Positions 1-64,000 of a stretch of DNA of 64,000 nt are shown here, one piece after another. Position numbers and translations under genes: made by a program. A model generated the notes under the pieces. The model did not search any database. It saw only the letters and a list, made by a program, of their open reading frames with translations, and was not told where the DNA came from. Where the stretch lies: assembly GCF_037023735.1 (NCBI RefSeq), contig NZ_CP146070.1, positions 37,004 to 101,003 on the forward strand, given 5' to 3'. Source of the stretch: Roseovarius sp. S88 (GTDB taxonomy: Bacteria > Pseudomonadota > Alphaproteobacteria > Rhodobacterales > Rhodobacteraceae). Each line of letters begins with the position of its first letter. The stretch's first letter is position 1.

Positions 1-3
1 CAG

Positions 4-276
4 GTGCTCATCGACCGGGGGCAGGGGGCCATCCGGCTCGCCACCGATGGCCACAGCATTCGCGTCTTCGTGCGCCGGGCGTCCGACTTCCTCATCGGTG
101 GAACCTACGAGGTGCCCTCGGGTCTTGGCGGCACCTTCCGGGTCATCCTCAAGGATGCCTGCGACACCTTCGCGATCGTACAGAACTGCGGCAATTGCGA
201 GGATTTCGACGCCATGCAGCCCTATCGCGTGCCTCTCGATGCGCTGATGGAAATCGATGACCGGAGGGCGGCGTAG
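4..276 (+). CDS. Hypothetical protein, 5' end possibly outside window
   Basis: A 90-residue reading from a GTG at base 4. The frame is already open at base 1, so the true start may lie upstream of the window. The protein has no signal peptide or membrane segment. It contains a Cys-x2-Cys pair (CGNC) near residue 62 and ends in a short charged tail. Its stop codon overlaps the GTG start of the next gene by one base, so the two are probably co-translated. I do not recognise the family. Confidence 0.55.
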   Translation: MLIDRGQGAIRLATDGHSIRVFVRRASDFLIGGTYEVPSGLGGTFRVILKDACDTFAIVQNCGNCEDFDAMQPYRVPLDALMEIDDRRAA

Positions 277-932
277 TGGGTTGGCTGTTTTACACCGACC
301 GCCGCATCCAGACCCACGCGGATGAGAAAGCGGAGATTGCCCGGCTCTGCACCTTTGAGGGCGACACGCGCAAAACCGAACTGGTCAAGGCCTGTAAGGT
401 TGGCTCCACCTGGTATGCAGCGGCTAGGGTTACCAATCGCGACGGCACCCCTGTCGAGGACGCGACCTATGTCACCGATCCTGACGGCTCGATCACCTTC
501 GGTGCTGTCTTCCTCACCCGTTACGACGATGGGTGTTGGGGCTACAAGGACATGGAAGAAAGTGCGGGACCGGTCGAATCCCGCGCGCCACTGAGCCTGT
601 TGGCCCTCCTGTCCGACCTGAAAGACCCTGACAGCTACGCCCGGGACTGGCGCCAGCGCTGTCGGGATTGGGCTGCGATCCCGGACTACGAGGAAGGCGA
701 CAAGATCAAGCTCGCAGCGCCTGTGACGCTCACCGACGGCAGCACCTGCCAGATCGTCACTGCGACGCACTACAAGCGGGGGCGGCAAAAACGCCGCTGC
801 TACCGCATCGAGGAAACCGGCGGGCTCGTCCGCCTGTCGAAGGCCTCGCTTGCGGGCTCGGAGCTGCTCAGCGCCGCAAAGGGCGAGGCCAGTCCTGTGC
901 TGGCGGAGTTCCTGGCGAGGCATGGTGGCTGA
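276..932 (+). CDS. Hypothetical protein, DUF6927-like
   Basis: A 218-residue soluble protein that starts at a GTG overlapping the upstream stop. The N-terminus (MGWLFYTDR) and the following Cys/Trp-containing segment resemble a family I know as DUF6927 from alphaproteobacterial plasmids; this is from memory and not verified. No catalytic motif stands out. It forms a two-gene unit with the preceding gene, and the toxin-antitoxin module follows after about 100 bp. Its function is unknown. Confidence 0.7.
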   Translation: MGWLFYTDRRIQTHADEKAEIARLCTFEGDTRKTELVKACKVGSTWYAAARVTNRDGTPVEDATYVTDPDGSITFGAVFLTRYDDGCWGYKDMEESAGPVESRAPLSLLALLSDLKDPDSYARDWRQRCRDWAAIPDYEEGDKIKLAAPVTLTDGSTCQIVTATHYKRGRQKRRCYRIEETGGLVRLSKASLAGSELLSAAKGEASPVLAEFLARHGG

Positions 933-990
933 GTTTCCCGCTGAAACAACACCACGGGACCACGCGCGCACATACTGCCGACTTGAAATC

Positions 991-1008
991 GTATCTCAAA
1001 TGAGATAC
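991..1008. promoter_or_regulatory. Palindromic operator of the toxin-antitoxin operon
   Basis: A perfect dyad, GTATCTCA-AA-TGAGATAC, lies 28 bp upstream of the antitoxin ATG. RelB/DinJ antitoxins contain a ribbon-helix-helix fold that binds such palindromes to repress their own operon, so this is most likely the autoregulatory site. The palindrome is directly visible; its role is inferred. Confidence 0.7.
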
Positions 1009-1036
1009 ACCGCTCCCATCAACTGGAGGACCATCC

Positions 1037-1336
1037 ATGCCTGCCCAAACATCCATGCTTCATGTCCGTGTTGACGATCAGCTGAAAGCACAGGCTTCGG
1101 ACGCACTTGCGGGCGTCGGTCTGACGCTCTCCGACGCGGTGCGTATTCTTCTGACCCGCGTGGCCGCAGAAGGCGGCTTGCCTGCCGGATTGACCGCTGA
1201 TCCGGATGCCTATGACGCCTGGTTCCGGGCGAAGGTACAGGAAGCGCTGGACGATCCAAGGCCCACAACGCCCCATGCCAAGGCGATGCAAGACGCCCAG
1301 GCATTGATTGACGGGAAGCGCCTTGCCAAATCTTGA
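1037..1336 (+). CDS. RelB/DinJ-family antitoxin
   Basis: A 99-residue protein with the RelB/DinJ pattern: a short N-terminal strand (SMLHVRVDDQLK), then a helix (ASDALAGVGLTLSDAVRILLTRVA) typical of ribbon-helix-helix antitoxins. The C-terminal part would wrap the toxin. A TGGAGGA ribosome site at 1024-1030 is well spaced from the ATG. A palindromic operator sits just upstream, and the toxin gene overlaps its 3' end. The partner protein is of the RelE/ParE type, which supports the call. Confidence 0.9.
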   Translation: MPAQTSMLHVRVDDQLKAQASDALAGVGLTLSDAVRILLTRVAAEGGLPAGLTADPDAYDAWFRAKVQEALDDPRPTTPHAKAMQDAQALIDGKRLAKS

Positions 1337-1598
1337 ATGGAAAGCAACGGCCATAGCCGACTTGCTGGCAATCATTGACTACATTTCTGACGACAACCCG
1401 GATGCCGCCCAAGTTCTCAAAGATGAGATTGAACACAAGACGTCCCTCCTTCCAGAACACCCTCAGATGTACCGCGCGGGCCGTGTGGACGGGACTAGGG
1501 AGATGGTTGTTCGGCCGAACTACATCGTGGTTTATGCTGAAAGCCCTGAGATGGTGACCATTTTGCGCGTTCTTCATGCCGCGCAGCAGTGGCCATGA
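1323..1598 (+). CDS. RelE/ParE-family toxin
   Basis: A protein of about 91 residues with the RelE/ParE superfamily pattern: W-x-A-x-A-x2-DL-x2-I near the start, the DNP-x-AA helix, a GR-x2-GTREMV strand, and a final ILRVLHAAQQWP segment. This fold includes mRNA interferases and gyrase poisons; which activity applies cannot be read here. I prefer the TTG at 1323 (giving MPNLEWKA) because family members usually start there. A TTG at 1308 would add five residues. The gene overlaps the antitoxin end, the usual arrangement for coupled expression. Confidence 0.88.
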   Translation: MPNLEWKATAIADLLAIIDYISDDNPDAAQVLKDEIEHKTSLLPEHPQMYRAGRVDGTREMVVRPNYIVVYAESPEMVTILRVLHAAQQWP

Positions 1599-1627
1599 TC
1601 GGGGTGCAGGCCCCCCACTAAGAAATT

Positions 1628-1665
1628 GCCCGCTACACGCCTTCAAAGGGTAGAGCGGGCTTTTT
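1628..1665 (+). terminator. Rho-independent terminator after the toxin gene
   Basis: The inverted arms GCCCGCT (1628-1634) and AGCGGGC (1654-1660) are followed directly by TTTTT. They lie 30 bp after the toxin stop, and should separate the toxin-antitoxin operon from the large downstream gene. Confidence 0.65.
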
Positions 1666-1704
1666 GTCCTTTGGAACTCAGACCCTGATCCAAAGGAAAT
1701 CCCC

Positions 1705-4700
1705 ATGACCAAGCCCAAACCGGCAAATCCGGCTCTCTCAATCTCCGACGCTAACCTCGCCTCTGCCATCGCGCAGATCGGCACGGAGATCGACCACCAA
1801 CCCCTGCGCAGCTCAACGCTCGCGCGGATTATGCGCGAGACGCTTCATGGCAGCGATGCCGGCGGTGCCTGGGACTGGCGCATGGCATATGACCTGATGC
1901 AGGCCGCGGCCATCCAGGTGCTGCTGCGTGGGGACGGTGCAGCAGGTGACATCGCCGCTGCAAAGCTCGTTGCCTCGCGGCTCCTGACGGAAACGCGCCG
2001 GTCAGAGCAGCAGATCCGGCTACAGCAATTTTCCACGCCGCTGGCATTCGCGGCTCTGACGGTGCGGGCCGCGGCGATCCGCAAGGGCGAGACCGTACTG
2101 GAGCCCTCGGCGGGCACCGGCGCTCTCGCTGCGTTCGCCGCACGGGCTGGTGCCACGCTTTTGCTCAACGAGATCGACCCCTTTCGCCAGCGCCTTTTGC
2201 GCGCGGTTTTCGGCGGCGATGTGACGGGCCATGACGGTGAGCATATCGACGATCTGCTGCAGACGCCGATCCTGCCGGACGTCGTGGTGATGAACCCGCC
2301 CTTTGCCTCCTCGGTCGACCGATCCCGCGACAAGCACATCGCCGCCAAGCATCTCATTGCAGTCGCGAAGCGCCTGGCACCCGGTGGGCGGCTGGTGGCG
2401 ATCATGCCGCTGGGGTTCACGCCCGAACGCGATGCCGCGCATTGGTCCCGCGCTTGCGGTCTCCTGACGCCGCGCTTGGCCCTCACGATGTCCGGACAGG
2501 TCTACCGCAAGCTCGGCACCTCTGTGGAAACCCAGCTGATGGTCTTCGACAAGGTGCAGGAGGACGGCGAGATGATCCGCGCCAGCGTCAGGGACTTGGA
2601 TGAAGCCCTTCCTTTTGTCGACGCCGTTGCCGCAACCCGGCCCGAGGCGCGTCCCGTACAACAGGCGGCGAAAAACCCTCATGCGCGATCGGTCGGTCCA
2701 GTACCTGTCACGCGCAAGCGCCCAGTTGCCAGAGTTGCGGCGTCCAACGCTCAGACCAACGCCGCCATACCGCTCACTTTCACAAGCCTTGAGGCTCCGC
2801 GCGACAACACGCCCGTCTCGGACATCTATGCGAGCTACCGTCCGCAGCGGATCGAGTTCCCGGGTGCGCAGGAACATCCCACGCCGCTGGTCGAGAGCAT
2901 CGCCATGGCTTCCGTGGCCCCGCCGGTGCCCTCAGGCGCGGCCAGTGTGGAATTGCGCCTGCCTGCCAGGCTGATCGAGGATGGGCATCTCTCCGAGGCT
3001 CAGCTCGAGACCATCATCATGGCGCATGATGCCCATGGGCGCGACCTACCAGGACGGTTTACGATTGATGACGACCAAACCAAGCTGACGCGCGCTGATG
3101 ATGATCCAGACGCACGTGCCTATCGCCTTGGGTATTTCCTCGGCGACGGCACCGGTTGCGGCAAGGGCCGCGAATGCGCGGGGCTCATTCTCGTGAACTG
3201 GCTTTCCGGGCGCAGGAAGGCGATCTGGGTCTCCAAATCCGCCACGCTCATCGAGGACGCGATCCGCGACTGGACCGATCTTGGCGGCTCGCCAGCAGAC
3301 ATCCAGCCACTCTCCAGATGGAAACCGGACCAGCCCGTCCCGATGGGCGATGGTATCCTCTTCGTGACCTACGCCACGCTGCGCTCGGCGGGCAAATGCG
3401 GCACCACGCGGCTCAGCCAGATCTTTGAGTGGATGGGCGAAGACTTTGAAGGCGTTTTTGCCTTCGATGAGGCCCATGCCATGCAGAATGCTGCGGGATT
3501 CGAGCAGGGCAGGGGGGCCAAACCCTCGCAGCAGGGCCTTGCTGGCCTGCGGCTGCAACTGGCAGCACCCCGCGCTCGCGTCTTCTACATCTCGGCCACG
3601 GGCGCCACGAGCGTGCACAACCTCGCCTATGCCGCGCGTCTCGGTCTCTGGGGGCAAGGGCCCGAATACCCCTTCCCGAGCCGCGAGAGCTTCGTCTCGG
3701 CCATGGAGGCGGGCGGTGTCGCTGCCATGGAGGTGGTCGCCCGCGATCTCAAGACGCTTGGCCTCTACACGGCGCGCGCCCTCAGCTTCGATGGCGTGGA
3801 ATATGATGTGCTCGAACACGCGCTAACCGCGGCGCAGATCGAGATCTACGACGCATACGCGGGTGCGTTTCGGACGATCCACCACAATCTCGAGGCGGCG
3901 CTGACAGCCACGGGCGTCAACAATGCCTTTGGCGAGACCAATGCCTCGGCCGCACGCGCCTCGGCCAAGTCCCGCTTCGAGAGCACGAAGCAGCGCTTCT
4001 TCAACCATCTCCTGATGGGCATGAAAGCCCCGACCATCATCCGCGCCATCAAGGACGATCTGGCGGCGGGCAACGCCTGCGTCATCCAGGTGGTTTCGAC
4101 AGGCGAGAGCCTGCTGAAACGCCGGCTTGAAACGATGGACCTGGAAGACGAGCTCGTCGAGGGTGCCTTGACGCCGCGCGACTACGTCCTGGGATACCTC
4201 GAACAGGCCTTCCCGATCCATGCGCAAAAGCTTGTCGAGATCGACGGCAACATGGTGGCTGAACCCTTGCGCGACGCCAATGGCGCGCTGGTTGTCTCCC
4301 GCGAAGCGCTTGCCCTGCGCGATGCGGCCATGATGGAGTTGATGACGCTGGCCCCGATCCCTTCGGCGCTGGATCAGATCCTCTGGGCCTTTGGCGACGA
4401 TGCCGTGGCCGAAGTGACAGGAAGGTCGATCCGACCTCTGAAGGCGGACGATGGCCACCTCTTCATCGAGAAACGCGCCGCCAGCAGCAATTCATCCGAG
4501 ACCCAAGCCTTCATGGACGGCGAGAAGGATATCCTGATCTTCTCGGATGCGGGTGGCACGGGCCGCTCCTATCATGCGGCGCAAACGGCAAAGAACCAGA
4601 AACGGCGCCGGCACTACCTCTTGGAGCCAGGCTGGCGCGCGGATGCGGCCATCCAGGGGCTGGGCCGCACGCATCGCTCGGCTCAGGTCAGCACGCCCTT

Positions 4701-5967
4701 CTTTCGCGTTTGCACCTCCGATGTGCATGGCGAGAAGCGTTTCACGTCGACTATAGCCAAACGCCTCGACCAGCTGGGGGCCTTGACCAAGGGTCAGCGC
4801 GAGACCGGCTCGCAGGGCATGTTCCGCGAGGAGGACAATCTCGAAAGCCCGATCGCGCGGGCCGCACTACGTGGGTATTTCGCCGATCTTGCCGCCGGGC
4901 GCGCTGAGGCGATGAGCTACGAGAGCTTCACCGACTGGACAGCCCTGCGGCTGATCGACAAGGACGGGGTGCTCCTTGAGGAGTTTCCCCCGATCCAGCG
5001 GTTTCTCAACCGGGTGCTTGCCCTTCCCATCCACATGCAGAACGCGCTCTTTGCCGAGTTCATGCGCCGGATCGCCGATCAGACGGAACGGGCGCGCGCG
5101 GCGGGCACGCTCGATCTCGGCGTGGAAACCCTGCGCGGCGAAAAGATCGAACAGGTCTCCACAGAGGATCTCTGGACCTGCCCGAAATCCGGCGCCGTGA
5201 CGCGGATCATCGGGCTCGAGGTGACGGACCCGGTCCATGTCCTGGACGCTGAAGAGGCCATATCTCGCAATCTGGACAAGACCACGATGGTGAATCGCGC
5301 CTCCGGCCGCGCGGCACTCATTTCGGCCCACCCCATGCAGATGTATGACGAGGATATCGTGACGCTGATGCGCAAGGCGGTGAGGCCAAACGGGTCGAGC
5401 TATCTCGAGGAGACGCGGTTCGAGTCCTCGGCCTGGGAAGACATCGGAAGGCCCGAGTTTGCAGGGCTTTGGGATGCCGAGGCTGCTGCCCTTCCCAAGA
5501 CCACCACGACCAAACTCTACCTGCTGACCGGGCTGCTGTTGCCGATCTGGAAAGACATTCCGACCACGAATGAACGCATCTACCGGGTCACGCCCGACGG
5601 GGCGACGGCCATGATCGGGCGCACGTTGAGCGAGGAAGGGGCCGCCGCGCTGCGCGCCCGCTTCCTCGTCTCCAATCCGCAAACGCCGCAGGAGATGCTG
5701 ACCGCCGCCCTCGGCACCACCGCGCCGGTCGATCTGGGCCGGGGTCTCACCCTGACCCGTCGCCGGGTCGCAGGCGAGATGCGTCTCGAGCTCTCTGGTG
5801 CGGATCGGGGCATGATCGAAGGCCTCAAGGCCCTCGGCTGCTTCACCGAGATCATCGCCTTCCAACTGCGGGTGTTCCTGCCGCATGGGGACGGGATCGA
5901 CACAGGCAGCATTCTGGCCCGGATCGTGGGGCAGGAAGCCGCCATGACGTCAGAACAAGCCGCCTGA
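1705..5967 (+). CDS. Methyltransferase-helicase fusion, strawberry-notch/DarB type
   Basis: A 1420-residue two-part enzyme. Residues about 105-290 form a class I SAM-dependent methyltransferase with motif I (LEPSAGTGAL, 132-141) and NPPF (197-200), typical of N6-adenine methylases. Residues about 415-1420 form a superfamily 2 helicase-like ATPase of the strawberry-notch type: Walker A GTGCGK near 482-487, DEAH at 588-591, and a conserved C-terminal half with a GLGRTHRSAQ arginine motif. The same combination occurs in phage P1 DarB, an antirestriction protein, and in many plasmid proteins. A protective or DNA-transfer role is therefore plausible but inferred. It probably forms a unit with the small genes that follow. 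All key motifs look intact. Confidence 0.88.
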   Translation: MTKPKPANPALSISDANLASAIAQIGTEIDHQPLRSSTLARIMRETLHGSDAGGAWDWRMAYDLMQAAAIQVLLRGDGAAGDIAAAKLVASRLLTETRRSEQQIRLQQFSTPLAFAALTVRAAAIRKGETVLEPSAGTGALAAFAARAGATLLLNEIDPFRQRLLRAVFGGDVTGHDGEHIDDLLQTPILPDVVVMNPPFASSVDRSRDKHIAAKHLIAVAKRLAPGGRLVAIMPLGFTPERDAAHWSRACGLLTPRLALTMSGQVYRKLGTSVETQLMVFDKVQEDGEMIRASVRDLDEALPFVDAVAATRPEARPVQQAAKNPHARSVGPVPVTRKRPVARVAASNAQTNAAIPLTFTSLEAPRDNTPVSDIYASYRPQRIEFPGAQEHPTPLVESIAMASVAPPVPSGAASVELRLPARLIEDGHLSEAQLETIIMAHDAHGRDLPGRFTIDDDQTKLTRADDDPDARAYRLGYFLGDGTGCGKGRECAGLILVNWLSGRRKAIWVSKSATLIEDAIRDWTDLGGSPADIQPLSRWKPDQPVPMGDGILFVTYATLRSAGKCGTTRLSQIFEWMGEDFEGVFAFDEAHAMQNAAGFEQGRGAKPSQQGLAGLRLQLAAPRARVFYISATGATSVHNLAYAARLGLWGQGPEYPFPSRESFVSAMEAGGVAAMEVVARDLKTLGLYTARALSFDGVEYDVLEHALTAAQIEIYDAYAGAFRTIHHNLEAALTATGVNNAFGETNASAARASAKSRFESTKQRFFNHLLMGMKAPTIIRAIKDDLAAGNACVIQVVSTGESLLKRRLETMDLEDELVEGALTPRDYVLGYLEQAFPIHAQKLVEIDGNMVAEPLRDANGALVVSREALALRDAAMMELMTLAPIPSALDQILWAFGDDAVAEVTGRSIRPLKADDGHLFIEKRAASSNSSETQAFMDGEKDILIFSDAGGTGRSYHAAQTAKNQKRRRHYLLEPGWRADAAIQGLGRTHRSAQVSTPFFRVCTSDVHGEKRFTSTIAKRLDQLGALTKGQRETGSQGMFREEDNLESPIARAALRGYFADLAAGRAEAMSYESFTDWTALRLIDKDGVLLEEFPPIQRFLNRVLALPIHMQNALFAEFMRRIADQTERARAAGTLDLGVETLRGEKIEQVSTEDLWTCPKSGAVTRIIGLEVTDPVHVLDAEEAISRNLDKTTMVNRASGRAALISAHPMQMYDEDIVTLMRKAVRPNGSSYLEETRFESSAWEDIGRPEFAGLWDAEAAALPKTTTTKLYLLTGLLLPIWKDIPTTNERIYRVTPDGATAMIGRTLSEEGAAALRARFLVSNPQTPQEMLTAALGTTAPVDLGRGLTLTRRRVAGEMRLELSGADRGMIEGLKALGCFTEIIAFQLRVFLPHGDGIDTGSILARIVGQEAAMTSEQAA

Positions 5968-6088
5968 AAAGTCAAAGCGGGCTTTGGGTCGGGCGTCGCG
6001 GATCGGGATTTGGCCGGTCTGCGCTTTCCGGGCGCGCGCTGACCAATGCCACGCCCGGCCCCCCAATTGCAGACAAGAGGACAGACCC

Positions 6089-6475
6089 ATGACCAATCCC
6101 CAGATCGATTATGCCGCGATGGCGGCTCAGTGGCGCGCGGAGCGCGAAACCACCTTGAAGGCGACCCGAGCGGAGCTGCTCGCGCAACTACGTGCGCTTG
6201 GCATCAGCGGGGTCACTGCCGAATACGAAGGTTATGGCGACTCCGGCAATGTCGAGGATGTGACGGTGCAGCCTGCAGAGGTCCAACTGCCGGAGGTGCT
6301 TGCCACAGAGGTTGGCGATTTCGCCTGGTCGCTCGCCTATCATCATCACCCGGGGTTTGAAAACAACGAGGGCGGCTACGGCACGCTGACCTGGGACATA
6401 GCACTAGACAGCATCACCCTCGATCATGCCGACCGCTATGTCGAATGCTCGCACAGCTATGACGAGGGGCTGTGA
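6089..6475 (+). CDS. DUF6878-like small acidic protein
   Basis: A 128-residue acidic protein without membrane segments. The start at 6089 is chosen because AGAGGA at 6077-6082 precedes this ATG; an upstream extension looks non-coding. The C-terminal half holds the patterns HHHPGFENNEGGYG and ADRYVECSHSYDE, which I associate with DUF6878 of alphaproteobacterial plasmids (recalled, not searched). It lies between the large helicase gene and a DUF6915-like gene and nearly abuts the latter. Function unknown. Confidence 0.75.
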   Translation: MTNPQIDYAAMAAQWRAERETTLKATRAELLAQLRALGISGVTAEYEGYGDSGNVEDVTVQPAEVQLPEVLATEVGDFAWSLAYHHHPGFENNEGGYGTLTWDIALDSITLDHADRYVECSHSYDEGL

Positions 6476-6476
6476 G

Positions 6477-6938
6477 ATGGCCCATCCGCTTCATCATGCT
6501 GAAAGCTCGGCCCGGAAATTCGGCGGAGTGCCGTCTGACTATCAGTCCATACATGACTGGTTCGATGCCTCGAAAGAGCACCTCGCGCTCTTCACGCACC
6601 GAGCCATGCGCCACCACGCTCAAGGCCTGTTCGAGGCGGAACGGGTTTTCGGCCTGACCCTGACCAATAGCGCGGGTCGGGACATACCCGTGCGCTGGAT
6701 CGGCGAGCAGCATGTCCGCGAAGACTGTCAGGGCCGTATCCCGAGCATGGCGGACTGGCTGCGACGGATACAGCCCGAGCCATGGATGGCCAATGGCCAC
6801 ATCGACCGGCATTCCGGCTCCGAGCCCTGTGGCGACCCAAGGGTTGCCTGGGCCTCCGAGGTCGCCGCCGGAAGAACGGTTCTTGGTCTGAAGGATTGGA
6901 TGGCGGCGCACGCGACGCAAGCCACGCATGTTGCCTGA
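6477..6938 (+). CDS. DUF6915-like protein with C-terminal extension
   Basis: A 153-residue protein that begins one base after the upstream stop. The first about 105 residues (MAHPLHHAESSARKFGG through WLRRIQPEPWM) match what I recall of DUF6915: His-rich start, a YxxIHxWFDxSK helix, HRAxRHHxxG and RWIGEQHVRED. The last 50 residues go beyond the usual end near PEPWM and may be poorly conserved. It is probably co-transcribed with the DUF6878-like gene. Function unknown; the conserved His residues might bind metal, which is a guess. Confidence 0.78.
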   Translation: MAHPLHHAESSARKFGGVPSDYQSIHDWFDASKEHLALFTHRAMRHHAQGLFEAERVFGLTLTNSAGRDIPVRWIGEQHVREDCQGRIPSMADWLRRIQPEPWMANGHIDRHSGSEPCGDPRVAWASEVAAGRTVLGLKDWMAAHATQATHVA

Positions 6939-6973
6939 CAGCACTCGGCCGTTTGCCAAACGAATACTGCATG

Positions 6974-6999
6974 GAAGCCCGGTCGGACGATCGGGCTTC
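6974..6999 (+). terminator. Hairpin, probable terminator
   Basis: An 11-bp stem, GAAGCCCGGTC with GATCGGGCTTC and a GGAC loop, lies 36 bp after the DUF6915-like gene. The tail has few Ts (TTGCGTCGTTT), so it is a weak intrinsic terminator or an mRNA-end stabiliser. Confidence 0.45.
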
Positions 7000-7038
7000 T
7001 TGCGTCGTTTCCCCACCATTCTTCGTAAGGAGGATCGC

Positions 7039-7359
7039 ATGACACTCGATGAAATCAAGGCGGCCGTTGATGCCGGCCAGACCGTGCATTGGGCCAATAC
7101 CGGCTACGTCGTCCACAAGGACCGGCTCGGTCAGTACCTCATCACCTATGTGCCGAATGGTAGCTGCATCGGTCTGACCGACCGGGGCGGGCACCGGTTG
7201 AACGGAAAAGAAACGGAGTTTTTCGTCGCGCAACCGAAGGACGCCGCAGAAAATCCAAGCAGCCAATCAAGACCAGACGGGCAGGGGAGGGGCGTAGCAC
7301 CCGGAGGCGCCGGGGGCCTTCCCACTCGGACGGCAGCTCTGACCCGTGGGCGGGGCTGA
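7039..7359 (+). CDS. Hypothetical small protein
   Basis: A 106-residue protein starting at an ATG with an excellent AAGGAGG site at 7027-7033. The first about 70 residues (TLDEIKAAVDAGQTVHW..., then a strand-rich LITYVPNGSCIGLTDRGG segment) look like a compact folded domain. The last 35 residues are rich in Gly, Arg and Pro and probably disordered. I do not recognise a named family. It lies in the same + strand backbone run as its neighbours. Confidence 0.75.
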   Translation: MTLDEIKAAVDAGQTVHWANTGYVVHKDRLGQYLITYVPNGSCIGLTDRGGHRLNGKETEFFVAQPKDAAENPSSQSRPDGQGRGVAPGGAGGLPTRTAALTRGRG

Positions 7360-7466
7360 AAGGAAAGCAAGCTTTCTGATTTGTGATCCCTCAAGGGGTC
7401 GAGAAAGCAACCCCGGATGCGCTGGCAAGGACGTCAGACACCGGCCAATCCAAAAGGAACCATCCC

Positions 7467-8195
7467 ATGTTCGCAGGAACCCTCACCCGCAATGTCGAGA
7501 CCGCAGCCGCTCAGTACACCGGCATGATCCACTCGACGCGCTTTGACATCGCCATCCAGTTGGAGGCGCGGGCCAAGATGTCCGAGCGCAGCCCGGATTT
7601 TGACGTGACGGCAGTCAACAAGACAGGCCGCAAGGTGCGCATCGGCACGGCCTGGAACGAGACCGGTAATACCAGCGGCAACCCCTACATCTCGATGCAG
7701 ATTGATGTCGGCTTGGGCCCGTTCCGGGTCAATGCGGTGCAGACGAAAGAGGCGCGTGCGGCCCAAAGCGGGGCGTTCGAGATCATCCCGCTGGTCTCGA
7801 ACGGCCTGATGAAATCCGGCTCGCTCTCGGGCGAGCTCACCGCCATGGACGCCGACAACGCCTTCACGGGCTACATCGCCAACATGATGTTCGATCTGGA
7901 GTTCATGCTGATCGAGAACAGCTACAGATCCGAGGAGACCCACCCCGATTACCGCATCGAGGTCAGCTCGCCCCGGGGCACACCGATCCGCGTCGGCTCG
8001 GCCTGGATGGCCAAAAGCAGCCGCACGGGTAATGACTACCTTTCGTTGCTGATCAACACGCCCGATGGCGATCTGCGCGTCAACGCCGTGCAGAACGAAG
8101 AACAGCGCGGCGGGCAGACCTTCTCGATCATCCCGTTCATCGACAGCGGTGAGCAGCCGCAGGACGCAGGCGCGGGGCTCTCCTTGGTCGCCTAA
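7467..8195 (+). CDS. Tandem DUF736 protein
   Basis: A 242-residue protein made of two DUF736-like units. Unit one includes SPDFDVTAVN, RIGTAW, NPYISMQIDV and FRVNAVQ. Unit two repeats the pattern with HPDYRIEVSS, RVGSAW, NDYLSLLIN and LRVNAVQ. DUF736 proteins are normally single-unit (about 100 residues) plasmid-encoded proteins of unknown function. The start at 7467 follows an AAAGGAAC ribosome site. A strong terminator follows, so the gene may be a single transcription unit. Confidence 0.85.
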   Translation: MFAGTLTRNVETAAAQYTGMIHSTRFDIAIQLEARAKMSERSPDFDVTAVNKTGRKVRIGTAWNETGNTSGNPYISMQIDVGLGPFRVNAVQTKEARAAQSGAFEIIPLVSNGLMKSGSLSGELTAMDADNAFTGYIANMMFDLEFMLIENSYRSEETHPDYRIEVSSPRGTPIRVGSAWMAKSSRTGNDYLSLLINTPDGDLRVNAVQNEEQRGGQTFSIIPFIDSGEQPQDAGAGLSLVA

Positions 8196-8228
8196 TCGGC
8201 GCGCAGGGGGAGACGATCTGAACCGAAA

Positions 8229-8259
8229 GGGGAGCCGTGGGATCACGGTTCCCCTTTTT
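8229..8259 (+). terminator. Rho-independent terminator after the DUF736 gene
   Basis: An 11-bp stem (GGGGAGCCGTG with CACGGTTCCCC, including G-U pairs) with a GGAT loop is followed by TTTTT. It lies 34 bp after the stop codon. Confidence 0.8.
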
Positions 8260-8307
8260 CCATGCACGTTTGCGTGAAGGACGCCACCCGCTTGCGATCA
8301 GGTGCAA

Positions 8308-8340
8308 ATGCGATACAATAATATATTAACGTAATATAGA
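8308..8340 (+). promoter_or_regulatory. AT-rich promoter region
   Basis: A sharply AT-rich stretch (including GATACAATAATATATTAACG) sits in GC-rich surroundings, just upstream of the GTG start at 8351. It resembles AT-rich segments upstream of the mobilization and VirB operons. Exact -35 and -10 boxes cannot be fixed. Confidence 0.4.
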
Positions 8341-8350
8341 GGGCGGGCGC

Positions 8351-8902
8351 GTGGCGGCTAGATCAGGGACGGTTCCATGGTTCGAGAGCTTTAATGTTGA
8401 GGCAGAGGTTGAAGATCTCCTCGCCCATATCGAGCGCTGCACCGGATTCGCGCTGCCCGCCCGAAAACGTGAAGTCATCATGACCCATGCAAGGGCAAAG
8501 CTCGACAGGACAAGGCAGGCATATCTGGAGGCCAAGGCGGTGGGAAAGCCGGTGTCCACATCGCGGCGTGCGTATCTGACCGACCTGCAGGACACGATCT
8601 TCATGGCGATCCCGGAGGAGAACCTCGCGCTGATGCCGCTAAGCGAACAGGTCCTGAACGACCCTTCATTTTACGCGGACGCTATGCACAGTGCCGCTGC
8701 GATCAGCAGGGATGAGCTTTTCATGGCGCTGTCCTCTTCGCTGAAAGACATGACAGTCCAAGACGCCCGCGCGTTCGTCTCGAAGCTTTGGCACGGCACG
8801 ATTGACGACAATGCCCGCAAATACGCCGAAGCCCTGAAGCGCTCCGAGCGTGAAATCATGCCCCTGCGGCCGGGGAACACCTCAGCCCACGTTCGTTCGT
8901 AA
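8351..8902 (+). CDS. Hypothetical protein, helical
   Basis: A 183-residue soluble protein starting at GTG 8351, immediately downstream of an AT-rich promoter-like stretch. It is predicted largely helical (EVEDLLAHIERCTGF, THARAKLDRTRQAYLEAKAVG). It has no Walker, nuclease or HTH signature that I can see. A strong terminator isolates it from the gene upstream, and the convergent NTPase gene ends 42 bp downstream. Function unknown. Confidence 0.65.
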   Translation: MAARSGTVPWFESFNVEAEVEDLLAHIERCTGFALPARKREVIMTHARAKLDRTRQAYLEAKAVGKPVSTSRRAYLTDLQDTIFMAIPEENLALMPLSEQVLNDPSFYADAMHSAAAISRDELFMALSSSLKDMTVQDARAFVSKLWHGTIDDNARKYAEALKRSEREIMPLRPGNTSAHVRS

Positions 8903-8943
8903 TCACGCGATTACGGAAAAAGTCAAAGGAATGGGCCAACACC

Positions 8944-11900
8944 TTATGACCGATATAGATTAACCATGATATCGTTTGACCAGAACGGTGTTCCTACCGA
9001 AGAGATGATGTTGCGCTCATCCAGCCACCTAACAAGTTCGCTGTTTTCATTCGTTCTCTTGAGAGTAGGACGAGCATATCCGGTTTGGATTTTCGAATAT
9101 GGGTAAGAAAGCTGTCCCAAGACCTCACGAACTTCATTCGTATCGAGTGTTTCATGGAGGAGATTGAGCAACTGGACCTGAGTGCCGATTGGCTTGGTAT
9201 TCACGACAACTGCCTTGACGATCTCAGGTGTGAGTGCAGGCAGCGCGCCATTTGCCCGCAAAAGGATTGGCCCGACAATGCCAGCGCGCTCTGGAAGGCT
9301 GGGAAGACCGCTCAAGTCCATTAAACCAATGAGCGCCCGCTTTTCATCGTCCGAGATATCGGTAGCAAGCAATCTCTCGCGGAAGCTATCGTCAATCGAA
9401 TACGAGCTGGGGTCGCGAAGATAGGAGGCGATGTTCTGAGCGACGAATGCCGTTTGAAGATCAGCCTCGCCGTCAAGCGTGGCCAGATTCTCTGCGTTAA
9501 AGGTGACGCGTCGCTCTTCGATGAGTATTCGGCGTTTGTCGGCGCTTACTGCATTGGGAAATGCCTTGAATTCCTTTGGAAGCGCCCGGATATAATCACG
9601 ATAGACGCTATCGGCGAGACCTTCTGCATCGATGAGGAACTGACGAAGAGGGAGTGCTTCTTTTGGTTCTGGAACTGGAGTTTTCAGGAGAGCGGTACGG
9701 ACCTCATCATCGCCAAGGAAGGCGATGAGAGCGTCACCCTCGAAATTTTCAGACTGGATGAAGGCGAGACAGTTGGACCAAGTAGGAGCGATCTGTGTCC
9801 CACGGAACACCAGGGGCTGATAACGCTCGGGTATTTCTTCCAGTGTGGGTAGAAGCTTGGTTTGTCGTAGGACGAACGCTTCGACATCGTTGGCATCGAG
9901 CTCATCGTGTAACATCACGGCCAATATCGCTTCGATATCCTCCTCATCGTCCTCGTTCATCTCCAACAGCACATTCGTGAAGTACGCTGAAAGATCGCTT
10001 TCCACCCGGATGAGGAGCGGTTCGGCTCCGGAGTTTCGAACCCTCGAGTAATGTCGCTTACGCAAGTCTGGGCCAGTTTCTTCTCCGAGGATAGAGCCGA
10101 AGATGTAGTCAAAGTTAGCAGCGTTCAGGCGGTAATGACCGAACTCGTACAGTTTGCGCGCAACGTTCGGATATTCATCGATGGCAGCAAGATCCTTCGT
10201 TTCGATCCGCAACTCTTCAAGCTTGCTCGGGTCCATCCCCTCTAACAGGTCGAGAAGATCCCGGAGATTGTTGGCGGCAAACGCTCGCAGCTCGGGGTGC
10301 TCCTCGCGTTCCCGGGCCAGCATGGCTGGCGAAAGATGCTCGATGAGGCGTGAAATATGCAAAATTGCCGAGGAATCCTCAATTGCCGCGGGTACGAAAC
10401 CGCGCCAAGCGTCAATGAAGTGCCTCATGAACTCGCCAATGTGCAATCCCGTCGTATAGTAGGCCTCGAAGAACTCCTGCTGATTTGGAAACTCATTTGA
10501 AAGATATGCAAAAACCTTTTCTAGTAGGTTCTTATGCTCCCCGCTCACCAAGAGCGCGTCGACGAGTCGGACGTTCAGCGCATAATCAAGGCCAAAATCG
10601 TCCTCCCTCATTCCAGCGATAACTTCATTCGGGTTGTCGATCGGAAATAGGGGCTCAGGTGTATGGAAAGCCCTTATCTGAATCAGGAACTTGTTGTCGT
10701 TCGGTGAAAGCCGTCCAGTGTGGAACAAGGAGGTATACTGGTAGTAGCTATCATCGAGATGGCCCTCCAGGAGCAGGAACCGAGCCAGTTCGCCGCCCTC
10801 GCCGATATTTTCGAAAAGGTTCTCGATTTCTAACGCGCTTGAGCGCAGCAAAGCGTTAAACTTGCTCGTTCGAATAGTCTTGATCTCGCTTTTCAGAACG
10901 GAGATTCGCCGATGCGCAGCCTTCTTTTGTGCGTCTGCTTTCTGTTCGATGCTTCGCACCCGTTCGGCATAGCTTTCATTGGGGTCGACTTTCTCTTCTA
11001 AGCTAGAATTATTGTGCTGAGAGCGATAATTATTGATCTGACGGCAGTGCAAGTTCGGAGTTGCAATAATTTGTTCGAAATCTGCATGCTCGGACAAACT
11101 ATTAGGCGCAATGCTCTCTTGTGCGGTTCTGCCTACGCCAATGGTATTCGCCGGTAGCGTTTCGAGGAGCGCCATCGCATAAATGCGGTTGAGCTCGCGC
11201 CGATCCTTCGGAATTTGCTGTTCAGCCGCCGCGATATCGCGTTCGAGGTCGGCAATCTCGGAACGATAGCCTCGTTCAAGAGTGGCGATGATCTCGTCTT
11301 TACGCCCCAAAATTCCGGCGAGATGCCCTTCGCCGCGGTGGAGCTGTTCGAAATCCCTAGGATAGACATTCTTATAAATCAGCACTGCAAGAAGCTTCGT
11401 GGCGTCGAGCACGTTCTCGCCATCGGTTTCCAAGTTTGCGACGTAAATCGCATACTCATTGAAAATGTTATGGATCAGCCGGAGGTCGCTGAGGTAGCGA
11501 GACACCTCTCGCAGGAATTGCTGATCTAGCCTTCCGTCCAGTTCGAGTCGCTCACCCTGCGCGAGCACCATGTCAATCGAGTTTGAGCTGTTAATAATCG
11601 GAATGACGGGGATGATGAATTCGAAGAACTTGGTCCGGTCAGTGTTGACAAACATGTCGTCGCGCAGTGCGTAGAGGAATCTGACTTGGCGTTTCACGCC
11701 TACATTGCTGTTCACGAGACTGTTGATCTCGCGAAGCGTGACGAAAATGTCGGAATCCTCGAAGCGATCGAGATCTTCCACGATTACGAGATCGTAGCGC
11801 GTAGATTGGAAGAAGTAGACGATTTCATCCAGGTGACGATTGAGGATTGAGTCTTGGTCTTCCGAAGACGGCCGCATCTCGATGTCCTTCAGCGAAATGC

Positions 11901-12549
11901 TCTTAAGGGACACACCGAAGCTGGCGACGTAAAAGTGATGTATCACAGACCAAAGAAAGATTAGCGCAAAAACGGCTAAGGAGATATTGAACCAGTTCGT
12001 GAGATCGAAGGGTTCGAAATACGACCCTTCAAAGATATCTACGCGATTGTAGAACGCATGCCAAAGAGTGAGTAGTCCGGAAAGAATGTAGAAGGATCGA
12101 AAGATCGACCAAAATCCCGGTGATTGGATACGTTTAAAGCGCGAGAGGGGCAGTTTGTTTGAATCTGCGCCATATAGAAGTTGTTGGAGGATACTTCGCT
12201 CAATTTCCTGTTTGGTCACTGTGCGTCGCTCATCACCTGCTTCCGGTAAGAAGGCGGCGAGAGAGATATGCAGGGCTTTTCGGGGATAGGATTTCAGAAA
12301 AGTTCGGATGATGCTGCTCTTGCCGGAGCCGTAGGGCCCGGTGAGCGCGATGTTTGACACGTCCGGACTGTCGGTGGCGAACTTCAATGCAGCCGAATAT
12401 ACCCCTCCTTGGTCAGCCTCGTCGGTTGGGGCGAGGTCGACGAATTTTGCTGGCCCTACGGGGGCAGCGGTTCTAAAGCGCAATGCTTCCGCAATTTTGA
12501 CGAGCTTGCCGAATATCCAATGGCTGATTTTAGTAAGGTTGGATTTCAT
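8944..12549 (-). CDS. YobI-type membrane P-loop NTPase
   Basis: A 1201-residue protein. Near the N-terminus it has VDLAPTDEAD followed by Walker A GPYGSGKSS (71-79). Two membrane segments follow (about 145-167 and 188-210), then Walker B LVIVEDLDRFED (254-265), as in YobI/KAP-type NTPases. The long C-terminal part is helical and acidic and may be a sensor or effector region. I chose the ATG at 12549 because homologues begin shortly before the LAP motif; an upstream ATG at 12771 adds 74 residues of unlikely composition. It is the only - strand gene in a + strand run and is AT-richer than its neighbours, suggesting acquired cargo. A defence role is an inference from family and context. Confidence 0.85.
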   Translation of the reverse strand: MKSNLTKISHWIFGKLVKIAEALRFRTAAPVGPAKFVDLAPTDEADQGGVYSAALKFATDSPDVSNIALTGPYGSGKSSIIRTFLKSYPRKALHISLAAFLPEAGDERRTVTKQEIERSILQQLLYGADSNKLPLSRFKRIQSPGFWSIFRSFYILSGLLTLWHAFYNRVDIFEGSYFEPFDLTNWFNISLAVFALIFLWSVIHHFYVASFGVSLKSISLKDIEMRPSSEDQDSILNRHLDEIVYFFQSTRYDLVIVEDLDRFEDSDIFVTLREINSLVNSNVGVKRQVRFLYALRDDMFVNTDRTKFFEFIIPVIPIINSSNSIDMVLAQGERLELDGRLDQQFLREVSRYLSDLRLIHNIFNEYAIYVANLETDGENVLDATKLLAVLIYKNVYPRDFEQLHRGEGHLAGILGRKDEIIATLERGYRSEIADLERDIAAAEQQIPKDRRELNRIYAMALLETLPANTIGVGRTAQESIAPNSLSEHADFEQIIATPNLHCRQINNYRSQHNNSSLEEKVDPNESYAERVRSIEQKADAQKKAAHRRISVLKSEIKTIRTSKFNALLRSSALEIENLFENIGEGGELARFLLLEGHLDDSYYQYTSLFHTGRLSPNDNKFLIQIRAFHTPEPLFPIDNPNEVIAGMREDDFGLDYALNVRLVDALLVSGEHKNLLEKVFAYLSNEFPNQQEFFEAYYTTGLHIGEFMRHFIDAWRGFVPAAIEDSSAILHISRLIEHLSPAMLAREREEHPELRAFAANNLRDLLDLLEGMDPSKLEELRIETKDLAAIDEYPNVARKLYEFGHYRLNAANFDYIFGSILGEETGPDLRKRHYSRVRNSGAEPLLIRVESDLSAYFTNVLLEMNEDDEEDIEAILAVMLHDELDANDVEAFVLRQTKLLPTLEEIPERYQPLVFRGTQIAPTWSNCLAFIQSENFEGDALIAFLGDDEVRTALLKTPVPEPKEALPLRQFLIDAEGLADSVYRDYIRALPKEFKAFPNAVSADKRRILIEERRVTFNAENLATLDGEADLQTAFVAQNIASYLRDPSSYSIDDSFRERLLATDISDDEKRALIGLMDLSGLPSLPERAGIVGPILLRANGALPALTPEIVKAVVVNTKPIGTQVQLLNLLHETLDTNEVREVLGQLSYPYSKIQTGYARPTLKRTNENSELVRWLDERNIISSVGTPFWSNDIMVNLYRS

Positions 12550-13465
12550 AACGGGTTGTCTACCATGTTCCAAGCTTTGTCCCATCCGCGCGTAGAACGT
12601 AGACGACCACGCGCTCTCGGGGCCAAATGTTTGCTGTGATGCCGAATTCTGACTTGTCGCAGACAGCCTTCTCTTGTGGTTCGAAATAGCCTTTTGCCAC
12701 AACCGAAGCAAACGCCCAGTTTCCAACAACTGTATTGGAGGTTTCGCAAGCCGTGGGTTGATTGCAGTCATTGGCCTCCGCGATGCCCGAGGCAGTTTTT
12801 AGCGCGAAGCGGTTGTCGACAACTCGCGCAGTGAATGTGTACGATCCGCCCGTTGTGCCGGATTCTGACGCGCATCAGCTCGTTGTGGCTGGTAGGGTGA
12901 TTGCCTAAACTTCTAATGTGATTGGAGCCTTGCGGCCTCCCCAGCTCGGCTTCGCGTGTCGCAGGGGAGAACGGCCCTTCGGTCCGTCGCGCATTCGGCC
13001 ATGCGGCCTCACCGCGGCGTCGCGCCTGGCATTCCGGTTTGCCCGCCTCGCGAGCACGTCCCTCCCCGGCCGCTCCGCCGGATTGCGCTCTGGTCTGTTT
13101 TGCGGGGCAAAACGATCCCGCCGCTTCATCCGTCTCCCGCGTCCGGTCAGGCCGTTTGCCTGCTCGTGTCGGGCAAACCTACCGTCAAAACACACACACA
13201 TGAGTGCGGAAGCATATCCTCCGGATGGCCCCCAAATCAGCCCGCGTCAAGGATCGCAAAACTTTTCGGCGACGGCGGGGCCTTTGGCGCGGAGCGGTCC
13301 CGTGCGTGAGCGCGCGCATGTGTCCGGTGCTGCGCGCAGAAAATTTTTGCGCCCGGCAAGCCGGCGGCTGCGCCGTCCCTGACCCGGGCAGATTCGGAAA
13401 CCAGGCATTCGGCCATGCCCCCACACTCACGTGGTGGCTCTATAACCGAACACTGGAGACCAGAC
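12550..13465. other. Long intergenic region with hairpins
   Basis: About 900 bp without a convincing gene. The first part may hold a gene remnant: a 41-codon frame at 12783-12908 looks weakly protein-like. From about 12930 to 13200 the sequence is low-complexity and C/G-rich, with stacked short inverted repeats such as GTTTTGC-GGG-GCAAAAC (13097-13113) and GTTTGCC...GGCAAAC (13154-13178). A CA-repeat follows at 13190-13200. Several open frames on both strands cross it, but none has a ribosome site plus a plausible protein. It may encode a structured RNA or be a regulatory or replication region; I cannot decide. Confidence 0.4.
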
Positions 13466-14395
13466 ATGGCTTACGACACCGCAAACACCTACGAGACCAT
13501 CGAGCTTTTCGGACTGACCGAGAAGGACGCACAGCTCCCGATCCCGGAGGATCACATCCTGACCGACCACATCATCCGCGAGAGCTTCGAGGCTCTGCTC
13601 GGCCCGCTGCGTGGGACCGGGCTCGAGGCGGAAATCGAACCACTGGCCCACGGGTTGGCGACGATCCTGCAGCGGCGCAAGGTGGCGGTTGGCAAGGAGA
13701 TCGACCGCACCTCCGACAAGATCGGCGCGCTGGCAAAATCTCACGATGGATCGGAGATCGCCGAGACCGCGCTCGAAGAGGCGCAGGCACGCTTTTTGCT
13801 GCTGCGCGAGATCGTCGGCGCGATCGAGGTGATGAGCGAGGCGGCGGCTGAATGCTACGAGATCGAGACGGGTCACGCCTTCATCCCAGCAGCCGGGTCG
13901 CGCGCAAGCGTCCGGGCACAGGAGACCGGGGCGGTCTTCGAGGCGCGGCAACTTCTGGAGCAGCACGACCGTGAAACCGCCGAGAAATCGAAAGTCGAAG
14001 GGGTGCCTCTGATCGTCTCGGGCGCCACCGACTGGACCGATGTCGATGTGATCTTCAACACGCTCGACAAGGTTCGCGAGCGGATCAGGCAGAACCGCAA
14101 TCAGGAGATCTTCCTCTGCCACAAAGGTGGCAAACACGGGGCGGAGATGATTGCGGCACGATGGGCCCGGGCACGCGGGATAGCACAGGCGCGCTTCAAT
14201 CCACGCTGGTCCGCGCATGGGCGGGCGGCACCGTTCAAGTGCAACGACGAAATGCTGGACGACAAGTTCGCGGCGACGGGGGTTGTCCTCTTCGGCGGCA
14301 ATGGGGTCGCGCTGAACCTTGGGCAGAAGGCCGAAGCCAAAGGCCTGACGGTCATGCGGGTTGCTGACCCGGCGAAGAAGGTGTCGCAGGAGTGA
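13466..14395 (+). CDS. DUF2493-domain protein
   Basis: A 309-residue protein. The N-terminal about 165 residues are helical. The C-terminal part (from GVPLIVSGATDWTDVDVIFNTLDK to the end) matches the DUF2493/YspA-type SLOG-like domain: a G-x3-W-TD start, the CHKGGKHGAEMIAARWA nucleotide-binding-like loop, and a final VVLFGGNGVALNLGQKA. Such proteins are frequent on alphaproteobacterial plasmids and are thought to bind nucleotides, but their role is unknown. The ATG at 13466 has a TGGAGA site 7 bp upstream. Confidence 0.88.
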   Translation: MAYDTANTYETIELFGLTEKDAQLPIPEDHILTDHIIRESFEALLGPLRGTGLEAEIEPLAHGLATILQRRKVAVGKEIDRTSDKIGALAKSHDGSEIAETALEEAQARFLLLREIVGAIEVMSEAAAECYEIETGHAFIPAAGSRASVRAQETGAVFEARQLLEQHDRETAEKSKVEGVPLIVSGATDWTDVDVIFNTLDKVRERIRQNRNQEIFLCHKGGKHGAEMIAARWARARGIAQARFNPRWSAHGRAAPFKCNDEMLDDKFAATGVVLFGGNGVALNLGQKAEAKGLTVMRVADPAKKVSQE

Positions 14396-14549
14396 AGAGA
14401 GGGGGTCGCGCTTGGCGCGGCCGCTTTCGTCATGTCTCATTGCGCGTGCCATCGGTCACACTTGATCGGCAGCTCACGGCGTCCAGCACCGTCATCCCTC
14501 TGCCCAGCCCGTCAGAGTGCGGCCCATCCGCATCGGTACGGGCTGGGGA

Positions 14550-14757
14550 TGAGCGCACCTCGCACATCATCAGCAGCGCAAGACCGAGGGGTCGAGACGT
14601 CGCACTTGAGGCTGAAGACCTGCACAACCCTCGGGTGGTGTTGCGGAACATCGCATCCACGCGGGCGGGCTCCGTCAGCACCTCGGCCAGGATCGGCGGG
14701 ACGAGGACGCGGAGGATGGCGTCGGCGTGATGGCAAGGATCATCCGGATCACTCCTT
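14550..14757 (-). pseudogene. Degenerate inverted copy of the 68-residue gene at 14931
   Basis: Read on the - strand, this segment aligns with the start of the + strand gene at 14931-15137. Both have an AAGGAG ribosome site and an ATG (complement of 14741-14743). They share 24 of 25 bases around GCGATGTTCCGCAACACC (14637-14661 here, 15008-15032 in the intact gene) and the TTCAGCCTCAAG block. The copy has shifted frames, so the shared peptide AMFRNT and the FSLK peptide fall in different frames. It is therefore a decayed paralogue facing away from the intact one. The rest of 14396-14930 shows nothing else convincing, apart from a GC-rich hairpin at 14405-14423. Confidence 0.6.
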
Positions 14758-14930
14758 TTTGCTCATAGATGTGGATCGCACGGGGTCGGCCCAATCGTGC
14801 CCTCCGCTGACGCTCCGGCAAGCACAAATACGGCTTCCACGGCGGGCCGCGGACCCTCCGCATTTGCGCTTGCGACCGGGCCTCTTGCCCCCGTGCCGGG
14901 TGATCCCCATCGCAACAAGGAGTAACCCAA

Positions 14931-15137
14931 ATGACCAACCACTACGTCGCCACCGTCCCCGTCAAGTTCATCGACACCGATGGCCAGGAGCGCACCCGTT
15001 TTCAGCGCGTGGGTGCGATGTTCCGCAACACCCGCAACGGGGACGGCTCGGAGTTCTTCAGCCTCAAGCTCGACTTCCCGGTCGCGGTCTCGGAGCTGGT
15101 GATGTTCCCGCCGAGCGCGAAAGATCCCCAGGACTGA
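14931..15137 (+). CDS. Hypothetical 68-residue protein
   Basis: A small protein preceded by a strong AAGGAG site at 14917-14922. The sequence is compact and strand-rich (VATVPVKFIDTDGQERTRFQRVGAMFRN, then FFSLKLDFPVAVSELVMFPP), like a single beta-domain. I do not know a named family. A decayed inverted paralogue lies just upstream (14550-14757). It sits between the DUF2493 gene and the mobilization region and is followed by a strong hairpin. Confidence 0.75.
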   Translation: MTNHYVATVPVKFIDTDGQERTRFQRVGAMFRNTRNGDGSEFFSLKLDFPVAVSELVMFPPSAKDPQD

Positions 15138-15154
15138 ATCCTCTGACGAGGATA

Positions 15155-15183
15155 GGCCGCCCCGAGACGATCTCGAGGCGGCC
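15155..15183 (+). terminator. GC-rich hairpin after the 68-residue gene
   Basis: The arms GGCCGCCCCGAGA and TCTCGAGGCGGCC pair over 13 bp with one mismatch and a CGA loop. They begin 18 bp after the stop. There is no U-tract, so this may act as a processing or stability element rather than a full terminator. A second dyad, ATCCCTG-TTC-CAGGGAT, follows at 15186-15202. Confidence 0.5.
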
Positions 15184-15375
15184 CGATCCCTGTTCCAGGG
15201 ATGCCGTCACCGGCGCGTGTGATCGCCTACAGCGACCTCCTCTTGGTGCCGGTCGCTGCGCGTTCAAGGGACGCACTTCCCCGGAATGGTCAGGCCGCGA
15301 CAGAGCGGCCAAGTCAGCCTCAAGGGGGCCATCCACAAAAACCTATCGGCCAGGGCCTCCTGGTTTTTGCGGCAG

Positions 15376-15664
15376 AGATTTGGCGGAGCCAAATCTGGCC
15401 CTCCTTGACCCTGCCTGTCCGCCCTGTCGGTGGGGTTGCGCCCGCCCGCGGTTCCGTCCGAACACATGTGTGTTCGGCCAGACCCTCGGGCGGTGCTGGG
15501 GAAGGGGACCCATTGGACAGGTGGGTCGCCCGGTGGCGAGGGGGCAGGCCCGCGTCCCTGCGGGCCGCGGGGGAAGCGGACACCAAGGCTGCCTGAGACA
15601 GAATGCAACGTAAGTATATAATTGACAGCGCGGTATAGTATCGTAAGGTGGGGCAGCCTTGGTG
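15376..15664. other. Candidate origin of transfer (oriT) region
   Basis: The 560-bp gap before the mobilization genes has no convincing ORF but several structures. These are a perfect hairpin AGATTTGGC-GGA-GCCAAATCT (15376-15396), a dyad CCGAACACA-TG-TGTGTTCGG (15458-15477), and 13-bp inverted arms CACCAAGGCTGCC (15581-15593) and GGCAGCCTTGGTG (15652-15664). The last arms enclose 58 bp of AT-rich sequence with two CGTAAG repeats. VirD2-type relaxases are normally encoded next to their oriT. The nic site cannot be identified by eye. Confidence 0.5.
15634..15646 (-). promoter_or_regulatory. Element shared with the VirB operon upstream region
   Basis: On the - strand this reads TTACGATACTATA. 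It differs by one base from TTACGATAGTATA at 49822-49834, upstream of the VirB operon. It lies inside the AT-rich core upstream of mobC and may be a promoter element or a site for a shared regulator. Confidence 0.4.
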
Positions 15665-15698
15665 GAAGGTGGCAGGAAATAGGGGGTCTTTCTTCCGC

Positions 15699-16280
15699 AT
15701 GTCCCGAACAAAACGCCTCACAGAGACCGAGAAGATGCAGATCGCCCGCGAGGCGGCGGAGGGTGTGTCGACGTCTGAGCTGGCTGAGCGTTTCGAGGTC
15801 ACATCGCGGGCCGTGCGCTACGTCCTCAAAGCTGATGCCGAGCGCAAGACGGATGCCGCAATTCCGGTCTCAGCGGTCAGTGTGAAGGTCACGGCTGCGG
15901 AGCTTGCGGCGCTCGACGCGGTGTTGGCGAAGGCGGGGATCGAGAGCCGGGCCGAGGGGCTGCGGCGGCTCATCCAGGCGGCAGGCGGGGTGTTCGTTCC
16001 GGATGCGCAGATGGCAGCCGAGATGGCGCGCTACCGCGCCTCTCTGCACGAGGTTGGCAATGGGGTCGCGCAGATCGCCAAGCAGATGACGAAGGCCAAC
16101 CGGCAGGGGCAGGGGGTCGGCCCGGAATTCACTGAGTTGCGCCTTGCGCAGATGCGCGGGCTGGCGCGGTTCATTCTGGACTCCGCTGACGAGATCGACC
16201 TGCTCCTGCGCCGCCGTCGGGATGCGATGAAGCTCGAGGCCACGGCCGCCTTGCGGGAGTTTGCCCATGCGGCTGAATGA
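15699..16280 (+). CDS. Relaxosome accessory protein, MobC/VirD1-like
   Basis: A 193-residue protein that likely bends or melts oriT DNA and recruits the relaxase. Residues about 8-45 form a helix-turn-helix (TETEKMQIAREAAEG...ELAERFEVTSRAVRYVL). A MobC-type core follows, with the diagnostic NGVAQIAKQMTKANRQG helix near residues 119-135. The relaxase gene overlaps its 3' end by 14 bp. The ATG at 15699 has only a distant GGGGG upstream, so the start is less certain than the identity. The position directly after the candidate oriT fits the role. Confidence 0.85.
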   Translation: MSRTKRLTETEKMQIAREAAEGVSTSELAERFEVTSRAVRYVLKADAERKTDAAIPVSAVSVKVTAAELAALDAVLAKAGIESRAEGLRRLIQAAGGVFVPDAQMAAEMARYRASLHEVGNGVAQIAKQMTKANRQGQGVGPEFTELRLAQMRGLARFILDSADEIDLLLRRRRDAMKLEATAALREFAHAAE

Positions 16281-18600
16281 TGCTGTTGACGCTGTCACCG
16301 GCGAGGTCTTCCGGGATGGCTGGAGCCGGATCCGGGGCTCGATGCAGGGGCTGCATGTCGCCAAGCAGAGCCAGCTTGTGCGCGCGGCGGCAGGGCATCG
16401 GCCGGCGGTCTTCAAGGCGATCCGGGGCGGGGGTACGCATACCAAATCACAGCTCGCAAACCAGCTCGATTACCTCACCACCAAGTCCACCCATATCGTG
16501 GACAGTAGCGGGTTCCTGGATGGCAAGACGAAGCTCGAGGCGAAGGACATAAAGGACCTCACCGAGCGCTTTGCCAAGCGGTGGGATGCGGGCTTCAAAC
16601 CCAAGCTTGGTCAGACCACTCACATGCTCATGTCCTTCCCCATCGGCACGCGGGGCGAGGATGTGCGCGACATCGCGACGGATGTGGCTGAGCGGTTCTT
16701 CCAGACCGATGCGGGGCATTTCGACTACATCATCGCGGTGCATGAGGACCGCGATCATCCCCATGCGCATCTGGTGCTGAACCGCCGCTCGCAGGAAGGT
16801 GAGTTCTTCTTCCTCGGGCGCAACCATCGGTTCAACTATGACGATTTCCGCCTCGCCATGGTCGAGGAGGCGGAGAAGTATGGTGTGCGCCTGGAGGCCA
16901 CGCGCCGCGTCGATCGCGGGGTTGTGCATTATCCCGCCCGGACCCGCGAGGTTTACGCCGCCAAGGAAGAAGGTCGCGCACCCCGCGAGCGGGAACGTGT
17001 GGGTGCTGACTTAACCCGAACGCTGGCGGAGATCGCCAATACCAGAACCGTCTACCACTCGCTTGCTGCGGAGGCTTCGCGAGAAGCCCGCGAGGATATC
17101 GCCGCAGCCCTCTTCCGCGCGGGCGAGGTGCTGGCGCGCGGCGGGCAGGTGGACCGAACAGGAGATGTCTATATGGCCGAGGATCAAAGCTTCGAGGATC
17201 TGAGAAGCCTCTATGCGGAGAAGCTCGCGCGGGTGCAGGGCATGATTGCCGAGAAGTCTGACGCGGAACGTCCCGTGCTGGAAAAGCGCCTTATCGAGAT
17301 CCAGACGCAGGTCCAGCACATGCAGCCCTTGGGGCTGCGATCATCCACGCTGTCAGAGACCCCCTCGGAGGGCGGGATCTATTCCGAAGCCAATATCGAC
17401 GCCAGCCAGCGCGAGCGACTGGCCGAGCCCGACCTGAGATCGCGCATTGACGCGGCACTACGGGGCACGGGGATCAGCACATCGGAAGTGGTGGCCCGGA
17501 TCGAGACGGGCGCGTCAAATGCAGCGCTCGAGCATCAATGGATCGCAGATGATCTCTCCAAAGTGGCCGAGGCGCGCGATCTGAACCTCGAACGCCGCGC
17601 TGATCTGGAACAGGCGCGCGACATTCTCAACGATGTGCATGTCGCGCTTGGTACGCTTTTGGAGCGCGAGAACGTGCTGCGCCGGGATGGCGTCATGGAA
17701 GCGGAACCGGTCAGCGAGCGGTTCCATTATCACCGGGACGCGGTCCGGGCGATGGAAGGGACAATCCGTCAGGAGATGCGCGCAGACGGCCTGACTGCGC
17801 AGCAGATCGAGGACCGGGACTGGGAGGTTGTCTCAAGGGCGGAGCGCCGGATCGAGACCGAGCAGCGCGCATATCTCGAGGCACACCCGGACTTGCTCGT
17901 ACGTCCCGGCGATGTGATCGACCGGTCTGAGCCCTACAGGGAGACCATCACCGATGCGGCCCGCGCCAGCGCGATCACCCGCGAGGTCGACCGGATCATG
18001 GAGGGACGCGACGTCCGCACGCCCGTTGCAGATGCTGTCACGGATGACTTGCGCACGCGCTATCCGGACATGCCGTCCCACCTTGCCCGTGGGCTCGGTG
18101 CGACCTATGCGGCCGTCGTCGAGATCCGGGACTCGGAGGCCATCAATCAGGTCCGCCGCGAAACCGAGATGCGCGATGGGCTTAGGTCTGGAACGCGCGA
18201 CGCACTCCTCGCAGCCCGCGGTGAAACTGCGCCGCAGTCTGACCGTGCCGACCGCCTCGCAGACGAGATTGCGCGTGTTCTGGACCATGAGCGGGCCGGG
18301 GAGTTCTCCGCGCCCTTCGAGACCGAAGCGGAGCGGGACGCTTTCCGAACCGAGATCGCGCGGGTGCTTGATAACCGTCAACTTGAGCGGCTCACATCCG
18401 GTGATGCCGATGCGCTTGAGAAGGTTCTCGCGGACCGCCTCGATCGGCTCTATGTCGCCAAGGTCTATCTGCAATCCGATGCCGCGACGGCCAACACGGA
18501 GGCCTTGCGACAGGTGGTCGATGATCTTGCCGATGCCGAATACGAAAAACACCGCGCGACAGACGTGGATGGCGAAACCGAGCGGGGCCAGGTCCATTGA
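16267..18600 (+). CDS. virD2: VirD2-type relaxase
   Basis: A 777-residue conjugative relaxase that nicks oriT and pilots the transferred strand. The N-terminal domain carries a motif I-like QLDYLTTK with candidate catalytic Tyr69. It also carries the metal-binding histidine motif HEDRDHPHAH (159-168), characteristic of MOBP/VirD2 enzymes. Residues after about 260 are long, charged and helical and probably form a scaffold or translocation signal; no helicase motifs are seen. The ATG at 16267 overlaps the mobC end, and virD4 overlaps its stop (TTGA), so the three genes form a tight operon. Confidence 0.93.
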   Translation: MRLNDAVDAVTGEVFRDGWSRIRGSMQGLHVAKQSQLVRAAAGHRPAVFKAIRGGGTHTKSQLANQLDYLTTKSTHIVDSSGFLDGKTKLEAKDIKDLTERFAKRWDAGFKPKLGQTTHMLMSFPIGTRGEDVRDIATDVAERFFQTDAGHFDYIIAVHEDRDHPHAHLVLNRRSQEGEFFFLGRNHRFNYDDFRLAMVEEAEKYGVRLEATRRVDRGVVHYPARTREVYAAKEEGRAPRERERVGADLTRTLAEIANTRTVYHSLAAEASREAREDIAAALFRAGEVLARGGQVDRTGDVYMAEDQSFEDLRSLYAEKLARVQGMIAEKSDAERPVLEKRLIEIQTQVQHMQPLGLRSSTLSETPSEGGIYSEANIDASQRERLAEPDLRSRIDAALRGTGISTSEVVARIETGASNAALEHQWIADDLSKVAEARDLNLERRADLEQARDILNDVHVALGTLLERENVLRRDGVMEAEPVSERFHYHRDAVRAMEGTIRQEMRADGLTAQQIEDRDWEVVSRAERRIETEQRAYLEAHPDLLVRPGDVIDRSEPYRETITDAARASAITREVDRIMEGRDVRTPVADAVTDDLRTRYPDMPSHLARGLGATYAAVVEIRDSEAINQVRRETEMRDGLRSGTRDALLAARGETAPQSDRADRLADEIARVLDHERAGEFSAPFETEAERDAFRTEIARVLDNRQLERLTSGDADALEKVLADRLDRLYVAKVYLQSDAATANTEALRQVVDDLADAEYEKHRATDVDGETERGQVH

Positions 18601-20291
18601 GCGTCGCCATGGGAAAGGCGCGGATCGCCACGGGTGTCCTGCTCGTAACGCTGGTGACCGCCGCCATGGGCTATACGATCGCCTCGGCGGTTTTGACCTA
18701 CCAGGATATGGGCTTCGGGGCCGAGATCGACTTTGCCTATATCGCGCAGAACTATCTGGCGATCCTCGATCGCCGCCCAGAGGACGCGCAACTCATCCAC
18801 CTGATCATCGGCAGCTTTGCCGCCGCCGGCATGATGCTGAGCCTCGCCCTCTCGGGGTCTGCCCTCACACGGTTTGGCCAAACCCATTGGCAGACCGCGC
18901 GGGAGATGAAGGCCAATGGGTTCTTCGGCGCGCCCGGGACCGGGTTCATCCTCGGCAAGCTCGGTACTCCAAAATCCCGCGCGAAATACATCTGCTCGAA
19001 GGTCTTCCCCCATGCGCTGATCGTGGCCCCCACGGGCCGCGGCAAAACCACGGGCTTTGTCATTCCGAACCTGCTGACTTGGCAGGGCTCCGCCGTGACG
19101 CTCGATGTGAAGGGCGAGTGTTTCGAGGCTACGGCCCGGCACCGCGCGGCCCAAGGCGACAAGGTCTATCGCTTTGCCCCCACCGATTGGGAGGGCAAGC
19201 GCACGCATCGCTACAACCCGCTCCTGCGCATCTATCAACTGAAAGACCCCGCCCGCCAGCAGATGGAATTGCAGCTCCTCGCGACGCTGTTCCTTCAGAG
19301 CGACAACGACCGGGTCCAGGGCCTCCTCAAAGGCGGGATCGATCTCTTCGTCGCGGCAGGGCTCTTGGCCTTCCAGCGCAAGCGCCCCACCTTGGGCGAG
19401 ATCTACCGCATCGCAGCCTCGGGCGGGAACAAGCAGAAGGAGTATTTCGCGCGCGGCCACGAGGTGGAGAACAGGGCCGCCAAGTTGATCTTCACGCGGT
19501 TGGCCTCGACCAACAACGATACGCTGACCTCCTACGTCTCGCTTCTGATGACCTCGGGGCTCGATCAATGGCAGAACCCGGCCATCGATGAAGCGACGGC
19601 GGTGTCGGACTTTGATTTCCGGACAATCCGCAAGAAACCCTTCTCCGTCTATCTCGTGGTTCAGCCGCTGATGGTGAAACCCCTCGCGCCGCTGATCAGG
19701 CTCTTCTTCTCCGACCTTCTCTCCGCCATGCAAGAAAAGGACCCCGGGCCGGATGAGCCCTGGCCGGTGATGATCATGCTCGACGAGTTCAATCGCTTGG
19801 GCAAAATGCCCATCGTGGTCGAAAGCATCGAGACCCTGCGGACCTATCGCGGTCACCTCGCGGTCGTCACCCAGACCATTCCCGCCCTCGATGAAATCTA
19901 TGGCGAGAACACCCGCCGCGCGCTGCAGGGGAATGCTGGCGTGAAGCTCTACCTGACGCCGTCGGATGAGAAGACTGTCGAGGAGTTGAGCAAGGCGGTC
20001 GGTAAGACCACGAAGACCGTCATCACGCGCTCTCAGTCCATCGGCAAAAACCCCTTCGAGGGCCGCAGCCAATCCACAAGGACTGAAGAAAGCTCTTTGT
20101 TGCCCGAAGATGACGCGCGCCGCCTACCGCTCGATGAGATCGTCATGGTGATCGACGCGCAAATGCCGGTCCGAGCCAAACGGATCCAGTATTTTGACGA
20201 CCGGCTCTTCAAGGCGATCCACGGGGCGCAATCAGGCGAGTTGCCGTTTCCGAAGCCGGGGGAGGGAGGCCGCAGGGTGATCTGCCGCTGA
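18597..20291 (+). CDS. virD4: VirD4/TraG coupling protein
   Basis: A 564-residue inner-membrane ATPase that links the relaxosome to the VirB channel. It has two N-terminal membrane segments (about 11-34 and 68-90), Walker A APTGRGKTT (144-152), a GSAVTLDVKGE strand, and Walker B VMIMLDEFNRLG. Other coupling-protein signatures are VVTQTIPALDEIYG and the LTPSDEKTVEELSKAVGK region. The TTG start overlaps the relaxase stop as TTGA; an in-frame ATG at 18609 is the alternative. Length and motif order are normal for the family. Confidence 0.95.
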   Translation: MSVAMGKARIATGVLLVTLVTAAMGYTIASAVLTYQDMGFGAEIDFAYIAQNYLAILDRRPEDAQLIHLIIGSFAAAGMMLSLALSGSALTRFGQTHWQTAREMKANGFFGAPGTGFILGKLGTPKSRAKYICSKVFPHALIVAPTGRGKTTGFVIPNLLTWQGSAVTLDVKGECFEATARHRAAQGDKVYRFAPTDWEGKRTHRYNPLLRIYQLKDPARQQMELQLLATLFLQSDNDRVQGLLKGGIDLFVAAGLLAFQRKRPTLGEIYRIAASGGNKQKEYFARGHEVENRAAKLIFTRLASTNNDTLTSYVSLLMTSGLDQWQNPAIDEATAVSDFDFRTIRKKPFSVYLVVQPLMVKPLAPLIRLFFSDLLSAMQEKDPGPDEPWPVMIMLDEFNRLGKMPIVVESIETLRTYRGHLAVVTQTIPALDEIYGENTRRALQGNAGVKLYLTPSDEKTVEELSKAVGKTTKTVITRSQSIGKNPFEGRSQSTRTEESSLLPEDDARRLPLDEIVMVIDAQMPVRAKRIQYFDDRLFKAIHGAQSGELPFPKPGEGGRRVICR

Positions 20292-20293
20292 GT

Positions 20294-20602
20294 ATGCGCG
20301 CCATGCCGATGACACCGCCGCCGGACGGGCAAAGCGGACCCAACACCGAAGTGGACGCTGCACACCAGGCCGCTGCTGGTCAGCCGTCAGCGCATGTCGT
20401 GCCAAAGAAGACCGCGCCCGTCGTTCAAGCCGTCATTGCTGAGGAACAGCAGCAGATGGAGATGGATTTTGAGGGCCCGGTCGCGGATACCGAGACAGTG
20501 CGCGTGGAAGATGAGGCGCAGATGCGTTCCGCGGTCGATGGCTTGGACGACATGGAAGCGATGTTGCGGGAGGATGGTGGTCAAACGCTTGTAGCTCGAT
20601 AG
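20294..20602 (+). CDS. Hypothetical acidic protein after virD4
   Basis: A 102-residue, low-complexity acidic protein (EEQQQMEMDFEGPVADTETVRVEDEAQ) that starts 2 bp after the virD4 stop. It has no membrane segment or recognisable domain and probably belongs to the mobilization operon. Its position resembles small accessory genes found after virD4 in related loci, but I cannot name it. The region right after its stop is where the insertion element begins. Confidence 0.6.
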   Translation: MRAMPMTPPPDGQSGPNTEVDAAHQAAAGQPSAHVVPKKTAPVVQAVIAEEQQQMEMDFEGPVADTETVRVEDEAQMRSAVDGLDDMEAMLREDGGQTLVAR

Positions 20603-20617
20603 GTTGGCGAGGGTGGT

Positions 20618-20737
20618 ATGTCGGTCGAGCCGGCGGATTCCGTTGAAGAACTCGGTGCAAATGACGTCACGGTCGTCGCTGGATTGTTTGCACGAGTTGC
20701 ATGCTCCGGAAGCAGGTCCGGTCGACGCTTAGATTAG
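20618..20737 (+). CDS. Possible truncated small gene at the IS boundary
   Basis: A 39-codon frame (MSVEPADSVEELGANDVTVV...) with a GAGGGTGG stretch just upstream of the ATG. The first part looks protein-like; the last part (SGSRSGRRLD) does not. It may be the 5' end of a gene from the mobilization operon that was cut off by the insertion element, or it may be chance. Confidence 0.25.
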   Translation: MSVEPADSVEELGANDVTVVAGLFARVACSGSRSGRRLD

Positions 20738-22221
20738 TAGATTTAGCCGGTCAGATCATGCGGTGGCCTCCGTTTGGACGGTCTTGGGCCTGAGCTTGGC
20801 GAGCTTTCTGAGGTTCTGCGCGATAGCTGCGAGAAGGAACTCATCTTTGGCCCCGTTGGGCCCTCGCAATCGCAATCTGGTCAAGTTCAGGATGCGCTTG
20901 AGGTGCGCGAAGAGCATCTCAACTTTCTTCCGTTTGTCACGGCTGACTTTGTACGCTTTCGACTTACGGCTGGATCGCGCGAAGTCCCGTGCATCCTCGT
21001 GCTCTTCCCGACTGACCGATCTGCAAGCCGCATTAGGGCAGCACTTCTCTTTCGATGGACAACTCTGACAATCGGACTTGAGGGCTCGGTATTTCCGGGT
21101 GCCACGAACGTTCTTACCGCGATTGGGATCGGAGTAGTTGCGTCGGAACTGTTTGAGCGCGAAGCCTTCCGGGCAAATGTATTGGTCGTTGGCTTCGTCA
21201 TATTCAAACTCGAACCGCGTCCATGCCCCGTCTTTGCGGTTCGAATGATCGATCACCGGGATGAAGGGGATGATCCCGCGCTTCTTAACCAGCCAGCCTA
21301 GGTTGTCGCTGGAGCCATAGGCAGTGTCTGCAGCCAGCCAATCCGGTCTTATACCGAAGCGGCTTTCGGTGCGATCTAGCATTGTTTGAGAGGCACCTAC
21401 TTCAGCCTGCCGGATTGCCCGAGTGGCTTCAACGTCCATGATGACCGAGCTTTTGGTGTCGATTAGATAGTTCGTGGCATATGCAAAGTACGGGCGGCTC
21501 TCTTCGGCGCGCGTCCATTGGGCAGCTGGATCGGACTTGGCTACGAACTTCGGTTGAACAGGAGAAGCGGCTCCGAATGCCGCATCATCCAGCGTTTCGA
21601 GATATTCCTTGGCAGCGCGGTTGCTAGCTGCCCGGGCAACGTCTTCACTCCAGTCCTTGGCCGCAATGGAACGGGCTTTGTTAGCATCCGCCGGTATCAG
21701 GCTGGCATCGACGGCAAAGCCTTCGCCAGACACAAGGTCTTCCTTCAGGCAGCGCTCAACTGTCGCCTCGAAAATGTGACGCAGCATGTCGCTGTCACGG
21801 AACTTGCCATGGCGGTAACGCGAGAAGGACGAATGGTCAGGCACCTTGTCCTCCAACCCGAGCCGGCAAAACCAGCGGTAGGCCAAATTGAGATGCACCT
21901 CTTGGCAAAGACGGCGTTCTGAGCGGATGCCCATCACATAACCAATCACCAGCATCCGAACGATGAGCTCGGGATCAATCGAAGGGCGGCCGGTATGGCT
22001 GTAGAAGGGTTTCAGCTTCTCACGCATGTCACCCATGTCGAGGAAGCGGTCGATCTCTCTCAGCACGTGATTGGGCGGCACATGAGCGTCCAAATCGAAC
22101 TCATAAAACAGCTGCGCTTCCACCCTTTGAGTGCCCATCATCGCTCGATCCTCCCAATCTCGATAAATCGAGTGAATCAAACGACTTGCCGCACTGCGAC
22201 ATATAGTTTTTCAACAGCATC
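20636..22221 (-). mobile_element. IS1182-like insertion sequence (boundaries provisional)
   Basis: The element contains one complete transposase gene. Its ends are proposed from imperfect inverted segments: 20636-20652 (GATTCCGTTGAAGAACT) matches the complement of 22205-22221 (GATGCTGTTGAAAAACT) at 14 of 17 positions. The implied length of about 1.6 kb is normal for IS1182-group elements. No target duplication could be confirmed, so the boundaries are tentative while the transposase is clear. Confidence 0.6.
20756..22141 (-). CDS. IS1182-family transposase
   Basis: A 461-residue DDE transposase. The N-terminal DUF772-type domain is visible as DPELIVRMLVIGYVMGIRSERRLCQEV and PDHSSFSRYRHGKF. 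The catalytic core has FAVDASLI and WLAADTAYGSSDN. A C-terminal cysteine cluster (CQSCPSKEKCCPNAAC) and a final helix ERRK-type segment (KKVEMLFAHLKRILNL) are also typical. I start it at the ATG at 22141, preceded by GGGAGG, rather than 13 codons earlier. No stop or frameshift interrupts it, so the element may be active. Confidence 0.9.
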   Translation of the reverse strand: MMGTQRVEAQLFYEFDLDAHVPPNHVLREIDRFLDMGDMREKLKPFYSHTGRPSIDPELIVRMLVIGYVMGIRSERRLCQEVHLNLAYRWFCRLGLEDKVPDHSSFSRYRHGKFRDSDMLRHIFEATVERCLKEDLVSGEGFAVDASLIPADANKARSIAAKDWSEDVARAASNRAAKEYLETLDDAAFGAASPVQPKFVAKSDPAAQWTRAEESRPYFAYATNYLIDTKSSVIMDVEATRAIRQAEVGASQTMLDRTESRFGIRPDWLAADTAYGSSDNLGWLVKKRGIIPFIPVIDHSNRKDGAWTRFEFEYDEANDQYICPEGFALKQFRRNYSDPNRGKNVRGTRKYRALKSDCQSCPSKEKCCPNAACRSVSREEHEDARDFARSSRKSKAYKVSRDKRKKVEMLFAHLKRILNLTRLRLRGPNGAKDEFLLAAIAQNLRKLAKLRPKTVQTEATA

Positions 22222-22296
22222 GGCGGGAAGCGGAAGTTCGCTGCGATTGCGAGCACGAAAAGGCGAATGTTCAAAAGCAGACACTTCGCACCACAC

Positions 22297-25200
22297 TCAA
22301 ACCTCTTCAAGTTCGCCCAGGTCAATATCTTTCCCCGCTTTGATCAGATCGTAAATAAGGTTCGTAAGTATGCCGAGGCCTTGCTTGTCTTCTTTGAGAA
22401 GATGCGTGGCCAACGCGTTGTTCGAACTCATTGCGCGTACCACCGCGCCTTGAACCGCGCCGGGAAGGCTTCCTTTCAACGCTTGGTCTTTAGAGTTTTC
22501 CTCAACTTGCGCTCGTACGATGCTGTTTTCACGGGTTATCGAAACGATTTGGTTTACAAAGCTTGCTTGGTCCTTGATCGGAGCGGCTTCACCAAAGATA
22601 CCGTTCAATCGTTCGATCAACTCCTGTAGGTAGACAGGAAGCTTACCGGGCGCATTCGATCCGCCCGGTCCAGTGGGCTTCAAGTTTGGATCTGGGTCAT
22701 CACCGTTGTTGCCCTGGTCATCGTTCTTGTTAATGTCGTATCCCGTAAGGGAAATGCCTCTGAGATCTACGTGCTCGGGAGGAATGCCATTGAGGCGGTT
22801 TGCCAGAAGTTTTGTGAATGCGGCAAAATTTTCCATGCTGGGATCCCCCAGATCCAGCAATTGCGCGATGTATGTGTAGGTCCTGGAAAACCTAGCCAAG
22901 CCCGACTTGAACTCCAGCATCCGACCGATGCTCTCTTCTATTTGCATCCTTTCATGCTCGGCCTTTTTCGCCGAGGCATCGTCTCCTGCTTCGGTTGCCT
23001 TCAGGAATTCAACTTCGCACCGAGCGGCCTCTTCGCGGAGCGCTTTGAGGCGAGCGTTGTACAGGTCGGTCGGTCGTTGGGTGGCCGCAAACATCGCCTT
23101 GTGGTGATCTTCTTCGCCGGTGTCGAAGGTCTTGGCGGTTTCGAAGCGCGCGACCTTGAACGCGTCAATGTCTTCGTCCGAGTAGATGCCCTGTTCGTCA
23201 AGTGTATCCTTCATGTCGTAGATGACGTTTGGGTCTTGAACCTCGGTGATTTGCGCGCCGGAATCATATTTCTTGAAGGCCGCTCGGATCGCTTCCGGGT
23301 CATTGACGAAGTCGACGACGAAGGTCTCTTCCTTGCCTGGGAATGTGCGATTGAGGCGCGATAGCGTTTGAACGATTTCGACTTCATTCGCGATCTTCTT
23401 GTCGACATACATAGCAACGAGCTTCGGCTGGTCGAAGCCCGTCTGGAACTTATTGGCGACCAACATCACTCTAAATTCCGGCCTATCAAATGCGATCCGC
23501 AGGTCCTTGACCTCGACGCCCGTATTCATGTTGCTTTCAGTGAATTCGGCATCGTCGTCACAAACGAACAGATCGCCTGAAATCTGCGCGTCATCGGAAT
23601 GCATAACGTCCTTGCCGCTGAGCTTCCCCGAGAATGCGACCAACGCGCGAACGTCTTTGTACTGTGGGTTGGCGATGACAAAAGCATCGAAGGCCATCTT
23701 GTAGCGAACAGCCGCCGCACGCGAGCTCGTCACAACCATTGCCTTCGCCTTTCCGTCAAGGAGAGGCGAAACGTTGTGCCGGAAGTGCTCCATGATGAAT
23801 TGCACCTTCTGGGTGACGTTCGTGGGGTGCAGGCTCATCCATTTGGCAAGCGCTCGCTTGGCTGCCTTGCCATCCACGCGCTTTTTGTCTTCCAGTTCTT
23901 TTCCCAGATTGAAGGCGGTCTTGTATGAGACGTAGCCCTTGAGCACGTCGAGGATGAAACCCTCGTCGATGGCCTGACGCATCTCGTACTTATGGAACGC
24001 GCGCGGCAGGTTGTCCGGGCCTGCCGGGCGGGACGGGTCCTGCGGTCGTCCAAACAACATCAAGGTTGAGTGTTTCGGTGTCGCAGTGAACGCGAAGTGG
24101 GACAGGTTCTTCGGCCGAGCCCGGCTCTTCTGGATCTCGGTCAGAAGCTCTTCGACCGTCATGTTGGCGGTATCTTTAGCCGACGAGAGGGCGAGGGTCG
24201 CCTGCAGCTTCGAAGCGGTGCTGCCGGTTTGCGATGTATGCGCCTCATCGATTATCACGGCAAAGCTACGGTCCTTCAACGATGTCTCCGTCAGGATCGC
24301 TTCCATGGCGTGCGGGAAGGTCTGAAGCGTCACCACGATAATCGGCACGCCCTTCAGCATCGCTTCTGTCAATTGAGCCGTCTTCGTCTTGGAGCTTGTT
24401 TCGCGATCAATCGCGGCGATCATGCCCTTGCGGTGGTCGATCTGCTGAACGGCATCTTGCAACTGCCCATCCAGCACAGTCCGATCCGTCACGATGATCA
24501 CTGTGTCAAAGACGGCCTTCCCGTCATCATGGCGCAGCTTGGTCAGGTCGTGGGCAGTCCAGGCGATTGTCGATGTCTTGCCCGAGCCCGCACTGTGTTC
24601 GCAGAGGTAAGCGTGCCCGGGGCCTTTCTCTTTCGCGTCCGCGATCATCTTGTTGACCGCGTCATGCTGGTGGAAGCGTGGGAAGATCAGCGTTTCCTTG
24701 ACCGACCAATTGCCCTTCAGGTCCACCACATCCTTCTTCTCGACATAGACGAAGCTGTGGAAGATCCGCAGGAAGGCATCGGGCTGGCAAATCTCCTCCC
24801 AGAAGTACGCGACGGGGTATTCGCCGTCGTCACGGGGCGGGTTGCCGCCTTTGCCGTCGTGGCCACGGTTGAAGGGCAGGAAGTAGGTGTTCTCGCCCGC
24901 CAGTTTCGTCGCCATCCAAATCTCGCTATCCGACATCGCGAAATGCACGATGGCACCGCGTTTGAACGTCAGCAGCGGGTGTTTGCGGCCGGTGGCGGGG
25001 TCTTCGGGCAGGCGGTCGCGCTTGTACTGCTCGCGTGCGCTTTCGGCGGATTGGGTGAAGTCGGTTTTGAGCTCGACCGTGGCCACGGGCAGCCCGTTGA
25101 TGAAGAGGCCCAGATCGATCGCCAACTCTCGGCCGGGATGGTACTTGAGCTGGGGCACCACGCGCAGCCGGTTGGCGGCGTAGCGCGCGATGATCGTCTC

Positions 25201-25530
25201 GTTGCGCTGATCTTCGGGCGCGGCCTCGGACATATCGATCTGTCCGCAGCCCGCGATGGAAAAGCCACGGCGCAGAACCTGGATGGTGCCCTGTTTCGCT
25301 AAGGCGGCGCCGAGGCGGGAGAGCAGCGTTTCGCGGGCGCGCTCTCCGTTCAGGGCGACGAGCTTGTCCCACTTCGGCCTTTGGGTCTCTTGGATCCAGG
25401 CTTCCAGATCCTCGGTGTAGACGGCGGTGTCCTGATCAAAGCCTTTGGTGTCGCCAAGCAGCCAGCCCTGGTCCGTCAGTTTCTTGACGATATAGGCCTC
25501 AAGGTGTTTTTCGTGGTGTAAATCGCTCAT
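22297..25530 (-). CDS. hsdR: Type I restriction enzyme subunit R
   Basis: A 1077-residue DNA-translocating endonuclease subunit. An N-terminal PD-(D/E)xK nuclease is visible as D139...E153-L-K155. The helicase part has Walker A SAGSGKTS (313-320), DEAH (428-431) and later motifs such as MLVANKFQTGFDQPKL and LSRLNRTFPGKE. The C-terminal region would bind the methylase complex. It is the last gene of hsdM-hsdS-hsdR, and its ATG overlaps the hsdS stop as ATGA. The IS lies directly downstream but leaves the gene intact. Confidence 0.95.
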   Translation of the reverse strand: MSDLHHEKHLEAYIVKKLTDQGWLLGDTKGFDQDTAVYTEDLEAWIQETQRPKWDKLVALNGERARETLLSRLGAALAKQGTIQVLRRGFSIAGCGQIDMSEAAPEDQRNETIIARYAANRLRVVPQLKYHPGRELAIDLGLFINGLPVATVELKTDFTQSAESAREQYKRDRLPEDPATGRKHPLLTFKRGAIVHFAMSDSEIWMATKLAGENTYFLPFNRGHDGKGGNPPRDDGEYPVAYFWEEICQPDAFLRIFHSFVYVEKKDVVDLKGNWSVKETLIFPRFHQHDAVNKMIADAKEKGPGHAYLCEHSAGSGKTSTIAWTAHDLTKLRHDDGKAVFDTVIIVTDRTVLDGQLQDAVQQIDHRKGMIAAIDRETSSKTKTAQLTEAMLKGVPIIVVTLQTFPHAMEAILTETSLKDRSFAVIIDEAHTSQTGSTASKLQATLALSSAKDTANMTVEELLTEIQKSRARPKNLSHFAFTATPKHSTLMLFGRPQDPSRPAGPDNLPRAFHKYEMRQAIDEGFILDVLKGYVSYKTAFNLGKELEDKKRVDGKAAKRALAKWMSLHPTNVTQKVQFIMEHFRHNVSPLLDGKAKAMVVTSSRAAAVRYKMAFDAFVIANPQYKDVRALVAFSGKLSGKDVMHSDDAQISGDLFVCDDDAEFTESNMNTGVEVKDLRIAFDRPEFRVMLVANKFQTGFDQPKLVAMYVDKKIANEVEIVQTLSRLNRTFPGKEETFVVDFVNDPEAIRAAFKKYDSGAQITEVQDPNVIYDMKDTLDEQGIYSDEDIDAFKVARFETAKTFDTGEEDHHKAMFAATQRPTDLYNARLKALREEAARCEVEFLKATEAGDDASAKKAEHERMQIEESIGRMLEFKSGLARFSRTYTYIAQLLDLGDPSMENFAAFTKLLANRLNGIPPEHVDLRGISLTGYDINKNDDQGNNGDDPDPNLKPTGPGGSNAPGKLPVYLQELIERLNGIFGEAAPIKDQASFVNQIVSITRENSIVRAQVEENSKDQALKGSLPGAVQGAVVRAMSSNNALATHLLKEDKQGLGILTNLIYDLIKAGKDIDLGELEEV

Positions 25531-26792
25531 GCTGCAGCCCTCACATCAATCTTACCGGTCACCGCCGCCGTAATGAGCGCCGCGCGTTTTTCTTTCAAAA
25601 GCGCGATGGAGCGCTCTGTTTTTTCCAACAGGCCATCAATGCGAGTTGTCTCGCGCTCAATGTGGTCTGCAATTTTTGTCTGCTCTGCTATCGGGATTCG
25701 AGGCAGGCGGACTTTTCTAAAATGGCTGAAATTCATGTCTTGTCCGTCACGAATAAAACTGGTCGTCAGGCGCAAAGCCTGAATGTAGAGGCTTGATTTC
25801 AATAGGTATCCGAAAAAACGACCTTCGACTTCTGGGCCGCATTTCAGCACAGAATAAGATGAGCGAACACTCCCGACGGCGCGGGCGCGTTCAAGGCCGC
25901 CATCCATGCTGCGCATACTGATGACGAAATCGCCGACTTCGACGTGCTTTCGCTTGTCGAGGTTTGCGACGGCCATTGTAACCTGTCGCTGTTCCAGCGC
26001 TTCGAATTCGGCCAGAGGGATCACGCCGTATTTCTGGGTGGCTGACATCAGTTGATCGCCCTCATGGGCGCGTTCTTTGCTTTCCTTGAATAGAACCGTT
26101 GGCGGAACGGTTTCCCAGTGGGCGGGGATGTCGCCAAGCCAGTCGAGACCTGAGGGCTTCATTTCGACGTTCCGGTCGATGCCCTTGGTGACGGCGTGGT
26201 CGATGACGGCCGCGCGCTTTTCCTTGAGCAGCGCGATGAAGCGCGTCTTGTCTTCGATCAGGCGATCAATGCGTCCGGTCTCATCGTCGAGGAAGTCAGC
26301 GATACGGGTCTGAAGCTGTTTTTCTGGCAACGTCAGTCGAATTCTACCAAGCGCGCTTCGGCTGATACGCCGCATCGTTGTGCCTCGAGCCAACATACTC
26401 GCGTGCTCCAGATAAGGCTTGGAAGACAGCAAATAGACTACGAAGCGTCGGTCGTATTTATCGGACGGCCGCGCGATGACATTGTCGACGGAAGTTACAA
26501 TTCTGTAGCCGAGGTCCGGTACAATACATGCTCGACCGGCAGGCAGGTTCAGGCGAGAGATGAGTATATCGCCGGGGAAAACCTCCGTGCACTGCAACTT
26601 CTGAAATGTTTCCTCCGAGACGAAGCCGGTTCCTCGTTCTTTGTACACGCCCACATCGACGGCACCTGTTGTGATGTAGCGAATTCCATCATCAGACAGA
26701 TCTTTGCTTTCGATCCAATCACCATCCAAAAAGAAACCACCGTCATTTTTGGCAATTGCAATCAGTGGCTTTGTGTCCCAGTCGCTGCTCAT
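25527..26792 (-). CDS. hsdS: Type I restriction enzyme specificity subunit S
   Basis: A 421-residue DNA-recognition subunit with two target-recognition domains and two similar coiled-coil spacers. The first domain ends in LLKEKRAAVIDHAVTKGIDRN near residue 210. The second begins with GLDWLGDIPAHWE and ends in LLKEKRAALITAAVTGKID. This two-half build predicts a bipartite target, which cannot be read from sequence alone. The gene overlaps both hsdM and hsdR by 4 bp, giving coupled translation of the three subunits. Confidence 0.95.
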   Translation of the reverse strand: MSSDWDTKPLIAIAKNDGGFFLDGDWIESKDLSDDGIRYITTGAVDVGVYKERGTGFVSEETFQKLQCTEVFPGDILISRLNLPAGRACIVPDLGYRIVTSVDNVIARPSDKYDRRFVVYLLSSKPYLEHASMLARGTTMRRISRSALGRIRLTLPEKQLQTRIADFLDDETGRIDRLIEDKTRFIALLKEKRAAVIDHAVTKGIDRNVEMKPSGLDWLGDIPAHWETVPPTVLFKESKERAHEGDQLMSATQKYGVIPLAEFEALEQRQVTMAVANLDKRKHVEVGDFVISMRSMDGGLERARAVGSVRSSYSVLKCGPEVEGRFFGYLLKSSLYIQALRLTTSFIRDGQDMNFSHFRKVRLPRIPIAEQTKIADHIERETTRIDGLLEKTERSIALLKEKRAALITAAVTGKIDVRAAA

Positions 26793-28831
26793 TCTGTCAC
26801 CTCAGCCAAAACTTCAGCGATGGAGGCCTCGATGGCCTTCAGCTCTGCATCGATCTCGTCCAGATCGCGTGGCGGCACGTATTCATAGAAATAGCGATTG
26901 AAGTTAATCTCATAGCCAACGATCCCGATGTCACCATCCGTCTCGTCCACATAGGTCTCGTCGATATAGGCGTCATGGGCATGGGGCGTGACCTCAGTCG
27001 CAAGGTAGTCATCGATATCGGTGCCCATGGGCACGTTCTCGTAGTCGGTCAGATCATCGTCCGGGATCAGGTTGCCCTTTTTGTCCTTGACCGGGTCCAG
27101 ATCTTCATCCCGCACACCAAAGGCCTTTTGAAACGCCTTGATCAGCGCCGCGTCGGCTTTGCCGAGACTGGCGTCTTTCTTCGCGGCCACCTTAGCAAAG
27201 CTGTCGATCCAGTGCCAGTCATGGTCGGTGCCTGCATGCTCTGCCAACACCTCGCGCCAGCCCTGCCGCTGATTGTCGGTGCGCTTTTCCCAGGCCTTGT
27301 GTTCGGCCAGCGCTTCAAACCCCGCGTCTGACACAACGATCTTGTGGCGCAGCGGGCGAAGCACCTTGATGCGGCGATAGCCAAAGTCCTGTGCGTCAAG
27401 GATGAGGCTTTTCGCGGTCGGCTCGAAATCGGCATAGAGCTGCACGATATCGCGGATTTGGTCCTCGCCAATCTTGCGGCGCTTGTTGCCCTCGCTCTTG
27501 CGGAGCGGTTCAAACATCTCGGTCGCGTCGATCAGTTGAACCTTGCCGCGCCGGTCAGCGGGCTTGCGGTTGGACAGAACCCAGATGTAGGTGCCGATGC
27601 CGGTGCGGAAGAAGATCTCGGTCGGCAAGGCGATGATGGCCTCGACCACGTCTTGCTCAAGCAGGTGGCGGCGGATTTCGGATTCACCCTGACCGGCGTT
27701 GCCGTTGAAGAGGGGAGAGCCCGACAGCACGATCGCCGCGCGCCCGCCGCCCTTTGCTGGGTCTTCAAGCTTGCTGAGCAGGTGCAACAGGAACAGCATC
27801 GAGCCATCGCTGACACGGGGCAGCTTGGGGCCAAAGCGCCCCTCGAATTTCTGGTCGCGGTGTTCGCGCACGACTTCGGCCTGGTCCAACTCCCACTTCT
27901 TGCCGAACGGTGGGTTGGAGACGCAGTAGTGGAATTTCTCGTGCCGGAATTTGTCGGCAGACAGGGTGCTGCCGAGCTTGATGTTCTGCGACAGATCGCG
28001 GCCCGGGTCAGATTTGAGCGTCTTCAGAAGCATGCTCGCCAGACAGACTGCGTGGGTTTCAGATTCCAGCTCCTGGCCGTAGGGAACAAGCGTGGGGGCC
28101 GTGCCATAGCGATCCTGCAACGACTGAACGTGCTCCATCCCGTCCGAGACAAAGCCGCCTGTGCCGATTGTAGGGTCGTAGAGCGTGCGAATGATGCCGG
28201 GGTTGTCGATGAACATCTGGTCATCCGGTTCGAGCAAGAGCTCTATGCCCAGATGGACCACGTCGCGCGGCGTCATGAAGTCCTCAGCCGCTTCGTTTAC
28301 CTCGGCACCGAACCGACGGATCAGGTGTTCATAGACGTTGGACATTGTCCGCTCGGGAACCGCATCAGGATGCAGGTCGATGGCGGCGAAGTTTTGGCAG
28401 ATCTTGTAGAGAACGCCCTTCTTGTCCATCTGGCTGATCGTGTTGATGAAATCGAACTGCTCGAAGATCACGCGGGCATTTGCGGAGAACTTCGCGATGT
28501 AGTCTTCAAGGTTCTGGCGGGTGCGGCCGGATCCCAGCGTTTCGAGGCTGTAGTTTGAGGTGTTGTAGAAGGGATAGCCGGTTGCCTGGCGAAGGATGAC
28601 ATCGACATCGAGCCCATTTTCAACGGCCATCTTGTGCATTTTGGCGGCTTCTTCCCGAGTGGGCTCGAGGACGCATTCCAAACGGCGGAGAAGCGTGAAC
28701 GGCAGGATGATCTTGCCGAAATCGACGTGTTTGAAGTTGCCCCAGAGGTCGTCCGCGTTTTTCCAAATGAAGTCCGCGAGCGACGTGTGGGTGTTGTTGG
28801 CTTTTGCTGTGGTTGATGTCTGTGTGTTCAA
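26789..28831 (-). CDS. hsdM: Type I N6-adenine methylase subunit M
   Basis: A 680-residue methylase subunit. An N-terminal HsdM helical domain (SLADFIWKNADDLWGNFKHVDFGK...) precedes the catalytic core, with motif I DPTIGTGGF (219-227) and NPPF (306-309). The C-terminal about 180 residues, rich in acidic stretches, contact the S subunit and DNA. Catalytic motifs are intact, in contrast to the methylase-like pair just upstream. An 80-bp gap separates it from that pair, so it may have its own promoter. Confidence 0.95.
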   Translation of the reverse strand: MNTQTSTTAKANNTHTSLADFIWKNADDLWGNFKHVDFGKIILPFTLLRRLECVLEPTREEAAKMHKMAVENGLDVDVILRQATGYPFYNTSNYSLETLGSGRTRQNLEDYIAKFSANARVIFEQFDFINTISQMDKKGVLYKICQNFAAIDLHPDAVPERTMSNVYEHLIRRFGAEVNEAAEDFMTPRDVVHLGIELLLEPDDQMFIDNPGIIRTLYDPTIGTGGFVSDGMEHVQSLQDRYGTAPTLVPYGQELESETHAVCLASMLLKTLKSDPGRDLSQNIKLGSTLSADKFRHEKFHYCVSNPPFGKKWELDQAEVVREHRDQKFEGRFGPKLPRVSDGSMLFLLHLLSKLEDPAKGGGRAAIVLSGSPLFNGNAGQGESEIRRHLLEQDVVEAIIALPTEIFFRTGIGTYIWVLSNRKPADRRGKVQLIDATEMFEPLRKSEGNKRRKIGEDQIRDIVQLYADFEPTAKSLILDAQDFGYRRIKVLRPLRHKIVVSDAGFEALAEHKAWEKRTDNQRQGWREVLAEHAGTDHDWHWIDSFAKVAAKKDASLGKADAALIKAFQKAFGVRDEDLDPVKDKKGNLIPDDDLTDYENVPMGTDIDDYLATEVTPHAHDAYIDETYVDETDGDIGIVGYEINFNRYFYEYVPPRDLDEIDAELKAIEASIAEVLAEVTE

Positions 28832-28910
28832 GGTTCAGGTCTCGTTCTGATTGGGTGCTGCACGCTTGGCGCGAAAATGAATTGAATTGGTCAGGGTTGA
28901 AAGCGGGAGG

Positions 28911-30062
28911 TCAGGGCATGTCTCGGTTCAACTCTCTGCTCGGCCAGGAGCTTGTTCGCTCGGCTTCAATCTCGGCCAAGATTGCCTCGATCTGAGCATG
29001 CCGCTCTTGCCTCTGCTTGAATGTGAGTTCTGCGCGTTCGGCTTCTTCTTCGGAGGGGATTGGAACTCGGAAGGCCTTCAGGTCTTTGATAGCGATGGAT
29101 TGTATCGCTGAGCCGCCAGCAAGTGTGCGCAGCGCCTCAACAACCGTTGGATTTGCCAGGTATTCATAGAGAACCACACCGGAAACTCCCCCGCGTTTCG
29201 GGCGCAGGATCATGAAGGATTGACCTGCCGTCCAAAACCCATCTTCGTCACTTGTCGGCGCATCGGCGGGGACGAGGCTTGCCGTGCCGATCGTACCTTT
29301 CACGGACAAGATGACATCGCCAGGAAGCAACCGTTGGTTTCGAGCCTTGCGCATTTGTGCACGTTCTAGCGTTGATATTTTGTGCGGTTGTGTCAGGAGG
29401 CCATGCTGGCTCACATCAGCGGGCGATGCCTCGAAGATAGTGAATTCTCCATCTTCTGCTTTGCCCAAACTTAGAGGGCGGATCAGTTCGACCGCATCTT
29501 GCAACTCAATCGTGCGCGAGCGCTCTAGGAAGCCTTCAAGTGCGACTGCCGCTGGCGGGAGCAGATACCGGTTGATGCTCAGGATGAAGTCTTTCTCTTT
29601 GATCTCCTCGAGTGAGACGTCCTTGGCGAAGGTTTCATCGGTTGCGGTGCTTTCCTCCAAGTAGCGGGCCCAGTTCGTACCGGGCAGTATTTCAGGGCGA
29701 CCCCTAACTGTCCTTCCAGAGAAGATTGGATGAGAAAGATCGAGCATTCTGACCTTGGAACCATCCATGTTGGAAGAGGTGAGAACCAAAACATCGGTGT
29801 CCATCATTGTGTTTGGGAAAATCATGCCGCCAGGAACCGCGAGGACGCCTTTCAAGCGACCGGATGCAACGAGTGCTTCGCGCACTAGGGGCTCAACGCC
29901 AACGCCTCGATACATTAGCCCATCTGGCACACAAAGGATGGTTTGGCCGGTCGACTGTGCTAGCGCATCGGCTAAAGCGAGCACATCTTCGGTTAGGCGC
30001 TTTTTTCCCTCTTCCGCGTCCAATATCGCAAGTGTGCTTCGCGGAATCTGGTTGGTATTCAT
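28911..30062 (-). CDS. Methylase C-half fused to a specificity-like domain, catalytic motifs absent
   Basis: A 383-residue protein. Residues about 35-100 (ILCVPDGLMYRGVG...LVASGRLKGVLAVPGGMIF) match the segment that follows the NPPF motif in N6-methylases. Residues about 195-370 resemble one HsdS-type target-recognition domain (LLPGDVILSVKGTIGTASLVP, QSFMILRP, IKDLKAFRVPIPS). No motif I or NPPF is present. The gene overlaps the upstream gene by 4 bp (ATGA), and that gene seems to carry the missing N-terminal half. It could be an inactive DNA-binding partner or a decaying methylase-specificity fusion. Confidence 0.7.
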   Translation of the reverse strand: MNTNQIPRSTLAILDAEEGKKRLTEDVLALADALAQSTGQTILCVPDGLMYRGVGVEPLVREALVASGRLKGVLAVPGGMIFPNTMMDTDVLVLTSSNMDGSKVRMLDLSHPIFSGRTVRGRPEILPGTNWARYLEESTATDETFAKDVSLEEIKEKDFILSINRYLLPPAAVALEGFLERSRTIELQDAVELIRPLSLGKAEDGEFTIFEASPADVSQHGLLTQPHKISTLERAQMRKARNQRLLPGDVILSVKGTIGTASLVPADAPTSDEDGFWTAGQSFMILRPKRGGVSGVVLYEYLANPTVVEALRTLAGGSAIQSIAIKDLKAFRVPIPSEEEAERAELTFKQRQERHAQIEAILAEIEAERTSSWPSRELNRDMP

Positions 30063-30613
30063 GGGCTTGGATCCGAAAGGGGAAAGCCCACTTCTGCCTC
30101 AAAAATGGTGGTATCTGTACGTGCGAGTGGATCGGCGAGTTGAACTTGCAATTTGCACTCCAAGAGAACGGCAAGGCTTTGTGCAAAGTCACAAATGTCC
30201 TTATTTTGCGATACGAAGAGCACTTCCTTGCCGCGCATTGCCAGTAATAGTGCTGTGTGGAGGGAGGCCTCGAACGAGCAGCGTACGGAACTGGCGCTAT
30301 CGACAAATTCTGCAAAGCGCTTTGCTGGGGTTTTGGGCAGCCATGGCTCGTAGCGCCCATGCTTAGATGCCATTAATTCGTCAATCGCGGTCAGACGTTC
30401 CGTCGGCGAAAGGGCAAGAAGTGCCTTGGTGGCTTCATCAAGAACTCTCCCGCCTGCATGCTCACTCGCGGCGCCCAAATCATTTGGGGAGGTCATCGAT
30501 TTGTTAGGATCCAAACGAGATGCGCCGTAGAAGGCCAAAATACGGGCTGCATGCTGAATGCCAGGAATCTGGCGCACAGCTGTAAGGGCTTGTCTTTGAT
30601 TGGGTTTGGTCAC
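30059..30613 (-). CDS. Degenerate methylase N-half-like protein
   Basis: A 184-residue protein started at a GTG (complement of 30611-30613) with AAGGGG upstream; a longer reading to 30730 would overlap the previous gene. The middle segment (SVRCSFEASLHTALLLAMRGKEVLFVSQN) aligns with the SAM-binding beta1-alpha-beta2 unit of N6-methylases, but the D/E-P-x-x-G-x-G motif is missing. The end (TTIFEAEVGFPLSDPSP) sits where NPPF should be, and it too lacks the motif. Together with the next gene it looks like a split, catalytically silent methylase. Confidence 0.6.
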   Translation of the reverse strand: MTKPNQRQALTAVRQIPGIQHAARILAFYGASRLDPNKSMTSPNDLGAASEHAGGRVLDEATKALLALSPTERLTAIDELMASKHGRYEPWLPKTPAKRFAEFVDSASSVRCSFEASLHTALLLAMRGKEVLFVSQNKDICDFAQSLAVLLECKLQVQLADPLARTDTTIFEAEVGFPLSDPSP

Positions 30614-30623
30614 TTTCAGCCCC

Positions 30624-30896
30624 TTATTTTTTTGACGCCGGACGTGCGAAACTGCCCGTGTTGTATGTCGTGATCTGCCAGTCGCCGGCAACGACGACTG
30701 TGATCCCGCCTTTGCACTTGGCGCGCTCAAGGAGCTTCAGCGTTTGGCGAAGCTCGGCCGCGACTTCGTCGCAGTCCTTGCGGCGCAACACGATTTTGTC
30801 CCCTTCAAAAACGCCATGCTCCAACGCAAGGTCTACCATCTGCTTGTTGATGCCGCGCTGGTTCATTCTGCAATCCATGTGGTTTGTGACTTGCAT
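30624..30896 (-). CDS. DUF4258-like small protein
   Basis: A 90-residue protein with the DUF4258 layout: a basic Arg/His helix (NHMDCRMNQRGINKQMVDLALEHG), a middle strand pair, and a C-terminal ITVVVAGDWQITTYNTG. DUF4258 proteins resemble small RNase-like toxin folds, but their function is not settled. The ATG at 30896 has an AGAGGAG site; an ATG 24 bp earlier is less likely. Its stop overlaps the ribosome site of the methylase-like gene, so the genes are co-transcribed. Confidence 0.75.
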   Translation of the reverse strand: MQVTNHMDCRMNQRGINKQMVDLALEHGVFEGDKIVLRRKDCDEVAAELRQTLKLLERAKCKGGITVVVAGDWQITTYNTGSFARPASKK

Positions 30897-31053
30897 CGAC
30901 TTGCTCCTCTTGATGATCAAGAGATACGAGCGCCTGATTTGAAAATCAACCCCTTATTTTATATTTTTGTCACGAGGCCCTTTCAGGTCGAGGCGCTAGC
31001 TTCAGCTTGTTGCCAGTCATGGTAGGTCTGCTTCGATCCTTTGACCTTCCACT

Positions 31054-31962
31054 CTAGGCGTCCGTTGCTGTTGCGATCCAAGACGACAGCAGCAGCGGCT
31101 GATGGACTATTGAACGACCAAGGTTTCGTGAATCTGAGTTTTTTTGGTTGCCATCCGCGACTAGAATCCCGTCTGAGATGAGCTTTTCCTTCAAGCTGCC
31201 ATAGCTTTGTTGGACATAGCCGGTCTCGGTGAGCGCCTCGGACCCTTCCAGTACAACAAATTCACCATCTTCTTCGACAGCGGTCGCTTTGACACCACTC
31301 TTGTGGCGGATCTCAAACTGCACTTCACCTGCGGTTCGTTCATCGACTGGCTTCGCTGTCTGTGTCACAGCGCGCGGTTGTGGTTTGAGCATATCCAGAC
31401 CGATCACGGGCAAGATGATGCGGAGGTTTGATAAGAACTGCTCCATGTTGGCAACGTCAGCCTCGGGCAATCGTCGCCTGCTGGTGTCCGGCTGCGTGCC
31501 GTTATCCAACGTGACGCGGCCTGCTTGGGCGGCTTGTTCTATGAGCCGCGCCTCCAGGTATTCCGCGTGCCCTTTGGAAAGGTCATCGTCACTAGTCGTG
31601 ATGGTGATGGCAGTTTCCCAGAAATCTCTCTTAATCGCGCTTTGCTTGATCCGCTCTGCTACGGAGTTTCCAGAACCAATGTACGTGCGGGTTGCACTGG
31701 CTTTTTCGGGATCAGGACCTGAAAGAATGTAGATCCCGGTCCTATCGACCTCTTCACGAGCGGTAAGGTCGCCAAAAGCCGAAGCCCCGCTCACAAAAAG
31801 CAAACCTGTCCAACCGTGGATCGTCGCTTTCCGCAGCCCGGTTGGTTTCCCGTCTACAAGGAAAAGTTGAATAGTTCGACCAAAGTAACTCTCGGGCTGC
31901 AAAAGTCGCTTCCTCCACAGAGCTGCAATACGTTTTTGCAACCCTCGCATATCGCAATTCAT
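31054..31962 (-). CDS. GIY-YIG nuclease with DUF4357 tail, frameshifted
   Basis: A 302-residue reading. A GIY-YIG domain starts at GIY (76-78) and YIG (94-96), followed by AERIKQ. A DUF4357 region begins near residue 230 (FVVLEGSEALTETG). The real C-terminus lies in another frame: from the seven-T run at 31139-31145 a -1 shift restores FTKPWSFNSPSAAAAVVLDR and NSNGRLEWKVKGSKQTYHDW, ending at 30983. So the 302-residue product has an aberrant last 24 residues. This is either a one-base loss, a sequencing error in the homopolymer, or programmed slippage at A-AAA-AAA. It heads a - strand run through the methylase-like genes to hsdR. Confidence 0.8.
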   Translation of the reverse strand: MNCDMRGLQKRIAALWRKRLLQPESYFGRTIQLFLVDGKPTGLRKATIHGWTGLLFVSGASAFGDLTAREEVDRTGIYILSGPDPEKASATRTYIGSGNSVAERIKQSAIKRDFWETAITITTSDDDLSKGHAEYLEARLIEQAAQAGRVTLDNGTQPDTSRRRLPEADVANMEQFLSNLRIILPVIGLDMLKPQPRAVTQTAKPVDERTAGEVQFEIRHKSGVKATAVEEDGEFVVLEGSEALTETGYVQQSYGSLKEKLISDGILVADGNQKNSDSRNLGRSIVHQPLLLSSWIATATDA

Positions 31963-32284
31963 TCAAAATCTGTAGTCACTTACTATCTATATCGAATGAG
32001 GAACAGTCGCTTGGGAGGTCGGGGTTCAGGTTCGCGCCCGCGAAGCCTCGATGCCAGTGGTCAACATCCGCCTAGGGAACGAAAGAACTAGGTCTTTAAG
32101 TCTGTTTGGTGCTAAAATCAAAGGCTCAACAAACTGAACCGTTTGCCAACAATCAGATATCTCGCCCTGCGTTCTGACTTGAGCGGCACAATAAGATGTC
32201 TGTGCTCGGCAAGACCGGTTTGATCTAGGCTTCAAGCTGAATGAGGATGGTTTTCTATCAGCAGGTTGCTAAGAGAAATAGTCA
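31963..32284. other. Divergent intergenic region
   Basis: A 322-bp gap between the - strand GIY-YIG gene and the + strand two-gene nuclease unit. It must hold two divergent promoters. I see AT-rich stretches at 31963-31995 and 32230-32280 but no clear operator, ORF or RNA. Confidence 0.4.
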
Positions 32285-33868
32285 ATGAACGATTCAGGAG
32301 TTGAACAAATAAACTTTCCCCAGTGGACCGAGTATCAGAACAAGAACGGGCTCGATCCGCTTGGCATGCAAAATAGCAGCGTCAATCTTTATCAGACATT
32401 CCTGCCAGGCATCAGCAACGTGACGCTGCGCATGCGCTATTACGGACTGTATGCTTGGCTCAACAGGGCCTACGGGAAGAAAATCGGCGACACGAACCCT
32501 GAGGCCTGGAAACGCTATATCCGCCGGACCGAGGCGCTCTACGCCTTGATCTCTTGTCGGCATGGCGGCGAAACCGGTGTCGCCGGAATCGACTGGGCCA
32601 CGAAGAAACTGAACCACACCACCAGCTATACGATCGAATTCGCGCAGGACGCTGAACCCGGCAGCGAGACGCATTATCTCCAGCAAGCTTGGGGTGCATA
32701 TGGCGCGGCCTATGGAAGTCAGGTTTCCGAGATCGGCATCCTCACGACCGTAGGACATCCCATTCCGGTGTTGACTGAAGAGATCGGCGAGCCACTTGCG
32801 GCTGTATTCGATGAAGCAATGGGACCGCTTGCTAGCCACTTTTTCGAAGTCATCAAGCGCGGCTCTGTAAGCCTGTCCGAACTCGATGAATTTGCCGCGC
32901 TCGCACCCTCCGAGATCGATCCGGCAAGCGAGGAACGCGCACGCTATCAGGACATTCTACTCAAAGAGCCCGACAAGGAGGATACGTCAGCGCTATCGAG
33001 ACGGCTAAGCGTATTGCTGATCCTAAAGGCCGCCGGACTTTTGGCCCGCGAACCCAAGCCCGATGAAATCCGCTGGATTCTGTATTCGGGATACGACAGC
33101 GAAGGCCGTACTCTCGATCTGGTATCGCCTGCACTGGAAGCGCAGCGCCAGCGCTGGTGGGTCTATCATGCCAACGATCTTAGCCACATCGCGATGGAGA
33201 CCCTGCTCAAATTCGCGCTCGATCAGCTGGGTAATTTTCCGGCCGGCATCACCTTGGAGCGCCTTATTGGCCTGTGCGTCGATGAAATCCGTGATGTTGC
33301 CGACGCTTGGCCAGAAGACTGGGAAAGCTTCCTCGACGAATTGACCCCCGCCGCCAACGCTTATGCTGCAGACGATCCCGAAGCCGAATGGTCGCTCTCA
33401 CGCGACATCGTGCGCGGTGCCGGACGTAAAGAAAAATTCTGTCCGCCCGAGCTTGCCTGGAAGGCCGTCAAACTGCTGGCGATCATCCACAAGCGCAGTC
33501 AGGAAGGGGACCGCGATATCGCAGCCGAACTCGGGCGTTTCAACCCCGATGCGTTCCGCTCGTTATTGAGCGAGACGCGCTTCCTCAACCGCAACCTGAA
33601 GGCACCGTTTGCCGATATCATCGCGAAAATCATTGAGGAACGGGTCATACGCCGCCACATGTGGGTGGCGCTGCGCAAGTTCCGCTATCAGCGGGACTAT
33701 ACCTTCCTAATCGAGATGGATGAGGGACGCATCAGACTGCGCGAAAAGGACGGGCCGGTCTTCACGAACCCGCGCCTTGGTCCCGCGATTACCTTCCTGA
33801 AAGACATCCATCTGGTCGGCGGTCAGGGTCTGACAGACCTTGGTGCAGAAGCGGCAGGTGCCGCATGA
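32285..33868 (+). CDS. Unknown 527-residue partner of a PLD nuclease
   Basis: A soluble protein of unknown function. The N-terminus has a conserved-looking block (LDPLGMQNSSVNLYQTFLPGISNVTLRMRYYGLYAWLNRAYG) that reminds me of DUF6361-like defence-island proteins; this is a weak recollection. The rest is mostly helical with no visible nuclease, NTPase or membrane motif. The last segment (FRYQRDYTFLIEMDEGRIRLREKDG) looks like a winged-helix or beta domain. It overlaps the next gene by 4 bp (ATGA), so the products are probably made in fixed ratio and act together. Confidence 0.75.
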   Translation: MNDSGVEQINFPQWTEYQNKNGLDPLGMQNSSVNLYQTFLPGISNVTLRMRYYGLYAWLNRAYGKKIGDTNPEAWKRYIRRTEALYALISCRHGGETGVAGIDWATKKLNHTTSYTIEFAQDAEPGSETHYLQQAWGAYGAAYGSQVSEIGILTTVGHPIPVLTEEIGEPLAAVFDEAMGPLASHFFEVIKRGSVSLSELDEFAALAPSEIDPASEERARYQDILLKEPDKEDTSALSRRLSVLLILKAAGLLAREPKPDEIRWILYSGYDSEGRTLDLVSPALEAQRQRWWVYHANDLSHIAMETLLKFALDQLGNFPAGITLERLIGLCVDEIRDVADAWPEDWESFLDELTPAANAYAADDPEAEWSLSRDIVRGAGRKEKFCPPELAWKAVKLLAIIHKRSQEGDRDIAAELGRFNPDAFRSLLSETRFLNRNLKAPFADIIAKIIEERVIRRHMWVALRKFRYQRDYTFLIEMDEGRIRLREKDGPVFTNPRLGPAITFLKDIHLVGGQGLTDLGAEAAGAA

Positions 33869-36348
33869 AGCTTTACGAGCGCTTTGCCGATAAGGGCTAT
33901 CACACGAGCATCCTGACGACCTTCGGGATCGATTTCGACGCTTACGAAAACATTGTTCTGCCGCGCCTTCGCGGTGCGGGTTGCCGGAACAACATCGTCG
34001 TTCCTGACGCGCGGATGCTGACCCACGCCCTCACCGGCGCTTCGACACTGCCGGACCATGCGGGCAAGCTCTACACAGTCACGGGTGCGACCGCCCGTCA
34101 GGTGTTCCACCCGAAGCTGTTCCTGCAAATCGGACGCAAGGGCGGTCGCATCATTGTGGGCTCTGCGAACATCACTTCGTCAGGCCTTGCTGGTAATCTC
34201 GAACTGGTTGGCACGATCAGCTGCGGTGAAGAGGATTCCGCTGAACAGCGAATGGTCGCAGCGGCATGGCAGTATCTGACACGCTTTGTCGGTCTTGATC
34301 AGGAAGCGTTGCGCGGCCAGCAAGACTGGATGCTGGCAAGAGCGCCGTGGCTTCGGCTGGCGGTCGCCTCGACCGAGAAGATGGGCCTCGCCGACCAGAC
34401 CGAAGCCGCATTTCTGACAACCGGAACCGAGACCGGCATCGGCCAGCGCTTCGCCGATATGATTGACGAACCGGTCATACGGCTGATCGTGGTGAGCCCG
34501 TATTGGGACATGGGCCTTGCGGCACTGTCCTATCTGAACGAACGGCTGTCCCCTGAAGAAGTGTCTGTGGTCATCGACCCTGCGGTCGTCCAGTTCCCGA
34601 AGGACGCTGCGAGCGCACTACCCAACCTAAAACTCTACCGTCGCAACGGGTTTCAAGAAGGACGCTTCATCCATGCAAAAACCATCATCGCGCAAACACA
34701 GAGCGCCGACCACGTTCTGCTCGGCAGCGCCAACTGCACGCTCGCGGCACTTGGTCGCGAGGATTATGTCGGTGAGAACGAAGAGGTCTGTCTCTATCGA
34801 AGACTGCCGCCGGATACCATCATCCACGCGCTCGACCTCGCCGGTGTCCTCGATGAGGAACACACGATCGAGCCCGCAGAAATCGACGAACCCGAATTTG
34901 ATGACGATCTGCCGCTGGAAGAATTGGCAGAACAAGCCCCCGGCGAATTCGAAGTCAGGGTTGATGTGTTGGTCTGGCGACCTGCATCTTCAATCGATCC
35001 CGCCGGTTGCACCATCGAGCTGCTCGATCAGAACGGATCGGTGATCCCCTGCACCTTGTCGCCGCTGCACAGTGAGCGCAGCCCGCGATTCCAGATTTCT
35101 GAGACAGATGTCCGTCCGTCATTCGCCCGTCTTGTCTTCTCAGACGGCCGCCACTCGGTGCCCGCCATCGTCACGCTCATCGACCGTCTAAGCTCTGCCA
35201 TTAGGGAAACGCGCTCGCGCAAGACAGAGAATGTCCTTCGCGGTCTCGATGAAGAAACCGAAGCCGGTCTGATGCTGATGGAAGTCCTCGATGTCCTCGA
35301 ACGGCTCGATCTGGATGCAGACAAGGACCAAGCGCCGATCTCGATTCCGAAGGCAGGTCACGGCAAAGATGACGAGCCAGCGGCACACTATGAAGTGCTC
35401 AGCTATGAACAATTTATCGCCGGACGACGTCCGCGCACTGCCGAGGCGAGCCTGACACATAACAGCCTCGCGGGAAGTGAAGCAACGCTGGTGCGGGGGT
35501 TCCTGAACCGCATACTCGGCATGGACGGACAGCGCGACGAGATTGACGACGCCGATGATGATGACCTGATGCGCGACGCGTTCAATCTCGGCGATGAAAC
35601 CGATAACGCGGAAGCCGCGATCGCCGCTGGCGCGGACTTCGGGAAAGAAGAAAAGACGCCGGAAGAGGAAAAGCGTGATGAGGCTGTGCGCAAACGAAAA
35701 GCGGCACAGCGCAAAGCAACCAAAGACCAACTCGTCAGCGCGGCACTCAAATTCGGACAGCGTATCAAGGACCGACAGGAATCTGGACAGCTGGACAATC
35801 ACGACATCCTGCGCTTGCGCGCATTGCTGATGATAATCGCGGCTGCATCGGGGAAGGGGTCGGAAGCCAAAAAGGGCAAACAACCACCGCGATCCTCGTT
35901 CCAGGTCCTATCTGCCGAAGGCGACAAGAACAGCTGGCCCTTTGTCATGGGAAGGCTCCTATTCACCGTGTTCGGTGGAAACGATCCAGCCATCCGTCAG
36001 CTTTACCTAAGCAACGAGCACGATCAGATACCCGACGATCTCGTCGAGTGCTGGGCGACCTGCTATTGGTGCTTCCAGGTCTGCATGCAGGCCTCGATCT
36101 CTGAAATCGAGAAGACACGGATCACCAAGTATCTCGGCCCGATCGCTTCTTATGCCTACACCATGACACTCCCGACAAAAGCCGAACTCCTCGGCGATGA
36201 TATCATGACCATCATCGGCGGCATGAACTCACGCTATGCCGATAAGCTCGGTATTGAGCCGGCAGCCATCGGGAATGGGCACCGATCGTTTGTCGAAAAC
36301 CTGTTCACGCTCAATAAAGCGGGGAGCCCGTCAAAATCCTGCATTTGA
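33865..36348 (+). CDS. Phospholipase-D-like nuclease, large
   Basis: An 827-residue protein with two HKD half-sites. HPK (82-84) is followed by GSAN (99-102), and HAK (270-272) is followed by GSAN (287-290). Both halves together form the active site of PLD-superfamily nucleases. Residues about 300-560 are beta-rich then acidic. A highly charged Lys/Glu/Arg segment (KTPEEEKRDEAVRKRKAAQRKATKDQ) near 600-635 may be a coiled coil, followed by a C-terminal helical domain. No helicase is fused or adjacent, unlike many PLD defence proteins. Translation is coupled to the 527-residue partner. The catalytic family is clear; the defence role is inferred from context. Confidence 0.8.
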   Translation: MKLYERFADKGYHTSILTTFGIDFDAYENIVLPRLRGAGCRNNIVVPDARMLTHALTGASTLPDHAGKLYTVTGATARQVFHPKLFLQIGRKGGRIIVGSANITSSGLAGNLELVGTISCGEEDSAEQRMVAAAWQYLTRFVGLDQEALRGQQDWMLARAPWLRLAVASTEKMGLADQTEAAFLTTGTETGIGQRFADMIDEPVIRLIVVSPYWDMGLAALSYLNERLSPEEVSVVIDPAVVQFPKDAASALPNLKLYRRNGFQEGRFIHAKTIIAQTQSADHVLLGSANCTLAALGREDYVGENEEVCLYRRLPPDTIIHALDLAGVLDEEHTIEPAEIDEPEFDDDLPLEELAEQAPGEFEVRVDVLVWRPASSIDPAGCTIELLDQNGSVIPCTLSPLHSERSPRFQISETDVRPSFARLVFSDGRHSVPAIVTLIDRLSSAIRETRSRKTENVLRGLDEETEAGLMLMEVLDVLERLDLDADKDQAPISIPKAGHGKDDEPAAHYEVLSYEQFIAGRRPRTAEASLTHNSLAGSEATLVRGFLNRILGMDGQRDEIDDADDDDLMRDAFNLGDETDNAEAAIAAGADFGKEEKTPEEEKRDEAVRKRKAAQRKATKDQLVSAALKFGQRIKDRQESGQLDNHDILRLRALLMIIAAASGKGSEAKKGKQPPRSSFQVLSAEGDKNSWPFVMGRLLFTVFGGNDPAIRQLYLSNEHDQIPDDLVECWATCYWCFQVCMQASISEIEKTRITKYLGPIASYAYTMTLPTKAELLGDDIMTIIGGMNSRYADKLGIEPAAIGNGHRSFVENLFTLNKAGSPSKSCI

Positions 36349-36601
36349 TTCAGATGCTTGGCAGCATGTAGAGCACTTCATCTGACTGGCGAACATACCG
36401 CGATTAAACAAATGGCGAGACAGAGCCCAAAGTGCCCTCGCTGTACGGATCCACACCGCACGCGTATTCGTCCGCGTCGCAGCCCAAGCTCCGCCGCCTT
36501 GATGCGCGGTTCGCGGCTGATAGAAAATTGGCAAGGGGATTACCGAAATGCGCATTATTGATACACTTTACTGCAATTAGTGTTAGGGCTTTGGTGCTAA
36601 A

Positions 36602-37807
36602 TTGACCGGATTTAATCATTACCCTTGGTGCACCTGCGGGTGGTGCGTTGGCGGGGGCAACCGAAAAGGTGGAGGCGCCTCTGCCTCGCCAGTAACAAAG
36701 CCGCTTCGGCCGGTCTATTCCGAGTATGAAAAGCACCAAGCGACACAGATGCTGAAAGGCTATGGCGCAACAAGCTACTCTCGCTGCTTCGTTAGTCCCA
36801 ATGCTTCCTGCCCCGTCTGCGGTCAGCCCGTCTATTTTTATGCCAATGAGCACGGCAGCCGTGTATTCTTTGATGAACTCGGAAAACCTTGGGCGAAGCA
36901 CCCTTGCACGGACAACGAGCGCCCTGCCTCTGGCTCTGTGCGTACTCGCCCCTCCAGTCGACCAGTTGCCGAGATCAAAGAAATTCTCGCTGCCGAACAA
37001 AAGATCGAACAGAGAATACTACCTGTAGGCCGGAAAGCGAGACGAGATGCCTGGAAGCTTGCGGTGGTGGTTGAAGTCCACTTTGCCGACTTCGGGATGG
37101 AAGTTCACGTTGAAGACCTTTCTAGCCAAAATCATCAGAAATATCGTTTTTTCATCTACTGTGACCAGCCGCTTTTGGTTGAAGGTGATCTCGTCAGTCG
37201 CCGTAGAGAGACGTTCTCATTTCTCCACCCGCAGTCACTTGAAGATACTACCGTTGTCAACGGGGACCGGCTGGTCGACTTCGAAGCGCTGGAAAAGGAT
37301 ATCGACCCTAGCATAATTCCCGGTGATGTTTCAGAGCTTTTGCCATCCGAGAGGAGGCACTTTGGGTCAGGAAGCGGCGGAACTGCCAAAATGTCAGGAA
37401 CACTACGTTCTGTACTCGAAGATTTCGCCAAGAAGGGGATCGTGGGGTCCAAACTTGTTTCTCACTATTTGAATGAAACAGGCCGTGCGACTGCTGATGG
37501 TTCACCTTGGACTCCTCGCCTTGCATTTTTTCTGATTGTCCTGTCTGGCGTCTCCCAAGAAAAACCGGTTAGGCAAAAGAAACGAACCGCAGGTAGCAAA
37601 CCTCAAAAGGCTCGAAAGCCAAACGCACGCGCCAAGAAGCGCCCACGTTCATCTGTAAACCTGTCTGGCAATTCGGTTTCGCAATCAGCCAAAAAAACCC
37701 ACAAGCCACGTTCTGAACCCGCTGCTCGGCTCTCCTCCGATGTAGATGAGTGGGCACGTATGCTCTCAAGACTTGGACGGGTTTCCAGAACAGACGACGA
37801 CAACTAG
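36602..37807 (+). CDS. Zinc-ribbon protein of unknown function
   Basis: A 401-residue protein from a TTG start. It has two cysteine clusters: CTCGWC (10-15) and CPVCG (70-74) with a later H100-P-C102. The segment around VYFYANEHGSRVFFDELGKPWAKHPC is a pattern I have seen in uncharacterised bacterial proteins. The C-terminal 90 residues are extremely Lys/Arg-rich (KKRTAGSKPQKARKP), suggesting nucleic-acid binding. It lies 250 bp after the nuclease unit on the same strand; whether they function together is unknown. The 36349-36601 gap has only small unconvincing frames. Confidence 0.7.
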   Translation: MTGFNHYPWCTCGWCVGGGNRKGGGASASPVTKPLRPVYSEYEKHQATQMLKGYGATSYSRCFVSPNASCPVCGQPVYFYANEHGSRVFFDELGKPWAKHPCTDNERPASGSVRTRPSSRPVAEIKEILAAEQKIEQRILPVGRKARRDAWKLAVVVEVHFADFGMEVHVEDLSSQNHQKYRFFIYCDQPLLVEGDLVSRRRETFSFLHPQSLEDTTVVNGDRLVDFEALEKDIDPSIIPGDVSELLPSERRHFGSGSGGTAKMSGTLRSVLEDFAKKGIVGSKLVSHYLNETGRATADGSPWTPRLAFFLIVLSGVSQEKPVRQKKRTAGSKPQKARKPNARAKKRPRSSVNLSGNSVSQSAKKTHKPRSEPAARLSSDVDEWARMLSRLGRVSRTDDDN

Positions 37808-37985
37808 TGATTTCTCAGAACTACGATTGTCTGCTCAGTTCCAATTCGTCGAGCTCCCAATTTCGCGCCTGCAGCGAATGGTAGCAATGAGGGCTGCGGT
37901 CGCAGCATCGAGATGCGGTGGCCTACGGCAGCTAAGGGCCGTTTTAGCGATCATTGGCTTTCCACTAAGTCCGTGATCGACACCC

Positions 37986-38291
37986 CTAACCCTCCGGCAT
38001 GCCGTCTGTATCTGGATGATTCGGCAACGGGGGAACCATACACCAATGACTAGGCTCGACCGGTTCGTGGATGAATTGGCCGGGAGCCGTTAGGCGCAGG
38101 GCATTGCTGAAGACTTCAATAGCCCAAGTCCCGCCATCATCATCCCAGGAAAGCTTCCCAAAGTGGTCTGCAATGATCTTTCCCGCGAGATCTCGAATTC
38201 GAAAGTACCCAACGACTCGGTCTGTGTGCAGTTCCGCTTTGGTTGGCGGACGATCTTCGAACTTGATCCACGACGCTGCAGGTTCTGCCAT
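37986..38291 (-). CDS. Hypothetical protein at the end of the VirB operon
   Basis: A 101-residue protein preceded by GGAGG five bases before its ATG and starting 2 bp after the virB6 stop. The composition is ordinary (VVGYFRIRDLAGKIIADHFGKLSWDDDGGTWAIEVFSNAL), with no signal peptide. It is the last gene of the VirB-type operon and convergent to the zinc-ribbon gene. No family recognised. Confidence 0.65.
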   Translation of the reverse strand: MAEPAASWIKFEDRPPTKAELHTDRVVGYFRIRDLAGKIIADHFGKLSWDDDGGTWAIEVFSNALRLTAPGQFIHEPVEPSHWCMVPPLPNHPDTDGMPEG

Positions 38292-38293
38292 AT

Positions 38294-39370
38294 TTACCTC
38301 CGCCCCAACCTTCCCAACCGGGCCAGCTGTGCCAACATTTGAGACCCGGCCCCCGGTGACCCTGTGCCGCTTGCCTGACCCGTCTGTCCTATCCCTTGCC
38401 GCACTGGCATCTGCTGCACACCAAAAAACTGCCGCGTCCTGAGGGCTGCGTATTCCGCGCCACTTGACCCGCCGATCAGATAGCGATTGTAGGCCTGCTG
38501 GCTGCCCATTGCGGCGCGGGCAAAGCTGTAGCCGCCGACGAGACCACCGGAGAGGGCGGGCATCATGATGTTGCCGGAGATCGCGCGAACGATGAACGGC
38601 GTGGCGATGATGAAGCCCTTGGCCATTAGAACCATCATGAAGAACGGAATGAGCGCGCCGATGTTGGAGGCCCCTTCCGGGTCACCGAGTTCACCAATGA
38701 GGGCGGATGATACACCTGTGATTGTTGCGAACACGCCTGCCACGACGATTGGGTAGAGTGCGAACGAAACCAGTGCCGACAGCCAGCGTGCGAAGTAATC
38801 TTTAGTCACCTCGAAGAGGGTGAGGAAGATCATCACCGGCGCGATCCCGATTAGAAGTGCGATCATCAGGCGGGATGCCACAAGGATGAAGGCGGCCAGC
38901 CCGCCGAGTATCGAGAGCAAGAGGACCCCGACAATGTCGAGCATGGCGCCAGCCATCCAGTTCAGCTCGGACCCGGCGGCGTTGAGATAGTCGCCCAGTT
39001 CCGCGATTAGCCGGTCGAATTCTTCGGCGAAAGTACCGGAGGGACCCGGGGTTCCACCACCGACCGAAGCCACGAGCGCACCCGCAATGCTGTCGATGCC
39101 CGCCAGGATAGCGGCGGAAAGCGCGTTGAACTGGACCCAGTTGGTAGCGAATATCCCGATGAGCCCGATCTTGACCGCGAGCCAGAAGGCTGTCCGGCCG
39201 TCCATCGCCTTGTATTGGTAGATCATGTTCAGGAAGACGAGGATCACCACGAGCGTTGTTCCCAAAACCATAAGCGTGCCGACTGTCGCCGCTACCGATC
39301 CGAACTGGGTTTCTGCGGCGGTGTCGAGATAGCCCTGGGAGGTTTCAACGAAGTAGGTGACGACGCTCAT
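38294..39370 (-). CDS. virB6: VirB6/TrbL inner-membrane channel protein
   Basis: A 358-residue polytopic inner-membrane protein. Several membrane segments are visible (LMVLGTTLVVILVFLNMIY, LLLSILGGLAAFILVASRLMIALLIGIAPVMIFL, IGALIPFFMMVLMAKGFII). A conserved Trp/Phe-containing region follows the loop VKIGLIGIFATNWVQFN. VirB6 forms part of the DNA path through the inner membrane. The C-terminal about 50 residues are Gln/Gly-rich and cytoplasmic or periplasmic. It lies 12 bp after the small secreted protein gene. Confidence 0.9.
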   Translation of the reverse strand: MSVVTYFVETSQGYLDTAAETQFGSVAATVGTLMVLGTTLVVILVFLNMIYQYKAMDGRTAFWLAVKIGLIGIFATNWVQFNALSAAILAGIDSIAGALVASVGGGTPGPSGTFAEEFDRLIAELGDYLNAAGSELNWMAGAMLDIVGVLLLSILGGLAAFILVASRLMIALLIGIAPVMIFLTLFEVTKDYFARWLSALVSFALYPIVVAGVFATITGVSSALIGELGDPEGASNIGALIPFFMMVLMAKGFIIATPFIVRAISGNIMMPALSGGLVGGYSFARAAMGSQQAYNRYLIGGSSGAEYAALRTRQFFGVQQMPVRQGIGQTGQASGTGSPGAGSQMLAQLARLGRLGRR

Positions 39371-39382
39371 AACAGGGCTGCC

Positions 39383-39796
39383 CTACCAATTACCCGCAGC
39401 TTCGCAGATGGCTTTGGCTTTGAAGCGGACGTCGTTGGCGCGCCGATTGTAGGCGTCGGAAGCTTCCAGCATTTCCCAGCGTTCGTCACTGGCGTGGCGC
39501 TCACGAAACGCCCCGTCGGCCTCGTCCCAGGACGGGAACTGGATCTCGCAAGCGCAGCTGCCAGTCTCTACGATGCGTTCAAGATTTTGGGCTCGGTAGA
39601 TGTCCTGGACCAGCAAGCGCTGATAGGCTTGGCGCAGGGGGATCTCCTGCATCCACACGGGTTCAGCGGGCCGGTCTGGACAGACGTCGAAACTGCGCTC
39701 GAGGGTCGGCACCAGATTGCGCTCAGCGAAGGCGGGTGCCGACGTTAGGCCCAGGACCAGCACAGTCAGTACGAGGGTACAGCCCGCCTGCCTCAT
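39383..39796 (-). CDS. Secreted hypothetical protein within the VirB operon
   Basis: A 137-residue protein with an N-terminal signal peptide (about 24 residues, ending APAFA). The mature part has three to four cysteines (DVCPDRP, GSCACEI, AICEAAG) that may form disulphides, and a DEADGAFRERH helix. It overlaps the DUF4177 gene by 4 bp. Such small periplasmic proteins occur at this position in alphaproteobacterial VirB loci; no function is known to me. Confidence 0.75.
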   Translation of the reverse strand: MRQAGCTLVLTVLVLGLTSAPAFAERNLVPTLERSFDVCPDRPAEPVWMQEIPLRQAYQRLLVQDIYRAQNLERIVETGSCACEIQFPSWDEADGAFRERHASDERWEMLEASDAYNRRANDVRFKAKAICEAAGNW

Positions 39797-39987
39797 GCCG
39801 CGGCTCCGGCGGGTGTGGTTTCCCGCTTCAGGAAGACAGTGTGTCCCACGTTGGCGAATTCCGAGGAGCTGATCGACACTACCTCCCAGCCTTCTGCACC
39901 TTTGGCATTCAGGCTGGCCTGCATGTCAGCGAGGCTAGTCTTACGGGTCATGGGGAAACTGAGGATTTCATATTCAAAGGTCTTCAT
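39793..39987 (-). CDS. DUF4177 protein
   Basis: A 64-residue protein with the DUF4177 pattern: MKTFEYEILSFP, then LNAKGAEGWEVVSIS and VFLKRE. These are small alpha-beta proteins of unknown function. It overlaps virB11 and the secreted gene by 4 bp on each side, so it is fully embedded in the operon. Confidence 0.85.
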   Translation of the reverse strand: MKTFEYEILSFPMTRKTSLADMQASLNAKGAEGWEVVSISSSEFANVGHTVFLKRETTPAGAAA

Positions 39988-40970
39988 AGGGAAGCTCCGA
40001 TTTCGGGTGCGCCGGGGAGGTAGAATTCGGTGATGCCACGTTTGCCGTCGTGGCGACCGGCCTGGATGATCACGTCGATGGAGTTCTCGATGTATTGAAT
40101 CATGTCGGCATAGGTCATCGGGATCTCGGTCTTGAGCGCCGCGATCGCGAGCCGCTGCACGGCCAGTTGCGGGGTTTCGGCATGTAGGGTGGTCATGGAC
40201 CCGCCATGGCCCGTGTTGATTGCTTCAAGGAAGGTCATGGCCTCCTTGCCGCGCACCTCGCCCAGGATGATCCGGTCGGGGCGCATGCGCAGGGTTGCTG
40301 TGAGCAGGACATCGGCTGTCTGGAATTCGGCGTCGCGATTGGCGATGAGGGTGACAGCATTCGGTTGGGTCGGCAGAAGCTCGGCGGCTTCCTCGATGGT
40401 GACGATGCGTTCCTCGGATGGCACGTGCGAGAGGATCTTGCGCGCAGCCACGGTCTTGCCAGTGGAGGTGCCACCCGAAACGATCATGTTGAGCTTGTTC
40501 TCGACGCAGAAGGCGAGGGCATTGTCGATCACACCAGCGGCCACGACCTCGCGCAGTTCGCGGGTTTTCTCGAGGCGCAGTTCTTCGAGCTTGCGCTCCT
40601 TACCATAGAGGAAATCGAGCACGATCCCATCGAGTGGCAGGCTCGAGAAGAACCGCAAGCTTATCGACATGGCAGAGAGCACGGCGGGCGGGGTAATCAC
40701 CTGAGCTCGGATCGGGCGGCCCTTGTAGGTGATCGAGACCGAGACGATAGGGCGGTCCTTGCTCATCGTGGTATTGGCGGAGGATGCAATCTGGTTGCCG
40801 AGGTCGTTCACCTCTGTGGCGGTCAGCTTCTGATCCAGCTTTCTCATGAAGTGATCGCCTTGGAATTCTCCCCAGCAGCTGCCATCGGGGTTGATGCAGA
40901 TCTCGATGACATCGTCGCGGGCGGCGGCGTCGATCCGATCAAGCGAGGTCTGGAGATAGCTCAGCGACAT
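39984..40970 (-). CDS. virB11: VirB11 traffic ATPase
   Basis: A 328-residue hexameric ATPase that powers pilus biogenesis and substrate transfer. It has Walker A SGGTSTGKT, an aspartate-box region (ERIVTIEEAAEL), Walker B-like ILGEVRGKEAMTFLEAINTGH, and a His box (GHGGSMTTLHAETP). I start at the ATG at 40970, 4 bp after the virB10 stop; an earlier ATG would give 21 extra residues that only overlap virB10. All family motifs are intact. Confidence 0.95.
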   Translation of the reverse strand: MSLSYLQTSLDRIDAAARDDVIEICINPDGSCWGEFQGDHFMRKLDQKLTATEVNDLGNQIASSANTTMSKDRPIVSVSITYKGRPIRAQVITPPAVLSAMSISLRFFSSLPLDGIVLDFLYGKERKLEELRLEKTRELREVVAAGVIDNALAFCVENKLNMIVSGGTSTGKTVAARKILSHVPSEERIVTIEEAAELLPTQPNAVTLIANRDAEFQTADVLLTATLRMRPDRIILGEVRGKEAMTFLEAINTGHGGSMTTLHAETPQLAVQRLAIAALKTEIPMTYADMIQYIENSIDVIIQAGRHDGKRGITEFYLPGAPEIGASL

Positions 40971-40974
40971 GGGC

Positions 40975-42354
40975 TCAGAATATTTCCAGATCGCGGTCGA
41001 CCATGACGGTGACATGCGCGCCCTGGTCGACATAGATGACGGGGCCGATCGAGAGGTAGTCGCCTATGACGCTGTCCGTGGCATCGGCAAGATCATCGCC
41101 CACGTCTTCGAGCACGTCCGCGGAGGTCTCGTCCTGTAGGTTTGCCGCGGCGGCGCTTGGCGCGGCAGAAATCAGCGAAATCAACGCTGCCGAGCCAAAG
41201 CGCTCGTCAAAGCGCGTGTCGACAAAACCCGTCACACCGGAACGGCCAAGTTCATCGCCCCCGAATGAACTGATCTGGACGGTCTGATTGTCAGGCAGGA
41301 TGATCCGGTCCCAGGCGATGGTGACGCGGCGCTGCGCGATATCGACGCCGGAGCGATAGCGTCCGATAAGGCGAGAGCCACGGGGGATCAAAAGGCGCGC
41401 GCCATCGACGCTGTAGACATCTTCGGAGACAACGGCACGGGTCTGGCCGGGCAGGGAGCTGTCGAGGGCGGTTTCCATGACGGCCTGGATCATGGTGCCC
41501 TGGATGATGGTGTTAGAGGGATTGGCGATCACCTCGGCCTGCGTCACGGACGTCGGCAGCGCGCCGTTCAGCACAAAATCCGTCACTTCCCCAAAGGTCC
41601 GCTCGGTCAGCGCGGTTTCATTTGCGCCTGAGGTGCCGCCAAAGGCGATGGTGGGCGAGGTGATGCGGCGTTCCTGAAACGCACGTTCTTCGGCCGCGCG
41701 GCGCTCAAGTTCCGCCAATCGCCTTGCTTCTTCCTCGCGGCGCAGTCGCTCTTCTTCTCGCGCGCGCAACTCGTCCTCACTGGGGCCTAAGGGCGCGGGG
41801 GCAGGGCGATTGGCTTCGAGTTGGGCAAGTTCGAGGTCCATGCGGAGTTGTTCCAATTCCCGGTCCCGCTCTGTGAGCTCGTCTCGGAACTGCTGCTGCG
41901 CGGCTTCCGACGCGGACTGCAGCGCCGCGATCTGCGCTGTCAGCGCATCGATGGCTTCGGCGGCAGCCGAGTCTTCTTCGACCACCGGTTCCGGCGCATT
42001 GCGCAATTCCTCGATCTGGGCCTGAAGGGCTGCGAGCTGCGCCAGAAGTTCTGCGTTCGGTTCCACCGGTTCCGGCGCGACCAAAACGACTTCGGGCTCC
42101 GGTGGCGGAAGGGTTTCGATGGCGCCGAACCCATCGCCTTCGCTTTGGAACACGTCGGGCGTGGCCGTGGGCAGGGCCTCTTCTTCCTCGGGTTGGGATA
42201 GGAGATAGAGCAATGCTCCGCCCGCGCCGATCACGAGGACGACGACCAGTGCGAGCAGCGGCGAGCGCCGTGGGGCCGGGGGTGAGCTCGTGCCTTTGCC
42301 CTGCTCGAGGGCGGCGAGGCGTTTTTCGAGGTCTGCGTTTCCGGTATCGCTCAT
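40975..42354 (-). CDS. virB10: VirB10/TrbI channel protein
   Basis: A 459-residue protein that spans both membranes. A short cytoplasmic part is followed by one membrane segment (LLALVVVLVIGAGGALLYLL, about 33-52), a Pro-rich then coiled-coil region (Glu/Gln/Ala-rich, about 100-220), and the C-terminal TrbI beta-barrel domain (IQGTMIQAVMETALDSSLPGQ, RLLIPRGSRLIGRYRSG, GFVDTRFDERFG). The ATG at 42354 overlaps the virB9 stop (ATGA); a longer start is a less likely alternative. The coiled-coil region is unusually long. Confidence 0.95.
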   Translation of the reverse strand: MSDTGNADLEKRLAALEQGKGTSSPPAPRRSPLLALVVVLVIGAGGALLYLLSQPEEEEALPTATPDVFQSEGDGFGAIETLPPPEPEVVLVAPEPVEPNAELLAQLAALQAQIEELRNAPEPVVEEDSAAAEAIDALTAQIAALQSASEAAQQQFRDELTERDRELEQLRMDLELAQLEANRPAPAPLGPSEDELRAREEERLRREEEARRLAELERRAAEERAFQERRITSPTIAFGGTSGANETALTERTFGEVTDFVLNGALPTSVTQAEVIANPSNTIIQGTMIQAVMETALDSSLPGQTRAVVSEDVYSVDGARLLIPRGSRLIGRYRSGVDIAQRRVTIAWDRIILPDNQTVQISSFGGDELGRSGVTGFVDTRFDERFGSAALISLISAAPSAAAANLQDETSADVLEDVGDDLADATDSVIGDYLSIGPVIYVDQGAHVTVMVDRDLEIF

Positions 42355-43052
42355 GATCCTATCCCCGCAGGCGGTGTGGCCTCGATGCAGACCACCTCCT
42401 CCCCGATCCGCAGCACCCATTGTCGGTTCACCCCGGAGACCCGGATCACGCCGTCCTCGGTCGCTTGACTGTTGACCGTCCGTTCTCGGCCATTCGCGTA
42501 GCGGAAGATCGCCGGCACCGGCGCGTTCCGCGGGAAATCGAAATACGTGAAGGTTCCGTCATCCCAGACGCGGGTCGGGGTGAACTCGGTGCGCGCGCTG
42601 GCACCGTAATTGTAGTTCGGCGCTTGGGCGGCGATGGCACGCGTCGGACGTGTATTGTCCTCGGGGTAGCGGAACTGGACCACGTAAAAGGTCGGGCTGC
42701 GGATCTCCTGGACGTTGAAGTAGTAGCTGCGGCGGTTGGTATAGACGGTCACGTTGGTATGGACACCGCGCGCGACGGGCTTGATCGCGAAGGCCTGCCC
42801 GCCCGGGACGCCATCAATCTCGAAGCCCTCCGTGTCGCCGGCGATGATCGAGCGGATGCTTTCTCCCTCGCCGAACTCGACAGTGGTGACATGGGTCAGC
42901 GAGACATTAAGACGATAGACCTGGCCCTCCTGGTAGGTGGCCAAGCGCACCCGATTGTCGTTGGGACCGCCGCGCGGGGTGGCTTCGGCGAAGGCGAGGC
43001 CGGGCAATAGGGCAATCAGCAATAAGAAAAGTCGAACTGGGAACAAATTCAA
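42351..43052 (-). CDS. virB9: VirB9 outer-membrane complex protein
   Basis: A 233-residue periplasmic protein with a signal peptide (about 22 residues, ending LAFA). The N-terminal domain (DNRVRLATYQEGQVYRLNVSLTHVTTVEF) and C-terminal domain (RVWDDGTFTYFDFPRNAPVPAIF) match VirB9/TrbG/CagX. With VirB7 and VirB10 it forms the outer-membrane core complex. It overlaps virB8 and virB10 by 4 bp. Confidence 0.95.
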   Translation of the reverse strand: MNLFPVRLFLLLIALLPGLAFAEATPRGGPNDNRVRLATYQEGQVYRLNVSLTHVTTVEFGEGESIRSIIAGDTEGFEIDGVPGGQAFAIKPVARGVHTNVTVYTNRRSYYFNVQEIRSPTFYVVQFRYPEDNTRPTRAIAAQAPNYNYGASARTEFTPTRVWDDGTFTYFDFPRNAPVPAIFRYANGRERTVNSQATEDGVIRVSGVNRQWVLRIGEEVVCIEATPPAGIGS

Positions 43053-43702
43053 TTCTCCAATCTGTCGGAGCGGATGGAATATTCGAGGACGGTGAAGCCG
43101 AACGGATTGGTCCAGACCTCATCGATGGAGCGGCGGGTCTCGGGACGGAACTCGAAGAGAAGCGTGGCGGTGAAGAGGCCTGTCTGAACGCCATTGATAG
43201 ACGTCAGGCGCTTGCGCAGACGGACCGTGGCGCGGTTCGTGCCGATGCGGTTGATGCTGAGGATTTCCACGTCGAGCCGAGCATTGGGGCCATAAACTGT
43301 CGGCGGGTAGTTCTCATTGGCGCTGTTCCAGATTTGGCGCAACCCGCTCTCCGCAGCACCATCCGAGCGTCGCAAAACGCTACGGATGCGCAGATCGTTG
43401 TCGAGCTGGTTGTAGACCTCTCGGTCGGTCACATAGCGGAAGACCTCCGCCTCGATGACAGCCTGGTTGGCTGTGACCGACGTCGCGCCCACTGAGGCCT
43501 CGGGCAGGGCAAAACCCGTCTCTGGATCATAGGGCACGACCACAGGCGGCGGATCGACATCGAGGATCGCGACAGCCGCCGCGCTCAGGCATCCGAGAAT
43601 GCCGAAGATGAGGCCGATGAGCCCAAGACGTTGCCAGAGCCGTTCACGGCGCAGCGCCCCATAGACCAACTCTTCTTCGATGATTTCCTGTTCACTCGCC
43701 AC
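43049..43702 (-). CDS. virB8: VirB8 assembly protein
   Basis: A 217-residue bitopic inner-membrane protein. A short cytoplasmic N-terminus and one membrane segment (LGLIGLIFGILGCLSAAAVAIL) precede a periplasmic NTF2-like domain (AEVFRYVTDREVYN, RATVRLRKRLTSINGVQTGLFTATLLFEFRPE, NPFGFTVLEYSI). VirB8 nucleates assembly of the channel. It overlaps virB9 by 4 bp and follows virB5 closely. Confidence 0.93.
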   Translation of the reverse strand: MASEQEIIEEELVYGALRRERLWQRLGLIGLIFGILGCLSAAAVAILDVDPPPVVVPYDPETGFALPEASVGATSVTANQAVIEAEVFRYVTDREVYNQLDNDLRIRSVLRRSDGAAESGLRQIWNSANENYPPTVYGPNARLDVEILSINRIGTNRATVRLRKRLTSINGVQTGLFTATLLFEFRPETRRSIDEVWTNPFGFTVLEYSIRSDRLEN

Positions 43703-43717
43703 GCGTCACACCTCGGA

Positions 43718-44527
43718 TCAATCTGCGCGCAGGTCGGGCAGCGTGAACTCCATGAAGCGCTGTTCCTCGGCGATGGTGGCGGCATCGATCACACCGCCGG
43801 TGCCGTCACCCACGGTTTGCACCGCTTCGAGCTGCCACATGGCCACGAGCGCGATCGCCAGTTCCGCCGTGACGCGCGTGTTGAGATCGATGCTTTCCTT
43901 GAGTTCATCCATGTCATCGATGAGCCCGACGAGCCGGTCGACGCGTTCCAGCGATTGCCCTGCATCCTCATAGCTGTTCTGGGCCGCCGCCGAGACGAGC
44001 GCGCCGGTCGTGGCTTGCGTGGCAACACGGTTGGCCCCAGGATTGCCGCTGGTGGCCATCTCGGAGAGCGTGTCATCGTCAAACCCGAGATCGGCCAGGA
44101 CCCGGTCCATCTGGGTTTCGATTTCGCCCGCGCCGGAGCCAGAGAGGCCAGAGAAATCGCCCGTCTTGATGGCTTCAATGGTGGCGAGGATGTCGCCGAA
44201 CTCCTGGTCGAGCAGGCCATTCAACTCGTCCTCCATCTCGGTGCGGATGATTTCCGGAAGCTCGGCGAGGCGGGTGAGGGCTTCATATGTCCGTTGCAGC
44301 TCCGCGAGTTGGTCCGTGAGTGTGGCAAGCTGTTCGCGGAGCTGCGTCAGCTGCTCGTTTTGCAGGATCTCGTCTTCGATCATCTGCCGGAGCTGCTGGA
44401 TATTTTGCGCTATGTTCTGGGTATCGACGACGGGCACACCTTGCGCCAGAGCGGGGGACGGCGTGCCGAAATGCAGGCCGATCCCAAGCGTCGTGGCCAA
44501 AGCCGTCTTTGTGAGTAAATGTCCCAT
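43718..44527 (-). CDS. virB5: VirB5-like pilus-associated protein
   Basis: A 269-residue periplasmic protein with a signal peptide (about 29 residues, ending PALA). It is almost entirely helical (NIAQNIQQLRQMIEDEILQNEQLTQLREQLATLTDQLAEL) as expected of VirB5, a minor pilus-tip component. Its C-terminus (ESIDLNT...AEL...FMEFTLPDL) closely parallels the end of the neighbouring lytic transglycosylase, suggesting the two are paralogues. It directly abuts that gene. Confidence 0.85.
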   Translation of the reverse strand: MGHLLTKTALATTLGIGLHFGTPSPALAQGVPVVDTQNIAQNIQQLRQMIEDEILQNEQLTQLREQLATLTDQLAELQRTYEALTRLAELPEIIRTEMEDELNGLLDQEFGDILATIEAIKTGDFSGLSGSGAGEIETQMDRVLADLGFDDDTLSEMATSGNPGANRVATQATTGALVSAAAQNSYEDAGQSLERVDRLVGLIDDMDELKESIDLNTRVTAELAIALVAMWQLEAVQTVGDGTGGVIDAATIAEEQRFMEFTLPDLRAD

Positions 44528-45681
44528 CAGTCAATCTCCCTAATCGTGAATTCCATGAACGCGCCTTCGGCCATGCGGGCGCTGGCCTGCGCCAATTCTT
44601 CTGCGCTCAGGACACGGGTCCGCGCCGCCTGAAGCCGGATGCGGGCGGCGACCAACCGCACGAGTTCGGCGCGGGCATAGGTGTTGAGTGCGATGCTTTC
44701 TTGCACGTCTTCAGTTTCGGAAATCCGTTCGACGATATCCGCAATACGCAGGGCGGCTTGTCGGATCGCGGCGGGCGAGTTGTTGCCATAGAAGGCCGCG
44801 CCGTGCCCGGTGATTGAGAGGTTGGCATTGGCCAGAAGTGCGGGGTCGATCGTGCCAAGCGCTTCTATCCCGCCGATACGGGTCAAATAGAGGTTATAGC
44901 GTTCGGGGATCACCTGGACGTAGTGCTGGGTCTCGCGGAAGGGTGGGACCCCGCCATACTCGAAAACCCGGCCGGGTCCGGCGTTATAGGCGGCGAGCGC
45001 ATTGATGATATTGCCGTCGAAAGTGTTGAGCTGGGCCGCGAGATAGCGCGCGCCGCCATGCACCTGCAGATAGGGGCTGTCATAGTATTCCGGGTTGATG
45101 CCGAGATCGCTGGCGGTGCCCGGCATAATCTGGGTGAGGCCAAAGGCCCCGACCGGCGAGCGAGCACCGATGGTGAACCGGCTTTCCTGCCAGATCAGCG
45201 CTTGCAGCAACGCGCGCCATTGGACGGGGGACAGGCCTGCGCGCCCCACGCCCGCAAAGCCGCTGGTCTCCTGGGCGACGCGGATGATGAGCTGCTCTAT
45301 GTTTTCCGCCGCATCCCCGAACATCTGTGCGCCGCCGGGGTTGGGATCGATCTCACCCGTGCCATAGACCGCCTCGACGGAGCGGTCCGGGTCGCCGCTG
45401 CCGCTTTCCAGACCAGAGACCATGGCTGGCAAGCCCTGACCGCCAAAACTTGTCTGGGCATCGAGGATGCGCTGCAGGTTGGCCAATTGCTCGCGTTCAA
45501 TCTCGGCGATTAGTTCACGGACGGCAAGCTTGTCGGCCTGGACCGCGAGGTCGGCCTCGCGATCGCCTGTTTCGACGATGTCGCGCGCGGTCAACCCGCT
45601 GTCATTGGTCGGCACACCTTGGGACAAGGCGAGACCGGGCAGCAGGCAATGGGCCAGGATATGGGGCAGGCTACACTTCAA
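44527..45681 (-). CDS. Lytic transglycosylase embedded in a VirB5-like scaffold
   Basis: A 384-residue secreted protein. The best start is the TTG (complement of 45679-45681), which has GGAGGG five bases upstream and gives a signal peptide ending LALSQ. Helical segments flank a central SLT domain (LLQALIWQESRFTIGARSPVGAFGLTQIMPGTASDLGI, then [12 protein letters not shown]) with candidate catalytic Glu in QESRF. The tail (ESIALNTYARAELVRL...FMEFTIREID) resembles the VirB5 end next door. It probably opens peptidoglycan for the channel and may also contact the pilus. It partly overlaps the VirB7-like gene. Confidence 0.85.
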   Translation of the reverse strand: MKCSLPHILAHCLLPGLALSQGVPTNDSGLTARDIVETGDREADLAVQADKLAVRELIAEIEREQLANLQRILDAQTSFGGQGLPAMVSGLESGSGDPDRSVEAVYGTGEIDPNPGGAQMFGDAAENIEQLIIRVAQETSGFAGVGRAGLSPVQWRALLQALIWQESRFTIGARSPVGAFGLTQIMPGTASDLGINPEYYDSPYLQVHGGARYLAAQLNTFDGNIINALAAYNAGPGRVFEYGGVPPFRETQHYVQVIPERYNLYLTRIGGIEALGTIDPALLANANLSITGHGAAFYGNNSPAAIRQAALRIADIVERISETEDVQESIALNTYARAELVRLVAARIRLQAARTRVLSAEELAQASARMAEGAFMEFTIREID

Positions 45682-45838
45682 TGTCGCCCTCCGGTGCGCC
45701 GAGGGGCGTGAAAGTGCAATCCGGTGCGACGGAGGCTGTCGAAGCGAGGAAGGTGAAGCAATTGACCTGCGGTTCCTGGTATTGCGCGCAGGAGGCCAGA
45801 ACGCCAAGCGCGGCGAGAAGCAACAAAATGCGTGTCAT
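45671..45838 (-). CDS. virB7: Small lipoprotein, VirB7-like
   Basis: A 55-residue lipoprotein with a classic N-terminus (MTRILLLLAALGVLASC) whose lipobox Cys is residue 17. The mature part holds two more cysteines (NCFTF, PDCTF) that could form a disulphide, as VirB7 does with VirB9. Its ATG overlaps the virB4 stop (ATGA), and its end overlaps the lytic transglycosylase start by 11 bp. The VirB7 assignment rests on size, lipobox and position, not on sequence similarity. Confidence 0.75.
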   Translation of the reverse strand: MTRILLLLAALGVLASCAQYQEPQVNCFTFLASTASVAPDCTFTPLGAPEGDIEV

Positions 45839-48198
45839 GAAAGTCTCCAGAAGTCCGGGCGGTTGCGGTAGTCGGCACCGACGAGGGCCTCGCCTTTCTC
45901 CATGCCGCCGAGGATGGTGAGATTGGGTCCGAGAGCGCTCAGATCGGCATCAACAACGATGGAGCCTTGGTCGTCACGGATGAGCGCAAGGCGGCTGTCG
46001 CTGCCGGTGTTGAGAAGAACGTCGAGTTCCTTCTCATAGAGGTTCAGCATCGCGTAATCGGCGGCATGGGCGCGGATGTTTGGGAGCAGGATTTGCGTGG
46101 GCACAGCCTCGACAATGGTCTTGCCGGTCCGCGTACGCTCGAGCTGACTGGCGTATTGCGTCATCATCACCGCGACGGTGTTCTGCTTGCGCGCGGTGAC
46201 CAGCCAGTTGGAGAGCCGCTCGGCGAAATACGCGTTGTCGAGCGCTTTCCAGGCCTCGTCGATCACGATGATGGTGGGGCGGCGATCCTCGATCTCGCGC
46301 TCAACCCGGCGGAAGAGATAGGTGAGCACGGCCATGCGTTCCTTTTCCGCCTCGCTGTCGAGAATCCCGGTGAGATCGAAGCCAACCACATCGCCTTCCA
46401 GCGAGAACGTGTCTTCCAACGTCTGGCCGAATATCCAGCCGTAGCGACCCTCTTCGGTCCATTCGAGAAGGCGCTGATGCAGATCGCCGCCATCGTCGGT
46501 GGACACAAAGAGCGATGCGAAATCCCGCCAGTTCCGTAGGGCCGGGTTTGCGGCTTGCGCGTTCTGGCGGACGACCTCCTGGATGCGGTTGGTCTGCGCA
46601 GGTGTGAGCGGCTTGTCGGCACGGTAGAGCAGGGTGGCGAGCCAGTCCGAGAGCCACGCCGTGCCACGCGCGTCAGTTTCCGTCCACAGCGGGTTGAGCC
46701 CTGTGGGTTGCCCAGCTTTCAAAGACGCGTAGCGCCCGCCATTGGCGCGGACCGCCATCTCCATACCGAGACGGTAATCGAAGACGAAGATCCGCGCCCC
46801 TGCTCGACGGGCTTGCGTCATGAGGAATGCCGAGAGGACCGACTTGCCTGAGCCGGGCCGCCCCATGATCAGCGTATGCCCGCTGGTCGGCTCTTTCTCG
46901 GGCGAGCCTTGTTCGTGATATGAAAACCGGTAAGCGCTCTGCTCGGGCGTGGGCAGATAGGTGATGACCTTGTCCCAGGGTGTTTTCTCAGCAGGTTTGC
47001 CGAGCTGGGTCCGGTGGAACGCCGCGAAATCCGCGAAGTTGCGATTTGTGATCGCGCTGGCGCGGACGCGCTTGGGCTGGTTGCCGGGATGTTGGCTTAG
47101 GTAGTGGGCTTTTGCCGCGACGCGCTCGCCGATCATCTTCACGCCTTCGGCGACGGCGGCGTTGACGATCTCGGCGCTGAGCATTTGCAATTCGTCCAGC
47201 GTGTCGCAGAAGATTGTCACGACCATGTGGTGCTCGCCGAAGCTTTGACGCTTGGCCTCTAGATCGTCGGCGGCGATGTCGAGCGCCTCCATGAGCGACA
47301 GGGCCGCATCCTGGCTGGCTTGCATCTGGCGCTTTTGCCGCTTGATCCGACCCGCCATGAGGTTTGAATTGATCGGTGTGAAGGAATGCGTGACGATCAT
47401 GTCGACCGGCAGGTTCAGCATGTCGAACATGGTGCAGGAGGTGGCCTCGGAGTATTCCCCGATGGTGAAGCTCTTGCCGTAGCGATGCCCCACGACACCC
47501 TCGGAAAGCTCGAAGTGATCGCCTTGGAACGTCACTCGCGTGTTGGCGACGTTGAAAGACAGGAAGCCGTAGGTATTGGCCGGATAAAGCGGCAATTCCT
47601 GGCCGGTATTGAGCGCGCCCAGAAAGCCAATGAGTTCGCCACTTTCGGCCGTGAGCACGCGCGGGTTCAGCTCTGTCAGGCCCGACACGAACACACTTAC
47701 GGCCTCGCCCAAACGACGCAGTCGCTTCTTGGTTGCTTCCTTCAGCCGGTCCGGCGCGCTGCGGTTCAGGAAGGGCAGGACGCTTTTGGGAGGCGGGCGA
47801 TGAATGACGGTGAGCGTCAAGGTTTTGTCGCGCAACCCGCTGGTCTCGAGTTTCGCACGCCACAGGCGGTCAACTTCTCCAGCAAAACTATCCTCGCGCA
47901 CTGGCTCGAGGTCTGGCGTGATCGCCTTCGAGACCTTGTGGACATAGTAACTGAACTCCGGCCCCAGCTGCGCGATGATCCGGGCAAAGAGCGCGGTCAC
48001 CTTGTCGAGATAGGTATCATCCGTCGTGTAGCTATTGACCCCGTCGAGCCGGATGCACTGAAAGAGCTCGTTGACCCGGGTTCGCACGGTGCGGTCATCG
48101 ACCAGGCTGACGTAAGGAAGCATATGCGCGAGACGGGTTTCGCGGGCGTACCAGTCGGGCGTCATTGTGCGGTGATCGAGCGCTTGGTCACGGGGCAT
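45835..48198 (-). CDS. virB4: VirB4 transport ATPase
   Basis: A 787-residue ATPase energising substrate transfer and pilus assembly. The N-terminal VirB4/CagE domain is followed by Walker A GRPGSGKSV and Walker B TIIVIDEAWKAL, with late motifs KQNTVAVMMTQYASQLERT. I prefer the ATG at 48198, which has GGGGA just upstream and overlaps virB3 by 11 bp; an ATG at 48213 is possible. It is the largest gene in the operon and intact. Confidence 0.95.
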   Translation of the reverse strand: MPRDQALDHRTMTPDWYARETRLAHMLPYVSLVDDRTVRTRVNELFQCIRLDGVNSYTTDDTYLDKVTALFARIIAQLGPEFSYYVHKVSKAITPDLEPVREDSFAGEVDRLWRAKLETSGLRDKTLTLTVIHRPPPKSVLPFLNRSAPDRLKEATKKRLRRLGEAVSVFVSGLTELNPRVLTAESGELIGFLGALNTGQELPLYPANTYGFLSFNVANTRVTFQGDHFELSEGVVGHRYGKSFTIGEYSEATSCTMFDMLNLPVDMIVTHSFTPINSNLMAGRIKRQKRQMQASQDAALSLMEALDIAADDLEAKRQSFGEHHMVVTIFCDTLDELQMLSAEIVNAAVAEGVKMIGERVAAKAHYLSQHPGNQPKRVRASAITNRNFADFAAFHRTQLGKPAEKTPWDKVITYLPTPEQSAYRFSYHEQGSPEKEPTSGHTLIMGRPGSGKSVLSAFLMTQARRAGARIFVFDYRLGMEMAVRANGGRYASLKAGQPTGLNPLWTETDARGTAWLSDWLATLLYRADKPLTPAQTNRIQEVVRQNAQAANPALRNWRDFASLFVSTDDGGDLHQRLLEWTEEGRYGWIFGQTLEDTFSLEGDVVGFDLTGILDSEAEKERMAVLTYLFRRVEREIEDRRPTIIVIDEAWKALDNAYFAERLSNWLVTARKQNTVAVMMTQYASQLERTRTGKTIVEAVPTQILLPNIRAHAADYAMLNLYEKELDVLLNTGSDSRLALIRDDQGSIVVDADLSALGPNLTILGGMEKGEALVGADYRNRPDFWRLS

Positions 48199-48466
48199 AG
48201 CTGTCCCCGCCATGAATCGAGCGGTTCCGCGTCGGCGGTGTTTCCTGTAGTGCCGTCATCATCACGTCGATGAAGCGCGGATCCCAGTCCGCGGCCTTCC
48301 AAAGCAATGGGTAGAGCAGGGCAGCCACGCCCAGCACCGCGATGTGCTGGACCCAGACGAAGAGGAGCACCGAGCCGAAGAGCCAGACCATCGCATACAT
48401 GATGGGCAGGCCCAGCAGCTTGGGCGGCCGCACGAGGCCGAGAAAGAGGGGTGAGCGCTCAGCCAC
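48188..48466 (-). CDS. virB3: VirB3 membrane protein
   Basis: A 92-residue inner-membrane protein. The GTG at 48466 gives [21 protein letters not shown], the usual VirB3 beginning; a longer reading adds 19 non-typical residues. One or two hydrophobic segments follow (MYAMVWLFGSVLLFVWVQHIAVLGVAALLYPLLW), and the tail WDPRFIDVMM is typical. It overlaps virB2 by 8 bp and virB4 at its end. The protein anchors VirB4 to the membrane. Confidence 0.9.
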   Translation of the reverse strand: MAERSPLFLGLVRPPKLLGLPIMYAMVWLFGSVLLFVWVQHIAVLGVAALLYPLLWKAADWDPRFIDVMMTALQETPPTRNRSIHGGDSYAP

Positions 48467-48752
48467 CAGCAAAGACCGCGGCGACGATGGTGGGAGCGGC
48501 GGCAACACCGGCGATGCCGACAAGCACCCAGAGGGCCTGGCGCAGATCGATGATATTGAAGAACCAGCTCAGGAATACGCCCAGCACTGCCAGCGTTGCG
48601 ATGACGACGCCAAGCGGGCCGGTCAGGGCATCGACGATCCCTTGCAGCAGGCTCTGAATCGGCGAGAGATCAATGCTTTGCGCAAGGGCGGGTTCGGCAA
48701 TGAGCAGGAAGATCGCCAGCGCGGCGACGAATTGGTTTGAAATCTGTCTCAT
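48459..48752 (-). CDS. virB2: VirB2 pilin
   Basis: A 97-residue pilin precursor with a signal peptide (about 24 residues, ending PALAQ) and two hydrophobic segments ([17 protein letters not shown] and [22 protein letters not shown]). That is the normal VirB2 build; the mature subunit polymerises into the conjugative pilus. It overlaps the lytic transglycosylase gene by 4 bp upstream and virB3 downstream. Confidence 0.93.
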
Positions 48753-49477
48753 GAATTTGATCCTTCCAATCGGGCCACGACGGCCATGACACGGGCCACG
48801 TGGTTCTGGGTTTCTCGGTAAGGGGGAATGCCGCCGTACTGGCGCAAAGCGTCGGGCCCGGCGTTGTAGGCTGCGAGGGCAAGGCGCGGATCGCTGAACG
48901 TCTCCAGCATCATCGCGAGGTAGCGGGCGGAGCCATCGAGGTTCTGAAGGAGATCGCGCGGGTCAACACCAAGATCGCGCGCCGTCGCCGGCATCAATTG
49001 ACCAAGGCCAATAGCGCCTGCGCTCGAGACCGCATCCTGACGGTAGGCGCTCTCGACTTCGATATTGGCGCGGTAGAGGGTCAGCCAATCGCGAACCGAA
49101 AGTTCTGTGCGGCGCAGCCCGGGATGACTGGCGTAACGAAGGGCGGTGGCCTCGATGGCCGCCAGAACATCGGCGCGGGGTAGGGGAGCAGGCCGCGAGA
49201 GGGCTGCCATCTGGATTTCGTCTGGCCCAAGGTCAGTCTCGCCGAGGATCGCCAGCTCATTAGCAGCGGACCCCTGGCCGATGCCGTCATTGTAATTGCG
49301 GGCAAAGCTGTCCTGAGAACGCGACGGGGTCAGAGAGCCGTCGCTCTCCATGACCAGTACCATCTGCGCAGTTGCGGGACCCGCGAGATACCAGAAAAGG
49401 AGAAGGCTACTTGCTGCCGCCCTTGTCGGTCGCAGCCAGTTTATGCGTCGTCCGCTGGCCTTCTTCGAGCGGGACAT
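48749..49477 (-). CDS. virB1: VirB1-like lytic transglycosylase
   Basis: A 242-residue periplasmic enzyme that cuts peptidoglycan to let the channel assemble. It has a signal peptide ([18 protein letters not shown]) and a C-terminal SLT domain ([35 protein letters not shown], then [17 protein letters not shown]) with candidate catalytic Glu in VESAY. The start is uncertain: the ATG at 49477 gives a basic n-region suited to a signal peptide but no clear ribosome site. Much longer readings run antiparallel to typical codon use and are rejected. It heads the virB1-virB4 run. Confidence 0.85.
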
Positions 49478-49802
49478 CGGCATGCGAGAAGCCGATCCCG
49501 ATGAGGAAGGACACCACGCCCGTGATGGTCTTGAACTCGCGGATCTTGATGTCGTTATAGGTCGTCCGGGTACGGGCCGTGACGAGCAACTTCTCCACAC
49601 CCTCGTCAGAGACGACGCGCATGATCCAGACCCCGTAGTAGCTGGGGCCTTTCTTGTGCGCTGACTCCTGGCACAGGATTTCAGCGCTATAGCCACTTTC
49701 CACGAGTTCGCGGAAACGTGCTTCCGTAACCACATTTGGTGCTTCGATGTCCCAGTTCATGGCCCGGCTCACGCTTTCTTCAAACGCGCAACGCCCGGGC
49801 AT
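49407..49802 (-). CDS. Hypothetical first gene of the VirB operon
   Basis: A 131-residue protein that starts at 49802 (an ATG at 49760 or 49847 is possible). Residues about 20-110 ([27 protein letters not shown], then [28 protein letters not shown]) look like a compact domain. A weak hydrophobic stretch follows ([19 protein letters not shown]). It overlaps virB1 by about 70 bp. The AT-rich region upstream is the likely operon promoter, so this may be a regulator or accessory factor; I do not recognise it. Confidence 0.6.
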
Positions 49803-49821
49803 TCTCACTTGAAGCCCAGAG

Positions 49822-49834
49822 TTACGATAGTATA
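49822..49834. promoter_or_regulatory. Shared element upstream of the VirB operon
   Basis: TTACGATAGTATA differs by one base from the element on the - strand at 15634-15646 upstream of mobC. It lies in an AT-rich patch (49822-49855) between two divergent genes and may mark the promoter of the VirB operon. Confidence 0.4.
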
Positions 49835-49903
49835 TTATTAACCGCAAGATATAATGCGGCAGATACGGCTGTATCTCGGTTACTCAAACTCTAGGCACGG
49901 CCA

Positions 49904-50224
49904 TTGGCGTCTATCAAGGAAAATAGGGGTTTCAGAAACCTGCGGTTGAGCCGATGGGTGACGATGCAGGCTGCGGCCTTTCTCATGCTCGCTCCGGTCG
50001 CAAGCCAGGCCGAATCCTGCCTCGCCCCGGTTCGACCTTTCGTTCCAAGCGATTCGCAAGCGGCCAAGGATTATGCCGACATCATCCGGCGGGACTTTGA
50101 GGTCTACATCACAGACATTCAGGACTACTTCCGCTGCCTCGAGCAGGAGCGTGCGCGCGCCTTCGAAGAAGCCCGCGAAGTCAGTCAGGACTACGGGCGG
50201 TTTCTGGAACTGGTGGGGGATTGA
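49904..50224 (+). CDS. Secreted hypothetical protein
   Basis: A 106-residue protein from a TTG; an ATG at 49964 would shorten the signal region. A signal peptide (VTMQAAAFLMLAPVASQA) is followed by a short Pro-rich part and a long amphipathic helix (DYADIIRRDFEVYITDIQDYFRCLEQERARAFEEAREVSQDYG). Two cysteines are present. It is divergent from the VirB operon and could be a periplasmic transfer accessory; no family recognised. Confidence 0.65.
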   Translation: MASIKENRGFRNLRLSRWVTMQAAAFLMLAPVASQAESCLAPVRPFVPSDSQAAKDYADIIRRDFEVYITDIQDYFRCLEQERARAFEEAREVSQDYGRFLELVGD

Positions 50225-50348
50225 TGGGCGATTGGGTGTGCATCAGGATTGCACCCGACGGAAACCAGACGCCGATAACACCCTCAAATATCTACTTTTT
50301 AGATAACAGATTTCATCCGCTAGCGACGTCACAAAAGGTATGTGACGC

Positions 50349-50606
50349 GTGTCGAAAACAATCTGGAGTACCGGGCATCTGGCCCTTTGTCAGTCTTTGG
50401 TCGAGGCCCGAAAACACGCGGGTCTGGGGCAGAAAGACTTGGCGGACAGGCTCGACTGTCATCAGTCTTTCGTGGCGCGCATTGAAAGTGGCCAGCGACG
50501 GATCGACGTTGTCGAGTTCATCGTATTGTCCCGGGCGCTTGGCTTCGACTTATCGGAGGTTCTGGCGATCGTCGAAGCCGCCACGGAGCCCGACCACAAG
50601 ATTTGA
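50349..50606 (+). CDS. XRE-family helix-turn-helix regulator
   Basis: An 85-residue DNA-binding protein with a full HTH_3/Cro-CI domain: LVEARKHAGLGQKDLADRLDCHQSFVARIESGQRRIDVVEFI. It starts at GTG 50349. It has no sensor domain, so it is probably a constitutive or concentration-dependent repressor. Located near the VirB operon promoter, it is a reasonable candidate regulator of transfer, but no binding site can be assigned with confidence. Confidence 0.9.
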   Translation: MSKTIWSTGHLALCQSLVEARKHAGLGQKDLADRLDCHQSFVARIESGQRRIDVVEFIVLSRALGFDLSEVLAIVEAATEPDHKI

Positions 50607-50774
50607 AAACAATGCAATTTTGGGGCGTTCCGCTTTGGGTGTCCCCGCGTGAGACCAGCAACCTCAATGAATAGCAGTTAGCCAACATCCACTACGTGCG
50701 GCCTACGGCGCGAGTGAGCGCCTTATGACACCATGCCGCAAATTCAGCGCCATAGTGCAGGAAGTCAGTAGACA

Positions 50775-51002
50775 GTGAACGATGATAAAGGTGAGGGCGT
50801 CGCGATCGCCAATTTGATCGGGACCGATGGGTGCAGTATCGTTGGTTGGGTGTATCGCTGGACAACAGGCGCGCATGTGGTGATGTGGGACGTCCATGGG
50901 CCCAAGCCGGTATCGGAAATCCGGCCGGATCTGACTGAGGAACAGAAGCAGGAAATCGACTTTGACGGATTGACGCGGATCGGAAGAGACGAGGGCGGGT
51001 GA
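50775..51002 (+). CDS. Hypothetical small protein
   Basis: A 75-residue protein from a GTG with AGGAAG about 10 bp upstream. Composition is normal, with a mixed sheet and helix pattern (ANLIGTDGCSIVGWVYRWTTGAHVVMWDVHG, then DLTEEQKQEIDFDGLTRIG). No signal peptide or known domain. It lies alone between the XRE gene and a convergent secreted protein gene. Confidence 0.55.
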   Translation: MNDDKGEGVAIANLIGTDGCSIVGWVYRWTTGAHVVMWDVHGPKPVSEIRPDLTEEQKQEIDFDGLTRIGRDEGG

Positions 51003-51122
51003 GGAGTGAGAACCCGCAGTGTTTGCCGAAATGCCTAATAGCCTATGGACCGCGACGGATATGCGGTGTCGTCGTACAAGCCTGAGAAACGGGGTTCCGA
51101 GGCAAGCCAATGCAGCGGCAGG

Positions 51123-51869
51123 TCAGTAGTTCACCTGTTCAAAGCCGTAATTGCCCTCATAGTCACGCCAATCGACGAACACGGAACGGTGATAGATGCC
51201 GGGGCAATTCTGGCCCCAGCGTTCGAGACCGACATGGTCGGCGGGTAGGGCGGCTATGGAAGAACTCTGCCAGGCGAAGTCACCCTGGATGCCATAAGTG
51301 CCGAGGACCACTGTGGCGCTACGGTTGCAGTCACCATCACGACCGGATTCGTGCTGTCGCGCATACCGAACATCGAAGACTCGGATGGACCGCACGAAAT
51401 TGAATTCTGGTCCGCTGATATCGATGTCCGCGCGATCTTGAACGAGCCGGAGAGCCTGGTCGGCGGAAACAAGGTAATCTGGAGCTTCTGGAGTGCGCCA
51501 AGCAACCTCAATCGGGTCAGCGGTATCGCGCGCTGGAAAGGATTGTCGCGGTCCAGCGCTGTTGTTGTGGAAGAACGCTTCAAAGATGCGGGCTGCACTG
51601 TTTGCTGCTGGAGCGGTCTCAAAGGACGCGCCCATGGGACAGCGCCAGATTTGAAGCGGGGGTTCCACGGGCCAAGGTGTAATGCGTCGGATGAATTCTG
51701 CGCGGGCTCTGGCGCATGGCACGGAAGCAGGCCAGCCGCCAGACAGGCACAGGAGGATCGCGCAATCGATCGGATATGTCTGCGCGCGGACGGGCATCGG
51801 CAGCGAAAGGCCTGTCACAGTTAAGGCAACTGCGACCGAGGGGAGGAGCTTTCTGAATAGGTAGCGCAT
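51123..51869 (-). CDS. Secreted cysteine-containing hypothetical protein
   Basis: A 248-residue exported protein with a signal peptide (about 29 residues, ending PVRA). Directly after cleavage comes YPIDCAILLCLSGGWPASVPCARARAEFI, whose Cys spacing is reminiscent of TrbM-type conjugation proteins. The remainder is strand-rich with further cysteines (IWRCPMG, RDGDCNRS, GQNCPGI). I infer a periplasmic accessory to conjugation but am not certain. An AT-rich promoter-like stretch lies upstream (51895-51950). Confidence 0.65.
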   Translation of the reverse strand: MRYLFRKLLPSVAVALTVTGLSLPMPVRAQTYPIDCAILLCLSGGWPASVPCARARAEFIRRITPWPVEPPLQIWRCPMGASFETAPAANSAARIFEAFFHNNSAGPRQSFPARDTADPIEVAWRTPEAPDYLVSADQALRLVQDRADIDISGPEFNFVRSIRVFDVRYARQHESGRDGDCNRSATVVLGTYGIQGDFAWQSSSIAALPADHVGLERWGQNCPGIYHRSVFVDWRDYEGNYGFEQVNY

Positions 51870-51994
51870 GCTTAGGACACTTTTTGACAGGATTCAGCAT
51901 ACATACGACAATATACTATAGCAACACTAAGTATAATCACGTATAAGGTTTATTATGTAAATTCAAGGATAGCTTTCTAGCTTTTGGCCTATGG

Positions 51995-52576
51995 TTATCC
52001 AAAGAACCTAGGTGTCACTTTCAAGTAGGCTTCGTAAGCTTCGCCGTAGCGTTCTTTCATCCAACTTTCCTCTGCATGGGGTGCAAAAAGAAGAACAGTT
52101 ATTGCAGCCGCGCCCACGAGAAGTGCCGCTACGGAAGAGGAAAGCAGGAGCCATCCTAAAATCATGCAGGCATCTGCAACATATTGCGGATTTCGCGAGT
52201 AGCGATACAGGCCGTCGGTCTTAAGCGTACCCTGAGCACCACCTGTCTGAGCAATTCCAAATCCTCGGACGGCACTCCAGACCACGATATTCGACAATAC
52301 GATGATTGGGATGCCCAACCCATACCGCATCCAAACCGGCAACTCCATTTGGCCCCAGCCAATCACTCCAAGTGCAATGAGCGTCCCAAACAATGCGAAG
52401 GTGGGAACCCAAACAAGGATCGGCGTCCAGACACTGTAGGCTTTCGGTGGCCATATGCGCCTCGCAGGACAGGCGATCGACCAAACCAGCGCACCGAGAG
52501 TTGCCACGGCAATCAAAAGGCCGATGATTATAAGCACGGAAGACACCTGAGACCTACTGACTGTGGAGCTTGTCAT
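51995..52576 (-). CDS. Isoprenylcysteine-methyltransferase-like membrane protein
   Basis: A 193-residue membrane protein with about five hydrophobic segments. The C-terminal motif is that of the ICMT/phospholipid methyltransferase family: TDGLYRYSRNPQYVADACMILGWLL, then ESWMKERYGEAYEAYLKVTPRFF. Members methylate small or lipid substrates using SAM; several sit beside metal resistance genes. The start is uncertain: ATG at 52576 overlaps the exporter gene, whereas a GTG at 52546 would start 8 bp after its stop. Confidence 0.8.
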   Translation of the reverse strand: MTSSTVSRSQVSSVLIIIGLLIAVATLGALVWSIACPARRIWPPKAYSVWTPILVWVPTFALFGTLIALGVIGWGQMELPVWMRYGLGIPIIVLSNIVVWSAVRGFGIAQTGGAQGTLKTDGLYRYSRNPQYVADACMILGWLLLSSSVAALLVGAAAITVLLFAPHAEESWMKERYGEAYEAYLKVTPRFFG

Positions 52577-53492
52577 GGCCGAACAGTGGAGCCTTACCGT
52601 CACAGACACCGTTGCGCTCGAACTCTAGCGTGGAATGTGTAATCCCGAATTCTGCACCAATTCGTGACTTTAACTCAGACTTTAACTGCTCTAGCCGGGC
52701 CCAAGCTGTGTCCTCAACGACGACATGTGCATCGAGTGCTGGTGCGTTTTCTTCCATCTGCCACAAGTGCACGTGGTGGACGTCCTTAACGCCATCTGTT
52801 TGGCGCAGAACGGCCACCACCTCCCCTCCGTCGATGTCCGGTGGACTGCCGAGCATAAGCGTCCGGATCGGGCCACCAATCTCAGCGAATGCCAGGTACA
52901 GGATGTAAATCGCGATCCCAATCGTGATCGCGGGATCAACCCAACGCATGTCGTAGAGAATAATGAGCGTGCCGCCGACGATCACGGCGACCGAGGCCAA
53001 AGCGTCGGACAGGTTGTGCAGGAACAAGGCGCGGATGTTCTGGCTGCCCTTCTGCATAGAATAGGTCAGCGCCGCTGTCAGGGCGTCGATCACCAACGCT
53101 AATCCCGCGATGATGACGACAGTCCACCCCTGAACCTCGGGTGGTTCAAACAAGCGCATGCCGCCTTCGTAGATCAGATAAAGGCCGATCATGATCAGCG
53201 TCGTGTAATTGATCAGTGCTGCCACGGTCTCGATCCGGCCATAGCCAAACGTCATCCGTTCATCGGCAGGCCGACGCGCGATCTTGCGGGCCGCAAAGGC
53301 AATGACAAGCGCCGCCATGTCCGAGAAGTTATGGAGCGCATCCGCGATCAGAGCGAGTGAGCCTGCAAAAATGCCGCCCACGATCTGCGCAACGGTCAGA
53401 AGACCGTTGGCCCAAATCGCAATGGCCACGCGGCGATCCCCGCTGGATGGGTCCAAGTGGGCATGGCTATGACCGTGGTGATCATGCGGCAT
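52554..53492 (-). CDS. Cation diffusion facilitator exporter
   Basis: A 312-residue CDF transporter that exports divalent metals (Zn, Cd, Co type) by proton exchange. A His-rich N-terminus (HDHHGHSHAH) precedes six membrane segments. Segment 2 contains the metal-binding pattern ALHNFSDMAALVIA, and segment 5 contains LHNLSDALASVAV. A cytoplasmic C-terminal domain follows. I start at the ATG at 53492. It overlaps both neighbouring genes slightly and lies downstream of a MerR-type operator, so metal-induced expression is likely. Confidence 0.92.
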   Translation of the reverse strand: MPHDHHGHSHAHLDPSSGDRRVAIAIWANGLLTVAQIVGGIFAGSLALIADALHNFSDMAALVIAFAARKIARRPADERMTFGYGRIETVAALINYTTLIMIGLYLIYEGGMRLFEPPEVQGWTVVIIAGLALVIDALTAALTYSMQKGSQNIRALFLHNLSDALASVAVIVGGTLIILYDMRWVDPAITIGIAIYILYLAFAEIGGPIRTLMLGSPPDIDGGEVVAVLRQTDGVKDVHHVHLWQMEENAPALDAHVVVEDTAWARLEQLKSELKSRIGAEFGITHSTLEFERNGVCDGKAPLFGHDKLHSQ

Positions 53493-54243
53493 GGGTCTCT
53501 CCCTCATGCTGGTGCGCAACGGACGCGTCGGGTTTCAGACGGCCCGCGCGGAAGGCTCGCACGCGGGCGTTCATCCAATGCCGGATGATGTTGCGATAGA
53601 GCCAACCGCGCAGACGACCGAACTTCTGCTCATGTTCTGCATAGAAGACGTCGGGCGTGTCGAAAGTTCCAAAATCCTGAACGATCCCGGTTTCCTGAAT
53701 GTAGGTGTCCTGGCCGTTCCATTCGACGGGCGGCGCGCTCAGGCAATCCGTTCCCGCGCCGAAACCGCACAGGTTCTCGCGGTCGGCAAACGAAGATTGC
53801 AGAATCTTCAGAAATGCGCTGTCAAGAATGAAGCCTTCCAGGTTGATCCATCTGCCGTCCAGTTCGACCTCGATCCACGAGTGTAGGATCTCTTCCGGTG
53901 CAATTGGGTAGACTAGTTCCGGCACAACGCCGCGCTGAAGGCCCTTGTGGATCGTGAACCCGTGGATCCTGCACTTTATGCCTACACCCCGAAGGAGCGC
54001 CATAAGGAGCGTGCCCTTGGTGTTACACTGACCATAGCCATCGGACAGCACCTCGGACGCTGGAATGTCGTCGGCGCGGTTGTATCCGAAGGCGATTTCG
54101 TTGCGCACAAAGTCATAGACAGCTCCGATTTTGTCGGTATCGGACAGATCGCGCCAGCCCCTTCCATCAATTAACTGCGCGATAGGGGCCGCGCCAAAAT
54201 CCAGGATTGGGGTTGCCGTCAGCAAGGGGTTTTCATGTGCCAC
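53482..54243 (-). CDS. Transglutaminase-like domain protein
   Basis: A 253-residue soluble protein with a transglutaminase/cysteine-protease-like core: GYGQCNTKGTLLMALLRGVGIKCRIHG with the candidate nucleophile Cys73, and HSWIEVELDGRWINLEG supplying His and Asp-like partners. No signal peptide. The role beside a metal exporter is unknown. It is the first gene after a MerR-type operator, and its stop overlaps the exporter start, so the two form an operon. Confidence 0.85.
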   Translation of the reverse strand: MAHENPLLTATPILDFGAAPIAQLIDGRGWRDLSDTDKIGAVYDFVRNEIAFGYNRADDIPASEVLSDGYGQCNTKGTLLMALLRGVGIKCRIHGFTIHKGLQRGVVPELVYPIAPEEILHSWIEVELDGRWINLEGFILDSAFLKILQSSFADRENLCGFGAGTDCLSAPPVEWNGQDTYIQETGIVQDFGTFDTPDVFYAEHEQKFGRLRGWLYRNIIRHWMNARVRAFRAGRLKPDASVAHQHEGETHAA

Positions 54244-54282
54244 AATGGGTCTCCTCGAATCTTTCGAGGATATAAATAATTG

Positions 54283-54303
54283 CTACAGTCACTGTAGGTT
54301 CAA
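54283..54303 (-). promoter_or_regulatory. MerR-type operator for the exporter operon
   Basis: A perfect dyad CTACAGT-C-ACTGTAG (54283-54297) directly follows a TTGAAC -35-like hexamer on the - strand (complement of 54298-54303). This is the stretched spacer-dyad layout that MerR-family activators bind. It lies between merR and the transglutaminase gene. Confidence 0.75.
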
Positions 54304-54334
54304 GTAAGAATATCGAAAAGTTTGCCGTGCCTTT

Positions 54335-54763
54335 TCAGGCGCCAATCTGATCGTGCTCGGTCAGACACTCTGAATGGTCTCTAAGCACCTCAAGAACACG
54401 GCATTGCGCGGCGTTACCGCCGCTGCATTCCTTGACCATGCGCTTCAGTTCCGCGCGCAACGCTTTCAACCGTTCCATCCTCTGCTCAACGAGCTTCAAT
54501 TGTCGGCGCGCGATTTCATCAGCTTCATGACAGGGCCGATCCGGTGCGTCCGACAAATCAAGTAACTCGCGGATCGCGTCGAGTGGAAACCCCAATTGTC
54601 TGCTATGCCGGATGAATGCGAGACGATCGAGCTCAGCGTCACCATAGCGTCTTTGCCCGCCTTCGGTTCGGCCGGGCTCCGGCATCAGGCCTATCTGCTC
54701 ATAGTACCGGATTGTCTGAACCTTGGTGCCGGTCTTCTTCGCGAGCGTACCAATCGTGAGCAT
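54335..54763 (-). CDS. MerR-family metal-responsive regulator (CadR/PbrR/ZntR type)
   Basis: A 142-residue regulator. The N-terminal HTH (IGTLAKKTGTKVQTIRYYEQIGLMPEP) and the dimerisation helix are followed by a metal-binding arrangement C78-H79, C113, C121 and C133. This resembles CadR, PbrR and ZntR rather than the copper sensor CueR. It would activate the two MerR-type promoters found on either side (54283-54303 and 54869-54899) on binding Zn, Cd or Pb; the exact metal cannot be told. Confidence 0.92.
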   Translation of the reverse strand: MLTIGTLAKKTGTKVQTIRYYEQIGLMPEPGRTEGGQRRYGDAELDRLAFIRHSRQLGFPLDAIRELLDLSDAPDRPCHEADEIARRQLKLVEQRMERLKALRAELKRMVKECSGGNAAQCRVLEVLRDHSECLTEHDQIGA

Positions 54764-54868
54764 GATGAAACCCCGTTAATCCTCCAGTGAATGTAGATTT
54801 GTCTCGCCTGTAGCGCAACCGCGGAACTCACGTTTTGGCGATCTCCGGCGCGCGCTTTACAAAACCTC

Positions 54869-54899
54869 TTGAACCTACAGTTGCTAGAGGGTGTAACCC
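54869..54899 (+). promoter_or_regulatory. MerR-type operator for the copper/thiol operon
   Basis: TTGAAC (54869-54874) is followed by an imperfect dyad ACCTACAGTTGCTAGAGGGT and a TAACCC -10-like hexamer at about 19 bp spacing. It strongly resembles CadR/PbrR-type promoters and the sister site at 54283-54303. It points toward the SCO1 gene. Confidence 0.72.
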
Positions 54900-54934
54900 A
54901 GCTTGAAAATTAAGAATCAAACAGGCAGGACGAA

Positions 54935-55963
54935 TTGCGTCTTTCAGGCATACAAAAGGTTTTATGGGTTCTGGCAGGCACAGCGCTTCTTGTGTTTGCG
55001 GTTTTTCAGTTTGCCGGACATCGGACCGATACCGACGCAGACATGTCTGACCCAGCCTTTCGCGCGGCGTTCGAACTGACAGATCACCAGGGAATGATCC
55101 AGACCGAGCGCGACTTCTCCGGGCGGTGGATGCTCGTCTTTTTCGGCTTCGCGAACTGTCCGGATGTGTGCCCAACAACGCTCGCCGAAGTTGCAGCCGT
55201 CATGGAAGACCTGGGAACGGATGCAGAAAAAGTACAAGCGATCTTCATTACGATTGATCCTGAACGCGACACTCCCGCTGCGCTGGCCGAGTTCGTGCCC
55301 TTGTTTGATGCAGGTATCATCGGGCTGACCGGAACGCCGGAGCAGATCGCAGAGACGTCTGAGACCTTTCCGATCTTCTATGAGCGGATTGAAGAAGCCT
55401 CCGCGCCAGATGGCTACACAATGGGCCATACATCGCATTTGTTCCTGTTCGATCCCGACGCGGGCTTCGCGGATCTCGTGGGCTTACGGCACACCCGCCG
55501 AAGAGATCCTCGCCGACCTAAGAGAGAGGCTCTGACCGAAATGACCCGCATATACGGAGAAACGGCCCTCGGGCTGGCGTGGGTGATCGCGCTTGCAGCC
55601 TCGCTGGCCGTTCTGTTCATTGGCGAGGTCCTGGGGCAGACACCCTGCCTGCTCTGTTGGTTCCAACGGGCCTTCATGTTTCCCCTCGCCATTGTGCTAG
55701 GACTTGGCCTCTGGTGGCGAGATGATCGCGTGGGCCGGTATGGGATCGCGCTTGCCATTGGCGGTGCCGCTGTCGCGCTCTGGCACCTGGGGCTTTATTT
55801 CGGTGTCATCCCGGAACGGATTCAACCCTGCACCGCAACAGGCCCCTCCTGCACGGACGACAACCAATTGGTGTTGGGCGTCCCAATCCCGCTGATGGCG
55901 CTTGCTGCTTTTGCCGCAATCGCGGCGCTGTCCGCTCTTTCTTTAAAGGACAAACACGCATGA
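54935..55963 (+). CDS. SCO1 joined to DsbB by an apparent +1 frameshift
   Basis: As written, a 342-residue reading from a TTG preceded by AGGA. Residues 1 to about 180 are a SCO1/SenC copper chaperone: one membrane anchor, CPDVC (C75, C79) and later HTSHLF. The rest is a four-helix DsbB. An extra G in GGG (55480-55482) appears to join them: without it SCO1 would continue as VAYGTPAEEILADLRERL and stop at 55533-55535. The DsbB ATG lies at 55541. So the fusion is likely a mutation or sequence error rather than a designed protein. Confidence 0.8.
   Translation: MRLSGIQKVLWVLAGTALLVFAVFQFAGHRTDTDADMSDPAFRAAFELTDHQGMIQTERDFSGRWMLVFFGFANCPDVCPTTLAEVAAVMEDLGTDAEKVQAIFITIDPERDTPAALAEFVPLFDAGIIGLTGTPEQIAETSETFPIFYERIEEASAPDGYTMGHTSHLFLFDPDAGFADLVGLRHTRRRDPRRPKREALTEMTRIYGETALGLAWVIALAASLAVLFIGEVLGQTPCLLCWFQRAFMFPLAIVLGLGLWWRDDRVGRYGIALAIGGAAVALWHLGLYFGVIPERIQPCTATGPSCTDDNQLVLGVPIPLMALAAFAAIAALSALSLKDKHA
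55541..55963 (+). CDS. DsbB-like disulphide oxidoreductase (own start)
   Basis: A 140-residue membrane protein that begins at the ATG at 55541, in frame with the tail of the joined reading above. It has four hydrophobic segments, a CLLC active site (TPCLLCWFQRAF) and a second cysteine pair (PCTATGPSC), as in DsbB. It would reoxidise the DsbA-like protein encoded next, whose ATG overlaps its stop by 4 bp. Confidence 0.75.
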   Translation: MTRIYGETALGLAWVIALAASLAVLFIGEVLGQTPCLLCWFQRAFMFPLAIVLGLGLWWRDDRVGRYGIALAIGGAAVALWHLGLYFGVIPERIQPCTATGPSCTDDNQLVLGVPIPLMALAAFAAIAALSALSLKDKHA

Positions 55964-56619
55964 ACCGTCGTGGCCTCATTCTCTCTGTAGCAGCCCTAGG
56001 CGCCGCCGCTTTCGGGGGAGCAACTTGGTATGTAAACCGCCCTGCCCCGGTATCTGAGACAGAAGCCGTCGCCCCGGAATTGGCAGAAGTTCTGATACGG
56101 CCCTACTCTCCTGTTCTTGGTCCGGAGGACGCGCCTGTAACCATCGTCGAGTTTTTCGATCCCGCCTGCGAGGCCTGCCGGGCGTTTCATCCTATTGTGA
56201 AGGACATCATGGCTGAGCATGGCGATGCCGTGCGCGTCGTCATCCGCTACACGCCGTTTCATGGTGAGGGCTCGGAAGTAGCCATCCGCGTTCTTGAGGC
56301 CGCGCGCATGCAAGGCGTCTTCGAACCTGTATTGGAGGCTGTCCTGCGGGATCAGCCCCAATGGGCTTCTCATGGCGGCATGCGGCCGGAGTTGCTGATC
56401 GGGATAGCAGCATCTGCCGGACTGGATCCAGAAGCAGCGCAGGCGCAACTTCTTGCGCCACAGACAACCGGCGTTCTCAATCAGGATCGCGCCGATGTAG
56501 AGACCGTCGGTGTGCGCCAAACACCAACCTTCTTCGTCAACGGCAAACCGCTGGATCCATTTGGGGAGGCGGAGTTGCGCCGTTTGGTGGCAGATGAAGT
56601 CACGGCGGCCAACAGTTGA
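55960..56619 (+). CDS. DsbA-like thioredoxin-fold protein
   Basis: A 219-residue periplasmic thiol oxidoreductase. One N-terminal signal-anchor is followed by PAPVSETEAV and a thioredoxin fold with C70-EA-C73 (FFDPACEACRAFHP) and the cis-Pro loop VRQTPTFFVNGKP. CEAC is not the classical CPHC, so its redox bias may differ. Together with DsbB it forms an oxidation pair, probably for copper-site or exported proteins in this operon. Confidence 0.88.
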   Translation: MNRRGLILSVAALGAAAFGGATWYVNRPAPVSETEAVAPELAEVLIRPYSPVLGPEDAPVTIVEFFDPACEACRAFHPIVKDIMAEHGDAVRVVIRYTPFHGEGSEVAIRVLEAARMQGVFEPVLEAVLRDQPQWASHGGMRPELLIGIAASAGLDPEAAQAQLLAPQTTGVLNQDRADVETVGVRQTPTFFVNGKPLDPFGEAELRRLVADEVTAANS

Positions 56620-56645
56620 CGCATGAGAGAAAAGGGAAAATCAAA

Positions 56646-57110
56646 GTGAAGACAGTAGTCTATGGCCTGATGGCCGCCCTCATGTTCGCATCAAACGCCG
56701 CAATGCCCGCTATCGCTGGTTCCGAGGACATTGTCGTCGAAGATGCCTGGGCGCGCGCGTCAATCGGCGTAAACCGTCCGGGGGCCGCGTATATGACAAT
56801 CCGCAATACAGGCGAGGAGGCTGTGACACTCACCGGCCTCCGCACGGATTTGGCGATGATGCCTGATATTCACCAGACATCCACAAATGCCGAAGGTGTC
56901 AGCTCGATGGCCCCCGCAGGCGAGATCGAGATTGCACCGGGTGAAGCTGTGTCACTAGAACCGGGCGGCCTGCACGCCATGCTGATGCGCTTGCAGCGAC
57001 CGATGGCCGAGGGAGAAAGCTTCTCTTTGACACTCGACTTCTCGGACGGCGGTGAGATCATGGTCGAGGTTCCGATTCTGGGTATTGCCGCGCGCGGTCC
57101 AGAGGGCTGA
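56646..57110 (+). CDS. PCu(A)C periplasmic copper chaperone
   Basis: A 154-residue secreted protein from a GTG with AAGGG upstream. The signal peptide ends near IAG. The PCuAC motif is visible as MPDIHQTS, later GLHAMLMRLQRP: an H-Met set binding Cu(I). Such chaperones deliver copper to SCO1 and cytochrome oxidase. It sits between DsbA-like and a second SCO1, and overlaps the latter by one base. Confidence 0.9.
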   Translation: MKTVVYGLMAALMFASNAAMPAIAGSEDIVVEDAWARASIGVNRPGAAYMTIRNTGEEAVTLTGLRTDLAMMPDIHQTSTNAEGVSSMAPAGEIEIAPGEAVSLEPGGLHAMLMRLQRPMAEGESFSLTLDFSDGGEIMVEVPILGIAARGPEG

Positions 57111-57892
57111 TGATCCGACGCACGGCCCTCAAGTATGCCTTCACAGGTATCGCGGCGGTTGCCCTGACACTTGTTGTCGGGTGGTGGCGGGTTGATGGCC
57201 CCGGTGCGCCCGAACAGACGGAACTTCGACCGGTCGCCCTATCCAAAATGGAATTCCGCCTCTCCGATCACGAGGGAAACGAGGTTGGACCCGAAACCCT
57301 AATCGGCAGCCCGACGATGGTCTTCTTCGGCTTCACCTACTGCCCAGACGTTTGTCCGACGACATTGTCGGACATCTCCGGCTGGCTTGATGACCTCGGC
57401 GAAGAGGCGGAGGGGATGAATGTGGTGTTCATCACCGTCGATCCGGAGCGGGATACTATCAAGGCGATGGCCGAATATGTTGGCTACTTCCATCCATCGA
57501 TACGCGGGTGGACTGGCCCGGAAGAGGAAATTGCGCGCGCGGCACAGGGCTTCCGCGCACGCTATGAGCGGGTGCCGACCGACGGCGGCGATTACACCAT
57601 GAACCACACCGCCAGCGTTTTCCTGTTCGACGCCGAAGGCCGGTTCACCACCATGATCGACTATCACGAGCCGAAGGAATTCGCGGTGCCGAAAATCCAG
57701 CGTGCGCTCAATGAAGAAACTGAGGGGCAACATGAAGATCAGACTAATCACGGCAGGCTTCGGAATTTTCGCGGCACTAACGGCCGGGGGTTTGGCAATA
57801 TCGGGTATCTGGTCGAAGGATCCGGTCCCTCCAGATCTGGCCGCTGCCACCGCGTGGTCGCCAGCTCAGCTCCGGCTTCCCACATCTATTGA
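57110..57892 (+). CDS. SCO1/SenC copper chaperone with extended tail
   Basis: A second SCO1-like protein with one N-terminal anchor, CPDVC (C78, C82) and YTMNHTASVFLFD for the copper-binding His. The SCO1 fold should end near KIQRALNE (about residue 205). The frame, however, continues 55 residues and overlaps the next gene by 161 bp, which suggests a lost or shifted stop. The core is intact, so the protein may still be functional. Confidence 0.85.
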   Translation: MIRRTALKYAFTGIAAVALTLVVGWWRVDGPGAPEQTELRPVALSKMEFRLSDHEGNEVGPETLIGSPTMVFFGFTYCPDVCPTTLSDISGWLDDLGEEAEGMNVVFITVDPERDTIKAMAEYVGYFHPSIRGWTGPEEEIARAAQGFRARYERVPTDGGDYTMNHTASVFLFDAEGRFTTMIDYHEPKEFAVPKIQRALNEETEGQHEDQTNHGRLRNFRGTNGRGFGNIGYLVEGSGPSRSGRCHRVVASSAPASHIY

Positions 57893-59105
57893 AACGGAAT
57901 TGCCGCAATTCGCACAACCAAGTGCGGCGCCCGCAAGACCACTCCAGCCCATGCCACAGCTGAATGTCGCGATCGCAGATACTCTCTTACCGACGATAGA
58001 ACCTCCGCTCGCCAACTGGTCACGCGATATCGCCACCGGCGAGACGCTCGACACCGTTCTTGAAGAAGCAGGTCTTTCAGCGACCGACCGTACCGAGGTC
58101 GCTCTGGCCCTCGGCGCGGAATATGATCTGAGGCGACTTAGGCCGGGGCACTCGGTCACCGTTGTCTCGACGATGGACGGCAGCCCGCGCAGCGTCGCGC
58201 TCTCCGTCGAGGACGGTGTGCGGATCGAGGCGATCTTTGGCGAAGAGCTGGCCACGCAGGTCGTGACCCCGGATCCCGAGTTCATAACATTGGCGGGCGA
58301 AGCAGTGATCGACAGCTCGCTTTTCGCCGCGCTCGAAGACGCTCGAATGCCCGCCCGCTTCGCTGTCGATCTGGCACAGATGCTGGGTGGAACCGTTGAC
58401 TTCCGTCGTGAGATGACCGGCGGAGAAACGCTTCGTCTACTGTGGCGCGAGGCCCGTGTTGGCAAAGACAGGATTGGCCAGCCGGAACTGACCTTTGCAT
58501 CGCTGGAGATAGGCGGCGCACTTTATGAGGTCGTCTGGCCGGAAAACGGGAGCGGTCAGGCAACGATCTACGTCGATGGCACGGTTCTCCGCGTTTTTGC
58601 ACAGCCTGTCGAAGGGGCGCGATTAAGCTCGGTATTTGGACGCCGTACGCACCCGGTCTACGGCAATGTCCGGATGCACACAGGTGTCGATTTCGCGGCG
58701 GCAAGCGGAACGCCGGTTCAAGCGACAGCACCAGGACGGGTCAGCTTCATCGGCTGGCGGGGCGGCTATGGTCGCGTGGTCGAAATCGCCCACGGCTCAG
58801 ACACAATGACACGCTACGCGCATCTCAGCGCTGTACCCGAGGGCCTGGCACAAGGCCAACGCGTTGCGGCGGGAGATGTGATCGGTCGCGTCGGCGCGAC
58901 TGGCACGGCGACTGGTCCGAACCTGCACTACGAAGTCCTCGTGGATGGACGCCCTACTGACCCGCTCTCTGACGACCGACTTGCCGAAGCGGCTGAGAGC
59001 GAAGCGGATGATACAGCCGCGCTTTTGCGTCTGGCCGAGACGCGCGCGCTTCTGAATGAAAACCTCGGCAGCGAGATTGCCGAAACTACAACCGAAAGGC
59101 TCTGA
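57732..59105 (+). CDS. M23-family peptidase (LytM-like)
   Basis: A 457-residue exported protein that starts at the ATG at 57732 with GAGGGG upstream. It has an N-terminal anchor, a middle domain (residues about 90-270), and a C-terminal LytM domain: HPVYGNVRMHTGVDFAAA (His and Asp zinc ligands), GRVVEIAHG, RYAHLSAV and TGPNLHYEVLVDGRPTDP. The usual HLH reads NLH, so one His near the active site is replaced by Asn, which could lower activity. It may trim cell wall or act as a regulator of other hydrolases. Confidence 0.88.
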   Translation: MKIRLITAGFGIFAALTAGGLAISGIWSKDPVPPDLAAATAWSPAQLRLPTSIETELPQFAQPSAAPARPLQPMPQLNVAIADTLLPTIEPPLANWSRDIATGETLDTVLEEAGLSATDRTEVALALGAEYDLRRLRPGHSVTVVSTMDGSPRSVALSVEDGVRIEAIFGEELATQVVTPDPEFITLAGEAVIDSSLFAALEDARMPARFAVDLAQMLGGTVDFRREMTGGETLRLLWREARVGKDRIGQPELTFASLEIGGALYEVVWPENGSGQATIYVDGTVLRVFAQPVEGARLSSVFGRRTHPVYGNVRMHTGVDFAAASGTPVQATAPGRVSFIGWRGGYGRVVEIAHGSDTMTRYAHLSAVPEGLAQGQRVAAGDVIGRVGATGTATGPNLHYEVLVDGRPTDPLSDDRLAEAAESEADDTAALLRLAETRALLNENLGSEIAETTTERL

Positions 59106-59108
59106 CCC

Positions 59109-59564
59109 ATGAGACGCATGACCCAAGCTCTTGCCATCACACTCGCCCTTCTCCCGGCGGCGCAGGCCTTCGCGGAGGCAACCCCAATCGACGTCCGCAA
59201 GACCAATGGATGCGGTTGCTGTCTGTCCTGGATGAACCATCTCCAAGAGAACGGCTTCGCGCCAACGGGCCAGGACATGTTCGGCGGCCTTCTCGTTCGT
59301 TTCAAACTCGACAACGGAGTACCGCAGCGCATGGTCTCTTGTCACACCGGACTCGTTGACGGCTACGTGATCGAGGGTCATGTGCCTGCCGCCGACATCC
59401 GCCGCCTGTTAGAGGAGCGTCCCGATGCTGTAGGCCTGGCAGTGCCAGGAATGCCCTATGGTTCGCCCGGCATGGGACCCGAGGAGGACCGCGAGGCTTA
59501 CGACGTCTTCTTGATACAGGAGGACGGTTCGACCGAGATCTATTCGAGCTACCCCGAAGGCTGA
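59109..59564 (+). CDS. DUF411 metal-binding protein
   Basis: A 151-residue secreted protein with a signal peptide (ending FAEA) and the DUF411 pattern: TNGCGCCLSWMNHLQENGF, VPQRMVSCHTGLVDGYVIEGHVPA and IRRLLEERPDAVGLAVPGMP. DUF411 proteins are linked to copper resistance loci. The cysteine cluster and CHT motif are likely copper ligands. It is encoded 3 bp after the peptidase gene. Confidence 0.92.
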   Translation: MRRMTQALAITLALLPAAQAFAEATPIDVRKTNGCGCCLSWMNHLQENGFAPTGQDMFGGLLVRFKLDNGVPQRMVSCHTGLVDGYVIEGHVPAADIRRLLEERPDAVGLAVPGMPYGSPGMGPEEDREAYDVFLIQEDGSTEIYSSYPEG

Positions 59565-59648
59565 GCATGTTTAGGATGGGTTATACGTGCCCGAACATAC
59601 GCGGCGCATTCTCCGCGCTCATTGCCGACGTCTGGGGTGGGTGACGCA

Positions 59649-60131
59649 ATGCATTCGTTCAAAGGAGAACCAGCCATAGGGGTGCTGGCCGCCCTCACTT
59701 CCTTCGCGGTCGATCAGGTCACAAAGGCCATTGTCGTATCAAATGCGACCGCTTTGAATGCCGGGGTGTCGGTGGTCCCCGGGTTCAATCTTACGTTCCA
59801 CCGCAACGATGGCGTGACCTTTGGACTTCTCGGAGGTGCGCCGTGGTGGAGCCTCGTGGTTCTTGCACTCGCTGTCTGTGCCTGGCTCGCTATCATGATG
59901 CTTCGCACACGGAACCGCATCGAAGCGATTGCCTACGGTTCGATCCTCGGAGGCGCGCTCGGCAACGTTATTGACCGCGTGAGATTTCGGGCCGTGACAG
60001 ATTTCCTCGATTTCTATGTTGGCTCCGCGCACTGGCCGGCTTTCAACATGGCTGATTTTTTTGTGGTTGGCGGTGTCGGATTGCTTCTGATCCCGACGAA
60101 GTTTCTGAACCGGTCCCGGACTGACCCGTGA
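59649..60131 (+). CDS. lspA: Lipoprotein signal peptidase II-like
   Basis: A 160-residue inner-membrane aspartyl peptidase with four hydrophobic segments. The family motifs are visible: FHRNDGVTFGLL, GGALGNVIDRVRF (first catalytic Asp) and WPAFNMADFFVVGG (second). It processes prolipoproteins. Extra LspA copies accompany lead or cadmium resistance loci, for example pbrC; this copy may be dedicated to the element. It is the last gene of the copper/thiol block. Confidence 0.9.
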   Translation: MHSFKGEPAIGVLAALTSFAVDQVTKAIVVSNATALNAGVSVVPGFNLTFHRNDGVTFGLLGGAPWWSLVVLALAVCAWLAIMMLRTRNRIEAIAYGSILGGALGNVIDRVRFRAVTDFLDFYVGSAHWPAFNMADFFVVGGVGLLLIPTKFLNRSRTDP

Positions 60132-60164
60132 GCCAAACCTGATCAAGGTGCACGAAGAACAGCC

Positions 60165-60635
60165 TCAGCCTTCTCCGGTGGTATTGCCAATAGCTTTTTC
60201 GAATGCAGCCAGTGTTTCGTCGCTCACATGATGTTCGATCCCTTCCGCATCACGTTCTGCGGTTTCCGCGTCGATTCCAAGGCTTAGAAGAAATGCAACC
60301 ACAATCCGATGCCGTCTACGACAGGCTTCGGCCAAGGCTTGGCCCCGCTCGGTGAGGAATATCGCGCGGTAGCGTTCACGTCGCACCAAACCTGCCGACT
60401 TCAATCGCGAAATGTTCTTTGTGACAGTTGGGGGTTTCACACCTAATCGTTCGGCAATTTCGACAGGTCGCGCCTCTCCTCGGGTTTCAATCAACTCTGC
60501 GATCAGCTCGACATAATCCTCTGCCATCTCGCTTTCATGCGCTTGGCGCACGATCGCAAAACCTTCCGCCTGAGCTTCCGGAGCCCGTTCCATGGGTTGA
60601 ATGGTTTCACGGTCATGTGATTGCAGCTTTGTCAT
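60165..60635 (-). CDS. mntR: MntR-type manganese regulator
   Basis: A 156-residue DtxR-family regulator. An N-terminal winged helix (EDYVELIAELIETRGEARPVEIAERLGVKPPTVTKNISRLKSAGLV) and a dimerisation/metal domain (AFLLSLGIDAETAERDAEGIEHHVSDETLAAFEK) match MntR. It is divergent from the peroxidase gene, with a DtxR-type palindrome between them. Manganese-loaded MntR usually represses uptake genes. Confidence 0.9.
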   Translation of the reverse strand: MTKLQSHDRETIQPMERAPEAQAEGFAIVRQAHESEMAEDYVELIAELIETRGEARPVEIAERLGVKPPTVTKNISRLKSAGLVRRERYRAIFLTERGQALAEACRRRHRIVVAFLLSLGIDAETAERDAEGIEHHVSDETLAAFEKAIGNTTGEG

Positions 60636-60690
60636 ATCAGGACTTTGCCTTCCAACTGAGCAATTGACAACTTGTTTGCTTTGGGTAGAT

Positions 60691-60710
60691 AAGTTAGACG
60701 TGGCTAACTT
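60691..60710. promoter_or_regulatory. Candidate MntR operator
   Basis: AAGTTAG-ACGTGG-CTAACTT is a 7-bp dyad between mntR and the peroxidase gene. It resembles DtxR/IdeR/MntR boxes (TTAG...CTAA core). It probably gives metal-dependent control of the peroxidase and the following transporter. Confidence 0.7.
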
Positions 60711-60728
60711 TTGGGGTTGGAGACTAAA

Positions 60729-62609
60729 GTGATCCGGAAACTCTCAGGCTTGCTGGTTGCGGCGTGGATTGGCGCAACAGTCTCATTTGGGCCTTCCCAT
60801 GCAACACCGGCAAAGGAAGCGCCGTGGTTGCCAGATGCAGCGGCCTATCGGCTGACCCTCTTTCTGGGAAATTTGGAGCCAATCCCTTGGGATCAGGTCG
60901 AAACCGCCTGGTCCGATCCCTATCACGGCTCGGAGTTCTCTGCGGGCGCGCTTGCATGGCTGAGCGCGAATAGCGACATCGGTGCGGAACCCGTACTGGA
61001 CGCGATTGCGCGAAGAGATCGTCAAGCCCTTTTCGAAGCTGCGACACAAACAATTGCGCACAGAATCGAAGAGGAATTGGACCGCGCGCTCAACGCGGAC
61101 GACCCAGCCACCGCGCAGCAGGCGGTACAGACCGCGCGCAAACTCTACCGCGCCTTTGCGGATGGCATCGGCGCAGCCGATGCCGATGCAGCGCGCCAAA
61201 TTGGCCGTGCATGGCTGGAACTGAACAACAGCACCGGCTCCGCCGGAGTTCTCGGCGCGGGAGCGACACCTGCCGACCGAGAAGCGATGGTCGCTGCACG
61301 GACGACCATCTCAAGCTATCTCGCTGAGAATTACCTGGCCGAAGACTTCGCCCCGAGGCGACTGCTTACCCCATTGCCTGAAACAGCCATACTCAGTGGG
61401 CGCGATATCGACTTACCGCCGAGCCTTCCGCCGGGGGCGGATATCTTTGATCAAGACCCATTGCCGCTGCTTGTCCTGAACTTCGAGGAACAGGGCATCG
61501 ATGAAACCGATCTGCCTCTGATCGCCTACGGCGACATGCTCTTCGATAGTGCCCAGATATTCGGCGGCCCCGCGCGTGATCTTGGAATCGCGTGTTCGAC
61601 GTGTCACAACCGGTCGGACATCAATCAGCGGCTCTTCATTCCGGGTGCCAGTCATCAACCCGGTGCCGTCGATGTCGACGGCGCCTTCTTCAATCCGATC
61701 TTCAACGACCGGCGTGACGATCCGCTCGATATTCCCAGCCTGCGCGGCCTGCGGTTTACCGGACCCTATGGCCGGGACGGTCGGTTTGCATCACTGCGCG
61801 ACTTTACACGCAATGTGATCGTCAACGAATTTGCTGGCGCGGAACCAACACCCTTCATGCTGGATGCGCTGGTCGCTTATATGCAGGAATTCGATTTTCT
61901 TCCAAATGCCATGCTGACAACGGACGGCCAGTTGACCGAGGCCGCCACAGATGCGGCGGTGCGCGGGGAAATCCTTTTCAACCAAAACTTCGAGGGGCTC
62001 GGCGACCGGTCCTGTGCCAGCTGTCATGTGCCAAGCGGCAACTTCCTGGACCGGCAGGCGCATGATATCGGATCGGTTGCTCCGGGTTATTCGGGCGCGC
62101 GCTCAGGTGCCCTCGATACGCCCACGCTTCTTGGAACGGTCTATACAGCACCTTACTTTCACGATGGATCGCTGCCGACACTTGCCAGTGTCGTTGACTG
62201 GTTCAACGACACGAAATCGCTTGGCCTCACGGAGGCTGATCAGGCAGATCTGACCGCCTATCTCGAAACCATCGGCGCGGCGGACGAACCCTATGAGGCC
62301 TTCGATGCCGAGAATACGCCCTTCCGCCTTGCGTTCGCGGAACTGACCACATTCGCGTCGACGCTGGATACGCTGCTGCCCCGCCGGGACGCGGAACACA
62401 TCCTTCTCTTGGTCGAAACGGTCGGGGCGGACCTTTCGGCTGACGCAAGTACGATGTCCAATCTGTCTGCCCGCCCGGACGTCTATGCGCTTGCCGAGCG
62501 GTTGAACCAGGTTGGCGCGGCCGTGCGCGCAGAGGACTGGGACACCGCAGAAGCAAGCTGGGCGGCATTCAAAGCCGAGGCCATGACACTCGAAGCGAGG
62601 GCATTCTGA
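60729..62609 (+). CDS. Di-heme cytochrome c peroxidase-like (MauG/CcpA type)
   Basis: A 626-residue periplasmic protein from a GTG with GGAG upstream. It has a signal peptide, an unusually long helical N-terminal part (about 230 residues), then the di-heme core with CSTCH (289-293) and CASCH (429-433). The usual CCP is about 330 residues, so this is a long variant. It likely detoxifies peroxide or oxidises a partner protein. Its stop overlaps the transporter gene start. Confidence 0.85.
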   Translation: MIRKLSGLLVAAWIGATVSFGPSHATPAKEAPWLPDAAAYRLTLFLGNLEPIPWDQVETAWSDPYHGSEFSAGALAWLSANSDIGAEPVLDAIARRDRQALFEAATQTIAHRIEEELDRALNADDPATAQQAVQTARKLYRAFADGIGAADADAARQIGRAWLELNNSTGSAGVLGAGATPADREAMVAARTTISSYLAENYLAEDFAPRRLLTPLPETAILSGRDIDLPPSLPPGADIFDQDPLPLLVLNFEEQGIDETDLPLIAYGDMLFDSAQIFGGPARDLGIACSTCHNRSDINQRLFIPGASHQPGAVDVDGAFFNPIFNDRRDDPLDIPSLRGLRFTGPYGRDGRFASLRDFTRNVIVNEFAGAEPTPFMLDALVAYMQEFDFLPNAMLTTDGQLTEAATDAAVRGEILFNQNFEGLGDRSCASCHVPSGNFLDRQAHDIGSVAPGYSGARSGALDTPTLLGTVYTAPYFHDGSLPTLASVVDWFNDTKSLGLTEADQADLTAYLETIGAADEPYEAFDAENTPFRLAFAELTTFASTLDTLLPRRDAEHILLLVETVGADLSADASTMSNLSARPDVYALAERLNQVGAAVRAEDWDTAEASWAAFKAEAMTLEARAF

Positions 62610-63485
62610 TGCAGGTCCGTTTGAATCGCAGATCATTGCTGGCCCTGTCCGTCGCCGGTGCATTGTCTCTGGGAACACCTCTTGCGGGGCAAGAGACGAG
62701 CCTACGCCTCGCCTTCATTCCGCAAGAAAATCCTGACAAGTTGCTTGGCGATATTGCGGCAATCACCAACTGGCTTGCCGAACAAATCGGCGCTCCCGTC
62801 GAGGGGTTTGTCACGATTGATCACGCTGCTGCCGTCGAGGCGCTTCGCAATGGAGACGCAGATATCTCGTTCATGGGTGCCCTGCCCTTCGTGCTGGCAG
62901 AGGCCGAGATCGGTGCAATACCGCTCCTGTCCGAGGTTTACCGTGACCAACCGAGCTACACAGGTCGAGATCTTCGTGCGCCGAGACAGCGGGATCGAGA
63001 CGCTAGCGGATTTGCGGAACAAGGACATCGCGTTCGCCGATCCCATTTCAGAATCGGGCTACCTGTATCCGCTCGCCGAATTTGTGGACGCAGGCTTGTT
63101 CGCTGCACCAAGAGACGCAGACGCGTTCTTTGGTCGCGTGTTTTTTGCAGGTGGCTATCAGCAGGCCATGCAGGCGATGGCCGAGGGCCTCGTCGACGCC
63201 GCAGGAGCGAGCCAGTACGCCGATCTACTTCTCAGCCCCGAACAACAAGCCCAGGTGACCTGGATTGCGGAGAGCGATGCGATCCCCAGCCATGTGGTTA
63301 TCGCGCGGCCTGGACTTGATGCAGGGCTTCAGGCGCGATTTGTCGACACCATGTTGCGGCTGAACGCTTCGGAAAACCGCAACCTTCTCCGCTATCTCTA
63401 TGGACCCGATGGATATGTCAGGGCGGATACGGCCAACTATGAAGGGGTGCGCGCCATGGCGCGGCGATACGGGTTGCTGGGATGA
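62609..63485 (+). pseudogene. PhnD-like ABC substrate-binding protein, frameshifted
   Basis: The gene starts at ATG 62609 with a signal peptide and LRLAFIPQENPDKLLGD, as in PhnD. Near 62960 the frame breaks: the reading up to SYTGRD is nonsense beyond, while the next frame continues correctly as VEIFVRRDSGIETLADLRNKDIAF and DAAGASQYADLLLSPEQQ to the stop at 63485. A single extra A at about 62960 explains this (AGCTAC-A-CAGGTC). It is either a broken gene or a sequence error. An MntR box upstream suggests a metal rather than phosphonate substrate. Confidence 0.75.
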
Positions 63486-64000
63486 AGTCAGCCATTCAAA
63501 TTGACGATCTCAGCTACACGCATCCGGGTTCAGACTTTCGTGCTTTGGAGCATGTCTCTCTTGCCGCGCCTGCAGGCCAGAGTATTGCTTTGCTGGGCCC
63601 GTCCGGTGCGGGCAAGACCACATTGCTGACACTGCTCGATGGGCGACTTCGTGGCTGGCGCGGTCGCGCTTCAGTTCTGGGGGCATCCCTTGACCCCGAT
63701 CATCCGCCCGCACGCGCCCGACGGCCCGACACCGGCTTTGTATTCCAGGAATTTGCCTTGGTCGAGCGCTCTTCGGTGCTGCGCAACGTGCTGAATGGCC
63801 GTCTTGGCCGCATGTCTCCATTGCGCGCGGTCCTTTGGAGACCCACCTCTCGAGACTTAAATCTTGCGCGGGCCGCACTTGCGGATTGCGGCCTCGCGGA
63901 TCTGGCAGAGCGTCGAGTCGACAGTCTCAGCGGGGGGCAGCGGCAACGGGTTGCAATAGCGCGCTGTCTTTCGCAGGAACCTCGGCTGATCCTCGCTGAC
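63482..64000 (+). CDS. PhnC-like ABC transporter ATPase (partial, 3' end outside)
   Basis: The reading begins at ATG 63482, overlapping the substrate-binding stop (ATGA), and is open to the last base of the window. Walker [10 protein letters not shown], a Q-loop-like VFQEF and the signature [15 protein letters not shown] are visible. This is the ATPase partner of the PhnD-like gene; a permease gene should follow beyond the window. Confidence 0.88.

Follow-up and report, generated by a model that had tools for sequence, protein, structure and literature searches.

A two-gene pair related to ZacA and ZacB of Azaca, without a ZacC helicase, as a candidate mobile anti-invader module

According to the available text of PMC12278908 and PMC12458937, the phospholipase D (PLD) nucleases of DISARM, Dpd, and Azaca are accompanied by helicases. 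A locus of Roseovarius sp. S88 raises the question of what a PLD protein encoded with a single, non-helicase partner could be doing. The locus lies in the window analysed here, a stretch of 64,000 nucleotides corresponding to bases 37004-101003 of a 101,003-bp, plasmid-like contig in a two-contig genome of 3.64 Mb. Two ORFs, termed A and B, make up the pair, with the following features (positions are those of the window):

32209..32284, + strand: likely promoter or leader, the 76 bp preceding A, with similarity retained in relatives L028 and L029 (blastn limits)
32285..33868, + strand: ORF A, 527 aa, ZacA-like partner protein (ORF, PADLOC, profile-profile comparison, AF2)
32348..32464, + strand: conserved motif of A, residues 22-60, outline common to ZacA/DUF6361
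32429..32947, + strand: winged-helix-like region of A, residues 49-221 (weak structural match of the predicted model)
33865..33868, + strand: 4-bp ATGA overlap of A stop and B start, in frame in 69/76 loci
33865..36348, + strand: ORF B, 827 aa, ZacB-like PLD protein (ORF, PADLOC ZacB E 6e-14, Pfam PLDc_2 E 4e-7)
33865..34902, + strand: complete two-half PLD/HKD domain of B, residues 1-346 (predicted model)
34108..34116, + strand: first HxK site of B, HPK, residues 82-84 (H82, K84), 57/57 rows
34672..34680, + strand: second HxK site of B, HAK, residues 270-272 (H270, K272), 57/57 rows
35527..35724, + strand: charged, low-confidence stretch of B, residues 555-620, preceding a helical C-terminal region

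The original prediction held that A and B, joined by a strict 4-bp overlap, form a co-functional two-gene unit, and the relatives of the pair bear this out. Among 76 loci with a full pair (A no shorter than 450 aa, B no shorter than 700 aa, window included), the B start lies within the A stop in 69, and the remaining seven overlap by 8-23 bp or abut; the 4-bp motif alone occurs in 72/76, the count becoming 69/76 once the frame of B was checked. A sample of 398 Pseudomonadota genomes (own genome included; up to three candidates scored per genome for A and up to two for B) contains six strong matches to A (E 3e-84 or better) and six to B (E 5e-72 or better). They occur in the same six genomes as neighbouring genes with A first, a strong outcome for the search for paired homologues that had been proposed. 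The exceptions to pairing are three weaker A-like matches, namely L135 of G018, beside which no B was found, one in G344 (an Azaca ZacA), and one in G428. In this sample B also has seven weak matches (E 2e-11 to 1e-6) that lack a strong A; these are read as other PLD proteins.

The similarity shared with the three nearest relatives (L027, L028, and L029; 86-90% at the DNA level, blastn) is confined to the pair, spanning only 32209/32315-36315/36355, with no more than 76 bp ahead of A, a stretch that is likely a promoter or leader. Against three close relatives, dN/dS is 0.08-0.10 for A and 0.11-0.13 for B, values that indicate purifying selection on both and show that the two ORFs are not chance reading frames. 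Pairwise identities of A and B correlate with r 0.97 over 57 pairs, the two proteins diverging in parallel. A and B travel between bacteria as a unit, in the manner of a cassette.

A genome scan with conserved peptide patterns of A, an approach that favours close relatives, yielded 75 loci, of which 61 hold full pairs and 14 do not (contig ends, broken frames, or a short match only); the pair occurs in Alpha-, Beta-, and Gammaproteobacteria. Nine plasmid loci (A gave 14 records and B gave 17) and loci on viral contigs were added. Before counting, nine loci that were clipped or duplicated (L001-L007, L010, L011) were left out; the merging of eight near-identical loci then reduced 76 loci to 68. 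More distant forms of the pair are carried by plasmids of Bacteroidota, Mycobacterium, and a haloarchaeon. Since A and B are both annotated as 'hypothetical protein' in eight of the nine plasmid records examined (B is 'phospholipase D-like' in the ninth), defence surveys may miss the pair. A phage origin was considered and rejected: A has no match in 50,697 phage records (E 1e-3), and neither A nor B has a PHROGs family (E 0.01).

Both proteins are related to components of a described system. ZacA is the sole PADLOC family for A (E 1e-3) and ZacB the best family for B, and the two are matched in 8/10 and 10/10 aligned relatives, respectively. Profile-profile comparison aligns A with four ZacA proteins over 91 N-terminal columns (probability 94) and B with ZacB over 278 columns (hhalign, probability 99); an extension of the homology into the C-terminal parts was sought, and no alignment was found. 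We take ZacA and ZacB to belong to Azaca, for which the original paper is reportedly that of Millman et al. in 2022, and this assignment fits the gene order of four Azaca-type loci (L131-L134; ZacA matches E 1e-88 or better), in which ZacA is followed by a PLD-type gene and then by a helicase gene. At these loci, where ZacB and ZacC were named by place, size, the B profile, and helicase domains rather than by PADLOC models, the third gene is a helicase of 1044-1129 aa in 4/4 cases. The B profile retrieves all four of their ZacB genes (E 1e-3 to 3e-6), the A profile retrieves three of the four ZacA genes (E 1e-4 to 2e-8), and all four ZacA proteins match DUF6361 (Pfam).

The pair thus resembles Azaca in having a ZacB-like PLD protein and the ZacA-ZacB order with an overlap or short gap; it has neither a full-length DUF6361 protein, A being without a Pfam match at E 0.1, nor a ZacC SF2 helicase beside ZacB, and for these two reasons we set it apart from Azaca. 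The original prediction of an undescribed system therefore has to be narrowed: since PADLOC matches A and B to ZacA and ZacB, the pair is a divergent relative of a described system, and what stands is that this helicase-less form is not Azaca proper. The openly licensed literature on Azaca names, DUF6361, and PLD defence, as far as its text was available, describes no two-gene Azaca-like system, nor do the available portions of PMC12458937, PMC12839542, and PMC11090510.

In the predicted model of B, both halves of the PLD fold are present with both HxK sites. The HKD half-sites had been called intact, and indeed HPK and HAK, each followed by GSAN, are invariant in 57/57 rows of alignment A9, a chosen subset of the loci. 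Specifically, residues H82, K84, S100, N102, E113, H270, K272, G287, S288, N290, N305, and E307 are identical in every row. The long charged region that had also been pointed out is evident at residues 561-620, where 31/60 residues are charged, and the model has a pLDDT below 50 at residues 573-596.

The AF2 model of A has a pLDDT of 92. The conserved-looking N-terminal motif of A proved conserved in alignment A8 (58 rows), with the pattern GLDPLGxQ ... PGxSNVTxRxRYY...W; residues G22, L23, D24, P25, L26, G27, Q29, P41, G42, T47, R49, R51, Y52, and W58 are invariant or present in at least 90% of rows. A transporter reading of the C-terminal helical region of A, suggested by middling structural matches of the model to helical membrane transporters, was rejected, the likeness being taken as a common arrangement. 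By sequence, neither A nor B matches a solved structure at E 1.

The pair sits in an island flanked on both sides by conjugation genes, and the claim that its neighbours are restriction and nuclease genes agrees with a type I restriction-modification (R-M) system in that island:

16261-18600: relaxase, conjugation gene flanking the island
18597-20291: coupling protein, conjugation gene flanking the island
20756-22180: IS1182 transposase, between conjugation genes
22297-25530, strand opposite to the pair: HsdR, translocase-type restriction subunit of type I R-M (PADLOC)
25527-26792: S-like gene of type I R-M (by place only)
26789-28831: M gene of type I R-M (Pfam/PADLOC-type family matches)
28911-30062: MTase/S ORF (domain match)
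31054-31962: PDC-S14, PADLOC candidate gene (PADLOC)
from about 38 kb on: T4SS-like ORFs (read from translations alone)

Because HsdR lies at about 6.8 kb from the pair, on the other strand, the original observation of no helicase nearby holds for the operon and not for the island. Among the relatives, genes of the HsdM type were seen at 4 of 41 sampled loci (0.857 Mb; part of the 61 full genome loci), against an expectation of 0.12 given the 29 HsdM_N matches that these 41 genomes contain (about 209.5 Mb in rounded sizes), the factor being rough because blast cluster counts are set against profile counts and one gene is cut by a locus end. Likewise, helicase-like genes are commoner within four genes of the pair (26/471 neighbour genes) than further off (3/383), a pattern as in defence islands.

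Taken together, strict pairing, kinship to ZacA and ZacB, island context, HsdM enrichment, the PLD fold, and the winged-helix-like structural matches argue for an anti-invader reading, in which A and B are a mobile, self-contained, ZacA-ZacB-related module that works without a ZacC helicase; we give this reading about an even chance. A defence role would follow by analogy, from Azaca kinship and neighbourhood, and the original interpretation is in this sense partly supported, the observation beneath it being confirmed. We take the pair for an Azaca-like restriction module free of a helicase, with A putatively sensing or holding DNA and controlling the B nuclease. PLD superfamily enzymes work through a covalent phosphohistidine and need neither metal nor ATP, and through this chemistry B would be a nuclease independent of both. 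Since such a nuclease would always be present, control must rest with the partner, and the candidate for restraint as well as recognition is A, which is translated ahead of B and coupled to it. Specifically, A may bind B as well as invading nucleic acid through its winged-helix-like part, hold B inactive in the uninfected cell, and free or direct B on foreign DNA, while in B the charged linker and the helical C-terminal region could take over partner binding or DNA holding, putatively the task of the helicase complex in Azaca. That A would direct B to invader DNA is favoured by analogy, through kinship to a three-gene, helicase-bearing defence system.

A bolder version of this reading, tentative and on the improbable side, is that ZacA-ZacB is an ancestral, portable sensor-plus-nuclease core, that the two-gene form defends without helicase or ATP, with foreign DNA recognised by A alone, and that Azaca and the other forms linked to a helicase were assembled on it later.

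The overlapping genes with the partner first, the cassette-like spread, and the plasmid-like contig would also suit a toxin-antitoxin-like or abortive module, in which an inhibitor A masks B until infection or plasmid loss frees B to degrade nucleic acid throughout the cell. Acidic residues outnumber basic ones in A (77 D+E versus 60 K+R), as this explanation might have it. However, typical antitoxins are smaller than A, and the kinship is with a three-gene, helicase-bearing defence system; we consider this explanation unlikely.

Alternatively, the pair could be an add-on to other systems, working together with a helicase or an R-M complex that neighbouring genes provide or that acts in trans. 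In line with this, the pair of L018 sits between hsdS and hsdR, all on one strand, HsdM-type genes are enriched, and in 13/68 loci a helicase-like gene was detected no more than two genes away from the pair. However, none was detected in 55/68, a count from ten helicase queries, with which some helicases were possibly missed, and the host genome has no match to ZacC at E 10. Moreover, the neighbouring helicases belong to several families (by best query HsdR-type, SNF2, DrmD-like, ZorD, UvrD-type, and AAA_12/RNase_H_2 type) and are scattered on a quick tree of A, with 12 changes for 12 labelled rows, rows without helicase examination being labelled helicase-less. A profile of four ZacC-type helicases finds five genes in 102 loci plus the window (L015, L046, L066, L070, and L072), none of them among the window ORFs. 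A PADLOC scan of 98 neighbour proteins (best 25 of 303 families, without a control; 167 proteins within two genes were eligible before the locus-end filter and length limit) was kept out of these statistics. On balance, such dependence on neighbours is distinctly unlikely.

Gene order and kinship to ZacA-ZacB would equally be expected of a divergent Azaca that has lost or displaced ZacC and retains partial function or none. Purifying selection acts on both A and B, however, and in relatives of several classes the pair likewise has no recurrent third gene: a conserved third gene was sought, and none recurs among the 68 loci, the commonest neighbour cluster being HsdR-like, in nine loci, with varying place and strand. 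We therefore find degeneration very unlikely. Structure matches to the PLD fold of B include phosphatidylserine synthases and a phospholipase D, as would suit a PLD enzyme of lipid or housekeeping metabolism with A as its accessory. This is hardly credible, however, as no such pathway is seen among the window genes scanned, the spread is cassette-like, and the best sequence families are defence proteins.

Returning to the anti-invader reading, the module can be compared with known systems. The PLD proteins DrmC of DISARM and DpdK of Dpd carry PLD motifs as in B and give weak profile matches to it, but their models are shorter than B, and their systems contain YprA-type helicases (available text of PMC12458937), which the pair does not. 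B scores 22.5 bits against NCBIfam DrmC_I, below its cut-off of 133, and DrmA and DrmB are absent from the PADLOC matches listed for nine window proteins (one list giving the best 25 of 63 families). B also matches PDC-M27B of the PADLOC candidate PDC-M27 (E 2e-5), as do 9/10 aligned relatives, whereas A has no match to any component of this candidate at E 0.1, and nothing in the pair is like PDC-M27C, a model of helicase-like type to which the SNF2 protein of L012 gives a match. The PLD proteins beside catalytically active prokaryotic Argonautes, in the available text of PMC11442185, combine a PLD defence protein with a non-helicase partner like the pair, a likeness by description only, although that partner is an Argonaute, unlike A.

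Azaca (ZacA-ZacB-ZacC; PADLOC PDLC03828-03830) is the nearest counterpart. The available portions of three sources list Azaca with a PLD-like domain (PMC10952713), place ZacC, named with Azaca, among SF1/SF2 helicases (PMC12278908), and call the mechanism unknown (PMC10482375). Azaca differs from the pair in that a ZacC helicase adjoins ZacB, ZacA has about 390 aa versus 527 aa for A, the rest of which is not alignable, and ZacB has about 620 aa versus 827 aa for B, the C-terminal part of which is not alignable. Common to both are the order of A then PLD gene, tight coupling, the PLD double active site, and the N-terminal ZacA motif. A widespread helicase-less two-gene form would be a minimal system for learning the roles of ZacA/DUF6361-type proteins, and could show what the Azaca core does alone.

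In three relatives of the pair, the closest relative among them, a protein of about 1150 residues is encoded immediately beside the ZacA-like and ZacB-like genes:

L027:2174-5623, ~1150-aa protein with PDDEXK, RNase_H_2 and SF1-type helicase domains
L035:6517-9933, ~1150-aa protein with PDDEXK, RNase_H_2 and SF1-type helicase domains
L083:13739-17338, ~1150-aa protein, assigned by blast cluster

On a Myroides plasmid (L018:5430-19278), the pair is flanked by genes annotated as hsdS and hsdR, all on a single strand, and so lies within a run of type I restriction-modification genes.

The gene order is reversed, with the B-like gene preceding the A-like gene, in three distant relatives (L145:4253-11249, L146:4403-11399 and L136:8392-11788). 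Upstream of the reversed pair in L145 and L146 lies a divergent 982-aa gene, the L145 copy of which was identified by a domain scan as a UvrD helicase with a zinc ribbon. In L136, inspection by eye of the ORF preceding A shows only a GSxN-like motif of the second PLD half and a CxxC close to the end of the ORF. At another locus (L135:9526-11100), an A-like gene (profile E 1e-30) adjoins an ORF that looks integrase-like by eye, and B was not found adjoining it.

Within the window, the ORF at 31054-31962 is the PADLOC candidate PDC-S14 (E 2e-91); it has no match in Pfam, also matches a PHROG of unknown function, and begins with a segment that appears GIY-YIG-like by eye. A fusion-like ORF at 28911-30062, comprising an N6 methylase end and a specificity domain, adjoins a type I restriction-modification system. 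A lower-GC stretch contains the ORF at 8944-12771, whose product of 1275 aa is a P-loop NTPase of YobI-like type, matched in Pfam at E 3e-121.
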